Assembly: GCA_013420905.1 (NCBI GenBank)
Contig: JAAXNY010000023.1
Location: forward strand, 1-64,000
Origin: Collybia mongolica
Lineage: Eukaryota; Basidiomycota; Agaricomycetes; Agaricales; Clitocybaceae
Reading direction: 5' to 3'
DNA length: 64,000 bases
The notes beneath the pieces were generated by a model. The model saw only the letters and a list, made by a program, of their open reading frames with translations, searched no databases and had not been told where the DNA came from. Position numbers and translations under genes: made by a program. This document shows positions 1-64,000 of this stretch, piece by piece (within the stretch, counting starts at the first letter, position 1; each line of letters opens with the position of its first letter).

Positions 1-2613
1 CACTTCTTTGAGCCTTTAATGTCCAACGCTTTCTTTCGAAATCCTGCAACCGCAGCTGGTAGAAATTCTCAGCGGCGGGCGACCATTGATCACCGTAAAG
101 TCCCGACGACTTCCAAATCAGGTGCTTGGGCCACCACGACGCATGAGTGACGGTGCCTTTGTTGGTAGCGTCGGGGATGTGGTAAACGCCGCTAACAATG
201 TCTAGAATCTCCTCGCTGATACCGTCATCAAGGAAGTACTTGTCGCCATGCTGTGCAACCTGATCGCATGAGGAAGGTCCATCAAGCACAGTGGAATCTG
301 AGACGTGGCCAGACGCGAGTCTCCAACGATTCCACCAAGCATTCTCAGGACGCGACCCCTGGACGTGAGAAAACGTTCTCTCGCAAGTAGGTAAGCGTTG
401 TAGTCGTTGTCATCCGGCTGATAGGTAATTGTGCGAAAGCCGAGTCCTGTCGACTTAGACCTCCAGAGATTTCGGTGGCAATGTATCCGTCTCGATGACG
501 GTACGAAAGGGAATAGCCAATTCCAGCAGGCCACGCGATCTCGATTTGTCGCCCAGCCCCTGCGGTATACCAAGAGAACTGCTGTTGCGCTCCACAGAGC
601 AACATACCAAGGGGATGGATCGTCCGACTTGGCAGGCGGACGGAGAATGTAGACCGTCGAAGCGTCCTGATCAATGCGCTGGAGCCTAACCCTGGAGAGG
701 TCGCAGATGAAACTGGGAGCTTCTATTTACGGCTTATGTCCCAGGACGGCGGCAGTTGGCGATAGCTCAATGTATAGTTCCCCGATGTGTTGTAAAGTCG
801 ACGAGCGCCCTTAAGGCCAGTGGCGGGAGCGCTTCTTGAGAATACAGAAGGAATTTAAGGACCTCCAAGTGCTTCTCTCGCTGCTGGGCATATTTTCCGC
901 CATGAACCTGCGGGTTCCAACTGGATCCTTGCAGTAACAGGTCGAAGCCGTGTCTTCTGCGGAGGTACTCGACCACGCTCAAAATGGAGAGCGTGTAAGG
1001 CATCGGAGGAGCAGCTTCCGCCGCAGGCTTGAACATTGCATCGCGAACGTCTTTCGACTGTGCTGGGAGGGGTGCAACAGGAATGTCGTTCGACTGCTCG
1101 GGTAATCTTAGAACGGGATGTCTTTCAAATGTTCCGGAAATGGGGGTGGTATTATATCATCGTAGTCGTCGTCGTAACCATAGGGATCACGGTTTATCCC
1201 ATATTTCTCGGGGTGTTTTCTCCTGGTGGGGGAGGCAGATGATGAACGAGATCCCATTCGTTACAGTATGACAATAGAATCTACCCCACGCGTGTGTGTC
1301 CATGAATTCGAAATCCGCCTCTGCTTCGTCACAATTGTCCGGCGATAAACGGTGGGTCTTCTTCGTCTTTCTCCCAAACATAAACCGTGGATGTCTTACT
1401 CGGCCCGCTCTTGGTGGCATAAGCTTCCCGGGACTCGCGACTCTGCTTCTCTGTAGGAGTCTCCACCTGAATCCGATGTTGTTGGGCTTTCTCTTTCCGT
1501 GCTTTGAAAGTTTCCCAGTCCTCTCCGGGCTTCTGACCCGACAGGTGGATTGACGATCATCCTTCGATCAACAGGTGGAGGAGGAAGCTCCTCGTCATCC
1601 CATCGAGCGTTCCCACGCATAAGGTCAGATGGATCGTCGGGCAAGGTGATTGGGGCACCGGAACTAGGGATGGATGATATGGTGCCTTCGAACTTATATG
1701 TTCTTCTAGTGGGAAGCACGATAGAGTCGTACTGAGCTACTCGTCGTTGCGCAATCTCAAGTGTAATCATCAGGTGGGTAGAATTCTACAAGCATATGAG
1801 CGTCCTGAGCCTGAATGTCCTTAACACCATGTCCCCATATGAACCATATCGGTACGCTGGCGCGGCAGAAATAAACCAGGTACGGACCCCATCTGGTTGC
1901 GTACGGATCAAGGAATGCGCCGGGTCGCAAACCCGGCGACAGATCACCAACGACGGACTCCTGGAGAGATGGAGCCACGATCGAGATATGGGATCCAGGG
2001 CGCGGGTGGCGAGTCTAACAAACGCGTTTTGAAAGCAATTATCCTCGAATTCTCCCAACCATAGAGACAGCGCGAATGTAGTGCAGGCGGACATGACTCT
2101 AAATGCCCATATCGCTCGTCTGGCGCATACAATGGTTAACTCCTGTGTTTGATGAACATCGCGATAGCCTTGCTGCATAGGCCAAAGGGGCCAAGAGATC
2201 TTCGGGAACAAGTGGGCTTTTGGATGTTTTGCCATCAGGTAGAAGATAACGTCATGTAATGAATCCTCCAGAGCAATCCATCGATTCATGAAACCTTGTT
2301 CCAGCACAAAGGACGAGTGTGTGCCAGGGACATGAATGGCGGCCTTCTTAAGCTCGGAAGGCGTGACAGCCAAAACCGAAAATATTGGCCCGTGGTGAAT
2401 GGCCTTTTTCGGGTAATACGCCATGTATATCTCAGAATCTGAGAGAAAACACGTCGCGTTTGGGTCACCTTTAGGTTGGCGTGGGGAAGGCGATGAAGTG
2501 TGGATGGGGAGGGTACGACTATATGGCGAGACTACGAGCCCTGATTGATTATGCCACATGAGGTGGCGGTGGACTTCTGGCAGTCGGCGTCGCTCGAAGC
2601 TCCGATCGTTCAT
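1..2613 (-). pseudogene. Decayed SWWPK-family protein gene, cut by the window edge
   Basis: Minus-strand coding sequence runs from an ATG at 2613 (reading MNDRSFERRRLP) to the left edge, but changes frame several times. The first block (to about 1980) contains PKISWPLWPMQQGYRDVHQ. The next block reads SVVGDLSPGLRPGAFLDPY then VPIWFIWGHGVKDIQAQD. Later blocks read GEDWETFKARKEKAQQHR, RDPYGYDDDYDDIIPPPFPE and a final block with VAQHGDKYFLDDGISEEILD and THASWWPKHLIWKSSGLYG. Order and content match a very abundant family of uncharacterised Agaricomycete proteins whose C-terminal part carries a DGISDEDLDxVxGVY...SWWPK signature; I know no assigned function. Changes near 1970, 1765, 1540, 1300 and 1110 do not all fall at GT-AG junctions, so I read frameshift decay, although some could be introns. 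The gene abuts repeat arm S1, and its 5' end is duplicated beyond arm S2 at 15598. Confidence 0.6.
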
Positions 2614-2737
2614 ATTGTAACGTATCGTCGATCTACTGTACAAATGGGCCGCAATATAGACTAAATACGTGCTGAGTGTAATGAAGCCGATTGCTACGGA
2701 TTGCCTGACAGGCGCGACGAAGTACAGCTAAGCAAGA

Positions 2738-4480
2738 GGCAATGGAAAACTGATGGAGACTGTCAGCGATGCACGGCAGGACAATCATCACGGACGTACG
2801 GAGCTCCAACTGACCCGAAACCTTTTCTATGAACGACCGAAGATCTCCAGGGGCAGTCTAACGGAAGAGCACAAGGTAACTCTTGAAACGTTACGCGAGT
2901 ACGATCGTGTTCAGAGGGCCGCAAGCACAGGTGAGGCGTCGAGGAGGAAGGAGTAGTGTCAGGAGCAAACCCCGCAACTCTACTGTAGAACGAAGAGAGA
3001 AGATGGTATTGGGAGCAGGCCCCGCAACACCAAGTGGATCGTTGTTGAGGTCGTCGTGGTGTGGTGAAAGGTCGGTGGGGATGGGGTGGAAAGGAAGAAG
3101 TGACGAAAACGCGCCCAAAGAACAATTCAACAGTCAGGTGACAACTTATCGCCGAGATCACCGAGTCTGGAACACCGGCGGTCTATCGGTTCAATTATCG
3201 GACTCGTCACTTGTTCCGCAACCTGTTCCGCTCCCACCACTACACAACGTACGGGGTCTGCTCCTGCGTCTGTCTTACACCCCTCGGATTACTACAGCGT
3301 ACGGGGTCTGCTCCTGCGCCTGTATCTCTTGTCGCCCGATTCCTCCATCCAAACTCGACACCCGAGGTTCGTCGAACCTCGCCGTTCTCGTGCATCGGGG
3401 CCCACTCCAGCCCACACAAACTCCTGCGCCTACTCAAAAACTCAACTTCGCCTGTAAAGGGAGACATACTCACACCATATGACAAGGTTCATTAACTGAG
3501 CGTCGTCTCGCTCATGCTGACCCACTCTATCACGTAGGTTCTATATACAATCCCCACCGCGTATTTACGACACGACAAACGCCTGAACACCGCCTGAACG
3601 GCCTGGATACTGGGGTACTCCTTCGGACTGCAGGTGAAACAAGGTTTGTTGGTTCTCATCCTCGCATCTCATTTTTTAGGCAGGTACACTTGAGGTTCGT
3701 CGAACATCATGTTCCCGCCTCCCCGTGGTTGGCATCGGATCTTCGCCAAAAAGACACTTGGAGATGTGGCTTACTCTTGCTGCTTTTAGGGTAAGATGAA
3801 CTTATATGGTCAGTGCCTCTTTCTGCGAGATCATCGCCATCTCAGTACTGACACATTTCTCTCGTAAAGTCCTGTATACCTGAGGTTCCTCGAACCTCGC
3901 CTTTCTCGTTTGAACCGGGTCTGATCCCCGCCGGCACTTTCTCAAGTCTACCGATCAAGTCGCCATCTTCTACATCCCAAATATTCAAAGAACCCAAACT
4001 ACAAGGCCTTGAAACATCAAGCCGTCGAGTCTCAGCGCTCACCCCCTCCTGGAACAGAAACCTCCCCACCCCCCCAATCCCACCCCTGCCGATACGCAAC
4101 GTACGGAGTTTCCTCCTGCGTTTTTTTTCTCCACTTTGAATGGAGGCCGCGTACGGCGGTTTCTCCTGCGCCTTCCTTCCTCCAACTCAGATGTCCGAAT
4201 GCCTGACCACCGTCATAAACGACTTGATTAACGGCGTACGTACACCCGAGGTTCGTCGAACCTCCCTGTGTCTCTAGCTTGCACTTACTCACTCTAACAG
4301 AATGCTCGAAACTACTTTGATGGTACCTACGACCGCGTGCTGCCTGGCATAACTCCAGAAATCCGGCCTGAGGTAGAACAAGTTGCAAAACATAAAGTCG
4401 TAGTTGTGATTAGGTACAGGGCAGGGTGGTTAGGTACATGGGCAGGCTAGTAAATTCGTAACGATGGAATAGATATCCTA
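2738..4480. repeat. Long inverted-repeat arm S1
   Basis: This non-coding block recurs reverse-complemented at about 14180-15430 (S2) and 18180-20360 (S3). The part at 2860-3500 is nearly identical to 14720-15330; 3500-4480 is matched with small indels. It contains three pairs of the 21-bp box (starts near 2958/3008, 3248/3298 and 4100/4150) and dyads at 3364, 3692, 3882 and 4248. Similarity to S2 continues leftwards into the SWWPK pseudogene, whereas S3 stops matching near 20358. No convincing protein gene lies here. Confidence 0.8.
2958..4170. promoter_or_regulatory. Three box pairs with 50-bp spacing in S1
   Basis: Each pair is two copies of a motif near GCAGGAGCAGACCCCGTACG (on the plus strand here often as its complement, CGTACGGGGTCTGCTCCTGC). 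Starts are about 2958 and 3008 (GCAAC-ending variant), 3248 and 3298, and 4100 and 4150. The centre-to-centre distance is 50 bp in all three pairs, close to five helical turns. The same arrangement recurs in S2 and S3. I infer paired protein-binding sites; the protein is unknown. Confidence 0.6.
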
Positions 4481-4492
4481 TTGATGCGGGTC

Positions 4493-7400
4493 CTACATAG
4501 ACTCACGCTGTTTTTCCTTACGCTTCGTCAACTTTCCGAAGGGGTTCTTGGATTTCGTAGTCGCGGGAGGAGGGCTCAATGGTTGGTTGTCTACAAGGCG
4601 GCGGCCAAATTGGCTAGGACGGCGCATCGCCGGAACATCTAAACGTCCGTAGTCAAATGAATGCACCGTTTTCTCGAAGAGGGTCTTACTGGAAGTAGAA
4701 CTAACACGCCTGTCCTCAGAAAATACATCGACAGACTGTTGGGATTCTCGTGATGGTTTGGATGGTCCCACATCAAATCGGGGGCCTGTAGAATGAACAA
4801 GATGCTATTCAGTTAACAAGACACGGCACATATCACGGACGAGACACACCCGACGATGGCGGTACTGAGTTCGAAGACGAACTTGCAAGAGATGGGGCTT
4901 CATCCGAGCGTCCAGCCGAAGTCATGCTGCGTATCCATCCAGCGGGCCTTACCCATTTTTTCATGCGCATAGCTGCTGGTTGGACCATCTGGCGTTCCGG
5001 CGGGACGTGCGCTTCACGGTATTTCCCAGTGAAGCCTTCGTGCTGGTTAGAGGCGCTCGACATCTCTTCATCGTCTTCTCCTACTGTGCGCTTCGTGATG
5101 CGCAGACGCTTCTTTTCCTTGCGAACCTCAGGGCTATCTGTCGTGGGGTTGAGTAAACAGCAATTTAAGTTGGGATATTTGAACTCACCGGGTTGAACGC
5201 TGCGTCCCCGTCGAGTTCCTTTTGGGTTTGGGTTATAGTTATGAGGCTCTGTTGTGGGCGGGACCGAGAAATCGGAGTTCATCAAGAAACCAAGGTCAGG
5301 AGACGATGCTACAGGTATGTTCCGAGATCAATAGGATGCGAAAAATGAAACGATTACAGTTTACATTGTAGTAACTCCGTGCGCGGCTCAGGAGTCTCAC
5401 AATTTATGTGCTCGGGTCTGGGAACATTGCCGCCCACATCGGCAGGAGCGCCATATACGGGGGAAGTACTCTGAGGGAGATGACCGTCGTCGTTGGGAGC
5501 AAGAGACATAGCGTCACTGGCTTCGCCAAGATCGTTGCCATCGCTGATGCCTTCTTCGTCAGTAGTTGGAGCCACGGCGTCACCATCACTGATACCAAGG
5601 TCGTCTCCGTCGCTAGTACCAAGGGCCTCACCCTCACTGGTGCCGAGAGCTTCGCCATCGCTGGTACCACACAGATCGTCTCCAATACTTGCAGTGCCGT
5701 CGTCAGCAGCGAGCGCCGTCCCGGACTTCGATCCGTCAATGTCCATGGGGTCTCCTTCCGGTCGCTCGTCGACATCCATCGCATGACTGTTCTGGGCCTT
5801 TGGTCCATCATTCACCTTTTTATCAAGGACCATATCGTCTTCCTCAGCCCCCACTGTCTCTTTGACGAATTTTGCAGTGGCCTTCTTAGCCGCCCTCACT
5901 TCTGCCTTTTGAGCCTTCTCCGCCCCCTTCTCCGCCTTTCGAGCCTTCTCCGCCTCTTTCTCTGCAATGCGTCCTCCCTTTTCCGCCTTCCGCTCCATTT
6001 TTTGCCTTTCCTTTGCCTCTTTATCCGCCGCCTTTCTTTGCTCCTTCTCCTCCTGCTTCTTTGACCTTTCGAGCTTCTTCCGTTCTCTCTCCGCTTCCTT
6101 CCGTGCAGCTGTTTCGGCTTTCTTTTGATGCCGCTTCGTGTCTAGAGCCTCGGGGTCATCGTCGTCGACATCATCCTGGGGATCCGCTAAGGATTTCCCC
6201 GAGAACAGGTCATACATCTCTGAACAACTTGTCAAAATCTGTCAAGAGGAGTCAAGTGATACGACACACCTTCGCCCTTTTTCTTATCGAGAAACGCGTC
6301 CATCAAGTATTTTTTCCCGCGCGCTAGAGAAGACAAGACGATGTCCGCTGTATCAGCCGCGAGGAGGGTGTAGGTAACCACGGTCTTCTTTTGGGGTTGT
6401 CGGAGCGCTCTGCCGAGAATCTGGTGTTCTTCCTGAGCGCTCCAGGGCTGGTCCTATGAAGGAGATTAACACGTCGAAACATCGAATACCAGCTGCAGGA
6501 CTCACAAGAAAAATAATCACTGTGGCAACAGTGAGATTCAAGCCCGTAGAACCAACCGCCGATATGATCAAGACGCGATACGTAGGGTCTTCACAAAATT
6601 TCTTCACAATCCTCGCGCGCTGATTAAATGCCGTTTGCCCATCAATATACAGGAATCTGATCCCATACAGGGATAAGATCTAGGCGCAATCAGCACTGGA
6701 AAAAGGACGACCGTTACGAGACGCTCACATTTCTAAGGAGCGGGCCAAGGCTGGGGTACTCCTGATAGATTAGAATCCTGCGTAAGAAAGTCGCAACTTC
6801 GCCGGTTGGAAGAGGTGGAAGAGTCGGGAAGCGCATCTGACCATTTTCAACAAGGGGTCGAGGCGCATCGTCGCGAGACAGGAGGTACTGGCAGAGCCGG
6901 GCGCAAGTATCAATTTTTGTGGATTTTACCTTCTCCCATGCTGCGAGACTCCCAAATCTGGGAGGAGGCACTGAGATATCCAAGCGCGCAAAGCCCATAG
7001 CCATGCGGTGTTCAATATAAAAACTCCTTGAAACTATTGTTAAAAGGCCGTTGGAAGATGAAACACTGTGAACCATCTGTCAATACAGTGTACAACGGAA
7101 ATTTTCTCAACAACATCACCTCTCCTTCACTTTGTCCGCGAGTTCGGAGATGACCTCCATTTCGCGCGCCGTCAGATTTAGAATCACCAGATTTTCTTCG
7201 TGAGGTGGGAGTGGTACAAGACACTGTTTCTTCCAATCAAGGCTCTCTTTGGTACGCCTAAGAATGCGCCCTTGGAATTGGCGTTGCATGCGCTGCGCAA
7301 TGTCCACCACAGCAGAATCGATTTCTACCGGCCCATCGACAGAGTCGTCTCCCCTTGAGCGTCGTATGACCGTTGCGTCCGACTTCTCTTCAGCTAGAGC

Positions 7401-9608
7401 ATCTTCGCTGAAGAAATGGGGTATTCCGACCAATCTCCCCATGCTGGCGACGTCCTAAGTGGTCGCCGTTAGTATGTGGTACACATATTCTGACAATACT
7501 AGGTTTACCTTCGTCGATGTCTGAAGAGGTGTTCCTGTCATTATTTGACGGAAAACAGCCTGCTTCGACAGTGAGAGCGCAGCGCTGCCCTTAGTCCCCA
7601 CGTTGCGAAAGCCATGGGCTTCATCAATTGTCACCGATAAATATTGCCTCCCATAGAGTGTGCTGCCGACAAGCAGCTTATACGAAGGAAGAGGAGTGGG
7701 ATCTTCCCAAGGGAGTTTCTCCGATGATGGCTTCGCATAAATCAACGAATAATCTTGCAGGAGTGACTAATAGCTGTGGTTAGTAGTCGAAGAAAGACGA
7801 CAATTAATCAGGCCTACCGAGTGTGATGCGAGTATGATAACGTTTCTGAGCTTGTGTTTCGACTTGGAAAAATCTCCCTCAGGGCCCCAGAACGCCTCAT
7901 GTTGGGCTTTTCCGGTGCCATATAATAAAATATCAAATGAACCCCCTCTAAATAGGGTTCTCACCTCGACCTCCCATTGAGACAGGAGCGTCCCGGGAAC
8001 AAGAAACAAATGTGGGAGATCGGGTATTTCCCGTTTGTCTCCCAAGAATGGGTTTTTTTCTGGAGATGAAGTTTCGTCAAACTTTGCGAGGAGCAGGTGG
8101 GCGAGGCAGGAACTAACCGAAAAAAGGGGGAAGCTCCTTTCCTACTGCTTGGCGCACTACACATTCAGCCAGAATAGCAACTGCCGTGATGGCTTGAAAA
8201 GTCTTGCCAAGCCCGACATCATCAGCAACTAACACTCCCGTACATGCGCCAACAGCTGGAACTGGCTTGAAGACCATTCGAAACATGGCATGAACTCCAG
8301 CTTTTTGGTGCCAGTGGAGCTCTATGGGAACCATGTCTGGATTGTTCCGTGCTCGTTCAGGAGCAAATTCAGCAGCATGGGTGGGATCCCATGAGGTAAG
8401 TCCCCCACAGTGACGATAGCGATTGAAGACTACAGGAAGACCATCGAGAAAGCCAAGATTGTGCTCCAGATCAGCAGGAGACAACCCCATCTCAACCTCA
8501 ACGCCAGGATCAGAACCGTCGATAGCTTCCCCAAATCGATATGAGAAGGCCGGCTGTTGGCCTTGCAGCTCGACATTATCGTCGCGGCCAAAAGAATCGA
8601 AAAACTCTCTATAGAGAGAGAGGACGTCTGCGACGTCTTGTTCGGAAGCCAGAGTTTGCAGCGCAGCATGGGTGACTTTGGTTAGTTCTTGAATAGAGTC
8701 AGCTATGATCCGCTCAAGAAATATCAGAACGCTTACTCTTCTTTGCTTTTGCAACTTTCAGAACCTTCGCATCCAGGACAGCACCCAGCCCAGCCATAAG
8801 CTGCGTGAGTTCGGCTTCTATACAACTCACTCTCTCCAGGGCTTGTTCCATTTGAAGAGACTCCGCAGCGGCCTTCCAGCGACTGACTTTGAGAATAACA
8901 CTCGAAATCTGGCGCTTCGTAGGCGTGTCCTTACTGAGGCCTAGAGGGGTTGAGTAACGGCTCGAAATAAAAATCAAAGTCGGACATACCATCGAATGCG
9001 TCCATAGCGCCTTTCTCTAAAGCAACGAGGCGCTTAGAGGTGCGCTGTAGTTGGTTGTAGATGTTGATCCATGTGCGTTGCATGAGTGCGAGCGTCGGTG
9101 AGCGCAGCCCTGTACGGAGGAGACCAAGGGAATTACAAGCCTCTTCGCCAAAGAGAGACCTCGCAACGTCGTCCACTGCAAGCGGTAAATATGTGGAGTT
9201 ATGTGGGACATCGTCCAATCCACTCCCATCGCTGAGCGCAAGAGTCAATGGGTGCAGGTTTTTGACCTTGAGGATCTCTGTGATTTCGGCGTGAATTTTC
9301 CTCTTCTGCCACAACTCCGTGACCCAGTTCCGCCACAAATCGCGCCCAGCGACACGGATGGAACCACGCCTGGAACTCGAGAACTTAATCCTCTCATCCT
9401 CGGTGCGCAATTTCTGGTACTGGTCGAAGTAGAGTCCGATGAGGTTTGCGGTTTCTCGTGTCCAGCCCTCGGGAAGGAGGGAATCGTCATCCGGAAACAG
9501 CCCATGCTTCACACCAGTGATTCGCTGCCAGCAAGGGTATCCCCAGGGCGCGCCATCGTGCATGACGTACAGCTGGGTGAGTGCGCTGTGAACCATATGG
9601 CTAGGCAT
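4493..9608 (-). CDS. SNF2-family helicase/ATPase, multi-exon
   Basis: About 13 exons give a protein of roughly 1,500 residues. Exons read in this order: 9608-8990, 8940-8737, 8702-8118, 8059-7818, 7766-7509, 7454 to about 7120, about 7076-6729, 6679-6506, 6453-6270, 6219-5365, 5308-5189, 5137-4850 and 4785-4493. The ATPase core is complete: Walker A DDVGLGKTFQ, motif Ia HLFLVPGTLLSQWEVEV, DEAH box in VTIDEAHGFRN, motif III MTGTPLQTS, then YIDGQTAFNQRARIV, ISAVGSTGLNLT and the helicase-C motif DQPWSAQEEHQILGRALRQP. The C-terminus has a long Lys/Glu coiled coil, GTSDGEAL-type acidic repeats and a basic tail. SNF2 proteins translocate on DNA and remodel protein-DNA complexes in the nucleus. The start is the first ATG (MPSHMVHSALTQ); the longer open frame begins only with TTG. 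The splice between exons 6 and 7 is uncertain. A deleted copy lies at 17573-18075. Confidence 0.85.
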
Positions 9609-9702
9609 GTTTCGAGCTAAGTGGGTGAGCGATGTCGAGGTTTGGAAAGGCAAGTAGGGAGGTGCAAATACTACGAGAAGGCGAATGACGAATATCCTTT
9701 CA

Positions 9703-9721
9703 CCCTCACTCTTTTATAGAG
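9703..9721 (-). promoter_or_regulatory. TATA box of the helicase gene
   Basis: On the minus strand the sequence CTCTATAAAAGAGTGAGGG lies about 100 bp upstream of the ATG at 9608. The deleted copy of the gene keeps the same element as CTGTATAAAAAGGTGAGGG near 17462-17480, so the promoter has been retained in the derivative. This supports a Pol II start close to 9680. Confidence 0.6.
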
Positions 9722-9939
9722 AAAAGAAAATTGCAATAATACTGTGTATAGTGAAAAGAGTCTACACGAAAAATACCAGTTACACTATCAGAATGCAGCC
9801 AAGAGAAAACTCAAGCCTCAAAGAAACTCCAACGGACAAATGTGACGTTCAAGGAGGTGGTGTTAACACCTGGACCCACGTTTCAGAAGGCAAAATGAGA
9901 GTAGCGGCGGATGCAGTATACCTCATTCGAGACTCTTGG

Positions 9940-10203
9940 TTATTCATTCTTCATGGACATATGGAAGATTTCGAGACCAACTAACTAGAAGGAAATAATC
10001 AGATATCCATAAGAAGGAAAGCAAAAGAAACTTACGTAGAGTTGAGGAAACGGCCCGTGGAGCTTAAGAATAGAATTCATATGTTTACTCCAATAACTAG
10101 GAAGCATATCATAAGACAAAACTGACGGGGATTTAGGAACGCAAGCAGGACACTCACTGGTAAGGTGACCAGATGTATCTGGAGAAGTCGTTAGGCTAGA
10201 CAT
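9940..10203 (-). CDS. Small conserved reading frame between the two element genes
   Basis: An open frame spans 10036-10266 and can join 9940-9984 through a clean intron (GTAAGT donor, TTCTAG acceptor), ending FPQLY-LVGLEIFHMSMKNE. The first ATG is at 10203, giving about 70 residues; without an ATG the frame is open further upstream, so this may be a later exon. It contains SECPACVPKSPSVLSYDM, with a CPAC pair that might bind metal. The same frame recurs at 16916-17215 in the deleted copy with only a few changes, one a frameshift. No function is recognised. Conservation could reflect simple DNA duplication rather than selection on a protein. Confidence 0.35.
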
Positions 10204-10266
10204 TTGCTCAAGTGCATTTATCGAAGCCGTATGCGCATGCAAAAGATGTATGGCGGCATCAAGCAA

Positions 10267-11354
10267 GTCACCAAGGTCACAGACGCAGGAGAGCTCCCCG
10301 TACGTTGTTAAACCAAACCAGACTCAGGAGTAACCCCCGTAAGTCGATCTAAGGCAAGTGGCTACGGTTTTTGCGAAAGTGGAGCAGCTCAGACGCAATG
10401 AAGACGGTAAGAATGGAGAGAGGAATTTTTTTTGTTAATTGTTTGTTGACCGTATTATTCTTTATTTGTTTGGATAGCTGGTGCACGTTTCAAACTCCAC
10501 ACTTCTCCAACGTCGCGTCCTTCGCACTGGGGACTCTTAGTGGAGACTGAGGCTGCACCTGCGTACGGGGTTTGCTCCTACGCGGGATACTGCAACATGT
10601 GGGGTTTGCTCCTGTGTATGCATTTGGGATGTCATTCTCGTTGATGACAATCGTCCCTCCCAAGCACGCATTTTCTTGGCCAGTAAGTCAGTACCTCATC
10701 TTGCGGAGATTCACTTCTAATTTTGTAGTAAATTAAACCCCTTTTCTGTGTTAGATTTGACGCGCTCCATTACAACAGACCTCCGCGCGAGGTTCGACGA
10801 ACCACGGATTATCATTGGACCGTTCCCTTCCAGACTCCTCTGTCAATTCCATATCAGGGTCCCCGATGTCTCATTACCGTCCGCAGTCCCGTATCAAGGG
10901 TTGTTGTACAGACAAACCGGGATGCTATGCTCAATTATCCCGTTTCCGCGATAGTCTCAACCTACTCCATCCGGGATAGCAGACTTCTGTACGAAGTTTG
11001 ACAAACTCCAAAAAATCGGTAAGCCACTCTATTCCTTTCTGATACCTTTATCCCAGAAACACCCAGGTCTTATCACATTCATTTTTCTGCAAACAGGGTT
11101 GCTGCACGGACGCACCACAGTGCGATTTTTTCTCCATTTCTTCCTGGTCTCGACCCGCTCTACCCATGACATCGGACTTCCGCATGAGGTTCAATGAAAC
11201 ACGCCACATTGTAAGTCGCACCTTGCTTGGAATACCCCTCAGTTGATCTTAGAGTCTCGCAGATATCAATTGATCCGCCCGTAGTCCAATAATGAGCGAT
11301 TTTGCGCCAGAGATACTCCCCAGTCCCCTTAATTAGAAATAAGCATTCTAATAG
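10267..11354. other. Divergent intergenic region of the element
   Basis: Lies between the leftward helicase unit and the rightward 855-residue gene. It carries single or loosely paired copies of the 21-bp box near 10296, 10562 and 10596 (34 bp apart rather than 50) and a dyad at 10789-10805. Pieces of it, notably 10745-10815 and 10817-10915, reappear shuffled at 16083-16310. No protein gene is visible. Confidence 0.5.
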
Positions 11355-11362
11355 TATAAATA
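11355..11362 (+). promoter_or_regulatory. TATA box of the 855-residue gene
   Basis: TATAAATA occurs about 63-70 bp upstream of the ATG at 11425, within AT-rich sequence. This position suits a fungal core promoter. The match is short, so the call rests on position. Confidence 0.45.
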
Positions 11363-11424
11363 TGTCCTAATATATGTGAATATGGCTATACCTAAACCTC
11401 ACCCTTACACTTATCGTATACACA

Positions 11425-14090
11425 ATGCCCATGCATCACGGCAATTATCCCCTTCAATATACGTCTCTCCGCCGCTTCTGCCAGACATCGAAAGAACTTC
11501 TCGGAACCAACCATCGAGACTTCGTGAAGTTCACCCTTGAAGGTGTGCATGAGAATAGGCAACACGTCGTTGATCTCTCACTTAATGTGATGGAATTTGA
11601 CGAACCTTTTGATGCAATGAGAGACTTTGACTCTCTCCTAGGGCTTTCAGATCGAATTATGGTGCATGATGCTATCACCGTGTTTCCGGTTGCAAAGCAG
11701 GAGAAGACGTTATCGACCGATATACACCTTGTATATGAATTTGAGAGTAGTAAAGTGAGTGTTTTACATGTAGTAGTTTGGCGTGCTAACCGTAATTCTC
11801 AGGGATTGTTCCGTGCTCCCGTGCATAAAATCCCCAATGCATGCTTGGCAACTTGGAACACGCACAATGTAATATATGTACTCCTTCCCGAGCTTTACGC
11901 AAAAGATCGAAGCTCGTACCTAACGCAAGAGGAATACCGAATTCTCTATGAGGATGGGTTACGCCCTGCAATTGAGAATTTGTCACCGGAGACAGTGGCG
12001 GAATGGCCTGCAAAGTATGCGGATGAAATGTTTAGGGCTCGCAGGCGCAACGGACAGTTAGCGTTCACGAGTAAGATGCTCGCCCAGTGGCATGTTCGTT
12101 ACCTGGGGGATCGTATCCGTGCTGCGCTCACACATAAGGGAAGCACCTGGGCTACGGGACTGATATTTCTACACCAAATCCGTGGTGTAAAGCATTCGAC
12201 ACTTCACCGCACCGAAATAGCAGCCGCCGAGGAGGCTTTCGAACATTTCCTTCAACAAAACCGCCTCTCCTACAACTCGATTAGCAGGCATGGCACCTGG
12301 TATGTGGACGTCGGTGTCGAGCTGGGCTCACCGCGGGGTAATTGCCTAGCCTGGCGAACCGATTCGCACTGTGACATGGTACAGGAGTCGTGTGAGGTGA
12401 CCGAGCGAGAAGCAAGAAGTATCACGCGTTTAGGAAGTTCAAAGTATGCGCGAGACATAGTGTCCCATCTTCCTGCTGTCTCGGGATGCCGGATCACCAC
12501 TGGGAGGGCGCATGGCCCTCATGACATTCCTTACCTACAGCTATACACTACCGACAAGGCCCTCACCTATCACCCGGATCGAAGAAGTTTCGGAAAATCC
12601 ATAACCGCTGAGGAACTCCTTAAGGACAAGGGTACAACGTATATTGAAAGCCTCTGTACTTTGTACAACAACGCCATCAGAACGAGCGAGGGCCATGCCC
12701 GAATCGAACTCAGGGTGTCGATTTTTTCTGCAACAAAGGTGCTCGTTAATCTCGATGAACGTTTACTACGAACATGCCTCGTCTCAATTGACCGGTCTAT
12801 TTGGTGGTAAGTACTGTAATTGGGTGATAATATAATCTATTACTTATTCTTAATAGGACACTTCGCAGCTGCAGAGCCTTAGCGCTCAAATTTCTTGTTG
12901 AGTGGCAGATGCAAGGTGTCCCAGCATTTCGAGCGAACCCGTCCGCCCTAGTTCTCACAGCGGCAGCCGCGTGGCTACTAAATAGCCTACACTCTGCGCC
13001 CGATAAGGGACAGTCATCGCGGGAACTAATGGCCGCGGTATTACCGCACGTTGACCGTGTTGGCGCAGATCACAACATCCTTGCATACGGTACACCATTA
13101 GACGACGAAGACTACGAATCGGAAGCCTCCACGGACTCCGGCTCGGACAACGATCGTGTACCGCGTGAAAGATCCCGACGCGATGCAACCACGTTACCAG
13201 CCTTTCCTTACGGGATCATCTTCCTTTCAAATCTTCGCATTGGAGAAGAGTACCCTGTTCCGCGTTTGACGAAAGACCCACGCCATACGCTGAGCGATCG
13301 TGCATTTCGCTATTTCTTCAACTCCACCCCTGAGGAACTGTCGGAAATGCTCCTTCAGGCTGGGGTAGTTCTGCGCAAGCACCCCAATCGAGTGGCGAAC
13401 CGGACGCGGATAACCCCATCGTACTATAATTGGGGTCAGAACCCAGATCGAAACATATTCGACCTGGCGGGAAAAGGCGCGAGCCTTCCAGTTCGCCCTC
13501 GAGACTTGGGCTCGGACAACGAGCAGGAGGAAAGCGCGGGAACTAGCCATGATTCGGATGGCGATGATAACACCAACATCGACAAATTCATCACTAAATT
13601 GTGGTACCAATTCCTTATCGACATCATGGAAGTCGGCCCAAACAAGAGAAGGGCTCACATGCCTGCATATATAAAGCTCAATCAGGTTGAACGCAAGATG
13701 GTTAACGAGGAGACGTACCGCAATAGGAATCTAGAAGAACTTTTCACTGAGTTTCAATGGCGACTGGCGGACGACAAAGCGTGGAAGGTTAATTTCGACA
13801 AGCTCTTCCCCGTGAAGGGCCATACTCGAGCAGGAGCGATCCAGAACTACCGGAGAGCGAAGTATTACCCCAGATGGGAGGACTTTAAGGCGAGGGCGAA
13901 CCATCAATCTTACACCATGGTCCGCAAGGAGCTTTGGAAGCGCTTTCGTAAACTCTACTGGATGCCCAAGGCCGAAGAAGACCGGATCTGGTGGACGAAA
14001 TACGATTCTCAGATGCAGCACTCCAAGGGCGACCATGTCAATACACCCGCCCCGCGCATTCTAGTTTACAGCCCCTGGCCTGCACTGTAG
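11425..14090 (+). CDS. Large conserved protein of unknown function, partner of the helicase
   Basis: Three exons, 11425-11754, 11803-12806 and 12857-14090, keep one frame and encode 855 residues; if the first intron (48 nt, multiple of three) is retained, 871. The N-terminal half reads VVDLSLNVMEFDEPFDAM, ITVFPVAKQEKTLSTDIHLV and HKIPNACLATWNTHNVIYVL; the middle has LSPETVAEWPAKYADEMFRA. After about residue 500 there is an acidic serine-rich linker (DDEDYESEASTDSGSDND), and the C-terminal 150 residues are basic and tryptophan-rich (EDFKARANHQSYTMVRKELW). No catalytic motif, zinc finger or membrane segment is evident. I recognise similar large proteins in many Agaricomycete genomes, all uncharacterised. 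Its place opposite the helicase, inside inverted repeats, suggests an element-encoded DNA-processing or structural protein, which is inference. The frame is intact. Fragments of the gene lie at 15790-16235. Confidence 0.75.
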
Positions 14091-14179
14091 GTACTTCTTG
14101 TATTCGTATTAGCATCCGCTTTTTCTACGCATTAATATGTTTTAAATATACTATGACACCTCGTTTTGCTCGATTGCAA

Positions 14180-15430
14180 GATCTGCAATAAGACGAACCG
14201 GCACAAAGTACAATGATAATAGCATGGTACAGGACGAATCGAAGGAATACATTCGCAGGAGGAATCCCGGTACGCTGCCTCTGCTCGAAAATAAAGGGAG
14301 AAAAGCAGGAGGAAACTCCGTACGTTGGGTATCGGCTGGAGTGGGATTGGGGACTGAAAGGTTCCTATTCCAAAGGGGAGTGAGCCCTCGACGGCTCAAT
14401 GTTCCAAGTCTGATGTACTGGTTGATATACGTGGCTTTTCGGCGGGGGTCAGATGTCAGCCATGGAGGGGCGGAAACATGTTGTTCGACGAACCTCGCGT
14501 ATACGTGCCTAAAGAAACGAGTTAGCATTGGTCCGAGGATGCGTTGATGGGGCTGAGGATCAACGAGCCTCGTTGTGCCTTCAGGTCAAATGAGTACGTC
14601 GGGACTCAAGCCGTTTTCGCGGGTGGTCAGGCGGTTGTTGCGTCGTAGGTGCACGGTTGGGATTGTATATAGAACCTAAGTGATAGAGTGGGTCAGCATG
14701 AGCGAGACGATGCTCAGTTAATGAACCTTGTCATACGGTGTGAGTATGTCTCTCTTTACAGGCGAAGTTGAGTTTTTGAGTAGGCGCAGGAGTTTGTGTG
14801 GGCTGGAGTGGGCCCCGATGCACGAGAACGGCGAGGTTCGACGAACCTCGGGTGTCGAGTTTGGATGGAGGAATCGGGCGACAAGAGATACAGGCGCAGG
14901 AGCAGACCCCGTACGCTGTAGTAATCCGAGGGGTGTAAGACAGACGCAGGAGCAGACCCCGTACGTTGTGTAGTGGTGGGAGCGGAACAGGTTGCGGAAC
15001 AAGTGACGAGTCCGATAATTGAACCGATAGACCGCCGGTGTTCCAGACTCGGTGATCTCGGCGATAAGTTGTCACCTGACTGTTGAATTGTTCTTTGGGC
15101 GCGTTTTCGTCACTTCTTCCTTTCCACCCCATCCCCACCGACCTTTCACCACACCACGACGACCTCAACAACGATCCACTTGGTGTTGCGGGGCCTGCTC
15201 CCAATACCATCTTCTCTCTTCGTTCTACAGTAGAGTTGCGGGGTTTGCTCCTGACACTACTCCTTCCTCCTCGACGCCTCACCTGTGCTTGCGGCCCTCT
15301 GAACTCGGTCATACTCGCGTAACTTTTCAAGGGTTACCTAGCGCTCTTCCCTTGGACTGCCCCTGAGGATTCTCGGTCATTCATAGAAAAGGTTTCGGGT
15401 CAGTTGGAGCTCCGTACGTCCGTGACGATT
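14180..15430. repeat. Long inverted-repeat arm S2
   Basis: Reverse complement of S1 (2738-4480) with internal length differences, and parallel to S3. It begins just after the stop of the 855-residue gene. It holds box pairs starting at 14254/14304, 14895/14945 and about 15185/15235, each 50 bp apart, and a perfect dyad at 14833-14849. The sequence continues to the right into a truncated copy of the SWWPK gene, as S1 does on its own outer side. Confidence 0.8.
14254..15260. promoter_or_regulatory. Three box pairs with 50-bp spacing in S2
   Basis: Copies of the GCAGGAGCAGACCCCGTACG-type box start at 14254 and 14304, 14895 and 14945, and (GTTGCGGGG variant, opposite orientation) 15185 and 15235. 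Spacing is 50 bp in every pair although the sequence between copies differs from pair to pair. That points to selection for phase, as expected of protein-binding sites. Confidence 0.6.
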
Positions 15431-15597
15431 ATCCTGTCATGCATAGCTAACAGTCTCCCTCAGGTTTCCATTTATTTTTGCTTGGCTTCCCTTCGTCGTG
15501 CTCGCCAGTCGATTCGTAGCACCGGCTTCGTTACACTCAGCAAGTATCTAGTTCATATTGCGGCCCTTTGTACAATAAATCAACAATACGTTACAAT

Positions 15598-15790
15598 ATG
15601 AACGATCGGAACTTCGAGTGACACCGACTGCCATAAGTTCACTTGCCACGCCATGTAACACAATTAATTGGGGCTCATAGTCTCGCCATATAGTCGTAGC
15701 CTCCCTATTCATACTTCGTCGCCTTCCCCACGCAACCCTAAAGGTGATCCAAACGCGACATGTTGGTTGGTTCCGAGATATACACGGCGT
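15598..15790 (+). pseudogene. Truncated 5' end of the SWWPK-family gene
   Basis: The ATG and following bases match the start of the pseudogene at 2613 in inverted orientation, followed by an early TGA in frame. Similarity ends abruptly near 15790, where the sequence switches to a piece of the 855-residue gene. It is a dead fragment carried along with arm S2. Confidence 0.7.
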
Positions 15791-17572
15791 ATTATAAGAC
15801 GGCGGGAAGATGAGACACTAGGTCTCGCACATACTTTGCACTGTTCAAACGCGTGATATTTCTGGCTTCCCGCTCAGTCAACTATGTCACAGTGCGAATC
15901 GTTTCCCCAGGCTAGGCTATTACCCCATGGAGAGCCCAGCCCGACATCGAGGTCCACATACTAGGTGCCGTGCCTGCTAGTTGAGTCGTAGTAGAGGCGG
16001 TTTTGTTGAAAGGTAGCGAACATGCCACTGGGTAAGCATCTTACTTGTGAACGCTGATTGTCTGTTGCGCCTGCGAGCCCTAAACATCAGACCGTTCCCT
16101 TCCAGACTCCGTCAATTACATCCCAGGGTCCCCGATGTCTCATTACCGTCCCCAGTCCCGTACCAAGGGTCGTTGTACAGATGTACCGTCGTCGGAGACA
16201 GTGGCGGAATGGCCTGCGAAGTATGGGGATGAAATGATAATCCGTGGTTCGTCGAACCTCGCGCGGAGGTCTGCTGTAATAGAGCGCGACAAAACTAACA
16301 CGGAAACGGAGCTTTAACAGACATAGTAACATTCTGCTCGAATCATTGTACTTGCCATCAACGAGCGCATGGCCCTGAGGTCCATAATGAGTCTCACGAA
16401 GGAGGCCGGTGTGGAGACGATTCGGCGGGCGGTCTGTAAATCCGTGCCATTTACTACAGAATTAGAAGGGGCGTTTCGGCAAGATGAGGTACTGACTTAC
16501 TGGCCAAGATAATGCATGCTTGGGAGGGACGACTGTCATCAACGAGAATGACATCCCAAATGCATACACAGGAGCAAACCCCACATGTTGCACTATCCTG
16601 CGTAGGAGCAAACCCCGTACGCAGATGCGGGCCAGTTTACCACTAAGAGTCCTAGTGCGAAGGATGCAATATTGGAGAAGTGTGGAGTTCGAAACGCCGC
16701 ACCGGCTATCCAAACAAACAAGAATCATACGATCAACAAATAATTGACAAAAAAAATTCCTCTCCCCATTCTTACCGTCTTCATTGCGTCCGAGCTGCTC
16801 CACTTTCGCAAAAACTGTAGCCACTTGCCTTAGATCGACTTACGGGGGTTACTCCTGAGTCTGGTTTGGTTTAACAACGTACGGGGAGCTCTCCTGCGTC
16901 TGTGACCTTGGTGACTTGCTTGATGCCGCCATACATCTCTTGCATGCGCATACGGCTTCGATAAATACACTTGAACAAATGTCTAGCCTAACGACTTCTC
17001 CAGATACATCTGGTCACCTTACCAGTGAGTGTCCTGCTTGCGTTCCTAAATCCCCGTCAGTTTTGTCTTATGATATGCTTCCTAGTTATTGGAGTATCAT
17101 ACGAATTCCATTCTTAAGCTCCACGGGCCGTTTCCTCAACTCTACGTAAGTTTCTTTTGCTTTCCTTCTTATGGATATCTGATTATTTCCTTCTAGTTAG
17201 TTGGTCTCGAAATCTTCCATATGTTCCTGAAGCATAAACAACCAAGAGTCTCGAATGAGGTATACTGCATCCGCTGCTAATCTAATTTTGCCTTCTGAAA
17301 CATGGATCCAGGTGTTAATGCCGCCTCCTCAAACGTCATATTTGTCTGGTGGAGTTTTTTGGGGGGCTTGAGTTTTCTCTTGGCTACATTCCGTTATAGT
17401 GTAACTGATATTTTTCATGTAAACTCTTTCGGACTATATACAGTATTATTACGATCTCTTTTCTGTATAAAAAGGTGAGGGGTGAAAGGATATTCGTCAT
17501 TCACCTCGTAGTATTTGGACCTCCAGACTTGCCCCTCCGACCTCCACACCGCTCACTCACTTTGCTCAAAAT

Positions 17573-18075
17573 ATGCCTAGCCATATAGTTCACGGCACAC
17601 TCACCCAGCTGAACGTCATGCACGACGGCGCGCCCTGGGGATACCCTCGCTGGCAGCGTAATACTGGTGAGAAGCATGGGCTGTTTCCGGATGACGATTC
17701 CCTCCTTCCCGAGGGTTGGACACGAGAAACCGATCTCGCTGTTGCCACGGTAATTATTTTTCTTGTGAATTCTGCGGCCGGTATTTGATGTGCTAAGCTC
17801 CTTCGTAGGACCAACCCTGGGGTGCTCAGGAAGAACACCAGGTTATCGGCAGAGCGCTCCGACAACCCCAGGAAGAGACTGTCGTTACCTATACCTTCTT
17901 GGTGACGGATACAGCAGACATGGTTTTGTCTTCTCTAGTGCGTGAGAAGAAATCCTCGATGGACGCTTTCCTCGATAAAAGAAAGGGCAAAGGTGCGTCG
18001 TATCACTCGACTCCTCTTGTTCGATTATGACAAGTCGTTCAGAGATGTATGGCCTGCTCTCGGGAAAGTCTTAAG
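17573..18075 (+). pseudogene. Deleted helicase gene copy
   Basis: Starts with the same ATG and reads MPSHIVHGTLTQLNVMHDG and LFPDDDSLLPEGWTRET, then jumps to LAVATVIIFL, the end of the motif V exon. The following intron and the DQPWGAQEEHQVIGRALRQP exon are recognisable, then the sequence ends after the SEMYGLLSG region with further loss. All ATP-binding motifs are missing, so no helicase activity is possible. The upstream TATA box is intact. Confidence 0.75.
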
Positions 18076-18179
18076 TGGATCCTGAGGATGTTCCGGCAAG
18101 CCGTTTTGGCTGCCACCGCAGTAATATGATATCAATTCCATTGTTACGAGTTTACTAGTCTACCCATGTACTCAAACAC

Positions 18180-20360
18180 AACTATGACTTTTTGTTTCGC
18201 AACCTGTTCTATCTCAGGCCAGATTTCTGGAGTTTAGGGTCATGCCAGGTAGCGCGCGGTCATAGATATCATCAAACGGGATCGAGCATTCTATTAAAGT
18301 GAGTCAGTACAAGCTAGAGACACAGGGAGGTTCGACGAACCTCGCACGTATGTACGCGGTCAATCAAGCTGTTGTTTACGACGGTGATCAGGTATTTGGA
18401 CATCTGAGTTGGAGGAAGGAAGGCGCAGGAGAAACCGCCGTACGCGGCCTCCATTCAAAGTGGAGAAAAAAACGCAGGAGGAAACTCCGTACGTTGCGCA
18501 TTGGCTGGAGTGGGATTGCGGAGTGGGTAGTTTTTTATTCCAGGAGGGAGCCAAGGCCTTGTAAATTGGATTCTTTGAATATTTGGGATGTGGAAGGGGA
18601 CGAGTTGATCCTTGCGCAGTAGACTTGAGAGAGTGCCGGTGGGGATCAGACCCCGTTACACGAGAAAGGCGAGGTTCGAGGAACCTCGGGTATACAGGAC
18701 TTCACGAGGGGAACCGGGTCAGTACTGAGATGGCAATGATCTCGCAGGCAGAGGCACTGACCGTATAACTTGGTTTTGGCCTCAAATCGATGAGCACGCT
18801 ACGTCGTCAAGCGGCTTTTCGGCGAAGATCAGATGCCGGCCCTGTGTAAACGCTCGGGAAAGTTGAGGTTCGACGAACCTTGCCTGCTAGAAACAATGAT
18901 TCGTATGTTTGAGGCGAAGGACTATAAGCGCAGGAGAAATCCCCGTGCGCTGCGTCTGCTCGAATAAAGAAGAGAAACGTAGGAGGAAATTCCGTACGTT
19001 GGGTATCGGCTGGGGTGGGATTGTGAGTGGGGAGGTTCCTGTTCCAGAAGGGAGTGAGCGTCGCGACCCGACGGCTTGATGTTCCAAGCCTTATATACTG
19101 GTTTCTTTGAATATTTGGGATGTGGAAGATGGCAGGTTGATCCCTGCACAGTAGACTCCTAAGAGTGCCGGCGGGGATCAGACGCGATGAAAACGAGAAA
19201 GGCGAGGTTCGAGGAACCTCGGGTATACAGGATTCTACGAGAGAATTGCATTAGTACTGAGGTGGCGATTATTTCACGGACAGAGACACTGACCGTACAA
19301 CTTCGTTTGGCCCTGAAATCGGTTGAGAGTACGCTTCGTCAAGTGGCTTTTCGGCGGGGGTCAAATGTCAGCTATGGAGGGGCGGAAACATGATGTTCGA
19401 CGAACCTCGCGTATACGCGCCTAAAGAAACGAGTTAGCATTGGTCCGAGGATGCGTTGGTGGGGTTGAGGTTGAGGATCAACGAACCTCGTTGTGCCTTC
19501 AGGTCAAACGTGTACGTCGGCACTCAAGCCGTTTTCGCGGGTGGTCAGGCGGTTGTTGCGTCGTAGGTGCGCGGGAGGGATTGTATATAAAATCTACACG
19601 AAAGAATTGGTCAAAGTGAGCAGGAAGACACTCTTTTGACGAACTTTGTCCATCTGAGGTAAGTTCCTTTTGACAGGCCACGTTGAAGTTTTGAGTAGGC
19701 GCAGGAGTTTGCGTGGGCTAGAGTGGGCCCCGATGCACGAGAACGGCGAGGTTCGACGAACCTCGGGTGTCGAGTTTGGATGGAGGAATCGGGCGACAAG
19801 AGATACAGGCGCAGGAGCAGACCCCGTACGCTGTAGTAATCCGAGGGGTGTAAGACAGACGCAGGAGCAGACCCCGTACGTTGTGTAGTGGTGGGAGCGG
19901 AACAGGTTGCGGAACAAGTGACGAGTCCGATAATTGAACCGATAGACCGCCGGTGTTCCAGACTCGGTGATCTCGGCGATAAGTTGTCACCTGACTGTTG
20001 AATTGTTCTTTGGGCGCGTTCTCGTCACTTCTTCCCTTCCACCCTCATCCCCACCAACCTTTCACCACACCACAACGGCTTCATCAACGATCCACCTGGT
20101 GTTGCGGGGCCTGCTCCCAATACCACCTTCTCTCATCGTTCTATAGTAGAGTTACGGGGTTTGCTCCTGACACTACTCCTTCTTTCTCGACGCCTCACCT
20201 GTGCTTGCGGCCCTCTGAACTCGGTCATACTCGCGTAACTTTTCGAGAGTCACCTAGCGTCCTTCTGTTGGACTGTCTCTGGGGTCAGTCGAAGCTCCGT
20301 GCGTCCGCGACGATGGTCCTCTCGTGCATCGCTAACGGTCTCCGTCAGGTTTCCATTCCT
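18180..20360. repeat. Third repeat arm S3
   Basis: Same orientation as S2. It is longer than S2 because it keeps segments around 18540-18800 and 19090-19330 that S2 lacks but S1 has in part. Box pairs start at 18424/18473, 18929/18978, 19810/19860 and 20101/20151; dyads are at 18327, 18671, 18865, 19204 and 19748. Similarity to the other arms stops near 20358, after CAGGTTTCCATT, a possible outer end of the unit. Confidence 0.75.
18424..20175. promoter_or_regulatory. Four box pairs with 49-50-bp spacing in S3
   Basis: Pairs of the 21-bp box at 18424/18473, 18929/18978, 19810/19860 and 20101/20151. Two pairs are 49 bp apart and two are 50 bp apart. Copies inside a pair differ from one another at several positions, for example CAGGAGAAACCGCCGTACG against CAGGAGGAAACTCCGTACG, while spacing is held. 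Confidence 0.6.
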
Positions 20361-21353
20361 TGGCTGCTCTTCGTCCCGGTGGTCAGCGTCCCCCTGCCGC
20401 TCTAACTTCTCTCATTGTGCTTCGCAGAGCGCTTTACTTTGTAATTGTAACTTCCACGTCTGTCCGTAAGTCGTCTCATTCTTCTCGTAGCGTGTACAAG
20501 CTAAATTGTTCTCAGCCGATCTACTACACCATTTGACGATAATCCGCAAGATTCAAGGATCGCTCTTAATTCCAAAAACCCACATCCGTTCCCGCCCCAC
20601 ATACTATCTACTTACTTCCCCTCCCCAGTTTCGTGATAGCCATTCGGTCACCATCGCTGCAAAATAAAAATAAATTGTCGTTCCCATTTAGAAACTCGTG
20701 AACATAATTAGAACTTCATCTCTATAACATAGATATGGTGTTGTGTCTTTTCGAAAGTCATCGCACCCCTGTCAACATCGTGGCTAGTGATGCCCAGGAG
20801 ATGAGTTGACGATTACGGGATTTCAGTTTATGAAGTCCGAAGAACGCCGCGCACAGCACTGACGAACAGGAACCCTCGTGGCAGGTGGTGTGGATATTGT
20901 GAGCCGGAAGTAAGGGATAGCAGTGAGAAGTCGGCAGCGGAATGCCAGTACGCGACGTTCGGAAACTTTGTGCACGGAAGCCATAAAGGGAGGGATTGAG
21001 GGTGTTTCTGTCCCGGGGGAGAGGGTTACTCGATGCGATGTGTAAAAGATTCCGCGGAGAGATATACTGCAGGTATTGGGGATGTCATATCTCACACGAA
21101 GGTTTGGCGGCTTAATCTAAAAGAAGGCATTTTTCCTCAGCATATAGCTCACTTGAAGATCTCTATTTGCTAAGGTGACTACTCCGTCTTTCTTAACCCT
21201 AACCACCATATTACAGTGAGTCCCTAACTTTCGAATAGCTTCTGTTTTTTTTTTCGCACACGACGCAACCTCTGCTAACAAACTTTATACTTCACTTCAA
21301 GCGGTCTTATAATTCAATCAACCTCACTCTCTTGTCCCACCACCACCACTTCC
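20361..21353. other. Unannotated spacer
   Basis: No homology to the element arms and no convincing gene. A minus-strand frame at 20823-21095 has no recognisable domain. The last 60 bases are pyrimidine-rich (CCCACCACCACCACTTCC), a possible core promoter for the small gene that follows. Confidence 0.4.
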
Positions 21354-21861
21354 ATGCCTATCATCTCGCGCGGTATAACGTGGGTTTCGTCTCTCCGTCT
21401 TGCCCTCCCGCCGGCGTTCCTTGGTGTTTTTTCTCGGGAAAGGATTCACAAGGTACGTTTCTCTTCATATCGAGCATCGCGTAACTCATTCCCTTTGAGA
21501 TTCTTATGGAGTCCGTTCGCCGAGCAGGTCTTCCGGCATCGCGGTTGGTCGAGCGTTTCTTCGAGGATGAGGCGTCGGTAAGTTTTGTTTCTTCGCTTCT
21601 TGCTTCGGCCTTATAGTACATAGGATCCTCACTGGCGCGAGGACACTATGTGCCCGGTGAGTTGACTTGATTTGCCCACCCCCTCCTCGTCTAAGTCCTT
21701 CAAGATCTGTCTCGAAGATCCAGCCCCTCGCGAACCGCATCTCCTCACTTGTACGTGCCGTCGCTTATGGTACTGCCAGGTAAGTCGAATCCCCTTCGCA
21801 GACAGCTAACTTACACAACTTAAATACAGAAATGCGTCTTCAACCTGCCGACCATGGGTGA
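21354..21861 (+). CDS. Possible five-exon small protein gene
   Basis: Exons 21354-21452, 21500-21577, 21617-21656, 21696-21779 and 21830-21861 join in frame into 110 residues, beginning MPIISRGITWVSSLRLALPP and ending VLPEMRLQPADHG. All four introns are GT-AG and 39-50 nt long (donors GTACGT, GTAAGT, GTGAGT, GTAAGT). Four tiny introns that keep one frame by chance are unlikely, so I think it is transcribed and spliced. Further intron-like pieces follow (GTAAGT at about 21893, GTGAGT at 22212), so the transcript may continue or be non-coding. The exon 2 peptide ESVRRAGLPASRLVERFFED is charged and probably helical. No family is recognised. Confidence 0.4.
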
Positions 21862-22259
21862 GAACGATGATAGAATGGCCTGTAAGTCTTTCATTCTGAT
21901 CGTTTTAGTAGTCTAATTTCGGGGTAGGCCCTATTTGCGCCCGTCCCGCTCTTGCTATTCATTTTGGTTGGCTGGCCGATTGAGCCGCCGTTGTTCTATT
22001 CAATGTAATTACTCTACCTACCTTCCATTTGTATATAATCTTGTAGTCTAGTATTTTTTGATAGTGTTTCTTGGCGATTAATAGATACTTCTAATATTTA
22101 ATTGCATCACACTAATACCTGCATCTTTGTTCAGTTCGACCTTGGCTCTTCGTCAACCAGAATAATCAAAAGAACAAGACTGAATACTGCTCCCGGCTGT
22201 GCGATAAAAAGGTGAGTCTTATGAGCATTGTCGAACTGAAGTCCTGCAATTTACAGTTA

Positions 22260-23580
22260 CAAAATGAGCAGAACGCGAGGTTCCACGAACCTCGCTTTCA
22301 TCCTTGGTGTTATCGCACGGGAGGTATGCATATTGTGCGAGGCTCGACAAGTCTCATCTTCGGTCATTGAATAAGGCCCACAAATGTCCCGAGGCACGAC
22401 CGAACCAACATAACCAAACCAGCCACCCCTAGTCGCAGCAGCATCAGGTGAGTAAATGTGAGGCTCGACGAACCTCGCCTATCTCACGCGAGGTATTGAG
22501 TTAGTGTAAAAATTCCCGGTTCTACTGGCGAGGATATCCCATGTACGAACAGCTGATCAAAGATTGCGCCCGGGTTCAAATAATGTGAGTAGGTTGAGTA
22601 GGTTATCAAACGGGATTGGCCACTCGTTATCGAGTTCCAGGTGTGCCATTCTCGAGGCTCATCAAAACTCATTCCACCCTTCGGTGATCTTGCTATTATT
22701 CTAGTTAGTTATCTCATCATTACTTAGGGCTATTGGTGTACTCGAGTTCTTCTGACCTCAGATAGAATTGTCAAGGTGGTGTCTATCACCTAGAATTGCA
22801 TTCCACAAAGTTGATTTCGAGGATCACTGAGCTCTGCCCGCGCCACACTTTGTCGTCTAATTAGTTTCTTAGTTGTTACTGCTGTATTCTTCATGGCTTC
22901 GCATTGGACCGTCAGACGGTCAGTTCTAACCAAACCAACCAACCAAACCAAACACATCATCCCCGGTTTTCTCGCGTTCGAAGCGAGGCTCATAGAGTCT
23001 CGTCTCATAGTCTCTCTCATCACCCAGCAAACACCAGTGAACAAAATGTGAGGTTCGTGGAACCTCGCATCTATTGGAGCATTTGGAAGTGTTGTTACTC
23101 GGAAACGCGAGGTTCGACGAACCTCACACACCAGAATTGTTATCAAGAAATTGCATTTGGTGGGCTCTGATTGATGATCAATAGTAGTAATAAAATAGAG
23201 CGAGCCGAGGCTTACAATGCCAAACTTCTTAGACTCTTCATTTTTATCCTCATCAGCCTATTGAGGCATTTGGGAACATGGACTCAAGGATGTGAGGTTC
23301 GTCGAACCTCATGTGCTAGTATGTTTGTTCAAGAGAGTAGGCATGATAGACTCAGAAGTAAATGTGAGGTTCGACGAACCTCACACACCAGAATTGTTGT
23401 TGTTATCAAGAAAATTCATTTGGTGGGCTCTGATTGATGGTCAATAGTAGTGATAAAATAGAGCGAGCTGAGGCTTGCAATGCCAAATCTCTTAGACTCT
23501 TCACTTTTATCCTCATCAGCCTATTGTGGCATTAGGGAACATGGACTCAAGGATGCGAGGTTCGTCGAACCTCATGTGCT
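22260..23580. repeat. Cluster of 17-bp dyad copies outside the element arms
   Basis: Copies of GAGGTTCGACGAACCTC or close variants at 22277, 22460, 23050, 23109, 23294, 23366 and 23557, with decayed ones near 22341, 22652 and 22985. The same dyad is dispersed through S1, S2 and S3. Here the flanks are unrelated to the arms, so the dyad is an independent unit or the remains of an older arm. Confidence 0.7.
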
Positions 23581-23625
23581 AGTATGTTTATTCAAGAAAG
23601 TAGACATGATAGACTCAGAAGTACA
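23108..23625. repeat. Tandem duplication of about 258 bp
   Basis: 23108-23365 and 23366-23625 are about 90 per cent alike by eye. Each begins with a dyad, runs through CACACCAGAATTGTT and CTTTTATCCTCATCAGCCTA-like sequence, contains a second dyad and ends GATAGACTCAGAAGTA. The repeat edge coincides with a dyad. Confidence 0.75.
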
Positions 23626-23689
23626 ATGGTAGTAGTAGTAAAGTTGAATGAACTGTACCTATGATGGAAAGGAATTCCATCTGTCTCTC

Positions 23690-24020
23690 AATCCTACTCC
23701 CAATCCCTGCTCATCTCTGCTCATCCCTGCTCCCAATCCCTGCTCATCCCTGCTCATCCCTGCTCCCAATCCCTGCCCATCCCTACTCCCAATCCCTGCT
23801 CATCCCTGCTCATCCCTGCTCCCAATCCCTGCCCATCCCTACTCCCAATCCCTGCTCATCCCTGCTCATCCCTGCTCCCAATCCCTGCCCATCCCTACTC
23901 CCAATCCCTGCCCATCCCTGCTCATCCCTGCTCCCAATCCCTGCTCATCTCTGCTCATCCCTGCTCCCAATCCCTGCCCATCCCTACTCCCAATCCCTGC
24001 TCATCCCTGTAATTTAAATC
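23690..24020. repeat. CCCTGCTCAT / CCCTGCTCCCAAT minisatellite
   Basis: About 330 bp built from 10-bp (CCCTGCTCAT) and 13-bp (CCCTGCTCCCAAT) units in a recurring higher-order pattern with variants CCCTGCCCAT and CCCTACTCCCAAT. The strand is strongly purine/pyrimidine biased. Long open frames across it (rich in Pro, Ser, Leu, Ile) follow from repeat periodicity and are not counted as genes. Confidence 0.85.
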
Positions 24021-24350
24021 CCTGTTCAATCCCTGTCCAATAAAAAATAGCCCCATAACCCGGAGAAACTGATTAAACATTAACAAACAGGCCTGATGAG
24101 TACTTATACGAAACAGGTCGGGTGGGGGATTCCCCCAACCCTGTTGCTTGTTTGTAACGCAACTCATCGTACCAAAGTCACTCGCAACCTCGCTTCGCTC
24201 GGTTGCTCGTTCCACCCTAACCCTAACCCCTTTTCACCAAATCGCACTTTCCACGGCAGGCACACAACCGTTGACCATTCTAACCTATCATCCTATGTCT
24301 CCCTGAGCCGGACGTTAAGCGTGTGGGATGTGCGGTCTCCTGGGAGTGGC
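24021..24350. other. Spacer with an interstitial CCCTAA track
   Basis: Contains a near-palindrome GGGTGGGGGATTCCCCCAAC around 24120 and ACCCTAACCCTAACCCC near 24214-24231. Two telomere-type units are too few to indicate a chromosome end. No gene seen. Confidence 0.35.
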
Positions 24351-24354
24351 CCTA

Positions 24355-24990
24355 GGTGAGTAAGTCCTCACTTCATCTCCTCACTGATCATTTTGCTCAT
24401 TGTATGCTGAGTTCTGGGCCGTTCACAAAACCACCTATGGTTCCTGAATGCGCTGAATTCCCTCCCTCTGGACGTCCCATGCGCACAATGAACGATTGAC
24501 TTTGTCATATACCAAGTTAGTGCCTCCTCATCACCCCACCCCATAAACTCAAACTTTTTATTGCAAGACAACCGCCGATCTGTATGGCATAACGCTTGGT
24601 GCTACTGGATGCGTTGTTAATACTCTATTGAACGACCATGTGCTTGTCATGGTTTGTGCCTTTGTTCTATATGGTGAGTGCCTTCTCTTCATCCTGGCCC
24701 TATAAATTCATTTTTTTATTGCACGACAACCGTTGAACCGTATGCCCCAAGAGAGGGTGTTCCTGAGAGCGTTCATGGATCTCTTTTGATTGACCACACC
24801 TCTTTCCCTATGCACTTCACCATTGCATATGGTGAGTACCTGCTCTTACCTGCCACTAACTGTAACCAACTCATTTAATTAACTGCAGGATGACCGCTCA
24901 ACAACACATCCCGAGCCTGGGTGTTTCTGAAAGCATACACTCTAACCTTTCAACTGACCCTTCTCTTTTCAGGGTGTGCATCTTGCTTGT
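24355..24990. repeat. Degenerate tandem repeat, about 160-170 bp, four units
   Basis: Units start near 24355, 24512, 24672 and 24830. Each opens with a splice-donor-like GGTGAGTRCCT and then holds a TTTATTGCACGACAACCG-like stretch and a closing TTCACCATTGCATATG-like stretch. Divergence between units is high, so this is an old expansion. No frame is kept between units. Confidence 0.55.
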
Positions 24991-25174
24991 ATATGGTCAA
25001 TGTAGGGGGTCAGTGTAGGTTGAGATGTATTTTTAGCAATGTTTTTTTTTTAGGGGCACTACTTGATATCATACTCTGTTCTCACTTTAAATTAAGATCA
25101 CTTTGAGGTTGTGTTTGAGTGTGAGAGTGATGGTGGATGGGTGATGTGTCTGATCTGTAAGTGAGGTGCACAAC

Positions 25175-25530
25175 TTTTGGATGGAGTCGTATGACTGCCA
25201 ATGACAATACTGGGCATACATTCTGTTGTCAGTATGAGGCATGAGAGCAATGTAAGTTTGAAAAATGGTAGAAATACACTTCAGAGGACTACAAAGTCAG
25301 GTTTGGTGGGAGTCGTACGACTGCCAATGACTGTGGATGACTGTGGATGGCTGGCCAACGACTGCCAACGACTGCAACTGGAACATACATGAGAGCAATG
25401 TAAGTTTGAATCATGGTAGAAACACACTTCAGAGGACTATCAAAGAGTCGTACGACTGTCAACGACTGTGGACGACTATGGATGGCTAGCCAACAACTGC
25501 CAACGACTGCGACTGGAACATACCCATGTT
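25175..25530. repeat. Tandem repeats around the palindrome AGTCGTACGACT
   Basis: Two units of about 135-140 bp (from roughly 25245 and 25388) share GAGAGCAATGTAAGTTTGAA, TTCAGAGGACTA and a CGACTG-rich part. A perfect 12-bp palindrome AGTCGTACGACT occurs near 25310 and 25445, with a one-base variant near 25185. Short CAACGACTG repeats follow each palindrome. Confidence 0.6.
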
Positions 25531-25589
25531 CTTCACAAGTAGATTATTAGTGACGTGTGAAAGGTTGCTAATCATTACAGCTAACCGGA

Positions 25590-26531
25590 GTAATCCGGAA
25601 GACTTTGTTCCCACAGATTGTCAAGGTCGTTAATAGACGGTCGCCGATTGGTGCCCAACACACTGCCTTCGGGCAGAGTTAGTAAGCCCGCCTCGGCGAT
25701 GTCGTGCTCTATTCCGATCTGCCAGATGCTATGGAAGCAACTGCGCATCTGTCAAGCGCGCAAATGGCTATTGGCCGCCTCTGACAGGTAGATGACTAAG
25801 TATCCCGACTTTCGCCTAACCTCGGAACAAAGCGAAAGTCCGCAGCAACACGTATACCGAAAAAACCCGATCTGAAGAGTCTTAAAAGACGAAAGGATCC
25901 GACCGGTGGAATCCAACCATTGATCCTTATCGGGACCCCTTTCCATCTACTCAACTAGTCCTCCAACCCAAACGCTTTGCGTTTGTGTTGTCGTCCTCCC
26001 TAACCTACACTCATATCGGTGTTAGATCAGATATTTGTGGCGAATGGTGCCCGTTAAGACACTACCTCGCATCATCGAACCTACAAAGTCGCGTTGCGGT
26101 TGGGGTAGTGACAGCGGTGCAGGAAATTCCATTGGACGTGTTCCCATAGCATGATATCATGAATTGTTAGCATTGTCTCTCGCCTATATTTGTTGGTATC
26201 CATGAAGGAGTGTCGGCCAGTCTTCATGTTAACCCCGTTAGTTTCTCGTGTCAACAAAGAGTGACACCGGAAGTGTATATTGAGAACCATATCATGAACG
26301 AATTTACCTATTTCTAGACGGAGTGAGAGTTTGTCTTTCGATTGGTGACTTAAGGGTTGGTGCGGGCAGCGCGAATATGACTTTCAAGTAGGGTAGGTTT
26401 CCGGCCGCGTCCTCAAGTAAGGACCGGTGAAGCTCCACGAAGGTTTCTGATTGGAAGGCCTTTGAATCGTTGGATAGACACCTAATCAAACGATAACAGC
26501 AATACAGCACGAGGTCGTACTCCGCACACAT
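25590..26531 (-). pseudogene. Possible decayed gene of unknown family
   Basis: Several minus-strand stretches look protein-like: FQSETFVELHRSLLEDAAGN (26304-26531), TNKYRRETMLTIHDIMLWEH (26081-26290) and a 3' piece reading SIWQIGIEHDIAEAGLLTLP and then RRPSINDLDNLWEQSLPDYS before a stop near 25590. Stops and frame changes separate them, and plausible GT-AG introns link only some (for example an acceptor TTGACAG before 25752). I do not recognise the protein. It may be an unspliced gene that I cannot resolve rather than a relic. Confidence 0.25.
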
Positions 26532-26534
26532 GGT

Positions 26535-27454
26535 TCGAAATCTACCCTATGACATGACTCCAGCAGAGAATGGGAGAGTTAGACGCATATGCCACAGACA
26601 GGCCCCGCTCCAGCTGGCACGTCCAGAGTGCTCGAGTGTTTAAGGTGTGGGAAAGACGAGTATTGTCTCCGGGGTAGGCCCCACAGTCCGAGGTGGCTGT
26701 CAGCGACCATTTCACGTCTCACGAGGCATCAGCGAGGCTGCGGAGTGGAGTGAGAGAGGCACAGCGTTTAATATGGGATGCTTCGAAAGTGTGGACGATG
26801 GGTCACCAGTGCTGTCAAGCGTTGACAGCCAACGAACATCAAGTGGACCGAGCAAGTTGAGTGTGATAGATAGCAATATGGGCGGAAAGATGGACAGATG
26901 TGATTATGGTAGGTCGTTGGAGGGCTGAAAGTGGATTTCCGTTGACTGATGATTGAGATTTTTGTATTGAGAAAGAGTTGGCGCGATAATCATGAAAAGC
27001 ACATGAAACCTGATGAGAAATAGAAGGATGAATGTCAGATAAAGCGAAACGTGGCAGCGCTAGGTAAAATTATTAATTACCTCGGTGTGGTCGTCGCACC
27101 ACAGTTTGTTTGTTCTCCTTGAACGTCCTCCCATCCTCCATCGCAATCTTCGACGCTGAACAAAAACCAAACGCCAAGGCCAGCGATCGTCCTGAATTTG
27201 AAGAACAAAAAGAGGGTTAAACTTGGCGGCACGAAAACCACGCGGGGTTGATCATCACGGGGTGGTGTTACGTAAGCATTCCTGATCAACCAGGATTGAT
27301 TTTCACGCTGTCAAGGTTTCCCACTGTTCGACGACGACAACGACGGCGACGAGCGAGTATCCCTCAATACCAGACCTCTGCGACCATCTCAGAGTCGTAG
27401 ACTCACACTCTTTATCGGAAATTTGACTATTTTATGCGTTGAAGTGCATTAGCG
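26535..27454. other. Intergenic stretch
   Basis: Short overlapping frames on both strands, none with a recognisable domain. It is probably the promoter region of the membrane protein gene that starts at 27455, with a CGACGACGACAACGACGGCG tract near 27330. Confidence 0.35.
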
Positions 27455-29677
27455 ATGGCGGATACTACCAGTGCGTTGTGTTTTCCTTCTCTGGGCGATG
27501 GCGACGATAGCGCTGACAGGGGATTCGACGATATGCAGCTTCGACCACGACGACTACGTACGTTGTCCCTCTTATATTCGTACAGCACAAATGAACGGTG
27601 GATTCGTATGAACAGTACGTCGTCGAGCCCGACCTCTACTTCCACAGAACCCCCCACGAGTACGCCACCACCCCCTGTTACCACCACCTCTACCGATACA
27701 CCAACCATCACGACAACGACAACACCCACATCGACGCTCCCCACATCGACGTCTGACACCTCGATAATCCCACCCACGTCGACGTCTTCAACATCGACCC
27801 TTTTGCCCCCAACGACCACCAGCCAGACTACGCGGACGTCGTTGAGCACCACTGCAGGGGGAGGAACAGTGACTCTCACTTCCGTTGTGCAGGTATCCCC
27901 AACGCGTTCTGTTGCGCCCTCAAACACAACAGCTCCGGGAACTTCCAAAACGTGAGTAATCTCGTTCGTTTCGTTTCGTGCCTGCGATGTTTTCTCCCCG
28001 CTCTTTTCGTGCTTCCCAAATACCCCGGCTGCGTATGCCACTGTGCCCCTTACTGGCGACCTGCATCGAAGTCTTGATCCGACATAACCCTAACCTTACG
28101 CTCTCCCTCCTGTTTGCGCCCCAATCCCTTCTAATTTCTTCGTGGGATATGTACAATTCTTTTGGCGTTTCGCTCTATACGTTACATCCTACACCCATCT
28201 GCCTCCTGAGCCCTTCTTTCACTGGGACTTTTCCCATTATTCTCCATTTTTCTACCTCCCACGTTAACACCCTACCTCTTCTCGCTTTCCGAGCACTTCT
28301 ATTCATCCCACATCTCCGATTGCTCTTCCCTATCCACCACTGCATCTTCCCCGATCCTCACCTGCTGCGTCTCAACCCCAACTTACACCCCGCCCCCAGA
28401 TTCTTCCAAAACACCGGAGCAGTCGCAGGCGTATTCACTGTCGTCGGGCTCATCGTCGTTGGCTTGCTCATCGCCCTCGTCACCAACACCCTCCGGCGCC
28501 GGCGTGCAAAGCGTTTCGATCGCGAGATCGAAGAGGCTGCTGCCGAAGCCGCCGCCGTCCCCGCACCCACCTTCCTCGACGATGATGATGACCACTATGG
28601 ACCCCGAGCGTACGGCAGTGGACCCGCATACGGTGCGTATGCCCACGGCACGGGCGATAACTACGGCCACGGGGATGGGTACGTCAACAACCAGTATGGT
28701 CGCAATGGGGGCAACGACGGGTACTCCGCCGAGCGGGGCGCGTACTCGGACGGGGTGGGGCAGTACTCGGACGTCTCCTCGCACGGGACATATGGGCAGC
28801 CACCGATGAGCACGAGCGGACACGGCGAGACGTACGGGATGCGGGAGCTGGGGCCTAGCTCGGGCCCAAGCCCGGGGGTTGGGGAGCTGTATAACCCCCA
28901 TGGCGGGGCGGGAGGGATGCCGGACGCAGGGATCATGACTGCGGGGGCAGGGGCGGCGGGGATTGGCGTGATGAGGGCGCGGAGCACGAGGGAGCCGGGT
29001 GGGTATGCGAATGCGTTGAGTGAGGGGGCGTCGCCGTACCCTGCATTTGCGACTCCTGGGGGTATGCATGGGCATCCGCACCAGCAGCAGCAGTACGATT
29101 ACAATAATGTGGGGGGCGGAAATTCGACTTATAATGCGGCCCTGTTAGATGCTGCCGGGGTGGGTGCAGACGCAGCGGGGTTGCAACGGGGCATCTCGCT
29201 CCAGCACCAGCCTTACCCTCCAAATAACACCTCTCCGGCCACGGGGCACTCCGACCTCTCACGGAACCAGTCGCTGGCTGCAGGGTCACGCTCTCCCGAG
29301 TCGTACGCATCACATTACGATGGCACGACGAGCGCGACAAGTGCGGGGTCCGGTGGGGACAAGTATAGTGGGTTTGGGATGCCTCAGTATGCACCACCAC
29401 AGCAACAGCCGCAACAACAGCCAGGGGCGGACCTGAGAAGGAATCAGAGCCTGGGGCATAGCGTGATCGGGGAGGACGTGGATCCGTACGGCGGGTACGA
29501 GCAGGAGGAGCATGGGAAGGACATGAGAGGGCGGTATATGGATGAAGACGAGAGCAGTGGGGAGGACGACGAGGGGCAGGGTCGGCGGGTGCTCAAGGTG
29601 CGTTTCTCGGTTTGGTTCGTTTTGGTGGCTGCGGATCGGCGCTAATCGGAGTTATGCTCCAGGTGGCGAACCAGTAG
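27455..29677 (+). CDS. Single-pass membrane protein, Ser/Thr-rich ectodomain and Gly-rich tail
   Basis: Exons 27455-27951, 28400-29597 and 29663-29677 give 569 residues. The first intron is unusually long here (448 nt) and phase 2; the last exon encodes only VANQ, making the C-terminus RVLKVANQ. Residues about 55-165 are almost all Ser, Thr and Pro, as in O-glycosylated wall-facing regions. A membrane helix (about 171-195, AGVFTVVGLIVVGLLIALV) is followed by RRRRAKR, which fits an outside-in orientation. The cytoplasmic part is rich in Gly, Tyr, Ser and Gln. The layout resembles wall-stress sensors of the Mid2/WSC kind, but there is no WSC cysteine domain. The N-terminus lacks a clear signal peptide, so an upstream exon may be missing. 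The same intron phase and helix type recur in the genes at 53.4 and 60.4 kb. Confidence 0.8.
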
Positions 29678-30580
29678 AGGCTAGTAAGGTTCTCCAACTG
29701 CGAGCCCTGCTGCCCGCTATGATATCTTTTTTTGGGCCCTTGGATGGTTTGTATTTCCCTGATTTCACATTTTCCCTCTCCAAATAATTCTTTTGTTTTT
29801 TTGTTTTTTGACTTTTTCCTTGTGCGTGCCCCTGCGTGGCACCCGCCACGATGGATACTTCATTCTTTACCCTCCCACAACTTTTATCTACGTATTTATC
29901 CTTCACGTTTTTTCACGTACGTACTTACAGACCCTTAATATTCGGCGCTGCGGTGCGCGGCATGGTGTACGCGAGTACTTATATCCGTTTTCGTCTCGGC
30001 CCTCCCTTACCCACCTATTCTTACCCACAGTTTCGCGTACCCCTCCTCTGTACCCCTTCTTTCCGCCTCGCTGCAACCTCATCGCTCACACCGCTCCGCC
30101 AGCCTGTGTACCCCACCCGTTGACGCTTGACCTTTCTGTGCATTCGCACCCGATCCGTCTTCAATAAAGTTGCTTGATCATGTGTCGTGTATACAATACG
30201 ATTCCCTCTAGCTTCTGATACGGCATTCCGTTGTCTGGATTACCGCTGTAGTGTTGGTTATTATGTGCACCGCGTTTTTACGAGCTTGTGCAGGTACTCA
30301 TAACAAGGCCTCGCGTCGATACCAGATAGCCTGTCGCCTCGTATCTGAGTACATCTAGGCTTCAAGATTCAGGGAACGATTACGGTATGTGGCCCTAGGG
30401 AGTCAGTGTCTACTCGTATATTAATAAATCCGAATTAAGGCTTGCGCAGGGCAGCAAGAACAGGAAAATCGTCAGCGCATTATACGTCGACACTACAAAA
30501 ATTCATGCTCATGTTTTTCAGATCAACCTTGGAAATATCCACGCGCCGAATCCCAGTACGCTGGAGAGTTGAAGACGAAT
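29678..30580. other. 3' region and intergenic
   Basis: Downstream of the membrane protein gene, pyrimidine-rich. An AATAAA at 30163-30168 is the best polyadenylation candidate, although it is nearly 490 bp after the stop. No gene seen. Confidence 0.4.
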
Positions 30581-30589
30581 ACAGTTGTT

Positions 30590-30890
30590 CCTCGGGAGCG
30601 TAGCCTATCTGTGCGCCCCGACATGCGTGAGGCGGTCGTTCTGAAAGGGTATACAATAATTTTTCTGATACGCCACGACCTCTGAGTGACATCTCGGTAC
30701 GAAATCCAAAACGTTTTCCGCAGAGGCAATCTCCAGGACCTCGATGTTCGATAGCGCTTCGTTCCTGTACCTTTCTTCAAGAGTTAGACGGCGTATTTCT
30801 CCGAGTGGAAGCCCGTCATGAACCGAATGGCGCGAAGGCTTAATTGCCTCTAGGCCCAGGAAGGGCTCTATTACACCGCCGCGCCCTCTT
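30590..30890 (-). pseudogene. C-terminal fragment of an F-box protein gene
   Basis: An uninterrupted minus-strand stretch without a start reads FLGLEAIKPSRHSVHDGLPL, then LTLEERYRNEALSNIEVLEI and ASAENVLDFVPRCHSEV before a stop. The NIEVLEI segment is of the type found near the C-terminus of the F-box proteins in this window. It lies just downstream of the complete F-box gene on the same strand, so it is likely the remnant of a tandem neighbour. Confidence 0.5.
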
Positions 30891-30994
30891 AACGCAAATG
30901 TTAGGAGCCTATTATGTGACCTTCTATTTAATTCCTAAAGTCGTGACAAACCTGGAAAGCGGTGCACCACAGACTACCAGTAGAAAAAACAGAA

Positions 30995-32467
30995 TTATAA
31001 AAGTGTCCAGGTCCCTACTGCGCCACCAACCCCAGTGCCTACAACGTGTGGATACCGATACACGGCCCAGATGTTTATACCTTGAGAGTGCAATTCTTTC
31101 AGCCGTTGCCCGGAACAATAGCGTTGGCCGGTATGGACGTAGATGTCCTTGAGGCGCGAGATCCGACTAGATTGTCTTGGTATCAGGGCGTCCGCAATGT
31201 CCTCTATCCTATCGCGAAGCGGCGCCACAAATTCTAGAATCTCGAGGTCTGGAAATAACTCCCCCATTCCGATCCTGACAAGCGTTCCTAGGTCGATCGT
31301 GAATTCCTTCGAAACCACACGCGTCGCGAACTGTGGCATGTGCATAACTTGGAGCGTTGGGGCGGTAGGGTGATGGTCGAAAGAGTTTCTAGTTACTTCG
31401 AGACGACGGAGAGTGCCTTTGAATGTACCCATAAATGCGGAAAATCCCTTCAGGATTGCTGGTATCTGTGGTGGGTGATTCACACTCAATGAGGTGAGAT
31501 TCGGCGCGGCGAATGCAAATAGCTCGTGATACAACACCGCTGAGCCAAATTTAATCCACAACGACTTGAGTTGCGGGAGATCCACCGAGCGTTGAACCGT
31601 ATCAGGTGAAATACCACTCACGGTATCAACCCGGCAGACCTCCAGCGACTTGCATTGTAACAAGATGTCGCAGATGTTACTAAAATTAAACCACCCTTCC
31701 AAATGGATGAAGGTCAACTGTCCCCAAGGAATTTTAGGAAGGAGTTTGATGAGCCTATGCTCTGGGAGACGAGTTATTCCTGTTACTTCGAAACGCTGAA
31801 GGAACGGTGCTACCATGGGCCCCCCGGAGTTGACTTTTCGCGGTGAGTAAGCGAGGTGCAGAGATGTAAGGACGTCGAACGCGAGTGTAGAAAAGTGGCT
31901 CGCGTCTGTCAAGATCGAATCCAATGAGTTGAGCCGATGGGAATATGGGATGAGTAATTCTTCGAAGAGACAGTCTGTGTCAAAATTCTTCGTGAATCTT
32001 GAAACCTTAAGGGTGATCTTCATGCTTGAACACTGGCGAAACCAAGCCGCAATGAGCTTGACGGGGCTACTGCGGTCGCATATGTTCAGTTGTACATTGT
32101 TCCATAGTTCGTTTAATCCGAACGCAGCTCGTCTCCAATGAGAACAGATCTGTGTGATCTGAAGCCGTGGATCGTTTTTCCCCAGTACGAGAGGAAGCGG
32201 GTGTAGCTCTGGCATGTTGAATTTAATGATTTCGCTGATCACCTCGGAAGGAAGCTTGTTGCAAGGAGCTAACGATGCGCGATACTGGCTAATTCGTCTG
32301 ACGAGGCGCGACCTCTTGGCTAATACTATGGCTAGATCGACATCCAATTTATGAAGCTCATCTTCTGCGCGGTCGAGCTGGATTCGGTGCTGGGCTGTGT
32401 CTGTATTCCTATTTTGGAGTTGCGGGGGCGGGGTTGGGGCGGGATCAGTGTCGATCCTGTGTTCCAT
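30995..32467 (-). CDS. F-box protein with leucine-rich C-terminal part
   Basis: Single exon of 490 residues from the ATG at 32467 (MEHRIDTDPAPTPPPQLQ); the open frame extends to 32569 but only from a TTG. A helix (AEDELHKLDVDLAIVLAKRS, about residues 28-47) leads into the F-box LAPCNKLPSEVISEIIKF (about 62-80) and ITQICSHWRRAAF. The rest is a series of irregular leucine-rich units (SLDSILTDASHFSTLAFDVL, GQLTFIHLEGWFNFSNICDI). The C-terminus LHSQGINIWAVYRYPHV is typical of the large Agaricomycete F-box family. F-box proteins recruit substrates to SCF ubiquitin ligases through Skp1; the substrate is unknown. Relatives lie at 45364-46910, 30590-30890 and 63791-64000. Confidence 0.85.
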   Translation of the reverse strand: MEHRIDTDPAPTPPPQLQNRNTDTAQHRIQLDRAEDELHKLDVDLAIVLAKRSRLVRRISQYRASLAPCNKLPSEVISEIIKFNMPELHPLPLVLGKNDPRLQITQICSHWRRAAFGLNELWNNVQLNICDRSSPVKLIAAWFRQCSSMKITLKVSRFTKNFDTDCLFEELLIPYSHRLNSLDSILTDASHFSTLAFDVLTSLHLAYSPRKVNSGGPMVAPFLQRFEVTGITRLPEHRLIKLLPKIPWGQLTFIHLEGWFNFSNICDILLQCKSLEVCRVDTVSGISPDTVQRSVDLPQLKSLWIKFGSAVLYHELFAFAAPNLTSLSVNHPPQIPAILKGFSAFMGTFKGTLRRLEVTRNSFDHHPTAPTLQVMHMPQFATRVVSKEFTIDLGTLVRIGMGELFPDLEILEFVAPLRDRIEDIADALIPRQSSRISRLKDIYVHTGQRYCSGQRLKELHSQGINIWAVYRYPHVVGTGVGGAVGTWTLL

Positions 32468-32884
32468 GAACGACTCTTGGAGAGTATGGGTATATCTCAA
32501 TCTCGGGGTTTCCAAGGGGGAATGCTCACAATAATAGTCCTTCCTGGAATATCTTTGAGAATTCCACAACTTGAGGGTGACGAAAGAAGTTGTGGATCGT
32601 TCAACGCCGGTCGCATGTATTCTTCAGGGCCGGTCATACGGTTGAACACGGGGCGTCTTTGAAATTAATGTTTCCGTTCCAAAAGTCAGTCCCAATTTCT
32701 TTTTGATTTACTAAAACATGGTTCCAGCAACACAAGGTCGGTGGGGTTGAAACTTAATGAACAAAAGTACAAGAGAAGTAAGAAAAATAAGAAGAGGAAC
32801 CCCACGAAGAAATCTCAGCAGAATGTAACGGGATCTATCTTTCTGTAACTATTTCTAGGTCACTGTACTTTCCCCAACCACTCG
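32468..32884. other. Spacer between F-box gene and zinc-finger gene
   Basis: Lies between the start of the F-box gene and the stop of the next gene upstream on the same strand. No gene or repeat seen. Confidence 0.4.
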
Positions 32885-33127
32885 TCATTTATAGCATTCC
32901 TTGATATGCTTATTATACTCTTCCGCCCTGGAAAATTCTGTCTGGCAGTTGTCGCGTTTCCCTTTGGAGATTTGGTGACATCCATAGATGTGGCGAATGA
33001 TCCCCTTCAAGGCCTTCGGCTGCCCGGAGCAAGGTGCCGAATTGCCCACCAACCATCGACAAGGCAGCGCCTCGTCAGTCGCCAGCTTGGGGAAATGTCC
33101 CTCAAAGTGAGCAAGTACGTCCATTTC

Positions 33128-34806
33128 GAAAGTATGAGGTCTTTACACTCCCCCACATCTTCCAGCGGATTCCGAGCGGAATCCTCAATTCCGACAGGAA
33201 TCCCCTCGGATTCCTGTCGGAATTTTGGCTGCAGAAGTAATAGAAAATGGCTGTAAAAATAGATAAAAATTCCGAACGGATTCCGCTCGGATTCCGAGCG
33301 GAATGAAATTCCACAGGAATTCCGGCTTCAGAATACTGAAATTCTGACAGAGTCCACAGGAATTCTATCGGAATTCCTGGATGGAATGCCGGAGCGTTGT
33401 GACGACGCGTTGTGGTCACGTGTTTGATTACTAATCAGATTAGTAATATAAATTTTATTTACACAAATTATATATACTATTTGTTATTAATAACATCACA
33501 TAACGGCGGTGAAAAATTTGCATCCGACTAGGTTCGAACGTGTACAGGCACGAAAATTACGTAATATGTTTGGCGTTCATAACCGTTGGGCAAGGCGGGC
33601 ATTTCTAGCTGCCGGCTCACTGGCCTCAAGTCAACAGACTTAGGTCACATGATTATGAGGCACGTGCAACGGTCACATTACCGTTGCCACGTCTTCGTTG
33701 GTTCTTTTCAACCACATCAACGACGTCCACCAAACCGCCAATGCCGACACCAACACCAACGCACCCACGCCGCCAACGCCAACGCATCGAACGCCAACCG
33801 ACGTCGACATGATGACGCACAAGACGGTGTGGGGAGAAGGATAGAAACGGACGCGGAACGAGGGGACGACGAGGAAAGGGCACCCCGAGGGGCAGAACCA
33901 GGTGAGTCATACACCGCCGCTCACCCACACGCTCACCATGCAGCACGTCCCCCTCCCCCCCACTTCAGGAACTCAAGACAAACGATACGGCCGCCAACAG
34001 CAATAGTGAGGAAGGCGGCAACGACAATGACAACGACAACGACGAAGACAGCAACAGCAACAGCAGCAACAGTGCCGACGAGGCCTGCGGCAACGACGGC
34101 AACAGCAGCGGCAGCGGCGGCACCAACAACGGCGCGACAACAACAACAACAACTACAACAAAGACGACCACCACCACCACGAGGACGGCGGCGGCGGCGG
34201 CGGGGACGGGGACAGCGGCAAGTAGAGCGGCCAGTGCCGTCGCCGCTGAAGCGCAGGCCGCTGACGATGTCGCGGGGGCCGACGAGGACGACGGGGGGGC
34301 GGGGGCGGGGGCCCCGCCTATATTAAATTTATCTTATCATATATGTATTATATTTAGTAATAATACATGTTTTATCCTATTAATTATAGAGTGCTTTTTT
34401 ATCATACTCAACAGATTTTAAAAAGACAGGCTGAAAGAGAGTAATTTAGTACTTCAAAATGTTAGATATACTGTTGACTTTATTGACTGTTTTGACTTAA
34501 AACTTATGAATTCCGATCAGAATCCGAGCAGAATGTTGCGGAATTCCTTTGAGAATTTTCTTCTTCCACACTTTGTAAGAAATTCCTCAAAATTCTGCGG
34601 AATTCCGATGATTTCAATCGGAATTCTGTGTTCCGAGCGGAATCCGAGCGGAATATTGCGGAATTCCTCAAAGGAATTTTCTGTTTTAAAACTTTTTCAA
34701 AATCTTCCTGCATTCCTCTGGATTCCGATCGGATTCCTGTCGGAATTTCGGATTCCGCTCGGAATCCTCTGCAGGATGTGGGGGAGTGTGAAGTACTGGA
34801 AAGTAT
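33128..34806. mobile_element. hAT-like non-autonomous element with 8-bp target duplication (copy 1)
   Basis: The element spans 33136-34798 (1,663 bp) and is bracketed by GAAAGTAT at 33128-33135 and 34799-34806. Its left end is GAGGTCTTTACACTCCCCCA; the right end read inwards is CAGTACTTCACACTCCCCCA, so the terminal inverted repeat is imperfect at the outermost bases and then matches through CACTCCCCCACATC. An 8-bp duplication with short inverted ends is characteristic of the hAT superfamily. Just inside the ends are arrays of GGAATTCCGATCGGAAT-type palindromes. The core (about 33425-34400) nearly matches that of copy 2. No transposase is encoded; the 246-residue open frame in the core is low complexity. 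Confidence 0.85.
33520..33625 (-). other. tRNA-like A-box/B-box segment in the element core
   Basis: Read on the minus strand, TTGCCCAACGG (A-box-like) is followed about 60 bp later by GTTCGAACC (B-box-like) and AGTCGGATGC. Order and spacing suit an internal Pol III promoter, but the stems of a tRNA cloverleaf do not pair, so it is not a functional tRNA gene. The same segment is in copy 2 near 43130-43235. Confidence 0.35.
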
Positions 34807-36849
34807 TGCGATCCTCCTGATACGCCCCGACAGATAACGCGACTCCACATCCGTCCCATGCACAGGAATATGTATTTCCCATGAACCGCTTGTAGTATGC
34901 TAAACGTTTAGATGACGGGCGGCTTGATAATTTCCCCATATTCACTGTGTTTGAAATATCTGACATTCGCGTTGACGGACCAGCTTTGGAGTGTGTCATC
35001 ATGGCTGTCGGCGCAGCGGGGACTGTGAATTGGTTTTCGGCAGGTTGTGTAAGGGAAGGTGGGTTTGGCTGTGATGAGGAGGAAGATAAAAAAGAATGCT
35101 GTACTTGAGCAGCGGGAATTGGTCGTTGGATTTGCTGACGTTTTGCAGGTTTCGAACTCGTGGTAGCGATGTAGGATGGGTCCGATGTCACCACATGTTC
35201 GAATGAGCGCTTTAGGACTCGGCTGTCGAACAGTCTTGAAACTTGCATGGCATACAGTTGGGTCTGGTGTTGTTCGGTAGGCCGTCCAGGTTATTTGAGA
35301 GTTCGTGAGTCATATATTTATCTACAAGATGGATAACGTACTGTGTATTTTCCTTGACACTTTTTATAGAACCAGCTCTAGCTCGGAACTCGAACACTCT
35401 TTGTTGGGATGATGGATTCAAAGGTATTGTAGGACGCCGGGTGGATGTCATGGGAATACTATCGGCGAGTATCCCGAGTACTGGGGAAGGTAATTGTGTT
35501 TCAAGGGACTGCCTCAGGTGCGATATAGCAGTTGTTGAGAGCTGAGCGTAATGGGGGTTATACGCTGCAGCGTCAAAAGGGCATTGCTGAAGAGCTGTAG
35601 CGGTGTAAGGGTTAGGTGAAGCCACGGGCGGGGGTACGAAAGTTCGCATAGGGGTCAGCGCATGCAAATCCAAAGGCTGTATTGGCCCTGGAATCCGCTG
35701 AGCAGGTATTGTCGAAGCAGGATGATAGGTGCCAACAGAAGGTGGAACCTGCGGCTTTAATATGGGAGCATGGGCCGGTACACTCTCTGTTTGAGGTGCG
35801 GACGCTAAATGCGTAGAGAGCAACCTAAACGCCGTAGCGAGCTGGAACTGGGGAGCGGCGGCTTGTGGGAAATCTAACCGAGGCTGCGAAGACGAAGCCG
35901 TCCCGCGTTGAATTATTTTATTGTCCGTTAGGCCTGAAGAAAGTTGTCCAGGGAAGGACGGAAAGGGTGCGGTGGGCTCTCGATGAGGTCTGGGCTGTGT
36001 AGGCGTACCAAAGGCGACAGGTTGGTGGGCCAGAGGTTGGGTAGGCGGAGGCACGGAGGAAGTTCCAGCGTTGGGAGTGGCGATGGTGAGGGTTCCGCAG
36101 TACAAGCGTCGTTTGAAAAATGAGGAGTGGATGGTTGTAGAGGTTCCAGGGCGGAACGAGATTCCGCTCGAACGGCTTCAAGATATTTAATTAAAGTTTC
36201 ATTGCCAACAAGTTCGGTGGGCATTCTAAAATGCGACGTTAATCCCTAAATTCTGTGACGGAATTCGAATGAATTTACGGTGGAGGCTTAGGAGGGGTGC
36301 CACTCCAATTTATGAAATCGTCAGGGTTAAATCCATCAACTGATTCACTGGCGGAAGAGCCATTTGGAATCGTATTGGGAAAGTGCAATGTGGGAATGAA
36401 TGAGGCTTTGTGTTCTAGAATGAGAAGGAAAGGGAGACTCACAGATTATTGAGATCGTATTCATAATCTCTCTCTCCACATATACGTGTAGCCTGACCAT
36501 CGTCATCATATGTTTTCTCCTTACCAACAACTTCCCGTGCGAATAGGCTGACTATGCCATAAGTACTCCATGAACAAAATAGGGAAATTGAACATACTCG
36601 TTGAGTTCGGTTGTGATTCCTGGCGCCCATACGGATTCCTGATGTCCCACAATGCTTCCAGGAAGCGGACCCGATCTGTGCGACGGACATGGGCAGTGGT
36701 ATGGAAGACAGAAGTAAAGAGGTTCGCTATTGGTATGTCAGATGTAATCGTATCTAAAATTTAGAAGAATAATCTCACTCGACAGCTATGTCTGAACCTT
36801 TTAAGCTTAATGCGGACGGGTTGATCGAGGTTGGAAGATTGGAAAACAT

Positions 36850-37752
36850 TGATGAAAATGTGAAGGCGATGAGATGAACAAAACGGTAACCGAAAGGCTC
36901 CTCTTTTTATACTGGGGAGGTCGAGCAAAGATCCAATGCTACCAGCCGCCTATCACGAAACCATACAGTGGACACTGAAGGCATTGTGTTCCGCCCAAGC
37001 TGGGAACCCTTGTGAACGTCACATTTCACACCGGAGGGAGGAGTGCATCGCTCTCCTCGCGATCGGAGCGCATGTATACTCCTCGTCCGACTGACCCAGA
37101 GAGGAGGACAATGGAGACAATCTACGCCACATCACACGGAATACGCTTAACTCCCCCTGAAAATCGGCGTTGCCAAAATGGAAGCTTACTAATAATCCCT
37201 GGCTGTGCTTCGGAAGGTCAAAGCGTGAAGTAAAAAGGACAAGCGCAGTATGTTCCATGAGAGCTATGTTTGGGAAGGAACCGGTCAATAGGTCATCAAT
37301 CAGGACAATAGCGCAACAAACGTTGATATAATTACACCTACCCTTGTAAATGCCTTGTAAATATCGATATACAATTTGTATAGGGCGTGATCAAAGCAGG
37401 CGCCACAACGTGTGAACACGAGCGGTAAGTGAGTGCACGGCAGTCAGGATTAAAAAATTAGTTCGAAAATGTTTGGGACGGAGGTCCTTGAAGAATAGCC
37501 GGTTCTTTTCCGATTCTTCCCACGTGCCATTCAACCATCGCCGATCTCGGCAGGCGCTTAATTTCTATCCATTGTTTCTCCCTCTGTGGGATGCATATCT
37601 ACAATCTCGCTTATCTGTTCCACACTCTTGGTAAGTGTCTTCCTCAGATTTTTGAGGAAGAAAGCGATAGTCGGTGGTTGCGCGTGAGTACCAGGACTGA
37701 GTAGTCTGTGTTGAAGCCAGAGATGGAGCTGGCCATTATTGATCAAACACAC
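36850..37752. repeat. Upstream part of inverted duplication, left arm
   Basis: 36900-37300 and 37430-37752 match 47600-48000 and 47225-47470 in inverted orientation, so the duplication covers not just the zinc-finger gene but about 900 bp in front of it. A minus-strand frame ending at 37558 (LKNLRKTLTKSVEQ) corresponds to LKHLKKVLTESMEQ on the plus strand at 47265-47310; whether either is coding is unclear. Confidence 0.6.
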
Positions 37753-38717
37753 TTGGTGCTTTCGAGTAAAATTGTGCGGAAAGCCGGCCCTAAGGTGAAG
37801 GGAGCGAGCTCTAATATTTATGGAGTAGAGGTGCGTGCTTTGGTGTATAGTGTTATTATTCCAGAAAGAAATCGCGCTCTAGGTCAATGTGTCTAGACGT
37901 AGAACCCAAGGCCAATGAAACTCGGGCACCAGCACGTTTATATTGCACACTGATAGCAACATCGGCGTCCACTTTAAATATTTGTCGCACGGGTGGGGCT
38001 GTGACTAACTTGGTGAGCGCATCAACAGTACATATTGGAATAGCAACTACAGCCATGCAGATAAACACGACATCATTTCGCCCCACGCGCCAACTCTGTA
38101 CATGGCTTTGTACCATCGCACGTTTGAGACGCACAAGAGCGTAATGTCACATAAGAAGTCTGGGTGTGTACACTATGCCTATGCACATATTCATATCGCT
38201 CTTGTTTCTGACGGCATGTGTTTTGTTTATTGTCAGTGACTCAGAAATTCCAATTCCACTCACACACAGCACTCATGAGCGAAGGTACTGGTTCGAGTCG
38301 CTCATCAAACTTGCATCAAACGTGTTTCCATTTAGACCACAAGTTCATTCGCGTGAACTGATCAGATGTTTTTAGCTGTTTGCTCTTAGCCAAATGATTC
38401 TGAGTTGTGAATTTTATTGAGGATCAGCGTTTACTCTCTTCTTCCTTGAGCGCTCGGAACCGTGCGGAAGGTCATCCCGTGTAATATGGATCATATACTC
38501 ATACACGGTTCTTGTTTTTTATATTTCGATGCGATCCTAGGATTGGGAAACAACTGTGGCGGCGGTTGTTGAGTTAAAGAGCTGACTTTGTAACCCCTGA
38601 CCACAGGTGATACACACGTGACACGAGTGACATGTGGCCGTTTTCGCGTGATCAATTCTATGCTTCCTCCCACCACTCTCCTCCTGCACGAGTTCACCAA
38701 CTCAAATATACTGACCA
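37753..38717. other. Intergenic stretch
   Basis: A minus-strand frame at 37856-38134 contains a hydrophobic run (DVVFICMAVVAIPICTVDAL) and a plus-strand frame at 38166-38375 another (IFISLLFLTACVLFIV). Neither has a recognised family or supporting splice pattern, so no gene is called. Confidence 0.3.
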
Positions 38718-40291
38718 ATGTCTATAAACTACTCCAGAGCTCCCTACAACATGTGGTCCAAGTGCCCACACACTTGTGAACACAACTCGAAAAACAGGTC
38801 TCGTGTGAAGAAAGCGATGGCAACGTACGAGGTTGAAAATGAGACCATAGTCGTTGGTCAAATACACGTGTTCCATCGATATAGCAGGAGCATTAGAGTT
38901 CATTCCATTAACCATGGTATACATTCTGATTGTACTCCTCGTTGTCCTGGGCATAGATGTTTAGGCAATACCTACGTGTCGGCTCGAGACCTCAAAACGC
39001 CGCTGACTGCTGAAGATTGGCGCCGCTGGGGGCTTGGGGTTGCTATGATAAATGCAACGTCGTCCACCGCATCCGATATTCCTGGAGAGTACATTCATCA
39101 ACTCTCAGTCGAATTCCCGGTGCGGAACTGGGCGCTAGCTACACCACCCAAAAAGCACAAAATAAAGTCTACACTGCTCCCTGCATCTGAAACGTCAATC
39201 CCTCATGACGCAATCAATAGTGTCGCCTCTAGCCCTTCTTCCAGTGAAGTTCGTCCATCCCAACCTTCCTCCACCGAAACACCAAATTTTGCCTCTGCTA
39301 GTTGGTCGACTATTCCAGGAATCGATAATACTTATCTACGCACCGATCCACTGCCAATTCCGCTAATATCGCACCTCCATGCCGCACTTCCTGGACCCCT
39401 GTCTGACAGCGGACCACTTCTTAACCCTCCTGCCCGCCGTATTGACCCCGCGGACATGAAACACTTCACTTACGAGCCCCAGGAATCCCAACGCTCGTCG
39501 TCGTACCTTTCACCTGAAGTACAATCGCCTCTTGCGAAGTCCTATAACATCTCCCGTAAAAACAAATGCGACATACTGCCACTAGAGCCAATTGACTACA
39601 CCCTTACGAGCCCAATTTCCTATTCTGAACCCGCCTTCCTCCTCCCTCCTTCTGTGCCAGCATCTCCGGATCAAGGTCCACTGTACCAAGTTTCTGTTTT
39701 GCTGAACATCCACCCGCTACAACCGCCATCCTATACCACCCAAATCCGCAGAGGTGGAGTGGATTCTGGTGAAGCAGTGGCTCAATTTAAGTGCGTATAT
39801 GTTTCTGTTTTCACCTGTCGTATCCAACGTCATCATTAGGTTCTCTCTTGACCATCGCTGGGGCGCCCTCACCATGAGTAATGAAACGAGAGAGATATCA
39901 AACATCATTTCAAGCGTCGATGCTAATCCAGTATATCTTCATCCTTTTCCAGTGTATCGCATTGCTGATAGACGTGCTAGCGACACTTTAAATGGAGTTT
40001 TCACGATATCGGTATAGGGTGGGACTGTGATGCTACGCGTGAAGACGGTTCTCCAGTATGGATTGTAAGTCGTTCTCTGAGCGCTTATGAGAATGCACGT
40101 AAGATCGACTAATGGGATTGAAGTGTTATATGGCAGATGCCACAATGACACCAATAGCGTCCTACGTCCCACCGCTTGACGTTTGGAAGCCTGTTCCTGC
40201 AGTCCTGACTGTTTCCCCTGATGGTCATCACGATGATTTGCTTGACCACATATTTGTATCAGTACTTGTCGTCAACCGAAAACTATCTTAA
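38718..40291 (+). CDS. DUF6593-like protein, multi-exon
   Basis: Exons 38718-39790, 39840-39973, 40018-40064 and 40124-40291 stay in frame (473 residues if the first exon is right). The middle is low complexity and Ser/Pro-rich. The C-terminal 170 residues form a domain: PLYQVSVLLNIHPLQPPSYT, TQIRRGGVDSGEAVAQFKFS, RRWDCDATREDGSPVWICYM and finally LTVSPDGHHDDLLDHIFVSV. A β-rich region with TTxIRR...GE, then a RxYRW-like strand, then a closing hydrophobic helix with LLDHIxxS is what I know from the Agaricomycete DUF6593 family, related to tubby/scramblase-like folds; function unknown. The N-terminal 150 residues are doubtful: an overlapping frame has a membrane-helix-like run (FIPLTMVYILIVLLVVLGID), so an upstream exon pattern may differ. 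Confidence 0.6.
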
Positions 40292-41263
40292 TTGCTGCTT
40301 CACAATATTATGAGTTGTCGCATCAAGTATTGTATATTCTTTTAGAACTTCATCTAATCCTTAGCCGTTCGCACAAATAATTACGATTCCACAATATACC
40401 CAAGTCACACACTCCTCATCCGTCAGAGCTTTTACTATATCAGAATATAAAGTTGTGCTTTTGCATATAAAGCATGGGTCACACCCTCTCCAGTTTACAA
40501 CGTCTATGAATTCTCTCGCCCCAACGCCTAATGTTTCGTTCCTGAGCCACAGAATCCGACACCTTCAACGTTGACCATGTATCGAGCGACGTCGGGTCCT
40601 GCATGGATAAACAGTTTACATGCCTGTTATTGAATACACCATTGATACACCGACATGATTACATCGTTGCCTAAACGAGCAATCCGCATCCCGGGAGAAT
40701 CGATTAATTACCTGCCTTGGGCTGATGTCTCTTTTACATGGGCGAAGAGGCCTGACTGGTCATAAGTGCAAGTGGCGATGTGTTGAAAAGAGGGAAGACG
40801 CCGGTAGCTATATGGTAGAAGTACGGTCCATGGCATCCTGAAGAAGTTGAACAGTAGTTGAACACATAACAAAAACCGGTAAAACATTGCACATAAAAAC
40901 TCGGAGCCGCATTGAGCACTGCCAACTCGGCAGTCCTCTCCCGTCAAACGATCCGACCATCATTATCCATCTCACTCACTGGTACATTTCAGATTTTGAG
41001 GATACGGGGAATTCGGCTTTGCTCGCGGATGACGCGTTATAAGAACGCTAGATTAAAGATATCCAATGGGGTCTGCGTTTGTGAAATTGAAATTGTGAAA
41101 TGATGCTGACTCATGAGTATGCATGGGACGAACCTGAACTGTACAAAAAAACTTGCAAAGCCACCCCCGTCAAATAACAAAAACCCATTATAACTTCCAG
41201 CGAGGCACGTTGTTGATTTCACCTCACGACGCTGCTCAGTTGCGTTATCACCACCTTACCAGA
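40292..41263. other. Intergenic stretch
   Basis: Short frames on both strands with no recognisable domain or repeat. Nothing is supported here. Confidence 0.35.
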
Positions 41264-42578
41264 TCACTGACTCAACTCGTTCCTCAGACGTCGGGAGTTA
41301 AAGCCAACCGCCCACAACTCCTGGCTGGCATTCCCATCCCCCCAAAAACAGGGAAAACTGGAGAACTTCTGATCCAGGACCCCAAGTACTCCCCACTCAA
41401 ACTCCCATCTCAAGATCTGGGAAACCACGCGCCGATGCCCGCCAGCCATTTCCGTACCCGGAACATAACCATGGGTCAAAGAGGAGAAGATGCGAAGGCT
41501 CCAGTACGGGGGGTAGAAGCTGTAGTCCAACAGGAAAGTACCATATAACTCTCGAACAAAGCGATATAGTTGGGAATCAAACGGAGGGAACACCCCGGCG
41601 TTGGGGTCGGGCCTTTCCAACCAAAAGAGGCGTAGATTACATTTAGTAGGGGTGAAATGGACGTACGACTTGCCCGTGAGTAGGGATCGAGATCAGGACG
41701 AACTGTTATATCGCGGGTTGGATTCTCGAAATGACCAGGTACTGGATGGACAGAACTACGGGGAGACTACGTTCCTTGCGGGAACCCTTGTCTCTCTGAC
41801 GGGGAGCCTCCATAAGCTGTTACCTACCCAATACAAACCTACTTATGGACGATTCTTGGATAGAGTTGAAGAGAGATGGGCGGAGTTGGGACAGGACAGG
41901 GGAGTGTACGCCAAGGGAAAAAAATGTCGCGGCTTCGGGCCACCCGGACGGACGGAAGGCAGGGTGGGCATGCATATGAGTACGATCCGAGCGAGGGGAC
42001 CTCATACGGTGGATGCGTAACTCAGGGCACCGACAGCGCCGGGAAGGGTATTGATCCATCTCATCCGGCATTGCTACAGCCGCCTGTATAATCCATCGTG
42101 ACATTGTCCTGAGAGCTTGGTGCATGGAATCCGTGCCATACCACATTGTACATTGTTTGATGCGCCTGATGACGCCTGATGATGCACGATCGATTGGCCA
42201 GGAGGGTCGCTAGACCCATGCAGGGTTGGAATATCGGTACTGTGACTCGTGAGCAGTGGACGGATTCTCGAGTCGGGCTTCCTGATTGCGTTGTGGAAGT
42301 TGTTCAGACCGCAACACAGAAGGGGAGGTTAAGACTTTGAGTAAGATCTGAACTCTAGATCCATCGTCAAAGACAATAAAGAGTAAAACGCACATGCAAT
42401 ACACAATATCCAGGTATATCCCAGCGTTCCAACCGCTCATATCTTTTTCGCCACCTCCTCTACAATGAGCGACGCGTCTCCTGAGCGAGATATTAGATTG
42501 ACGGAATGAGAGTGCTTCTTGTAGCTCAATTTTCCATGATTCATCATCCGTGTTCGTGGGGCGGTCGATGTTGAGCAT
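41264..42578 (-). other. Unresolved minus-strand reading frames
   Basis: Three minus-strand frames lie in series. The first (42578-42210) begins MLNIDRPTNTDDESWKIELQ and has a membrane-like run GIYLDIVYCMCVLLFIVF. The second is 42146-41820. The third ends at 41264 and is aromatic-rich: KSYVHFTPTKCNLRLFWLER, then FVRELYGTFLLDYSFYPPYW. No clean intron chain joins them, and an opposite-strand frame overlaps the third. It may be a decayed gene; I do not recognise it. Confidence 0.2.
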
Positions 42579-42812
42579 TCACAACTCGCAAACCCAAGGA
42601 AGAGCGTATCATGGATAAGGAACAAAATTTAAAAAAAAGAAAAAAAAGCTCCACATGTGACTAGATCCCATGAAAGCCCAGAATGCATGATTGTTCCCTC
42701 AACCAACTCGTCTGCGGCATCACGATCTAAACCGACACCGCGGAACAGATGGGAGAAAAGAGAATCTCTAATCGCGATATACATCATATATGCCTGCCTC
42801 GACGAAAAGCAA

Positions 42813-44259
42813 ACTCTCCGGAGGTCTTTACACTAAGCCACATAACCCGTGCGGACTCCGTGCGGACTCCGCGCGGACACACGGACTCCGCACGGAGTCC
42901 GCACGGACTCATTTGGCAGGACCGTCAGCCAGACAAGAATCCGTGTCCGCACCGAGTCCGCATCAATCCGCGTAATTTTACGCGGACACGCGGACTAGCA
43001 CGGACGGACAGCTCGCAGAGTCCGCGCGGCCAGTCGATTACTAATCGGATTAGTAATATAAATTTTATTTACACAAATTATATATACTATTTGTTATTAA
43101 TAACATAACATAACGGCGGTGAAAAACTTGCATCCGACTAGGTTCGAACGCGCAAAGGCACGAACATTACGTCATATGTTTGGCGTTCATAACCGTTGGG
43201 CAAGGCGGGCATTCTAGCTACAGAATCACTGGTCTCAAGTCAACGGACTTAGGTCACATGATTACGAGGCACGTGCAATGGTCACATTACCGTTGCCACG
43301 TCTTCGTTGGTTCTTTTCAACCACATCAACGACGCCCGCCAAAACCGCCAACGCCGACACCAACGCCAACGCACCCACGCCGCCAATGCCAACGCATCGA
43401 ACGCCAACCGACATCAACATGACGACGCACAAGACGGTGTGGGGAGAAGGATAGAAACGGACGCGGAACGAGGGGACGACGAGGAAAGGGCGCCCCGAGG
43501 GGCAGAACCAGGTGAGTCGTACACCGCCGCTCACCCACACGCTCACCACGCAGCGCGTCCCCCCCTCCCCACTTCAGGAACTCGAAACGAAGGATACGGC
43601 CGCCAACAGCAACAGGAGGAAGGCGGCAACGACAACGACAACGACGAAGACAGCAACAGCAACAGCAGCAACAGTGCCGACGAGGCCTGCGGCAACGACG
43701 GCAACAGCAGCGGCAGCGGCGGCACTAACAACGGCGCGACGACGACGACGACAACTACAACAAAGACGACCACCACCACCACGAGGATGACGACGACTAA
43801 GGACAACGAGGACGACGACGACAACGACGACTAAGGACAACGGGGACAACGACAAGACAAGCGGCCAGTGCCGCCGCCGCTGAAACCCAGGCCGCTGACG
43901 ACGTCGCGGGGGCCGACGAGGACGACGGGGGGGCGGGGGCCCCCGCCCCCACCTATATTAAATTATTTTATCATATATGTATTATACTTAGTAATAATAT
44001 ATGTTTTATTCTATTAATTATATAGATTGTTAGTAAGTAAAAGAGTAAGTAAGTGCTTCATAATAAAAGAAAGTAAGTGAGTCCGCGCGGACTCTGTGGA
44101 GTCCACACGGAGTCCGCGCGGAGTCCGTGCAGAGTCCGTGTGGACTTTGTGCTGTCCTTGCGGAGTCCGTACGGAGTCCGTGCGGAGTCCGCACGGACTT
44201 TTGCAGTCCGCGCGGAGTCCGCAAGGACATGTGGGGGAGTGTAAAGTACAGACTCTCCG
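42813..44259. mobile_element. hAT-like non-autonomous element with 8-bp target duplication (copy 2)
   Basis: The element spans 42821-44251 (1,431 bp), bracketed by ACTCTCCG at 42813-42820 and 44252-44259. Ends are GAGGTCTTTACACTAAGCCA on the left and, read inwards on the right, CTGTACTTTACACTCCCCCA. Inside the ends are arrays of GGACTCCGTGCGGACTCC-type palindromes, unlike the GGAATTCC arrays of copy 1. The core from about 43035 to 44020 is close to 95 per cent like copy 1 by eye. It includes an intact GTGAGT...CACTTCAG intron-like block of 66-68 bp and CAA/CAG/ACG trinucleotide runs. A 175-residue open frame (43307-43834) is low complexity and probably not a gene. Confidence 0.85.
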
Positions 44260-45363
44260 CCATCAACTATTCCCTCTCCCTGCCACCTCGTGCACTATTT
44301 TTATCCTAAACTCTGGGTCCCTGTATCGCTTCACATATCCGGACTGCATCGTTAATTCGAATTCCTCATGCACGTAAGCGCTACTTGTCACGTATCTATC
44401 ACCGTACCTAACATTATGTCGCGTATACCGTGTATGAGCATAATCTCCAGATTAGCCCCAAGAGTGGGGTATCACTCCTCTTCGTTAACTCGTGAGTCGT
44501 TCCGATATTTTCCATTCAGGTCTCTCGTGTCTCCAATTCTCAACCAATTTATACACCAGTGTCGTTTTATTAGAGCCTGAGCAATCCCTCGTCTTCCAAG
44601 GCAAAATTGATCATCTACAGCATAACTGATCGCATGAGTCTCATCCCCCACAGGTACCCCGTATCATATCAAGCAGAAGGGGCTATACCTGCATACAAAT
44701 CTAGATGGACGGGTTTGAAGTCCTGGAAATTCTGGCCGCGTGTACGGCGTGAACTATCCGAAAAAAGGTGGGGAGAACATATGAAAACGCTATCGTCATG
44801 TTGCTTCCCCATCTCACACTTTCTACTTTATTCCAGGACGACCTTTCTATAGCCCAGTAATCAAGGGCGGTCGTGCAAAGTCGAATGAGAAGGTATGGAA
44901 TAAGTGTTGTACACCATATTGTGGAGAACTCGATATAATTGCGGAGCGCACGCACTAGTTTAGAGCCGATACTACGTCCATATTGACGTTCTCACTTCCA
45001 CTTATGCGCTGCATATATAGCAAAATTGTACATGGGTGATGTGGACGGAGGTACGTGTCCGTTTTTGAAAGAGGTGGCTGCTGATCTGTGAGTGCTTGCT
45101 GCATTTGTCCTATACAGTGCAACACAGATGTCTCCTAGGACAGATTCGCGCATGCGCTTTCGGATCTAGTCTAGCTCATACAAAACTTGTAGAGATAAAA
45201 TGAGCCTCCATCATTGCGTAGAGCTCAATTCTAATAGGCGGTTGAGACAACAAATGAGTACGTTGACCATGATTATAACCTTTACTAATTTTCGTCACCG
45301 TGAAATAGCTACGTTTACCTGTGAAATATTTGGGTCGATGCGAAATACAAGAGAAGGTGTGAT
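44260..45363. other. Intergenic stretch
   Basis: No gene recognised. Frames at 44607-44852 (plus) and 44701-44955 (minus) overlap and have no family features. Confidence 0.3.
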
Positions 45364-46910
45364 CTATTCGAATTCTACATTATAACCACCCAGATTGACT
45401 TCGACATCCGACCATGCGTTATCAATAGTACCCGACGCCCCATTATCCCTGTTAGTTTGTGGATCAACCACAAATACGCTGATCCCGTGGGCACGAAGCC
45501 GCTTGATACTCTCCAGATGCATTTGGTATGAAGACCTGTTGGTGTATACGCATACTTCTTTCAGATGTGGCGCAATTTCGGTGGCATCTTGGGACATGTA
45601 GTCCAGAATGTCCTCACCATACTCACCTTCATAGAGTGGCAAAGTCTCAATTCTTGGTAAGAGCTTGCTTCCGAATGGTTCGGGGAGTATTTTGAACGGG
45701 GTTATGACTCCCTTCAGGTTGGAATGCGTTACAAATGGGATGATACGAAGAATATCGTCCATGAATAATTTGTCTACTGGACCCAAGATTCCAAATGTGC
45801 GGAGCGTTCTACTGGAGCTGGAAATGTATTTCATGAATCGATGTTGTCGGAGGAAGGTTTACGGCCAGCGAAGAAAGAATCGGAGTATCAAATATGAATA
45901 GCCTGTGTATTAGGCCAAGCGGGCTGAATTCGATTTCCAATGTCTTCAGATGGGGCAAGTGAAGTTGCGCATTTAGGGGCGTATCCGGTGAGTCCAAGCA
46001 GACATTATGCACGGCAAAATATTGCAATGCCATACAGTGGCTTGGGACTTGATAAACATCTCCAAAGTGGAGCTCACCAAGGAGAGAGAGCGACGTGCGC
46101 TGTTGCCAAGGAAACTTTGGGAGGTAATAAAAAGGCTTGGGGGAATAGTGGTGAGAGATATGTGTGACTTCAACGTCCCGAAGAGATGGCGCAGTAATCC
46201 AACCTGCGCCCAGCGTTGTCAGGTTGAGCCGAAATGAAAAGGCGATGAGGTTATTGAATGGCAGGGAGCTCAGTTGCCCCTTGTCAACAATTTCAACGAG
46301 CGGAAGCGGTGTGTATATGGAGCAATGACTTCGTTCACCATTACGCCGGGGTCATATGATGCATATACATTTAGGCCGTACGCCAGTTCTAAGGTAAGTC
46401 GGTTACTGGAGCACCGAGAGAACCAGGTCGATATGAGACGAAGCATCCCGCCTGTGGGTTCTTTCTCCAGCCGAATACTCCATATCTCATCAATTTCAAA
46501 AGCCACCTTCCTCCACGTTGAACAAATTTGTGTGACCTTCAGACGTGGATCGCTATTTCCAGTAGGCAGGGGAATGGGGCTCGGTTCTCCTACGCAGAAC
46601 TTGAGGATCTCCCCGATCATCTCAGGTGTAATCTGCTGTGCGGCGCTAATAGTGTACGGCAGTGGTTAATGTGTTTGATGAGACTGGATCTCTTTGCAAG
46701 GTGGATACTCAGCTCTGTTTCCAACCTATAAAGCTTGTCCTCCGCGAGGTTCTGTACGGGGACTCGCCTTCTCAGCCTGGGACAAAGTGTGTAGCGATTC
46801 CATGGTCTGGAAAACGCTGTCAGACATTCGTGTGTTTGGATGCTCCATAGAAACGATCTTAAACAGTCTGCAAATGAACAGTGGATGTGATCCTCAGATA
46901 TGTGTCTCAC
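45364..46910 (-). pseudogene. Frameshifted F-box protein gene
   Basis: The minus strand reads through the parts of an F-box protein in order but in different frames. The helix LYRLETELSIHLAKRSSLIK leads to LLAPHSRL, where the frame shifts by one into ITPEMIGEILKFCVGEP (46620) and VTQICSTWRKVAFEIDEIWS. Leucine-rich pieces follow (LPHLKTLEIEFSPLGLIHRL, 46033), then TLRTFGILGPVDKLFMDDIL and the C-terminal SIKRLRAHGISVFVVDPQTN. At least three frame changes occur without GT-AG junctions. The order matches the complete F-box gene at 30995-32467, so it is a decayed paralogue. Confidence 0.7.
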
Positions 46911-48098
46911 GTACGGCTGGTGTGGTTGGTTTTCACGTGCTCAGCTGGTAAAAGCAAAACAATATTTTATGTATTTGGCTTTAGGGCCGGGCATTTTTAC
47001 ACGGAGAGTCGCCATCTAAAACAGGAAACCGCAAGAAGGGATGCGCCGACGCGCCTCGACAGGAATAGAACCTCCACACGCCCCGGTTTACAGGACTTTT
47101 CAAACTATATGTTGTTCGGAATTTCGGATGCTACACTCAAAAGCCAGCAGAGTCCCCATCATAGGGCGAGGTTTATAGTCTGAACTTGAGGTGGCCTAAC
47201 GATCGAAAGCCAGCTCGGTTCCTGGATTCAACAGACTACTCAGTGCTCGCGCGCGACTATCAGCTCAGCCTCAAGCATTTGAAGAAGGTACTTACCGAGA
47301 GTATGGAACAGAGTGACGTGAAGATAGGCGTCAAACAGATGGAGAGACAATGCAGAAAGATTGAGCGCCCCTTGTACATGGAGAAGTTGGTTGAACGACT
47401 CGTGAGAATATAAACAAGAAGCCGGCTATTGTTCAACAACATCCGTCCCAAACATTTTGGGCCTATTTTCTAAATACGAATAACTGTACACATACTGCTC
47501 GAGCCCTTGCTTGGCTGCTTGTGCTTTGCCAATGCCTATACATGTCTTATATCGCTCTGTACAAAGGTAGGTGTATCACTTGAATCTCGGTTTTATCGGT
47601 GGTCAAGGCCTATTGTTCTCTATTGACAGCCTGCTTGTTGGTATCTTCCCGAAGCTGGTTCTGATAGGCCATCGTCAGCTTGACTAACCTCACGCTTTGA
47701 CCTTCCGAAACAGAGCCAGGATCAATGGGTAAGCTTCCGAGATGGCAAGGCCGAATTCTCAGGGGGATCAAGCGCATTCCGTGTGATGTGGCGTTAATTG
47801 TGTCCATTGTTCGTCCCCTTGGGTCAGTCGGGTGAGAAATATAATTCCGCTTAGAGGTGGCGTGGTGCTGAGCTTCCTTCCAGTGTGAAATGTGACATTC
47901 AGAAGGGTTCCCAATAGGAAGGTGTGCGGTACCTTCCTAGCTTGGGGGAAACACAATGCCTTTAGTGTTCTTTTATCGACTCGTTATAGGCGGCTGGTGG
48001 CACTGGATATGTGCTCGCTTTGCTCAACCTCCCCAGTATGAAGAGAAGAGCCTTTTGGTTACGGTTTCTCCCATCTCATTGCCTTCGCATTTTCACCA
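46911..48098. repeat. Upstream part of inverted duplication, right arm
   Basis: From about 47225 the sequence mirrors 37752 down to 36850. A plus-strand frame at 47186-47413 (DSTDYSVLARDYQLSLKHLK) is open here but broken in the left arm. The TATA element of the left arm is degraded here (GTATGAAGAG near 48038). Confidence 0.5.
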
Positions 48099-50404
48099 AT
48101 GCCTTCCAATCTTCCAACCGCGATCAACCTGTCTGCATTAACTTTGAAGGGTTCAGATATAGTAATCGAATGAGATTATTCTGTTGAACTCCAGATACTA
48201 CCACATCTGACATACCGGTAGTAAACCCGATTACTTTTGCCTCCCGTACCACTGCCAATGTGGGCCGCTACATTCATGTCCACCCTGGGGGGGAAATTAC
48301 TACAACGCCTGGACTCTGAAAGGGCGGCGAGAAATGCAATCAAATCCAAAGAGTATTTTCAATGTCTCTATGTTGTTCGTCGAGTAATTATAGCACGACC
48401 AGCTTATCCGCATCGGAAGTCGCTGGCAAGGAAGGAACATATGACGACCATGGCCAGGCCACGATTATCCGTGAAGAGAGAGATGATAAATGCAACCTGG
48501 ATAACCTGTTGTGAGTCTCGCTTCCTTCCTCCTCATCCCAGAACGCAAAGCGTCATTCTTTTCCTCATTGCGCTTGCCCAGTATGATTCCTAACGGCTCA
48601 CCTAGCAATGCATTAATTGATGAATTCAACCCCGATTATTTCATAAGTTGGGGTGACACTCCTCCTAAGCCTCCATTGTAAGTCCATTCCAATCCTTTCA
48701 TGAAATTCACGTTATTAATATCACGTTTCAGAATACTTACAGGATGTGTTGAGCGTGAAAATTTTTTAAAGAGATGCCTTGAAGCCGCTCAAGCGGAATT
48801 TCGCCCCTTCCCAGAGCCTCTCCAACTACCCATTCCTCATAGTCCGAACGACACTTGTATTACGCAACTTTCACCACCACAACCTCCGACGCCAGAGTAT
48901 CCTCCCGTACCCCCGTCTCCTCAACCTCAAGGTCTACAAGGCGTCACCTTTAGTACAACTGCACAGTCCTTATTTCATCAAGAACCCGCCGAACCCATTC
49001 AGTACTACTACGTACAATTTTCTTCCGGCTTCGGGCACAATCAAATAACTAATCGTGGAACTACTCTGGTTCTCCACCCTCATTAAATTCCTCACAGCCC
49101 GCCGCTCTCCAGTCCCAGCTCACCTTACCATCCGAGTCGCTCCCTACACATATAGCTCCCATGCCTCAAGTAGCGAAAAGACCGATCCCTACTCCGATCG
49201 TCCAGCCGCAGATCCCGGCTTCCTTTGGCACCTATCACTCCGCGCCAGCAATGCCCGCTCGGCGGATACCCACGCTGGATCAGCCTTTGGCATTGCAAGC
49301 GCCAGTCCCTGTACGAGCTTTTGTTCCCTCGCCTGCGGCTTCACCTAATGTTAACACCAATACAGCGCTTCCGCAACCTCATATTGGTGCCACATCGCGG
49401 GGCTTCCATCGCGTCAGTTCCCAACAATTACCGACCTACGCACGAACTTTGGGGGACTATTAATGCAACCTTTTCAATCACATTCGGCTTTACCGGCGCT
49501 CGGAGTACCCGCTGGTAGTCTCCCAAAAATATACACCCGGCCTCCTGCTGCGCATTCGCAATCACCGTTCCAACACCGACCGCTCGAGTTTCAAGCTAGG
49601 GTCGATTCTAGCAAAAATTCCAAGGGGAATATACAATGCGTTATCTGCCTTGTAGATCAAAATTATTACCTCACATTCTCAATTAATCCAGACGACTTGC
49701 GCATGAAAAACGCCAGACTCACGTGTATGCTACACAAGCCGCGAGTTCGTCCAACAGCCAAGTACCTAAGCGTTCATTTGCCCACACGGTGGCATCAGAC
49801 TCGCCCTTTATCGTTGCAGAGCAGTCGAGACCGGCCAAGCGCCAGCAAATCCATCAAGGCTTTGCAGCGGCTCAAGTTCAACACGCCCCCTCTCATTGCC
49901 AATACCATTCTCTCTCACACGGCCTGCCACCGACCAATCCACAGTCCCCACAGCGCCAGCGACTACAACGCCTTACTCCGGACTCGGTCCGCCAACACAA
50001 AGGTCGGAAATTTCAAACACACTAGATGTGGAGAAATCTCCAAGCGTCATATCATCCAAACATCTGGCCGACTACAAGCGATTTCTTAAAAATACACATT
50101 TCTGTGCCTGGCGTGGATGCGGTATTGCATTATCCATGTGAGCGTACTAAGTGCTTTCAAGCAAGAAGTCTTAGCTCATCTCGAAGGACATTGCCCCAAG
50201 CTGGGAGTTGATGAATACCTATCCTGCCAATGGTCAGTAGAGGGCTCGCAACTTTGTACAAAGCAGCCAAAAGCCTTAAGAGGGATTATTCGCCACATCT
50301 ATGGATGTCACCAAGCGTCGAAGGGGAAGTGCGACAATTGTCAAGCGGATTTCTCCCGAGCGGAGGTGTATAACAAGCATATCAAGGAATATAAGCAGTT
50401 GTAA
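48099..50404 (+). pseudogene. C2H2 zinc-finger gene (right paralogue), probably decayed
   Basis: Begins MPSNLPTAINLSALTLKGSD, then DKPDYFCLPYHCQCGPLHSC, ASEVAGKEGTYDDHGQATII, SNALIDEFNPDYFISWGDTP and LEAAQAEFRPFPEPLQLPIP. The Pro-rich middle and the same C-terminal fingers follow: CAWRGCGIALS, EVLAHLEGHCPKL, CQWSVEGSQLCT...HIYGCH and CQADFSRAEVYNKHIKEYK. Introns shared with the left copy include GTAAGTCC...TTTCAG after TPPKPPL (about 48680-48732) and one ending ACGCCAG near 49714. At that second intron the donor is AATGCGTT instead of GTACGT, and frames change near 48365, 49100 and 49460. There is no insertion, but the splice and frame defects suggest it is also inactive. Confidence 0.6.
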
Positions 50405-52269
50405 AGGTGTAAGGTTCTCGAAAATGATTGATGTGATATCGTTACTGCATGCCTCTAGAGTTCCTTTTTTTGATTTTGCGATATCTCACTCCTTTCTAAC
50501 GTATTTAGATATCCCGTTGTACACACATCTACAACTTTCGCAAGAAGATGAAAGCCTAACTGGGTGTGGCATACGCCCATAATTGGAGCCAGAAATTCTT
50601 CAATTTTGGTTTCTCAATCTTTCGAACCTGCTATCATGCCGCCTGATAGAAATTTTTTGAAGCCTTGAATGGCTGAAGTGAAATAGCCATGTGTCAAGTT
50701 AAGGGACCTCAGATTGAGAGAGAATTCATACATGTGGTTCGCGTTGCACTGGACCATCTCAACTCCACCCACTTTCTGCACGTTTCTTAGATTGTGCAGC
50801 ACAAAGATAAAATTACTCCCCTGTGTGTCTGGAACCACGGCCCATCCACTCTTTATAGTCTACAAACTCCAACGTGTACGTCCGCACCTCGTCCGTGTAC
50901 CTACGCCCACTCTTTCATGATTTATATATCCAGGTTTGTGGCTCGGGCTTGTGGGTTAGCTGGCTACGGTGCGTTCCTACACAGTGAAGTAGTGCGACCA
51001 TTCGCGGGAGTATCCTAGATAGGAGCGACGAATATATATATGTATGTTGAAGTAGTGGCCATCCCTATGTATTGCGACGACTTGATAGGGTACAAAGTCG
51101 ATCTTTCATGAAGTATGTGGGTTTATGCATTGAGGGCTTGACGGGTAGTTGAGTGAATCAGACAGCCTGGGTTATAATTCCGATCCACGATGAGTTTCAC
51201 AATTGAAATTGAAAGCTTGGACACTACCATGTGGTGGAAGTAAATGGTTGAATTAGTCGGGATCCATCGGACGGATCAGCGAAAAGAAAATTTTCGGTTA
51301 CGTCGTTGATCAATGGAGATCACGTGTTGCTCGTGTGGGAAGCCGCTGTGTTGTCCCCCAAACTCTTCAACGTCCAACCACTATGTCCATGGGACGTGGA
51401 GTATAAATCGTGTTTCTTCTACGGTTATCTCACTTACGGCTAACACGACGCAATCTCAATGTGGCTGCGCTGGCACTCACACTCACGATTAGTCGCGTCT
51501 TCTTATCCGTGTTCCACAACAGCTGACGCTAAATTGTCTGTGAGTAACTGGACCTGATGTTGGTTGAAACAAAATTTACGTTGAAGGATTCAATTTCTAT
51601 GGTTTATGGCTGAAATAGGAGAGGTTGAGGCGGGACAGTTTAGGGATATCTTAAAGTGGCAAAGGTGTGAATCTAGAACGGGGTGTATGGCTGGGATCGC
51701 ATGTAGTGGTACGTCCCCTTTTCTATTCACACCCCCTCGTAATTTAATCGCCCTCTTCGCACAACAATCCCGTCCACACGACTAGAGCTCCCATACCACC
51801 ATCGAGACGCTTTGGTTCACCCGTACCCTAGCGCCTGTCCTAGAAAGTAAAATGGTTATATATATGCACGCACAGAAGGTCGATAAGGACCCGTATGGTG
51901 CATATACTATTGTTTCGCTCATATACGAAAACCTAAGTAAATTTACCCTTAGCCAATTTATCCCACAATCTATATTCCTATCCAGGGTCCGGATAAAGGC
52001 GCGCACACAACTTTTAGGCAGCGAGAGAAAGAAAAACGTCTAGCACGAGTCACATGTTGTAGGTCCTGGAATTCTCCTCACACATCGTTCATGGGTAAAC
52101 TCTAATACAAGAACGCAAGTGTGAACGCCATAGGATCTTATATGGATTAACGCGACTGCACTTGCTGTCTGATCGGATGTTGCGTTTCCGTATTCCGGAC
52201 TTTCTCAATAACGCCTTGGCCAGCTCCACGTACCACAAAAATACGCTCACATACTGGGAAATGCATAGT
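50405..52269. other. Intergenic stretch
   Basis: No recognisable gene. A minus-strand frame at 50614-50838 and one at 51782-52006 lack family features. The sequence is unique within the window. Confidence 0.35.
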
Positions 52270-52648
52270 CACAGGAGTATTTAACACTCGGGTGTATTAT
52301 CATCATTCTTCTTCTGTTTATCATTTTTTCCGTCCGACGACACCGCCCCACCAAACGCCCGCAGCGCGATATCATAGGAGATATCACAACAGCTCCAAAG
52401 CCCATGAGCGACGATGCGGATACGGTAACAGCCAACGATCCAGAAGAGTTCCGGTCAACGATAGGCCAAGCAGGGACTCGCACTCCCGAACCTCACTTCT
52501 CCCACGTGCCTCCCGTTCGATACAGGGTCTCGACACCCTTTCTGCTAGTACTCACATTACGCAGTATCTATCCATCACCGCCCCTGCGTATTATAATCTA
52601 TCCAGGCGGCGAACCGTAAGCGTCGTCCAAGAATCCGGTACGCAATAA
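52270..52648 (+). pseudogene. Relic of the tandem membrane-protein family
   Basis: One frame reads the membrane segment and its basic stop (CIIIILLLFIIFSVRRHRPT) followed by an acidic stretch (PMSDDADTVTANDPEEFRST). A second frame ends TAPAYYNLSRRRTVSVVQES, which lines up with the PPPNYCDLSRTHTLRS motif of the gene 1.2 kb downstream. The ectodomain and most of the tail are missing, and a frame change separates the two parts. Confidence 0.5.
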
Positions 52649-53416
52649 GACATGAGAACGAGGGTAAAGTGGTGGACCATCTCCGGAAAATGCTGTCATA
52701 GACGTGCACTCAGGAATTTGTTTCTCGTTGATACCTAACTCTCCCATATGTATGTTATTTATATCACATTACATCATTAGAGCGCGTACATGGGAATTAT
52801 TCGACGCATAAGGGTGATGAACAGATTAATACAAGACAGTTACAAAAAAAATCTGTCCCACGGAACTCGAACCCTGACAGTGAACAATCAATCGCCTCCC
52901 TCGCATTCACCCTCCGACTCCAACACCTCAATGTGGAATCTGTACGCTCACGATACACAGACCAACGTACAGCAACACCATTTGATGGATTCCCGACGCA
53001 TTTGATAATCAAATTCAGCGTATCACACTAGTTGATACCATTTTCCCCATCCTTAACAACCGTTCCGGTCATCTGTTCCTCCAATTTTTCATTTTTCCCA
53101 TTTTTTTAACTCTTCGTTGTCCGTCCGGCAACGTGACGACCTATGGAATCGTTGAAGTGGTGATACCTTCTGATCGAGGAAGACGCGTGAGACGGATCAG
53201 ATCGTACTGATGCAGGGTTTACTATTAAAGATGTACCAAAACAGTCCATTGAGTTCCAACGACTCTTGTTTCCTCTTCTTTCATATCACAGGGCTCATTG
53301 TTATTCCACATTCCTTTATCCGTAACCGTCGTTCCTTCTCACCATGGTTGGTAAGGGATTAATGTAGCTATTTTTTTTCCCGTTTCAACTAAGCAGGCAA
53401 TGGGTCTCTCACAGCG

Positions 53417-54725
53417 ATGCACGATGAAAAAAAGTCTGACTTTGTCGAAAAAATGCATCGGCGTCCCATACGATCCGGAACGACTACGATCCTTGACACT
53501 GATCCGTTAATTCCCACCACGAATATCAAGGGCCCTGGAGGGGCAAGCACCGGGATAGAACAGACCCCTTCCCCATTGGTGGTCGATAACAGCGTGGCGC
53601 AGATCACTGGCCAACCAACGACTGCTCCAAACCTTGAGCCCACCCTAGTTTCTCGTCCATTCGTGGGGCCCAACTCTTTAACGTTGCACACGATCTTTTC
53701 CCAATCTTCCTATTCCCCGTCCTCGTCCTCTATTCCTGTATCTTCAACTCCGTATGTCAACTTCCGCTCACCTCAAAAGAAAGCATCCTCATCCGGTCTG
53801 CGCTTTCCAATGCAGGATATTTCAAAAAAATGGTGTGACGGCGGGTATATTCACCGCTGTGGGGGTGGTAATTACAGTACTTATTACTGTCATTTTCATC
53901 ATGATGAGGTGCCTCCAGCACGCCAGGAGAAAAGCCAGTGTAGCTGCTCAATCGTCGGTCGCGTCTTCATTGACGAACATTGTTGAGTATGACGGGAGTA
54001 GAACGGGTGTTACAAGAGATATGACAATTATTCCTGACAGAGACATACTTAGCGGGTCCACAGGAAACTCACGCGTATATGATTCGGAACAGGGAACAGA
54101 TAACTTAAGCGAGAAAGCCTCCCAGCACCAGGGTGAAGGCGAGAGCCTACCGCCCAGGCAGATGTTTTCCCAAAAAGATGGCGATTCCAGTACTGGAGAG
54201 TTCGGAGAAGGGAGAGACCCGGGCCCTGTTAACGCCAATACCGAGGAGATTTTATCTTCCAGAAGAGATTCAAGCGTTCCTTCATGGTTCTCCTCTACCA
54301 CACTTCCAGAAGAGATCCAGAACGATTCAGCCTCTCTAACTCCGCCACAAATAGAGAATCTGTCGCTCCGAAGGGAAGAACATGAGCGCGAGAGCCTACC
54401 TTTTGGATCGTCGCAGCCAGACTTGAACCAAAATCCTCGAGACAATAGGATATCAACAAAATCAGAATATCCTGAGTCAATATACCCTCCCTCAACATAC
54501 CCAGCTACAACCCTACCCGGATACCCAGAAACCATACGGAGCACGACTCCGCCACCTAATTACTGCGATTTATCAAGGACTCATACACTGAGAAGCATGC
54601 GCAGCCTCAGATCAGTGTACGACGGACAACGTGGGAGAGATAGCGTTCCGAACATGCCTTCACCATGGGATCAACAGAGGAATTTAATGACAATGGAAGC
54701 CAACAATTCTATGACGGACGTGTAA
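53417..54725 (+). CDS. Single-pass membrane protein of the tandem family (gene 1)
   Basis: Exons 53417-53751 and 53816-54725 give 414 residues. The intron (64 nt, GTATGT...TGCAG) is phase 2 and sits immediately before the membrane segment. The ectodomain of about 110 residues is Ser/Thr/Pro-rich near its end. The helix GIFTAVGVVITVLITVIFIM (about 121-140) is followed by HARRK. The tail is acidic and polar and ends with the family signature SIYPPSTYPATTLPGYPETI then TTPPPNYCDLSRTHTLRSMR and SVYD. No enzyme domain is seen. Such proteins may anchor or sense at the cell surface, which is inference. No signal peptide is clear, so the true start could be in an upstream exon. Confidence 0.7.
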
Positions 54726-57584
54726 AGGGAGGGTAATATTTTTCTGTTGTTACTAGGACAGACTTGGATTATGACTGTTAGGACCCAGACAGATGTAAGC
54801 ACACACTCTTTTTGTTGACAATCTTTATTGCTCGTAATGTGCTTGTTATCAAGCCCAGATTTGGTAATGACTGGATGGCCTCTGAAGGCAGTGCTGGGAT
54901 GCATTCCAGTAGTAGTTTTAATGCTAATCGTGAAGAAACAGATATTAGGGAGATAAATCGGAACCGATGAGGTTCCTCACCTACAGTCGTCATCCAACCT
55001 TGTGCGCCCCATGAAGTTTAAGTGCAGTGCAGTCAATAGGTTTTTCCTTTTAGGTAACGGGCCGAGAACACTATGTGTAATCCGTATGTGTAGCTTACCA
55101 TTAAAAAAAGGGGAGGAGTCCAAGAGGGCACGATAAACAACTCAAATGGGTCTGGAAACAGGGGATGTATTACAATCTGGCCGCACAAAACTTTGGACTA
55201 CCGCCTCGCGGCAACACCCAGTATTTTTTGACCTTTCTGTAAAAATAAACACAAGTTGAGAAGCAGTGACCAACCGCAATATCCTACTGTGTTATTTAGA
55301 ATATTGATAGAATAAGCTTTAATTTATGCGTCATTGTAAACTATAAATGTGCATATTGTCCTTCCAGCCTTTTCACAGCCTGCTTTCTCTGAATTTGCAA
55401 GTGCCGATTGTCTAATTCTAAATGATGCCTCAGGTCAGCTTGCCGAATGCTCAACATACTCAATATCCTTTTCAGATCACTACTACTGTCTCTCTTGATC
55501 ATATACCAAGGCTAAGCCCGAGTCTGCCCAATTCCCCGCCTTAAAATTCCATCTAGAATCAGCATGGTGTCTTTGCAGGAAAAAAATTCACGGGTGACGG
55601 GCAGGGCATAATGCAATTCACAGCCTGTTTATTATGCCGAAGCAGTTATTATTTCTTCCTGATATTTCAAAGTTCCCGAGGGTCCTCGACATATAGTTGA
55701 AGGGAAAGTCAAGTTTCCGTGAGATTGAAGAATAATAGAACTCAAATGGGCCACAAGAGGATCAGGTAAACTGTAGCTTTAATTACTTAAATAGTGCAGA
55801 CTATGCGAACCTCACATCCATCCTTAGCCTAAAAGTAAAAAATGAGAACTAAACATCTAAGGAATTTTGGCATACCAGTACATGAGGTGAAGTTCAACGT
55901 CTTCCAGAATTCTTCATCTCTGGTAGCCGTCAGCTGTTGAGTTGTCTAACATAATGAGGTTTGAATAGCCTTCATTTTGTTCGTCCAACCCTTTCAGCAG
56001 ATTGGTTAATAAGCGATGACCACTACATCCCCCTAAGTTGCCCATTCCATCAACCATCTTCTAAACACCATCATGGGAAAGTTAACTTTGGTATAATTTT
56101 GCATTTACTTCCATATCTCCGGTGACAGGTTCACAAGATATATAATAGAACATCATCATGATGGAGAACGTCGCCACCCGTCCTTATATTTCCATCCAAT
56201 TTCTGATGTTCCGATGATGATTTATATCCGTTCTCTACAACTGTCAGAATGCATGTCTTGAGATTTAATTTGGAGTATTATTTCGATAGGAGGAGGTACA
56301 CCTTGCGTTAGGTATTCGTGAAAAGGACGAAGTTCAATTACTTGGGCCAAAGGGCGTGGAATGTTCGCCACGACTCTGGTAATCAACCTTGTACTTCTGA
56401 TGATCCGCAGCCACCCACCATTAACGGGGTCGCTGGGGTTTACGGCCTGTTCTGCAATCATCATTGACGGTTGGCAATTGAGGCTCTACGTGATGGAGTC
56501 AACTGGAACGCACCTTGAAACCCTAAATGCAGTTGGGTTTCATATTGCATGATATATATTGTCGTGACGTGGGTGTTTCGTTGAAATACCGCCACCTAAA
56601 ACTGGTGCGAAAAAGGTTAAAAAGAAACGCGAGAGGATGGAGCATCGCAACCAGAAAGATCAAAGCACTGCCATCCGGAACATTCCGGTCACCCAAATTA
56701 GTATCATTTGCTCGTCAAAAATCTGAGCATTGCGCCCCGTCCCTACGCAACCGAGCTCCACAACGCCTAATCACATCAAGAGGTGGTTCCTGGCACCGTA
56801 TCGCCTGCATGATACATCTTTTCTTCCAGAAGCCGTTGGCCCGCTGCATTGGATCATCAATGAACTACCACTTTGGGTCTAGTTGCTGGTTCTTTCATTG
56901 AAAGCGAGTATATCCTCACCCCACCGTCGTTTGTTCGTAGCCCGAGCATGTATCTCAAGAAGTCATTAATATTGAAAGTAACATACCTCCTCATAAGCGA
57001 AAAATCGCAAGGCGTTCTGGTGACTACAGTACTATTGTACTGCATATCTCCCATGTAATAATACGCCGCACAGAATGTTAACCTCCATCATTGCTCTTGA
57101 ATATTTTTTTTTATGTGGAACTTCAAACCCCAGCTTGTCCTATGCTCTCATCGCTGTAGGCCTTTCACTCTTGAACCTCCGAGCGTGTCATAAATTTAAT
57201 CAGAAGTCGTTGATGAGTGGAGTTGATGAATGTGATTGTATCTGACAGATTCCGGGTCACAAGGTGTATAAAAGACTAATGAAACACCAAAATTGACATT
57301 TACATCCATGTCCTAAATTCCCTTCGGTTACAACCTTTCTATGCTCACTCTTTAAACACTGTCATTTCCCGTATTCAAAAACGTCAAGTCAGTCTGATCA
57401 TCGAGCTAATTTGAATCACGTTAGTTATAAAGGCGAAAAGAGCTAGCAGGCAACCTAGTTACTCTGTGAGTCCGTAATTTAACACTCTTGAAAACCAAAC
57501 CTACATCTGAATGCCTTCCTAAAATTTTGATGCTGCTAGCATCAACGTAGCATTTGTACATACGGCTACCGAACTTCAACATAA
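54726..57584. other. Gene-poor spacer
   Basis: AT-richer than the flanks. No recognisable gene or tandem repeat in nearly 2.9 kb. Opposing short frames around 56222-56552 and a plus frame at 56527-56901 (ATG in MQLGFILHDIYCRDVGVSLK) lack family features. Confidence 0.4.
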
Positions 57585-58712
57585 ATGGTAACCTTGACAT
57601 CACCAAACAAACTGGTAGTGTGGACTACGGGTGTCGATCGCGCAGTGACGGCAGTAAGGCTCAGAATCGTGAAATTTGCGTTCATTATAATAATATCTGT
57701 AATTAACTTGTTGAGGTAGAAGGCAATTTTCCGTAATGGGCCTGGAAGCGCCCCAAAGAACGACAGGACAAATGAATCGAGTTTCTCTAGGCGACAAATG
57801 ACGACCTCTGGCGCACCCACGAAGGTTCTAGGAAATGACACTCAACCTGAGACTGATATCAGACCCATCGCCATCGCCATCGCCATAGGAGGTGTTATTA
57901 CCCTTATCATCATCGTCATTGTCATCATTACACGGCATATCCGACGGTCCAAGGTTGATAGGCTATTGACTGTAGGTGCATCAGAAACGCACCCTTCTAA
58001 ACACTTTGAGAGGAATCAGGGGGGGGATATGAAAAGGACAGCTCCAGACTTCAGACCATTTAATGGGTCCCCAAGGGTACGCATCCAGAGCTTGGAAGAG
58101 GGATTGAGCGGCCTCGAGAATTGCCTTCCAAGCATAAACCACGGGGAGGATGTCTCACGTCCCGGGCCGAGCAACCCCGAACGTGGGAATGATGTCGGGA
58201 GAGAAGCCGACGAGGATAGTGATGGGCATCCATCAGAACAGGCCACCACCACCCACCCCGAATACATTGTCAGACGAAACTCACGCACCCCATCGCAATA
58301 CTCGTCCGCCGCCATTCCAGGGGATGGCGAAGGGGATCTTACCTTTCCGTTGCCACCGATGACAGAGGCCTGGTTACCTAAAAGTGAGGAGCAAGAGCAT
58401 GCGAATGAACCCTCGGGCCTTTCATCGTCAGCGTTGGGCTTACTTCACGGTCCGCAAAACCATCGGACCTCCACAGAGACTTATGTACAGTTCCCAGCAT
58501 CTCCTGCCTCAGATTACCCTCCCTCGACGTACCCTGCATCGACACTCCCCCCATACCCAGATACTATACGGAGTGTGACGCCGCCACCTTATTATTACGA
58601 TCTATCAAGGACACAATCTCTAAGGAGCGCGCGTAGCTTTAGGTCGTTATACGACCGAAGTCGCTGGAGCAGAGGAGACATACCAAGCATGCCATTACCA
58701 CGCGTCCAATAG
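57585..58712 (+). CDS. Single-pass membrane protein of the tandem family (gene 2)
   Basis: Exon 57585-57653 (MVTLTSPNKLVVWTTGVDRA) can be joined to 57720-58712 by a 66-nt GTAAGG...GGTAG intron, giving 353 residues; without it the ORF starts at 57798. The membrane segment IAIAIAIGGVITLIIIVIVI is followed by TRHIRRSK. The tail is polar and closes with DYPPSTYPASTLPPYPDTIR, SVTPPPYYYDLSRTQSLRSA and RSFRSLYD, almost the same as gene 1. The phase-2 intron seen before the helix in the other members is not evident here, so either it was lost or my exon model is incomplete. Confidence 0.65.
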
Positions 58713-60439
58713 AATGGCGTCAAGGAGAGAACATTGTGATTTGGGCTGAGAGGGCCATTAGAACAGTATACAGAATGGACAAACGTACACTGCCTGTATG
58801 ATATATCACGCCGCTCAGGACTTGTTGTTTAATTTGACCAATAAAACTTCCCCTACATGAAGCCAAAAGTATGGGTGTCGGCTATAATTGTATTAGACTT
58901 ACTTTTGCGTGGGCAGGCGGTAGATTGGTATGTTTACTCACCACCACAGCCATTGACACGCCTTCAGTAACAATGTGATGCGAGGAACTCAGTGCTTGGT
59001 TCCGTATATCCATGGTGAATCTGAGCACCTGATATCTGTGTGGGTTGATATCTGGTAAGAGCTGAATGTTGAACACTGAGGCAAGTAACCCGCGAGATAG
59101 TTATAGGAGAAGCATGATGGTATCTTCTCGTAACCAGCCCAAGCAGTGCCATCCGGAAGTTTCCGATCAACCTATATTCAAGGTGAGTTATAAGCTTACT
59201 TGAAAGTGTAATGCTTGCGAGTTCCAAGGATAAATGTCGAAAAGTAAGGTGCAGGTTCCTCTTATTTAGAAGACCGTTTCTCTGCGACTTCATACAAAAA
59301 TAACGTTTCCAATTTGCGGGGTCTAATCGCCTCGCCGAAAGAGTTCACTCTGACCATCCTATCACTTGAATGAGAGTTAGGCCTGCAACTATACGACACA
59401 TGCACACTATATTATTGACTAAGTATCGATTCGATCTCTGTGTCTCCACTAACTGCCACCTATAAAGTAGGAACTACGTAGTAACATATAAATAGAACGG
59501 TATCATCGACAGTATCACACGTTGATATCTTCGAACACTATAACAGCCCCACAGCGATCCTCGGGTCCCGCCCTCAAATTTCGGTCATCAGAGACTCCAC
59601 ACTACTCTACAACCTCTACTCTTTAATATCGCCTTTATCATAACAGTCACTAACCTCAGAGATCATCTGCTTCGTGTGGCAACGGACTGTTGACTTGTTG
59701 CCCAAGTAACAACATCCCGCGCGCCTTGAACTCGTTAAATACGTTACAACTCGGTTGACCAGAGTGATATTGGCCTAGCGCATGATTCTGTTGATCAGTT
59801 TCAGATGAAATGGGTACAGGGCATCCGGAATTCTGGCTTCAAAAAGGATCAATGTGGAATGTTATGGTCATTCAATACCACTGTCCTTACCTTCTCGATA
59901 CTCGAACTCATTCATTTACATCTACAAATATGATTATGTTACTTGGAAGCCGTATGTTAAGGGCCTGATGCTGAGAGGTTGTATACTCATTCAAACTTAG
60001 GACAAGAAGCCAACATTAAAAACTCGCGCAGCCAGACGTAAGTTACAGCTTGGCTTAAATGGTTCATAAACACCATGTTAAGGTCATCAAATAACTCTAG
60101 AATTCCTCAGGAGTGAGCCTTTCCTTATCCTCTGAAACACTAGATCTGAAGCCTGGAGACAGCAAATACCGGTGTGTTTTTCCCTTCCCAAGCTCCAAAT
60201 GGACTTTAGTTACATTATGGGTTTCAGTGTTCCGATATCCACAGGAAGGTAGATAATGCCCATATATCACAGTTGCTGGCCTTTACTAGAAACTAGAAGG
60301 ACACTAGGGCCGTATCCAGCTATACGTGCGTCAATTCCTGTGGCACGACAGAAGGGGGACTATTTGGCTCGGGACTCGGGACCACCTCCTCATTGTGTAG
60401 CCGACTCCCCCTACACTGATAACTTCAATACGAACAATA
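58713..60439. other. Intergenic stretch
   Basis: No gene recognised. An overlapping pair of minus-strand frames at 58882-59293 has no known features. An upstream exon of the next membrane-protein gene may lie near 60256-60440, where a plus frame is open. Confidence 0.35.
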
Positions 60440-61648
60440 ATGCTAACATACACTATAGTAGCAGCAACAACTCATTCCATCGTCGTCAACACCCCGCCGT
60501 CTCTAGTTACCTCCATCCCGCTTGCACCAAAACCATCCAGATTCTTTCTAATTGATCTCACCACGCATGCAACAGATTCACCCGTGTCCCCTACAGTCAA
60601 CTCTGCTGCTCTTTCATCCGAATCACCTATAATCCATCCGGTTACACCCACTCTACTTCCGCAAAAAGCGATACCGTATGCTCTTTTCTTAGCTCTCCCA
60701 TATAATTAGGATAATCGCTTACCTTGAATTCCCAGATTCTTCGACAGGAAAGTTACTGTTGCATGTGTATTTACCGCAGTTGGGATCGTCATAGCCGCAC
60801 TTATCATCGTTGTCATCATCTTGATGAGACACTTACGACATGCTAGGATTGCGGCTCTGAAGGTAGCTACGCCGGCTCCAAAAATCAATGATCGCGAGGG
60901 TTGGACGGACGAGCAGGGAGAGGTGAGGCCCGTTTCTGACGGGTATGTTTTCACTATGCCATCGCAGAGACACCGCCTTACGCATGGAACGATCCCCATG
61001 TACAATAAACACAGTAGCGTTGGTCACAGGCGGGGAGACTTGCAAGATAGAAGCAATACCATCGGTGAAACAGAGAGGGACAGAGAGGTTACACACTTCA
61101 TTCCTGACGAAGAATACTCTGACAATACTTTCGAACAGCGTTCAAGCACTTTGTCCTGGGATGTATCCAGAGACCTTTCCGTAACTGTTCAAGGAGAAAA
61201 AGAAGAAGTTCCAGTCTCACCAATGCAATCAGATATGAGGGGATATTTGTACACAAAGGAAGAGCTGGAGGACGAGAACATGTCACGCTTGTTGTTGACG
61301 ACGTTGGAATACGATCAACACGCATACCCGGTGCACAGAGATTCAGTGTGGTCAGAAGATCCAGGGTCCAGACTTTCTGCGTACCTTCCCTTAAATTATC
61401 GTATGTCCACGATGACCGGGTACGCGGACACAGTACGAAGCGCATCACCGGTGCATGATCTGTACGACATGTCTCGGTCCAATACTGTAAAAAGTGCGCA
61501 CAGCTTCAGGTCAGCATACGATCCATGTTATTGGAACCTGAACAACGCGCCGAGTGTGCCACCGCCCACATGGAGGCACCATAATGGTACTTATGAGGCG
61601 ACGACTATAGGTCGAGTTGAGGACGGCCCGGCAACCACAGAGGCGTGA
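60440..61648 (+). CDS. Single-pass membrane protein of the tandem family (gene 3)
   Basis: Exons 60440-60675 and 60736-61648 give 382 residues. The 60-nt intron (GTATGC...CCCAG) is phase 2 and falls directly before FFDRKVTVACVFTAVGIVIA, the same place as in the genes at 27455 and 53417. The ectodomain is Ser/Thr/Pro-rich (TTHATDSPVSPTVNSAALSS). The membrane helix is followed by RHLRHARIAALK. The tail ends GYADTVRSASPVHDLYDMSR, SNTVKSAHSFRSAYD and PSVPPPTW, a diverged form of the family signature. The region upstream of 60440 is open in another frame, so a 5' exon may exist. Confidence 0.7.
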
Positions 61649-63790
61649 TTGCAACAATGTCCTCCCAAGCCCCTACTGACGCAGAGGCCAGAAATGAGAG
61701 CATGGACAACGTACATTCCTTAGGACATAAACACTTGGTAGAAACACTCCTTTATTGTAACTTATTGTATCGCTGAATTGATCACTATAAAAAAGAACAT
61801 TCGGTTAGAGTTTCGATCCCTGCACAAACCCTATGAAGAGCCCACAACATAATGTAGACTGATGCCAGCTGGTACGGGGCATTCTTGATAAGTACAAGGA
61901 TTGAAAGGCGTGTAAGAACATCACAGATTGTTGTGGTAGGTATATCTGGCGTAGGCCAGGAGTACTAACAACCTGAAAAAAATGAGAAGATGAGGAACGC
62001 GTATGCGTCAAGTGAGCGGTTGATGGAATTGATTGGTTCCTCATAACCTGCCCAGCCTATATATCCGGTAGACTCTGATATGGCCAGTTAGTTATTCCGG
62101 AAATGAATCGAAAGCTATTACGATTTACTTCCGAAAGTTCGCATTTGTTTCAAGTTGTAATTCATTGTTTCTGTCCAGAAGGTTAACAGGAACGCCCTGC
62201 ATGGCAGCAAGCACTTCCCATTCTAGATCTAGAGAATGGGAACGCCAGGATCCTCCTGTCTCCTCCAGCTAACCGACCCACATACGACCCCTACCACATC
62301 TGACTGAGACGAAACCTCAACGGACGAGTGGTGGCATTGGCGTGCCCCTGGATAAGTAGCGCCGGACCTTCACACAGTATATTGCGTAACATATATCCTG
62401 TGTTGCGAGGTGAGTGATCTACACGGCTCTTAAAAAATAGTCCTGTAAGCACTGATCGGTATGGGAATACGGTATACGCATCATATCAATAATCGACTCA
62501 GAATCGCTAGTGTATTTTTCAACGAGCAAACACCATGCTCACAAGTCCCCCTCCAAATAGTTTTATGAATGACTTACCATTTTTCCGTATCTTATTTGAA
62601 CGGGTCGCCGCAAGGAGGATTGGAGGAGATCATGAACCTTTTGGTCCCAGTGTAAAGGGCCAAAGCTTCGTGAAATCTATATTTATCACGATACAGAGAA
62701 TAATTCGTCACAAGGGATGGAGGACCTCCGTGACCGAGGGGTTAATGTTCACCTGAGGCCGCTGCCACTTACAAGCGCAACGGAATATTTGGTGCTGGCA
62801 TGAGGCATTTTTCACGAGGAGGCGTATAGGGATCTATGATTATGTAGGGAATATGAAAATTATGATGCATGAAGGGTGCCAAGGATAACTCCACTGTAAG
62901 TCGAGGAAAGGAGATTTTGAGATAGAGTCAGTCAACAGTGTCCAGGAGCTGCCCGAGCCTCCAATAACAATATGAAATCCAAAGTGCTGGAGGCGAGATG
63001 ACAATGCGGAGGGAGGAGGAAGTAGATCTCGGAACGCGAGTGCTATGGGTCGTCATGTGGCGGGACAACATGCGCAGCAACTTTCAGGGAATGCTGTGAT
63101 GTGTATTTCCTGGGAATACTGCTCCTACGATCGGACCGCGCCCACATTCAGGGACCTGGACGACCCTTGATATGGTGGGGTATTAGTTCGGGAATCCCAG
63201 GTTCGGGCTCCGGTACTCACGCCTGAACAGAAGAATGAGTGTTTTTTTACATGTAAATCGAGCGAATGCCTAGCTTCGCCGGAGTAGGTTACGTCTAAAA
63301 ATTAGGCGCGAAAAATGGCAGAGGGGGAAGCTCTCATGACATCATCGTTGAAACGACCCAGTGTGGAAGGGAGTTATATACGCATTGTAAATAAGACAAT
63401 GCGTTGGTTGTTATTATTTCCATATATAATACGCATGAAATAAGAGTGTTGTTGTGGCAGAAATGCGTCATCTGTCAGACTTGGATGCGTGAAGATTATT
63501 AGCATTAGCAGAGCGTCCACAAGCTCTCCGGACCGAGGCATGACACCTGACTTACCTTGAAACAAGATCCGATCTGGATGCGACACATTGGGGTATTGGC
63601 CGGACCAATGATAGCGCGAGAATTACGATACTATATTGAAGTGTATGGATAACCACAAACGCCGCAACCCATTCCGAAAGGGTAGCGGCTCTCTGCTCTC
63701 AACAGCGAACGCAAGTTTACACAAAGGACGTTAGTGGTTCATTCCCTCATATTGGTCGTCCGAAAATCAACTGATTCACACAAGTGTCTC
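61649..63790. other. Intergenic stretch
   Basis: No recognisable gene in about 2.1 kb. A plus frame at 62535-62756 and minus frames at 61805-62044 and 63374-63586 have no family features. Confidence 0.35.
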
Positions 63791-64000
63791 ATGGAAGAAT
63801 ACCGGAATGACGAGAATTTCCTTCAGCGCATAGAGTCCTCGCCGTATCTACCCAGTAATGCGGAACGCACTTACCTTCGTGATCAGCTCAAGGTAGATGA
63901 AGATGAGCTTCGCAAGCTGGACATATTTTTAGCTATCCTCTTAGCTAAGCGTTCGCATCTCGTCAAACATATTAGCCGCTGCCGTGGATCGTTGGCACCC
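63791..64000 (+). CDS. F-box protein, 5' end only
   Basis: Seventy codons from ATG 63791 remain open to the window edge: MEEYRNDENFLQRIESSPYL at the start, then the helix DELRKLDIFLAILLAKRSHL and the run HISRCRGSLAP. The helix plus LAP matches the N-terminus of the complete F-box gene at 30995-32467 (DELHKLDVDLAIVLAKRSRL...LAP), so the F-box itself should follow just beyond the window. Confidence 0.75.
   Translation, partial: MEEYRNDENFLQRIESSPYLPSNAERTYLRDQLKVDEDELRKLDIFLAILLAKRSHLVKHISRCRGSLAP

Follow-up and report, generated by a model that had tools for sequence, protein, structure and literature searches.

A telomere-proximal two-gene repeat in Collybia mongolica that combines an SNF2-family ATPase with a putative Rep_trans-like endonuclease

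Introduction

Two divergent genes, one for an SNF2-family ATPase and one for an 855-residue protein, lie between long inverted repeats at the start of a contig of the mushroom Collybia mongolica. What kind of unit is this, and how did it come to be repeated? The preliminary description took positions 2738-15430 for an undescribed transposon; the unit may move by its own proteins, as that description inferred. We analysed the locus within a window of 64,000 nucleotides, the start of contig C23 (123,089 bp) in a 46-Mb genome of 26 contigs, the others of which are numbered in the same way.

Results

Layout of the unit

Sequence comparison places the two genes between two inverted arms, S1 and S2 (Table 1). 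Both genes are open and apparently intact, in agreement with the first description, whose limits were somewhat too narrow: the unit was found, and with its arms it spans 2414-15794. The ten-exon model of the SNF2 gene yields an open product of 1274 residues, with introns placed by hand and a true C-terminus that may lie further on. Pfam recognises SNF2-rel_dom (E 2.5e-19) and Helicase_C (E 4.4e-14) in this product, and also ERCC3_RAD25_C. Three exons (11425-11754, 11803-12806 and 12857-14090) reproduce the 855-residue product exactly, and this protein is without a Pfam match: the best E value among 23 family members is 0.016, to an unrelated family. Pfam recognises no transposase family, in line with the earlier remark that the pair is unlike the known DNA transposon classes. 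Known transposase, HUH Rep and RecQ families were considered for the pair and rejected, having no Pfam support.

The arms share an ungapped core of 900 nt at 94% identity. Over about 550 alignment columns (S1 ~2900-3450, S2 ~14770-15320) they are without any difference, and their outer parts are 72-90% identical per 50 columns. A 300-column stretch is the same in all three arms of the window, and in the S1 core the C5 copy departs from the window copy at several places. The identical cores suggest recent homogenisation by gene conversion, or constraint. The internally deleted neighbouring copy that had been reported was located at ~15.8-20.4 kb. Most of both genes is gone from it; what remains is the larger part of the intergenic region, some gene pieces and a third arm. 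Self-comparison aligns its positions 17732-16449 with 9449-10733 at 91% and 18090-17733 with 6172-6537 at 82%.

Table 1. Features of the unit and its surroundings in the window.
Feature	Position	Strand	Basis
Outer flank	1..2413	.	At least 6 matches: C23, C26, C25, C3 twice, C5 (from 1310)
Arm S1, outer (telomere-side) inverted repeat	2414..3591	-	91.9% vs 15794-14622 over 1179 columns
SNF2-family ATPase gene	5354..9608	-	Ten exons, Pfam, relatives, copies
Intergenic region separating the divergent gene starts	9609..11424	.	Gene models; mostly kept in deleted copy
Variant palindrome inside intergenic region	10789-10805		Palindrome search
855-residue protein gene	11425..14090	+	Three exons
Arm S2, inner inverted repeat	14622..15794	+	Self-comparison and genome matches
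17-bp palindrome GAGGTTCGACGAACCTC, candidate binding or nicking site	S2 14833..14849; S1 counterpart 3364-3380	+	Palindrome search
Direct repeat pair GCAGGAGCAGACCCCGTACG, 50 bp apart, beside palindrome	S2 14896..14965; S1 3248-3317	+	
Deleted copy of unit, inverted	15797..19433	-	Self-comparison
Third arm copy, terminates deleted copy	19540..20375	+	87% to S2, 876 positions
Inner flank, common subtelomeric sequence	20380..23000	.	At least 22 matches

Copies at chromosome ends

All genome copy counts given here are lower bounds, since the search scored best candidates only. The arm has at least 32 matches in the genome (on C3, C4, C5, C15, C16, C23, C25 and C26) and is thus a repeat beyond chance; every one of them is on a contig of less than 46 kb or has a contig end no more than about 81 kb away. 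Complete units of equal spacing were found on C3 (two), C5, C23 and C26, so the genes and arms form one repeated unit, as had been supposed. A local assembly duplication does not account for the arms, because the same layout and the same internal spacings (5424, 4715 and 1791 bp, constant within 3 bp) recur on C3 (twice), C5 and C26. On C15 the contig end cuts through the outer arm of a unit, and more cut copies lie on C3, C4 and C25.

Neither gene is single-copy. The last exon of the 855-residue protein gene has at least 11 genome matches: at least 8 are near-identical copies, and the others are two C8 pieces and a single match on C1. The 8 copies, the window's included, are all open to the same stop and show 0-16 differences from the window copy in 2668 bases. 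For one SNF2 exon there are at least 8 matches, of which at least 7 are near-identical and one is on C8; seven SNF2 copies show 0-5 mismatches over ~2993 bases.

The surroundings of the copies show where the unit sits. Contigs C3 and C5 open with CCCTAA repeats. On C5 the telomere repeats pass almost directly into the equivalent of window position 1310, and window 1310-11183 is matched at 99.5% identity by C5:126-10000; the C3 copy has a longer distal sequence, so that the ends differ. Between C5 and the window, 5 of 3825 SNF2 coding positions are different (3 silent, 2 not), as against 30 of 6044 other positions (Fisher p 0.003), a contrast to which gene conversion could contribute. Each match of the outer flank (1-2400) adjoins a unit copy. 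Matches of the inner flank lie also near the ends of C9, C11, C13, C14 and C16 and at the right end of C4, where the genome search found no intact unit. From the interior to the end, the order is common subtelomere, deleted copy, unit, telomere. We found no target-site duplication or empty site among the copies compared; because the copies share flanks on both sides, there is no insertion point to compare. A picture of scattered, transposon-like insertions is not borne out: the near-identical copies are at contig or chromosome ends, with flanks common to both sides. The locus is a telomere-proximal, multi-copy, two-gene unit with intact reading frames, and recombination between chromosome ends can explain its shared flanks and fixed spacing.

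Some further repeats were seen in the window and the genome. Window 24061-24226 holds 163 bp that recur at 99% identity within 0.7 kb of where C16 ends; it adjoins a two-copy telomere repeat CCCTAACCCTAA at 24215 and is possibly an old chromosome-end junction. A CCCTGCTCAT-rich unit forms a tandem array at 23693-24044, just inside the subtelomeric block. Open frames at 33583-34326 and 43262-43834 have a long near-identical stretch in common (HDDAQDGVGRRIETDAERGDDEERAPRGAEPGESYTAAHPHAHHAARPP), another repeat. A sequence of ~460 bp at 25551-26007 occurs also near the interior C8 gene pair described below (87%) and at the C16 end (91%). C1:891489-891704 is a lone interior fragment, matching the C-terminal part of the 855-residue protein at 34-39%, and is perhaps a relic. 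Rfam (gathering threshold) and ARAGORN gave nothing in the window.

Relatives and linkage of the gene pair

The 855-residue protein has 39 relatives in a first search and at least 64 in a profile search. The nearest is from Collybia nuda (76%), and those that carry organism names are, we presume, all from mushroom-forming fungi. The SNF2 protein has 18 relatives in mushroom-forming fungi (Agaricomycete), after which come distant SNF2 proteins. Six of the 18, matched by equal-sized contigs in the lists, are on the same contig as an 855 relative (Hypsizygus marmoreus, Lyophyllum shimeji, Phlegmacium glaucopus, Candolleomyces efflorescens, C. aberdarensis and Lyophyllum atratum), and three of these pairs have consecutive gene numbers (7097079/80, g6374/75, g13406/07); the other 12 have no same-contig 855 match among the matches listed. 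The L. shimeji 855 relative, on a 3.15-Mb contig, has the gene tag 0100010, and from the tag only this suggests the first gene at a scaffold end. Species may hold several diverged 855 relatives: there are three each in Tephrocybe rancida, Pluteus cervinus and Gymnopilus dilepis.

A diverged pair is present in C. mongolica as well. Near 1.31 Mb of C8 (3.64 Mb), an 855 relative (40-46% identical) lies together with an SNF2 relative whose gene is broken, its parts being on opposite strands between repeat copies. The arms and the exact palindrome are absent from 22 kb around this pair. The inverted repeats found there belong to a ~270-bp repeat with several copies at that place. Since the relatives are linked and the C8 pair is diverged, the gene pair is older than the present copies and has existed at more than one place. 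As a broken pair inside a contig, the one on C8 is no essential fixed locus. Equal contig sizes and gene numbers show that relatives of the pair are linked in other species; the two genes would have stayed together far beyond the age of the present copies. The divergences of the two genes are correlated over six pairs including the window (r 0.75, reached by 6 of 720 permutations). With L. atratum added, whose genes are on a common contig with neighbour status not established, r falls to 0.29 (708 of 5040 permutations); therefore, joint descent is supported for part of the pairs only.

Palindromes and direct repeats

The identical arm core holds the palindrome GAGGTTCGACGAACCTC. Allowing up to 2 mismatches, it has 42 both-strand hits (22 sites) in the window, where 0.02 are expected. 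The hits all lie between 3364 and 23573, in about a dozen flanking contexts as judged by eye. An exact match occurs 117 times in the genome, and the reversed control has no hit; among 100 listed places, 97 are on small contigs or close to a contig end, and the remaining three are near 108 kb of C1. The palindrome is present also at ends without the unit. At 6 of 21 palindrome sites (one of the 22 omitted), two direct repeats ~50 bp apart lie 63-98 bp on. The paired repeat GCAGGAGSARACYCCGTACG, with ~50 bp between its members, occurs at 3248-3317, 4100-4169, 14255-14324, 14896-14965, 18425-18493, 18930-18998 and 19811-19880, and has 17 hits in the window at up to 3 mismatches against 0.01 expected.

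Fold and active-site pattern of the 855-residue protein

A fold prediction had been called for by the preliminary description, and the predicted models point to a nuclease-type fold. In structural comparison, Rep_trans structures take ranks 1-3 of 993 aligned chains with a core model of the 855 family and ranks 1-2 of 994 with a longer model, TBP being third in one ranking. A Foldseek search of the PDB gave no row at E<=0.001 for either model, its top rows being adhesin, antibodies and phosphatases. In the Foldseek viral library, the top row is a VETF-like large subunit (E 1.4e-4, probability 0.47, TM 0.17), with further VETF-like and TFIID rows. Against PDB sequences, the best E values of the 855 profile are 0.17 and 0.33, to a lipid-binding protein, and the SNF2 profile finds chains of RAD5, fft3, INO80 and similar. 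Thirteen hhalign runs of the 855 family against Rep_trans, with whole and trimmed alignments, gave P 0.14-0.82, which is not significant, and a six-frame search of the genome with PF02486 (Rep_trans) gave 0 matches, with a positive control in Bacillus subtilis. A phage RstA-like protein was tried as a Rep_trans seed and rejected with its 50 relatives, there being no Pfam hit.

In Rep_trans, the metal is bound by D46, D142 and E214, and Y191 works with R189, K193 and E196; R140-x-D142-x-A144-x-D146 and R212-x-E214 are conserved too. Passages of PMC6499999 give the same active-site pattern for MOBT relaxases. We counted conservation in a 65-row alignment of the 855 family, numbered as in P0036, with gapped rows left out: D67 is found in 41/42, D303 in 62/62, Y379, Y383 and K387 each in 64/64, and R435, E437 and R439 each in 63/63; position 305 is G or A in 62/62. 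The model puts the conserved residues on strands 60-73, 299-310, 379-384 and 434-441, and K387 on the helix that follows the tyrosine strand. Conserved D, D, Y, K, R and E thus stand in Rep_trans order on the expected strands (D69, D279, Y358, K362, R410 and E412 in the window protein). The first aligned residues are P0036 60 to 39 and 58 to 0, and P0001 50 to 39; if the first block is ungapped, these three starts would put the first metal aspartate on the same residue. The lysine comes at +4 from the tyrosine in the 855 family versus +2 in Rep_trans, and in a lysine-based alignment the catalytic place would therefore go to an invariant threonine instead of the tyrosine. The place of R189 is taken by Q or N, that of D146 by E in 49/62, and R140 and E196 have no clear counterpart. 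Judging from the models, the 855 core probably has a Rep_trans-like fold, and nickase activity of the protein seems on balance likely.

Discussion

Based on these findings, we propose that the unit is a telomere-proximal repeat with a Rep_trans-like tyrosine endonuclease and an SNF2 ATPase that has spread mainly by recombination between chromosome ends, a reading to which, as a whole, we give about even chances. Going by the fold and the conserved residues, the 855 core would be a Rep_trans-like endonuclease in which Y358 attacks one DNA strand, D69, D279 and E412 hold the metal, and K362 and R410 assist. More tentatively, the protein may act at the palindrome-plus-repeat sites of the arms, and the SNF2 ATPase may move on or remodel the DNA, the free 3' end then being extendable. 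Excerpts of PMC13107129 describe RepDE as recognising a palindrome and nicking at a nearby hairpin, and propose a similar model for RepSNJ2. The arm core is a candidate target of the 855-residue protein, nothing more: because many sites are at ends without the unit, a host factor could equally bind the palindrome. Spread from end to end would go mainly via homologous recombination or break-induced copying, as with yeast Y', and nicks may provoke it.

An ordinary host pair, an SNF2 remodeller and a partner that perhaps serves telomere or chromatin upkeep, could also have become subtelomeric and then been amplified passively as chromosome ends recombined, with neither protein moving DNA; we regard this as possible, if on the unlikely side. 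The position of all near-identical copies at ends or on small contigs, with flanks shared and spacing fixed, is what passive amplification would leave, and the smaller change in SNF2 coding than in the rest between C5 and the window and the RAD5, fft3 and INO80 matches of the SNF2 profile suit a host remodeller. However, several species hold more than one relative, diverged from each other, the second, diverged pair is broken in the C8 interior, and the fold neighbours of the 855-residue protein are nickases.

A bolder reading makes the unit a new class of telomere-living eukaryotic mobile element, in which a Rep_trans-type tyrosine nickase, a counterpart in eukaryotes to bacterial Rep_trans and archaeal Rep-Arvir, would nick origins of palindrome plus repeats in the arms, the SNF2 motor would displace the strand, and nick-primed or circular copies would join the ends; we put it forward tentatively and hold it to be unlikely. 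It is improbable that the pair is a TBP-like DNA-binding protein with an SNF2-type ATPase, like the VETF heterodimer or TBP with Mot1, and is of transcription type with no nickase. The VETF-like and TFIID rows of the viral library and the third rank of TBP speak for this, but the top row has low scores (probability 0.47, TM 0.17), the conserved positions hold polar, charged residues of catalytic type, and no viral protein is among the named SNF2 relatives. Moreover, Rep_trans relatives also give TBP-fold rows, and the archaeal Rep-Arvir family was found through such a mixture, of viral TBP with inovirus Rep matches, according to part of PMC13107129.

Very improbable is a conventional cut-and-paste DNA transposon that has long terminal inverted repeats and relies on a transposase not recognised as such: the gene pair enclosed by inverted arms and the neighbouring copy with its internal deletion would fit it, but the diverged C8 pair has no arms in its surrounding 22 kb, the copies have flanks in common beyond both arms, and neither target duplication, empty site nor a Pfam transposase family was seen. 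An assembly artefact or collapsed haplotypes are barely credible even though the window is a contig start and the small unplaced contigs C25 and C26 could be haplotypes or unresolved ends, as the 855 copies differ from one another (by up to 16 of 2668 bases), their ends differ (telomere on C5, longer distal sequence on C3), and a relative exists in Collybia nuda at 76% identity.

If the proposed reading of a Rep_trans-like endonuclease is true, a spliced fungal family carries a replication initiator of the Rep_trans kind into eukaryotes, Helitrons gain a non-HUH parallel, and the spread of subtelomeric helicase repeats becomes a question about a definite enzyme that can be tested in culturable mushrooms. 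In a part of PMC13107129 (2026), Rep_trans nickases appeared restricted to bacteria, with archaeal relatives found by structure only. We recognised no description of the gene pair, or of Rep_trans in eukaryotes, in open-licence PMC full text, which is a weak absence.

How does the unit compare with known systems? The nearest solved structures of the 855 family are those of Rep_trans (PF02486), MOBT and Rep-Arvir, with a similar order of D, D, Y, K and R-x-E, and palindromes lie near the proposed sites of the unit, as at RepDE and RepSNJ2 origins. Unlike these proteins, the 855 family is eukaryotic and spliced, is ~855 residues long with a long C-terminal part, and has an SNF2 partner; unlike Rep_trans members, it gives no significant sequence or PF02486 profile match. 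In Helitrons, an HUH Rep is joined to a Pif1-type helicase, and the ends have TC and CTRR with a 3' hairpin. The unit would resemble them in pairing a nicking-type protein with a DNA motor, provided that the fold has been read correctly; it differs in having two genes, an SNF2 instead of a Pif1-type motor, inverted arms, a chromosome-end site and an 855-residue protein without a Pfam match. In the VETF of large DNA viruses, a TBP-like subunit is combined with an ATPase of SNF2 type. The 855-residue protein shares with it a TBP-like fold row, but this similarity is local, from Foldseek only, and the conserved residues are enzyme-like.

Telomere-linked RecQ helicase genes of fungi, Agaricus bisporus var. 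burnettii among them, are multi-copy, subtelomeric and patchy between strains, as described in portions of PMC7473861. The unit likewise has a multi-copy subtelomeric helicase gene, though one with SNF2-rel_dom and Helicase_C, not RecQ, and paired with the 855 family. Yeast Y' elements are, in excerpts of PMC13177704, telomere-proximal, variable in number by end, outside a commoner subtelomeric element, and near-identical in their copies, with a helicase-type protein. In the same way, the unit lies between a common subtelomeric element and the telomere, varies between ends and encodes a helicase-type protein in near-identical copies. It differs from Y' in its SNF2 ATPase, second conserved gene family and inverted arms, and there are no telomere-repeat arrays between copies within the window: exact CCCTAACCCTAA occurs there only at 24215, outside the unit, with 6 hits at up to 2 mismatches against 3.95 expected. 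We place the unit with the subtelomeric helicase repeats and keep the bolder mobile-element reading alongside.
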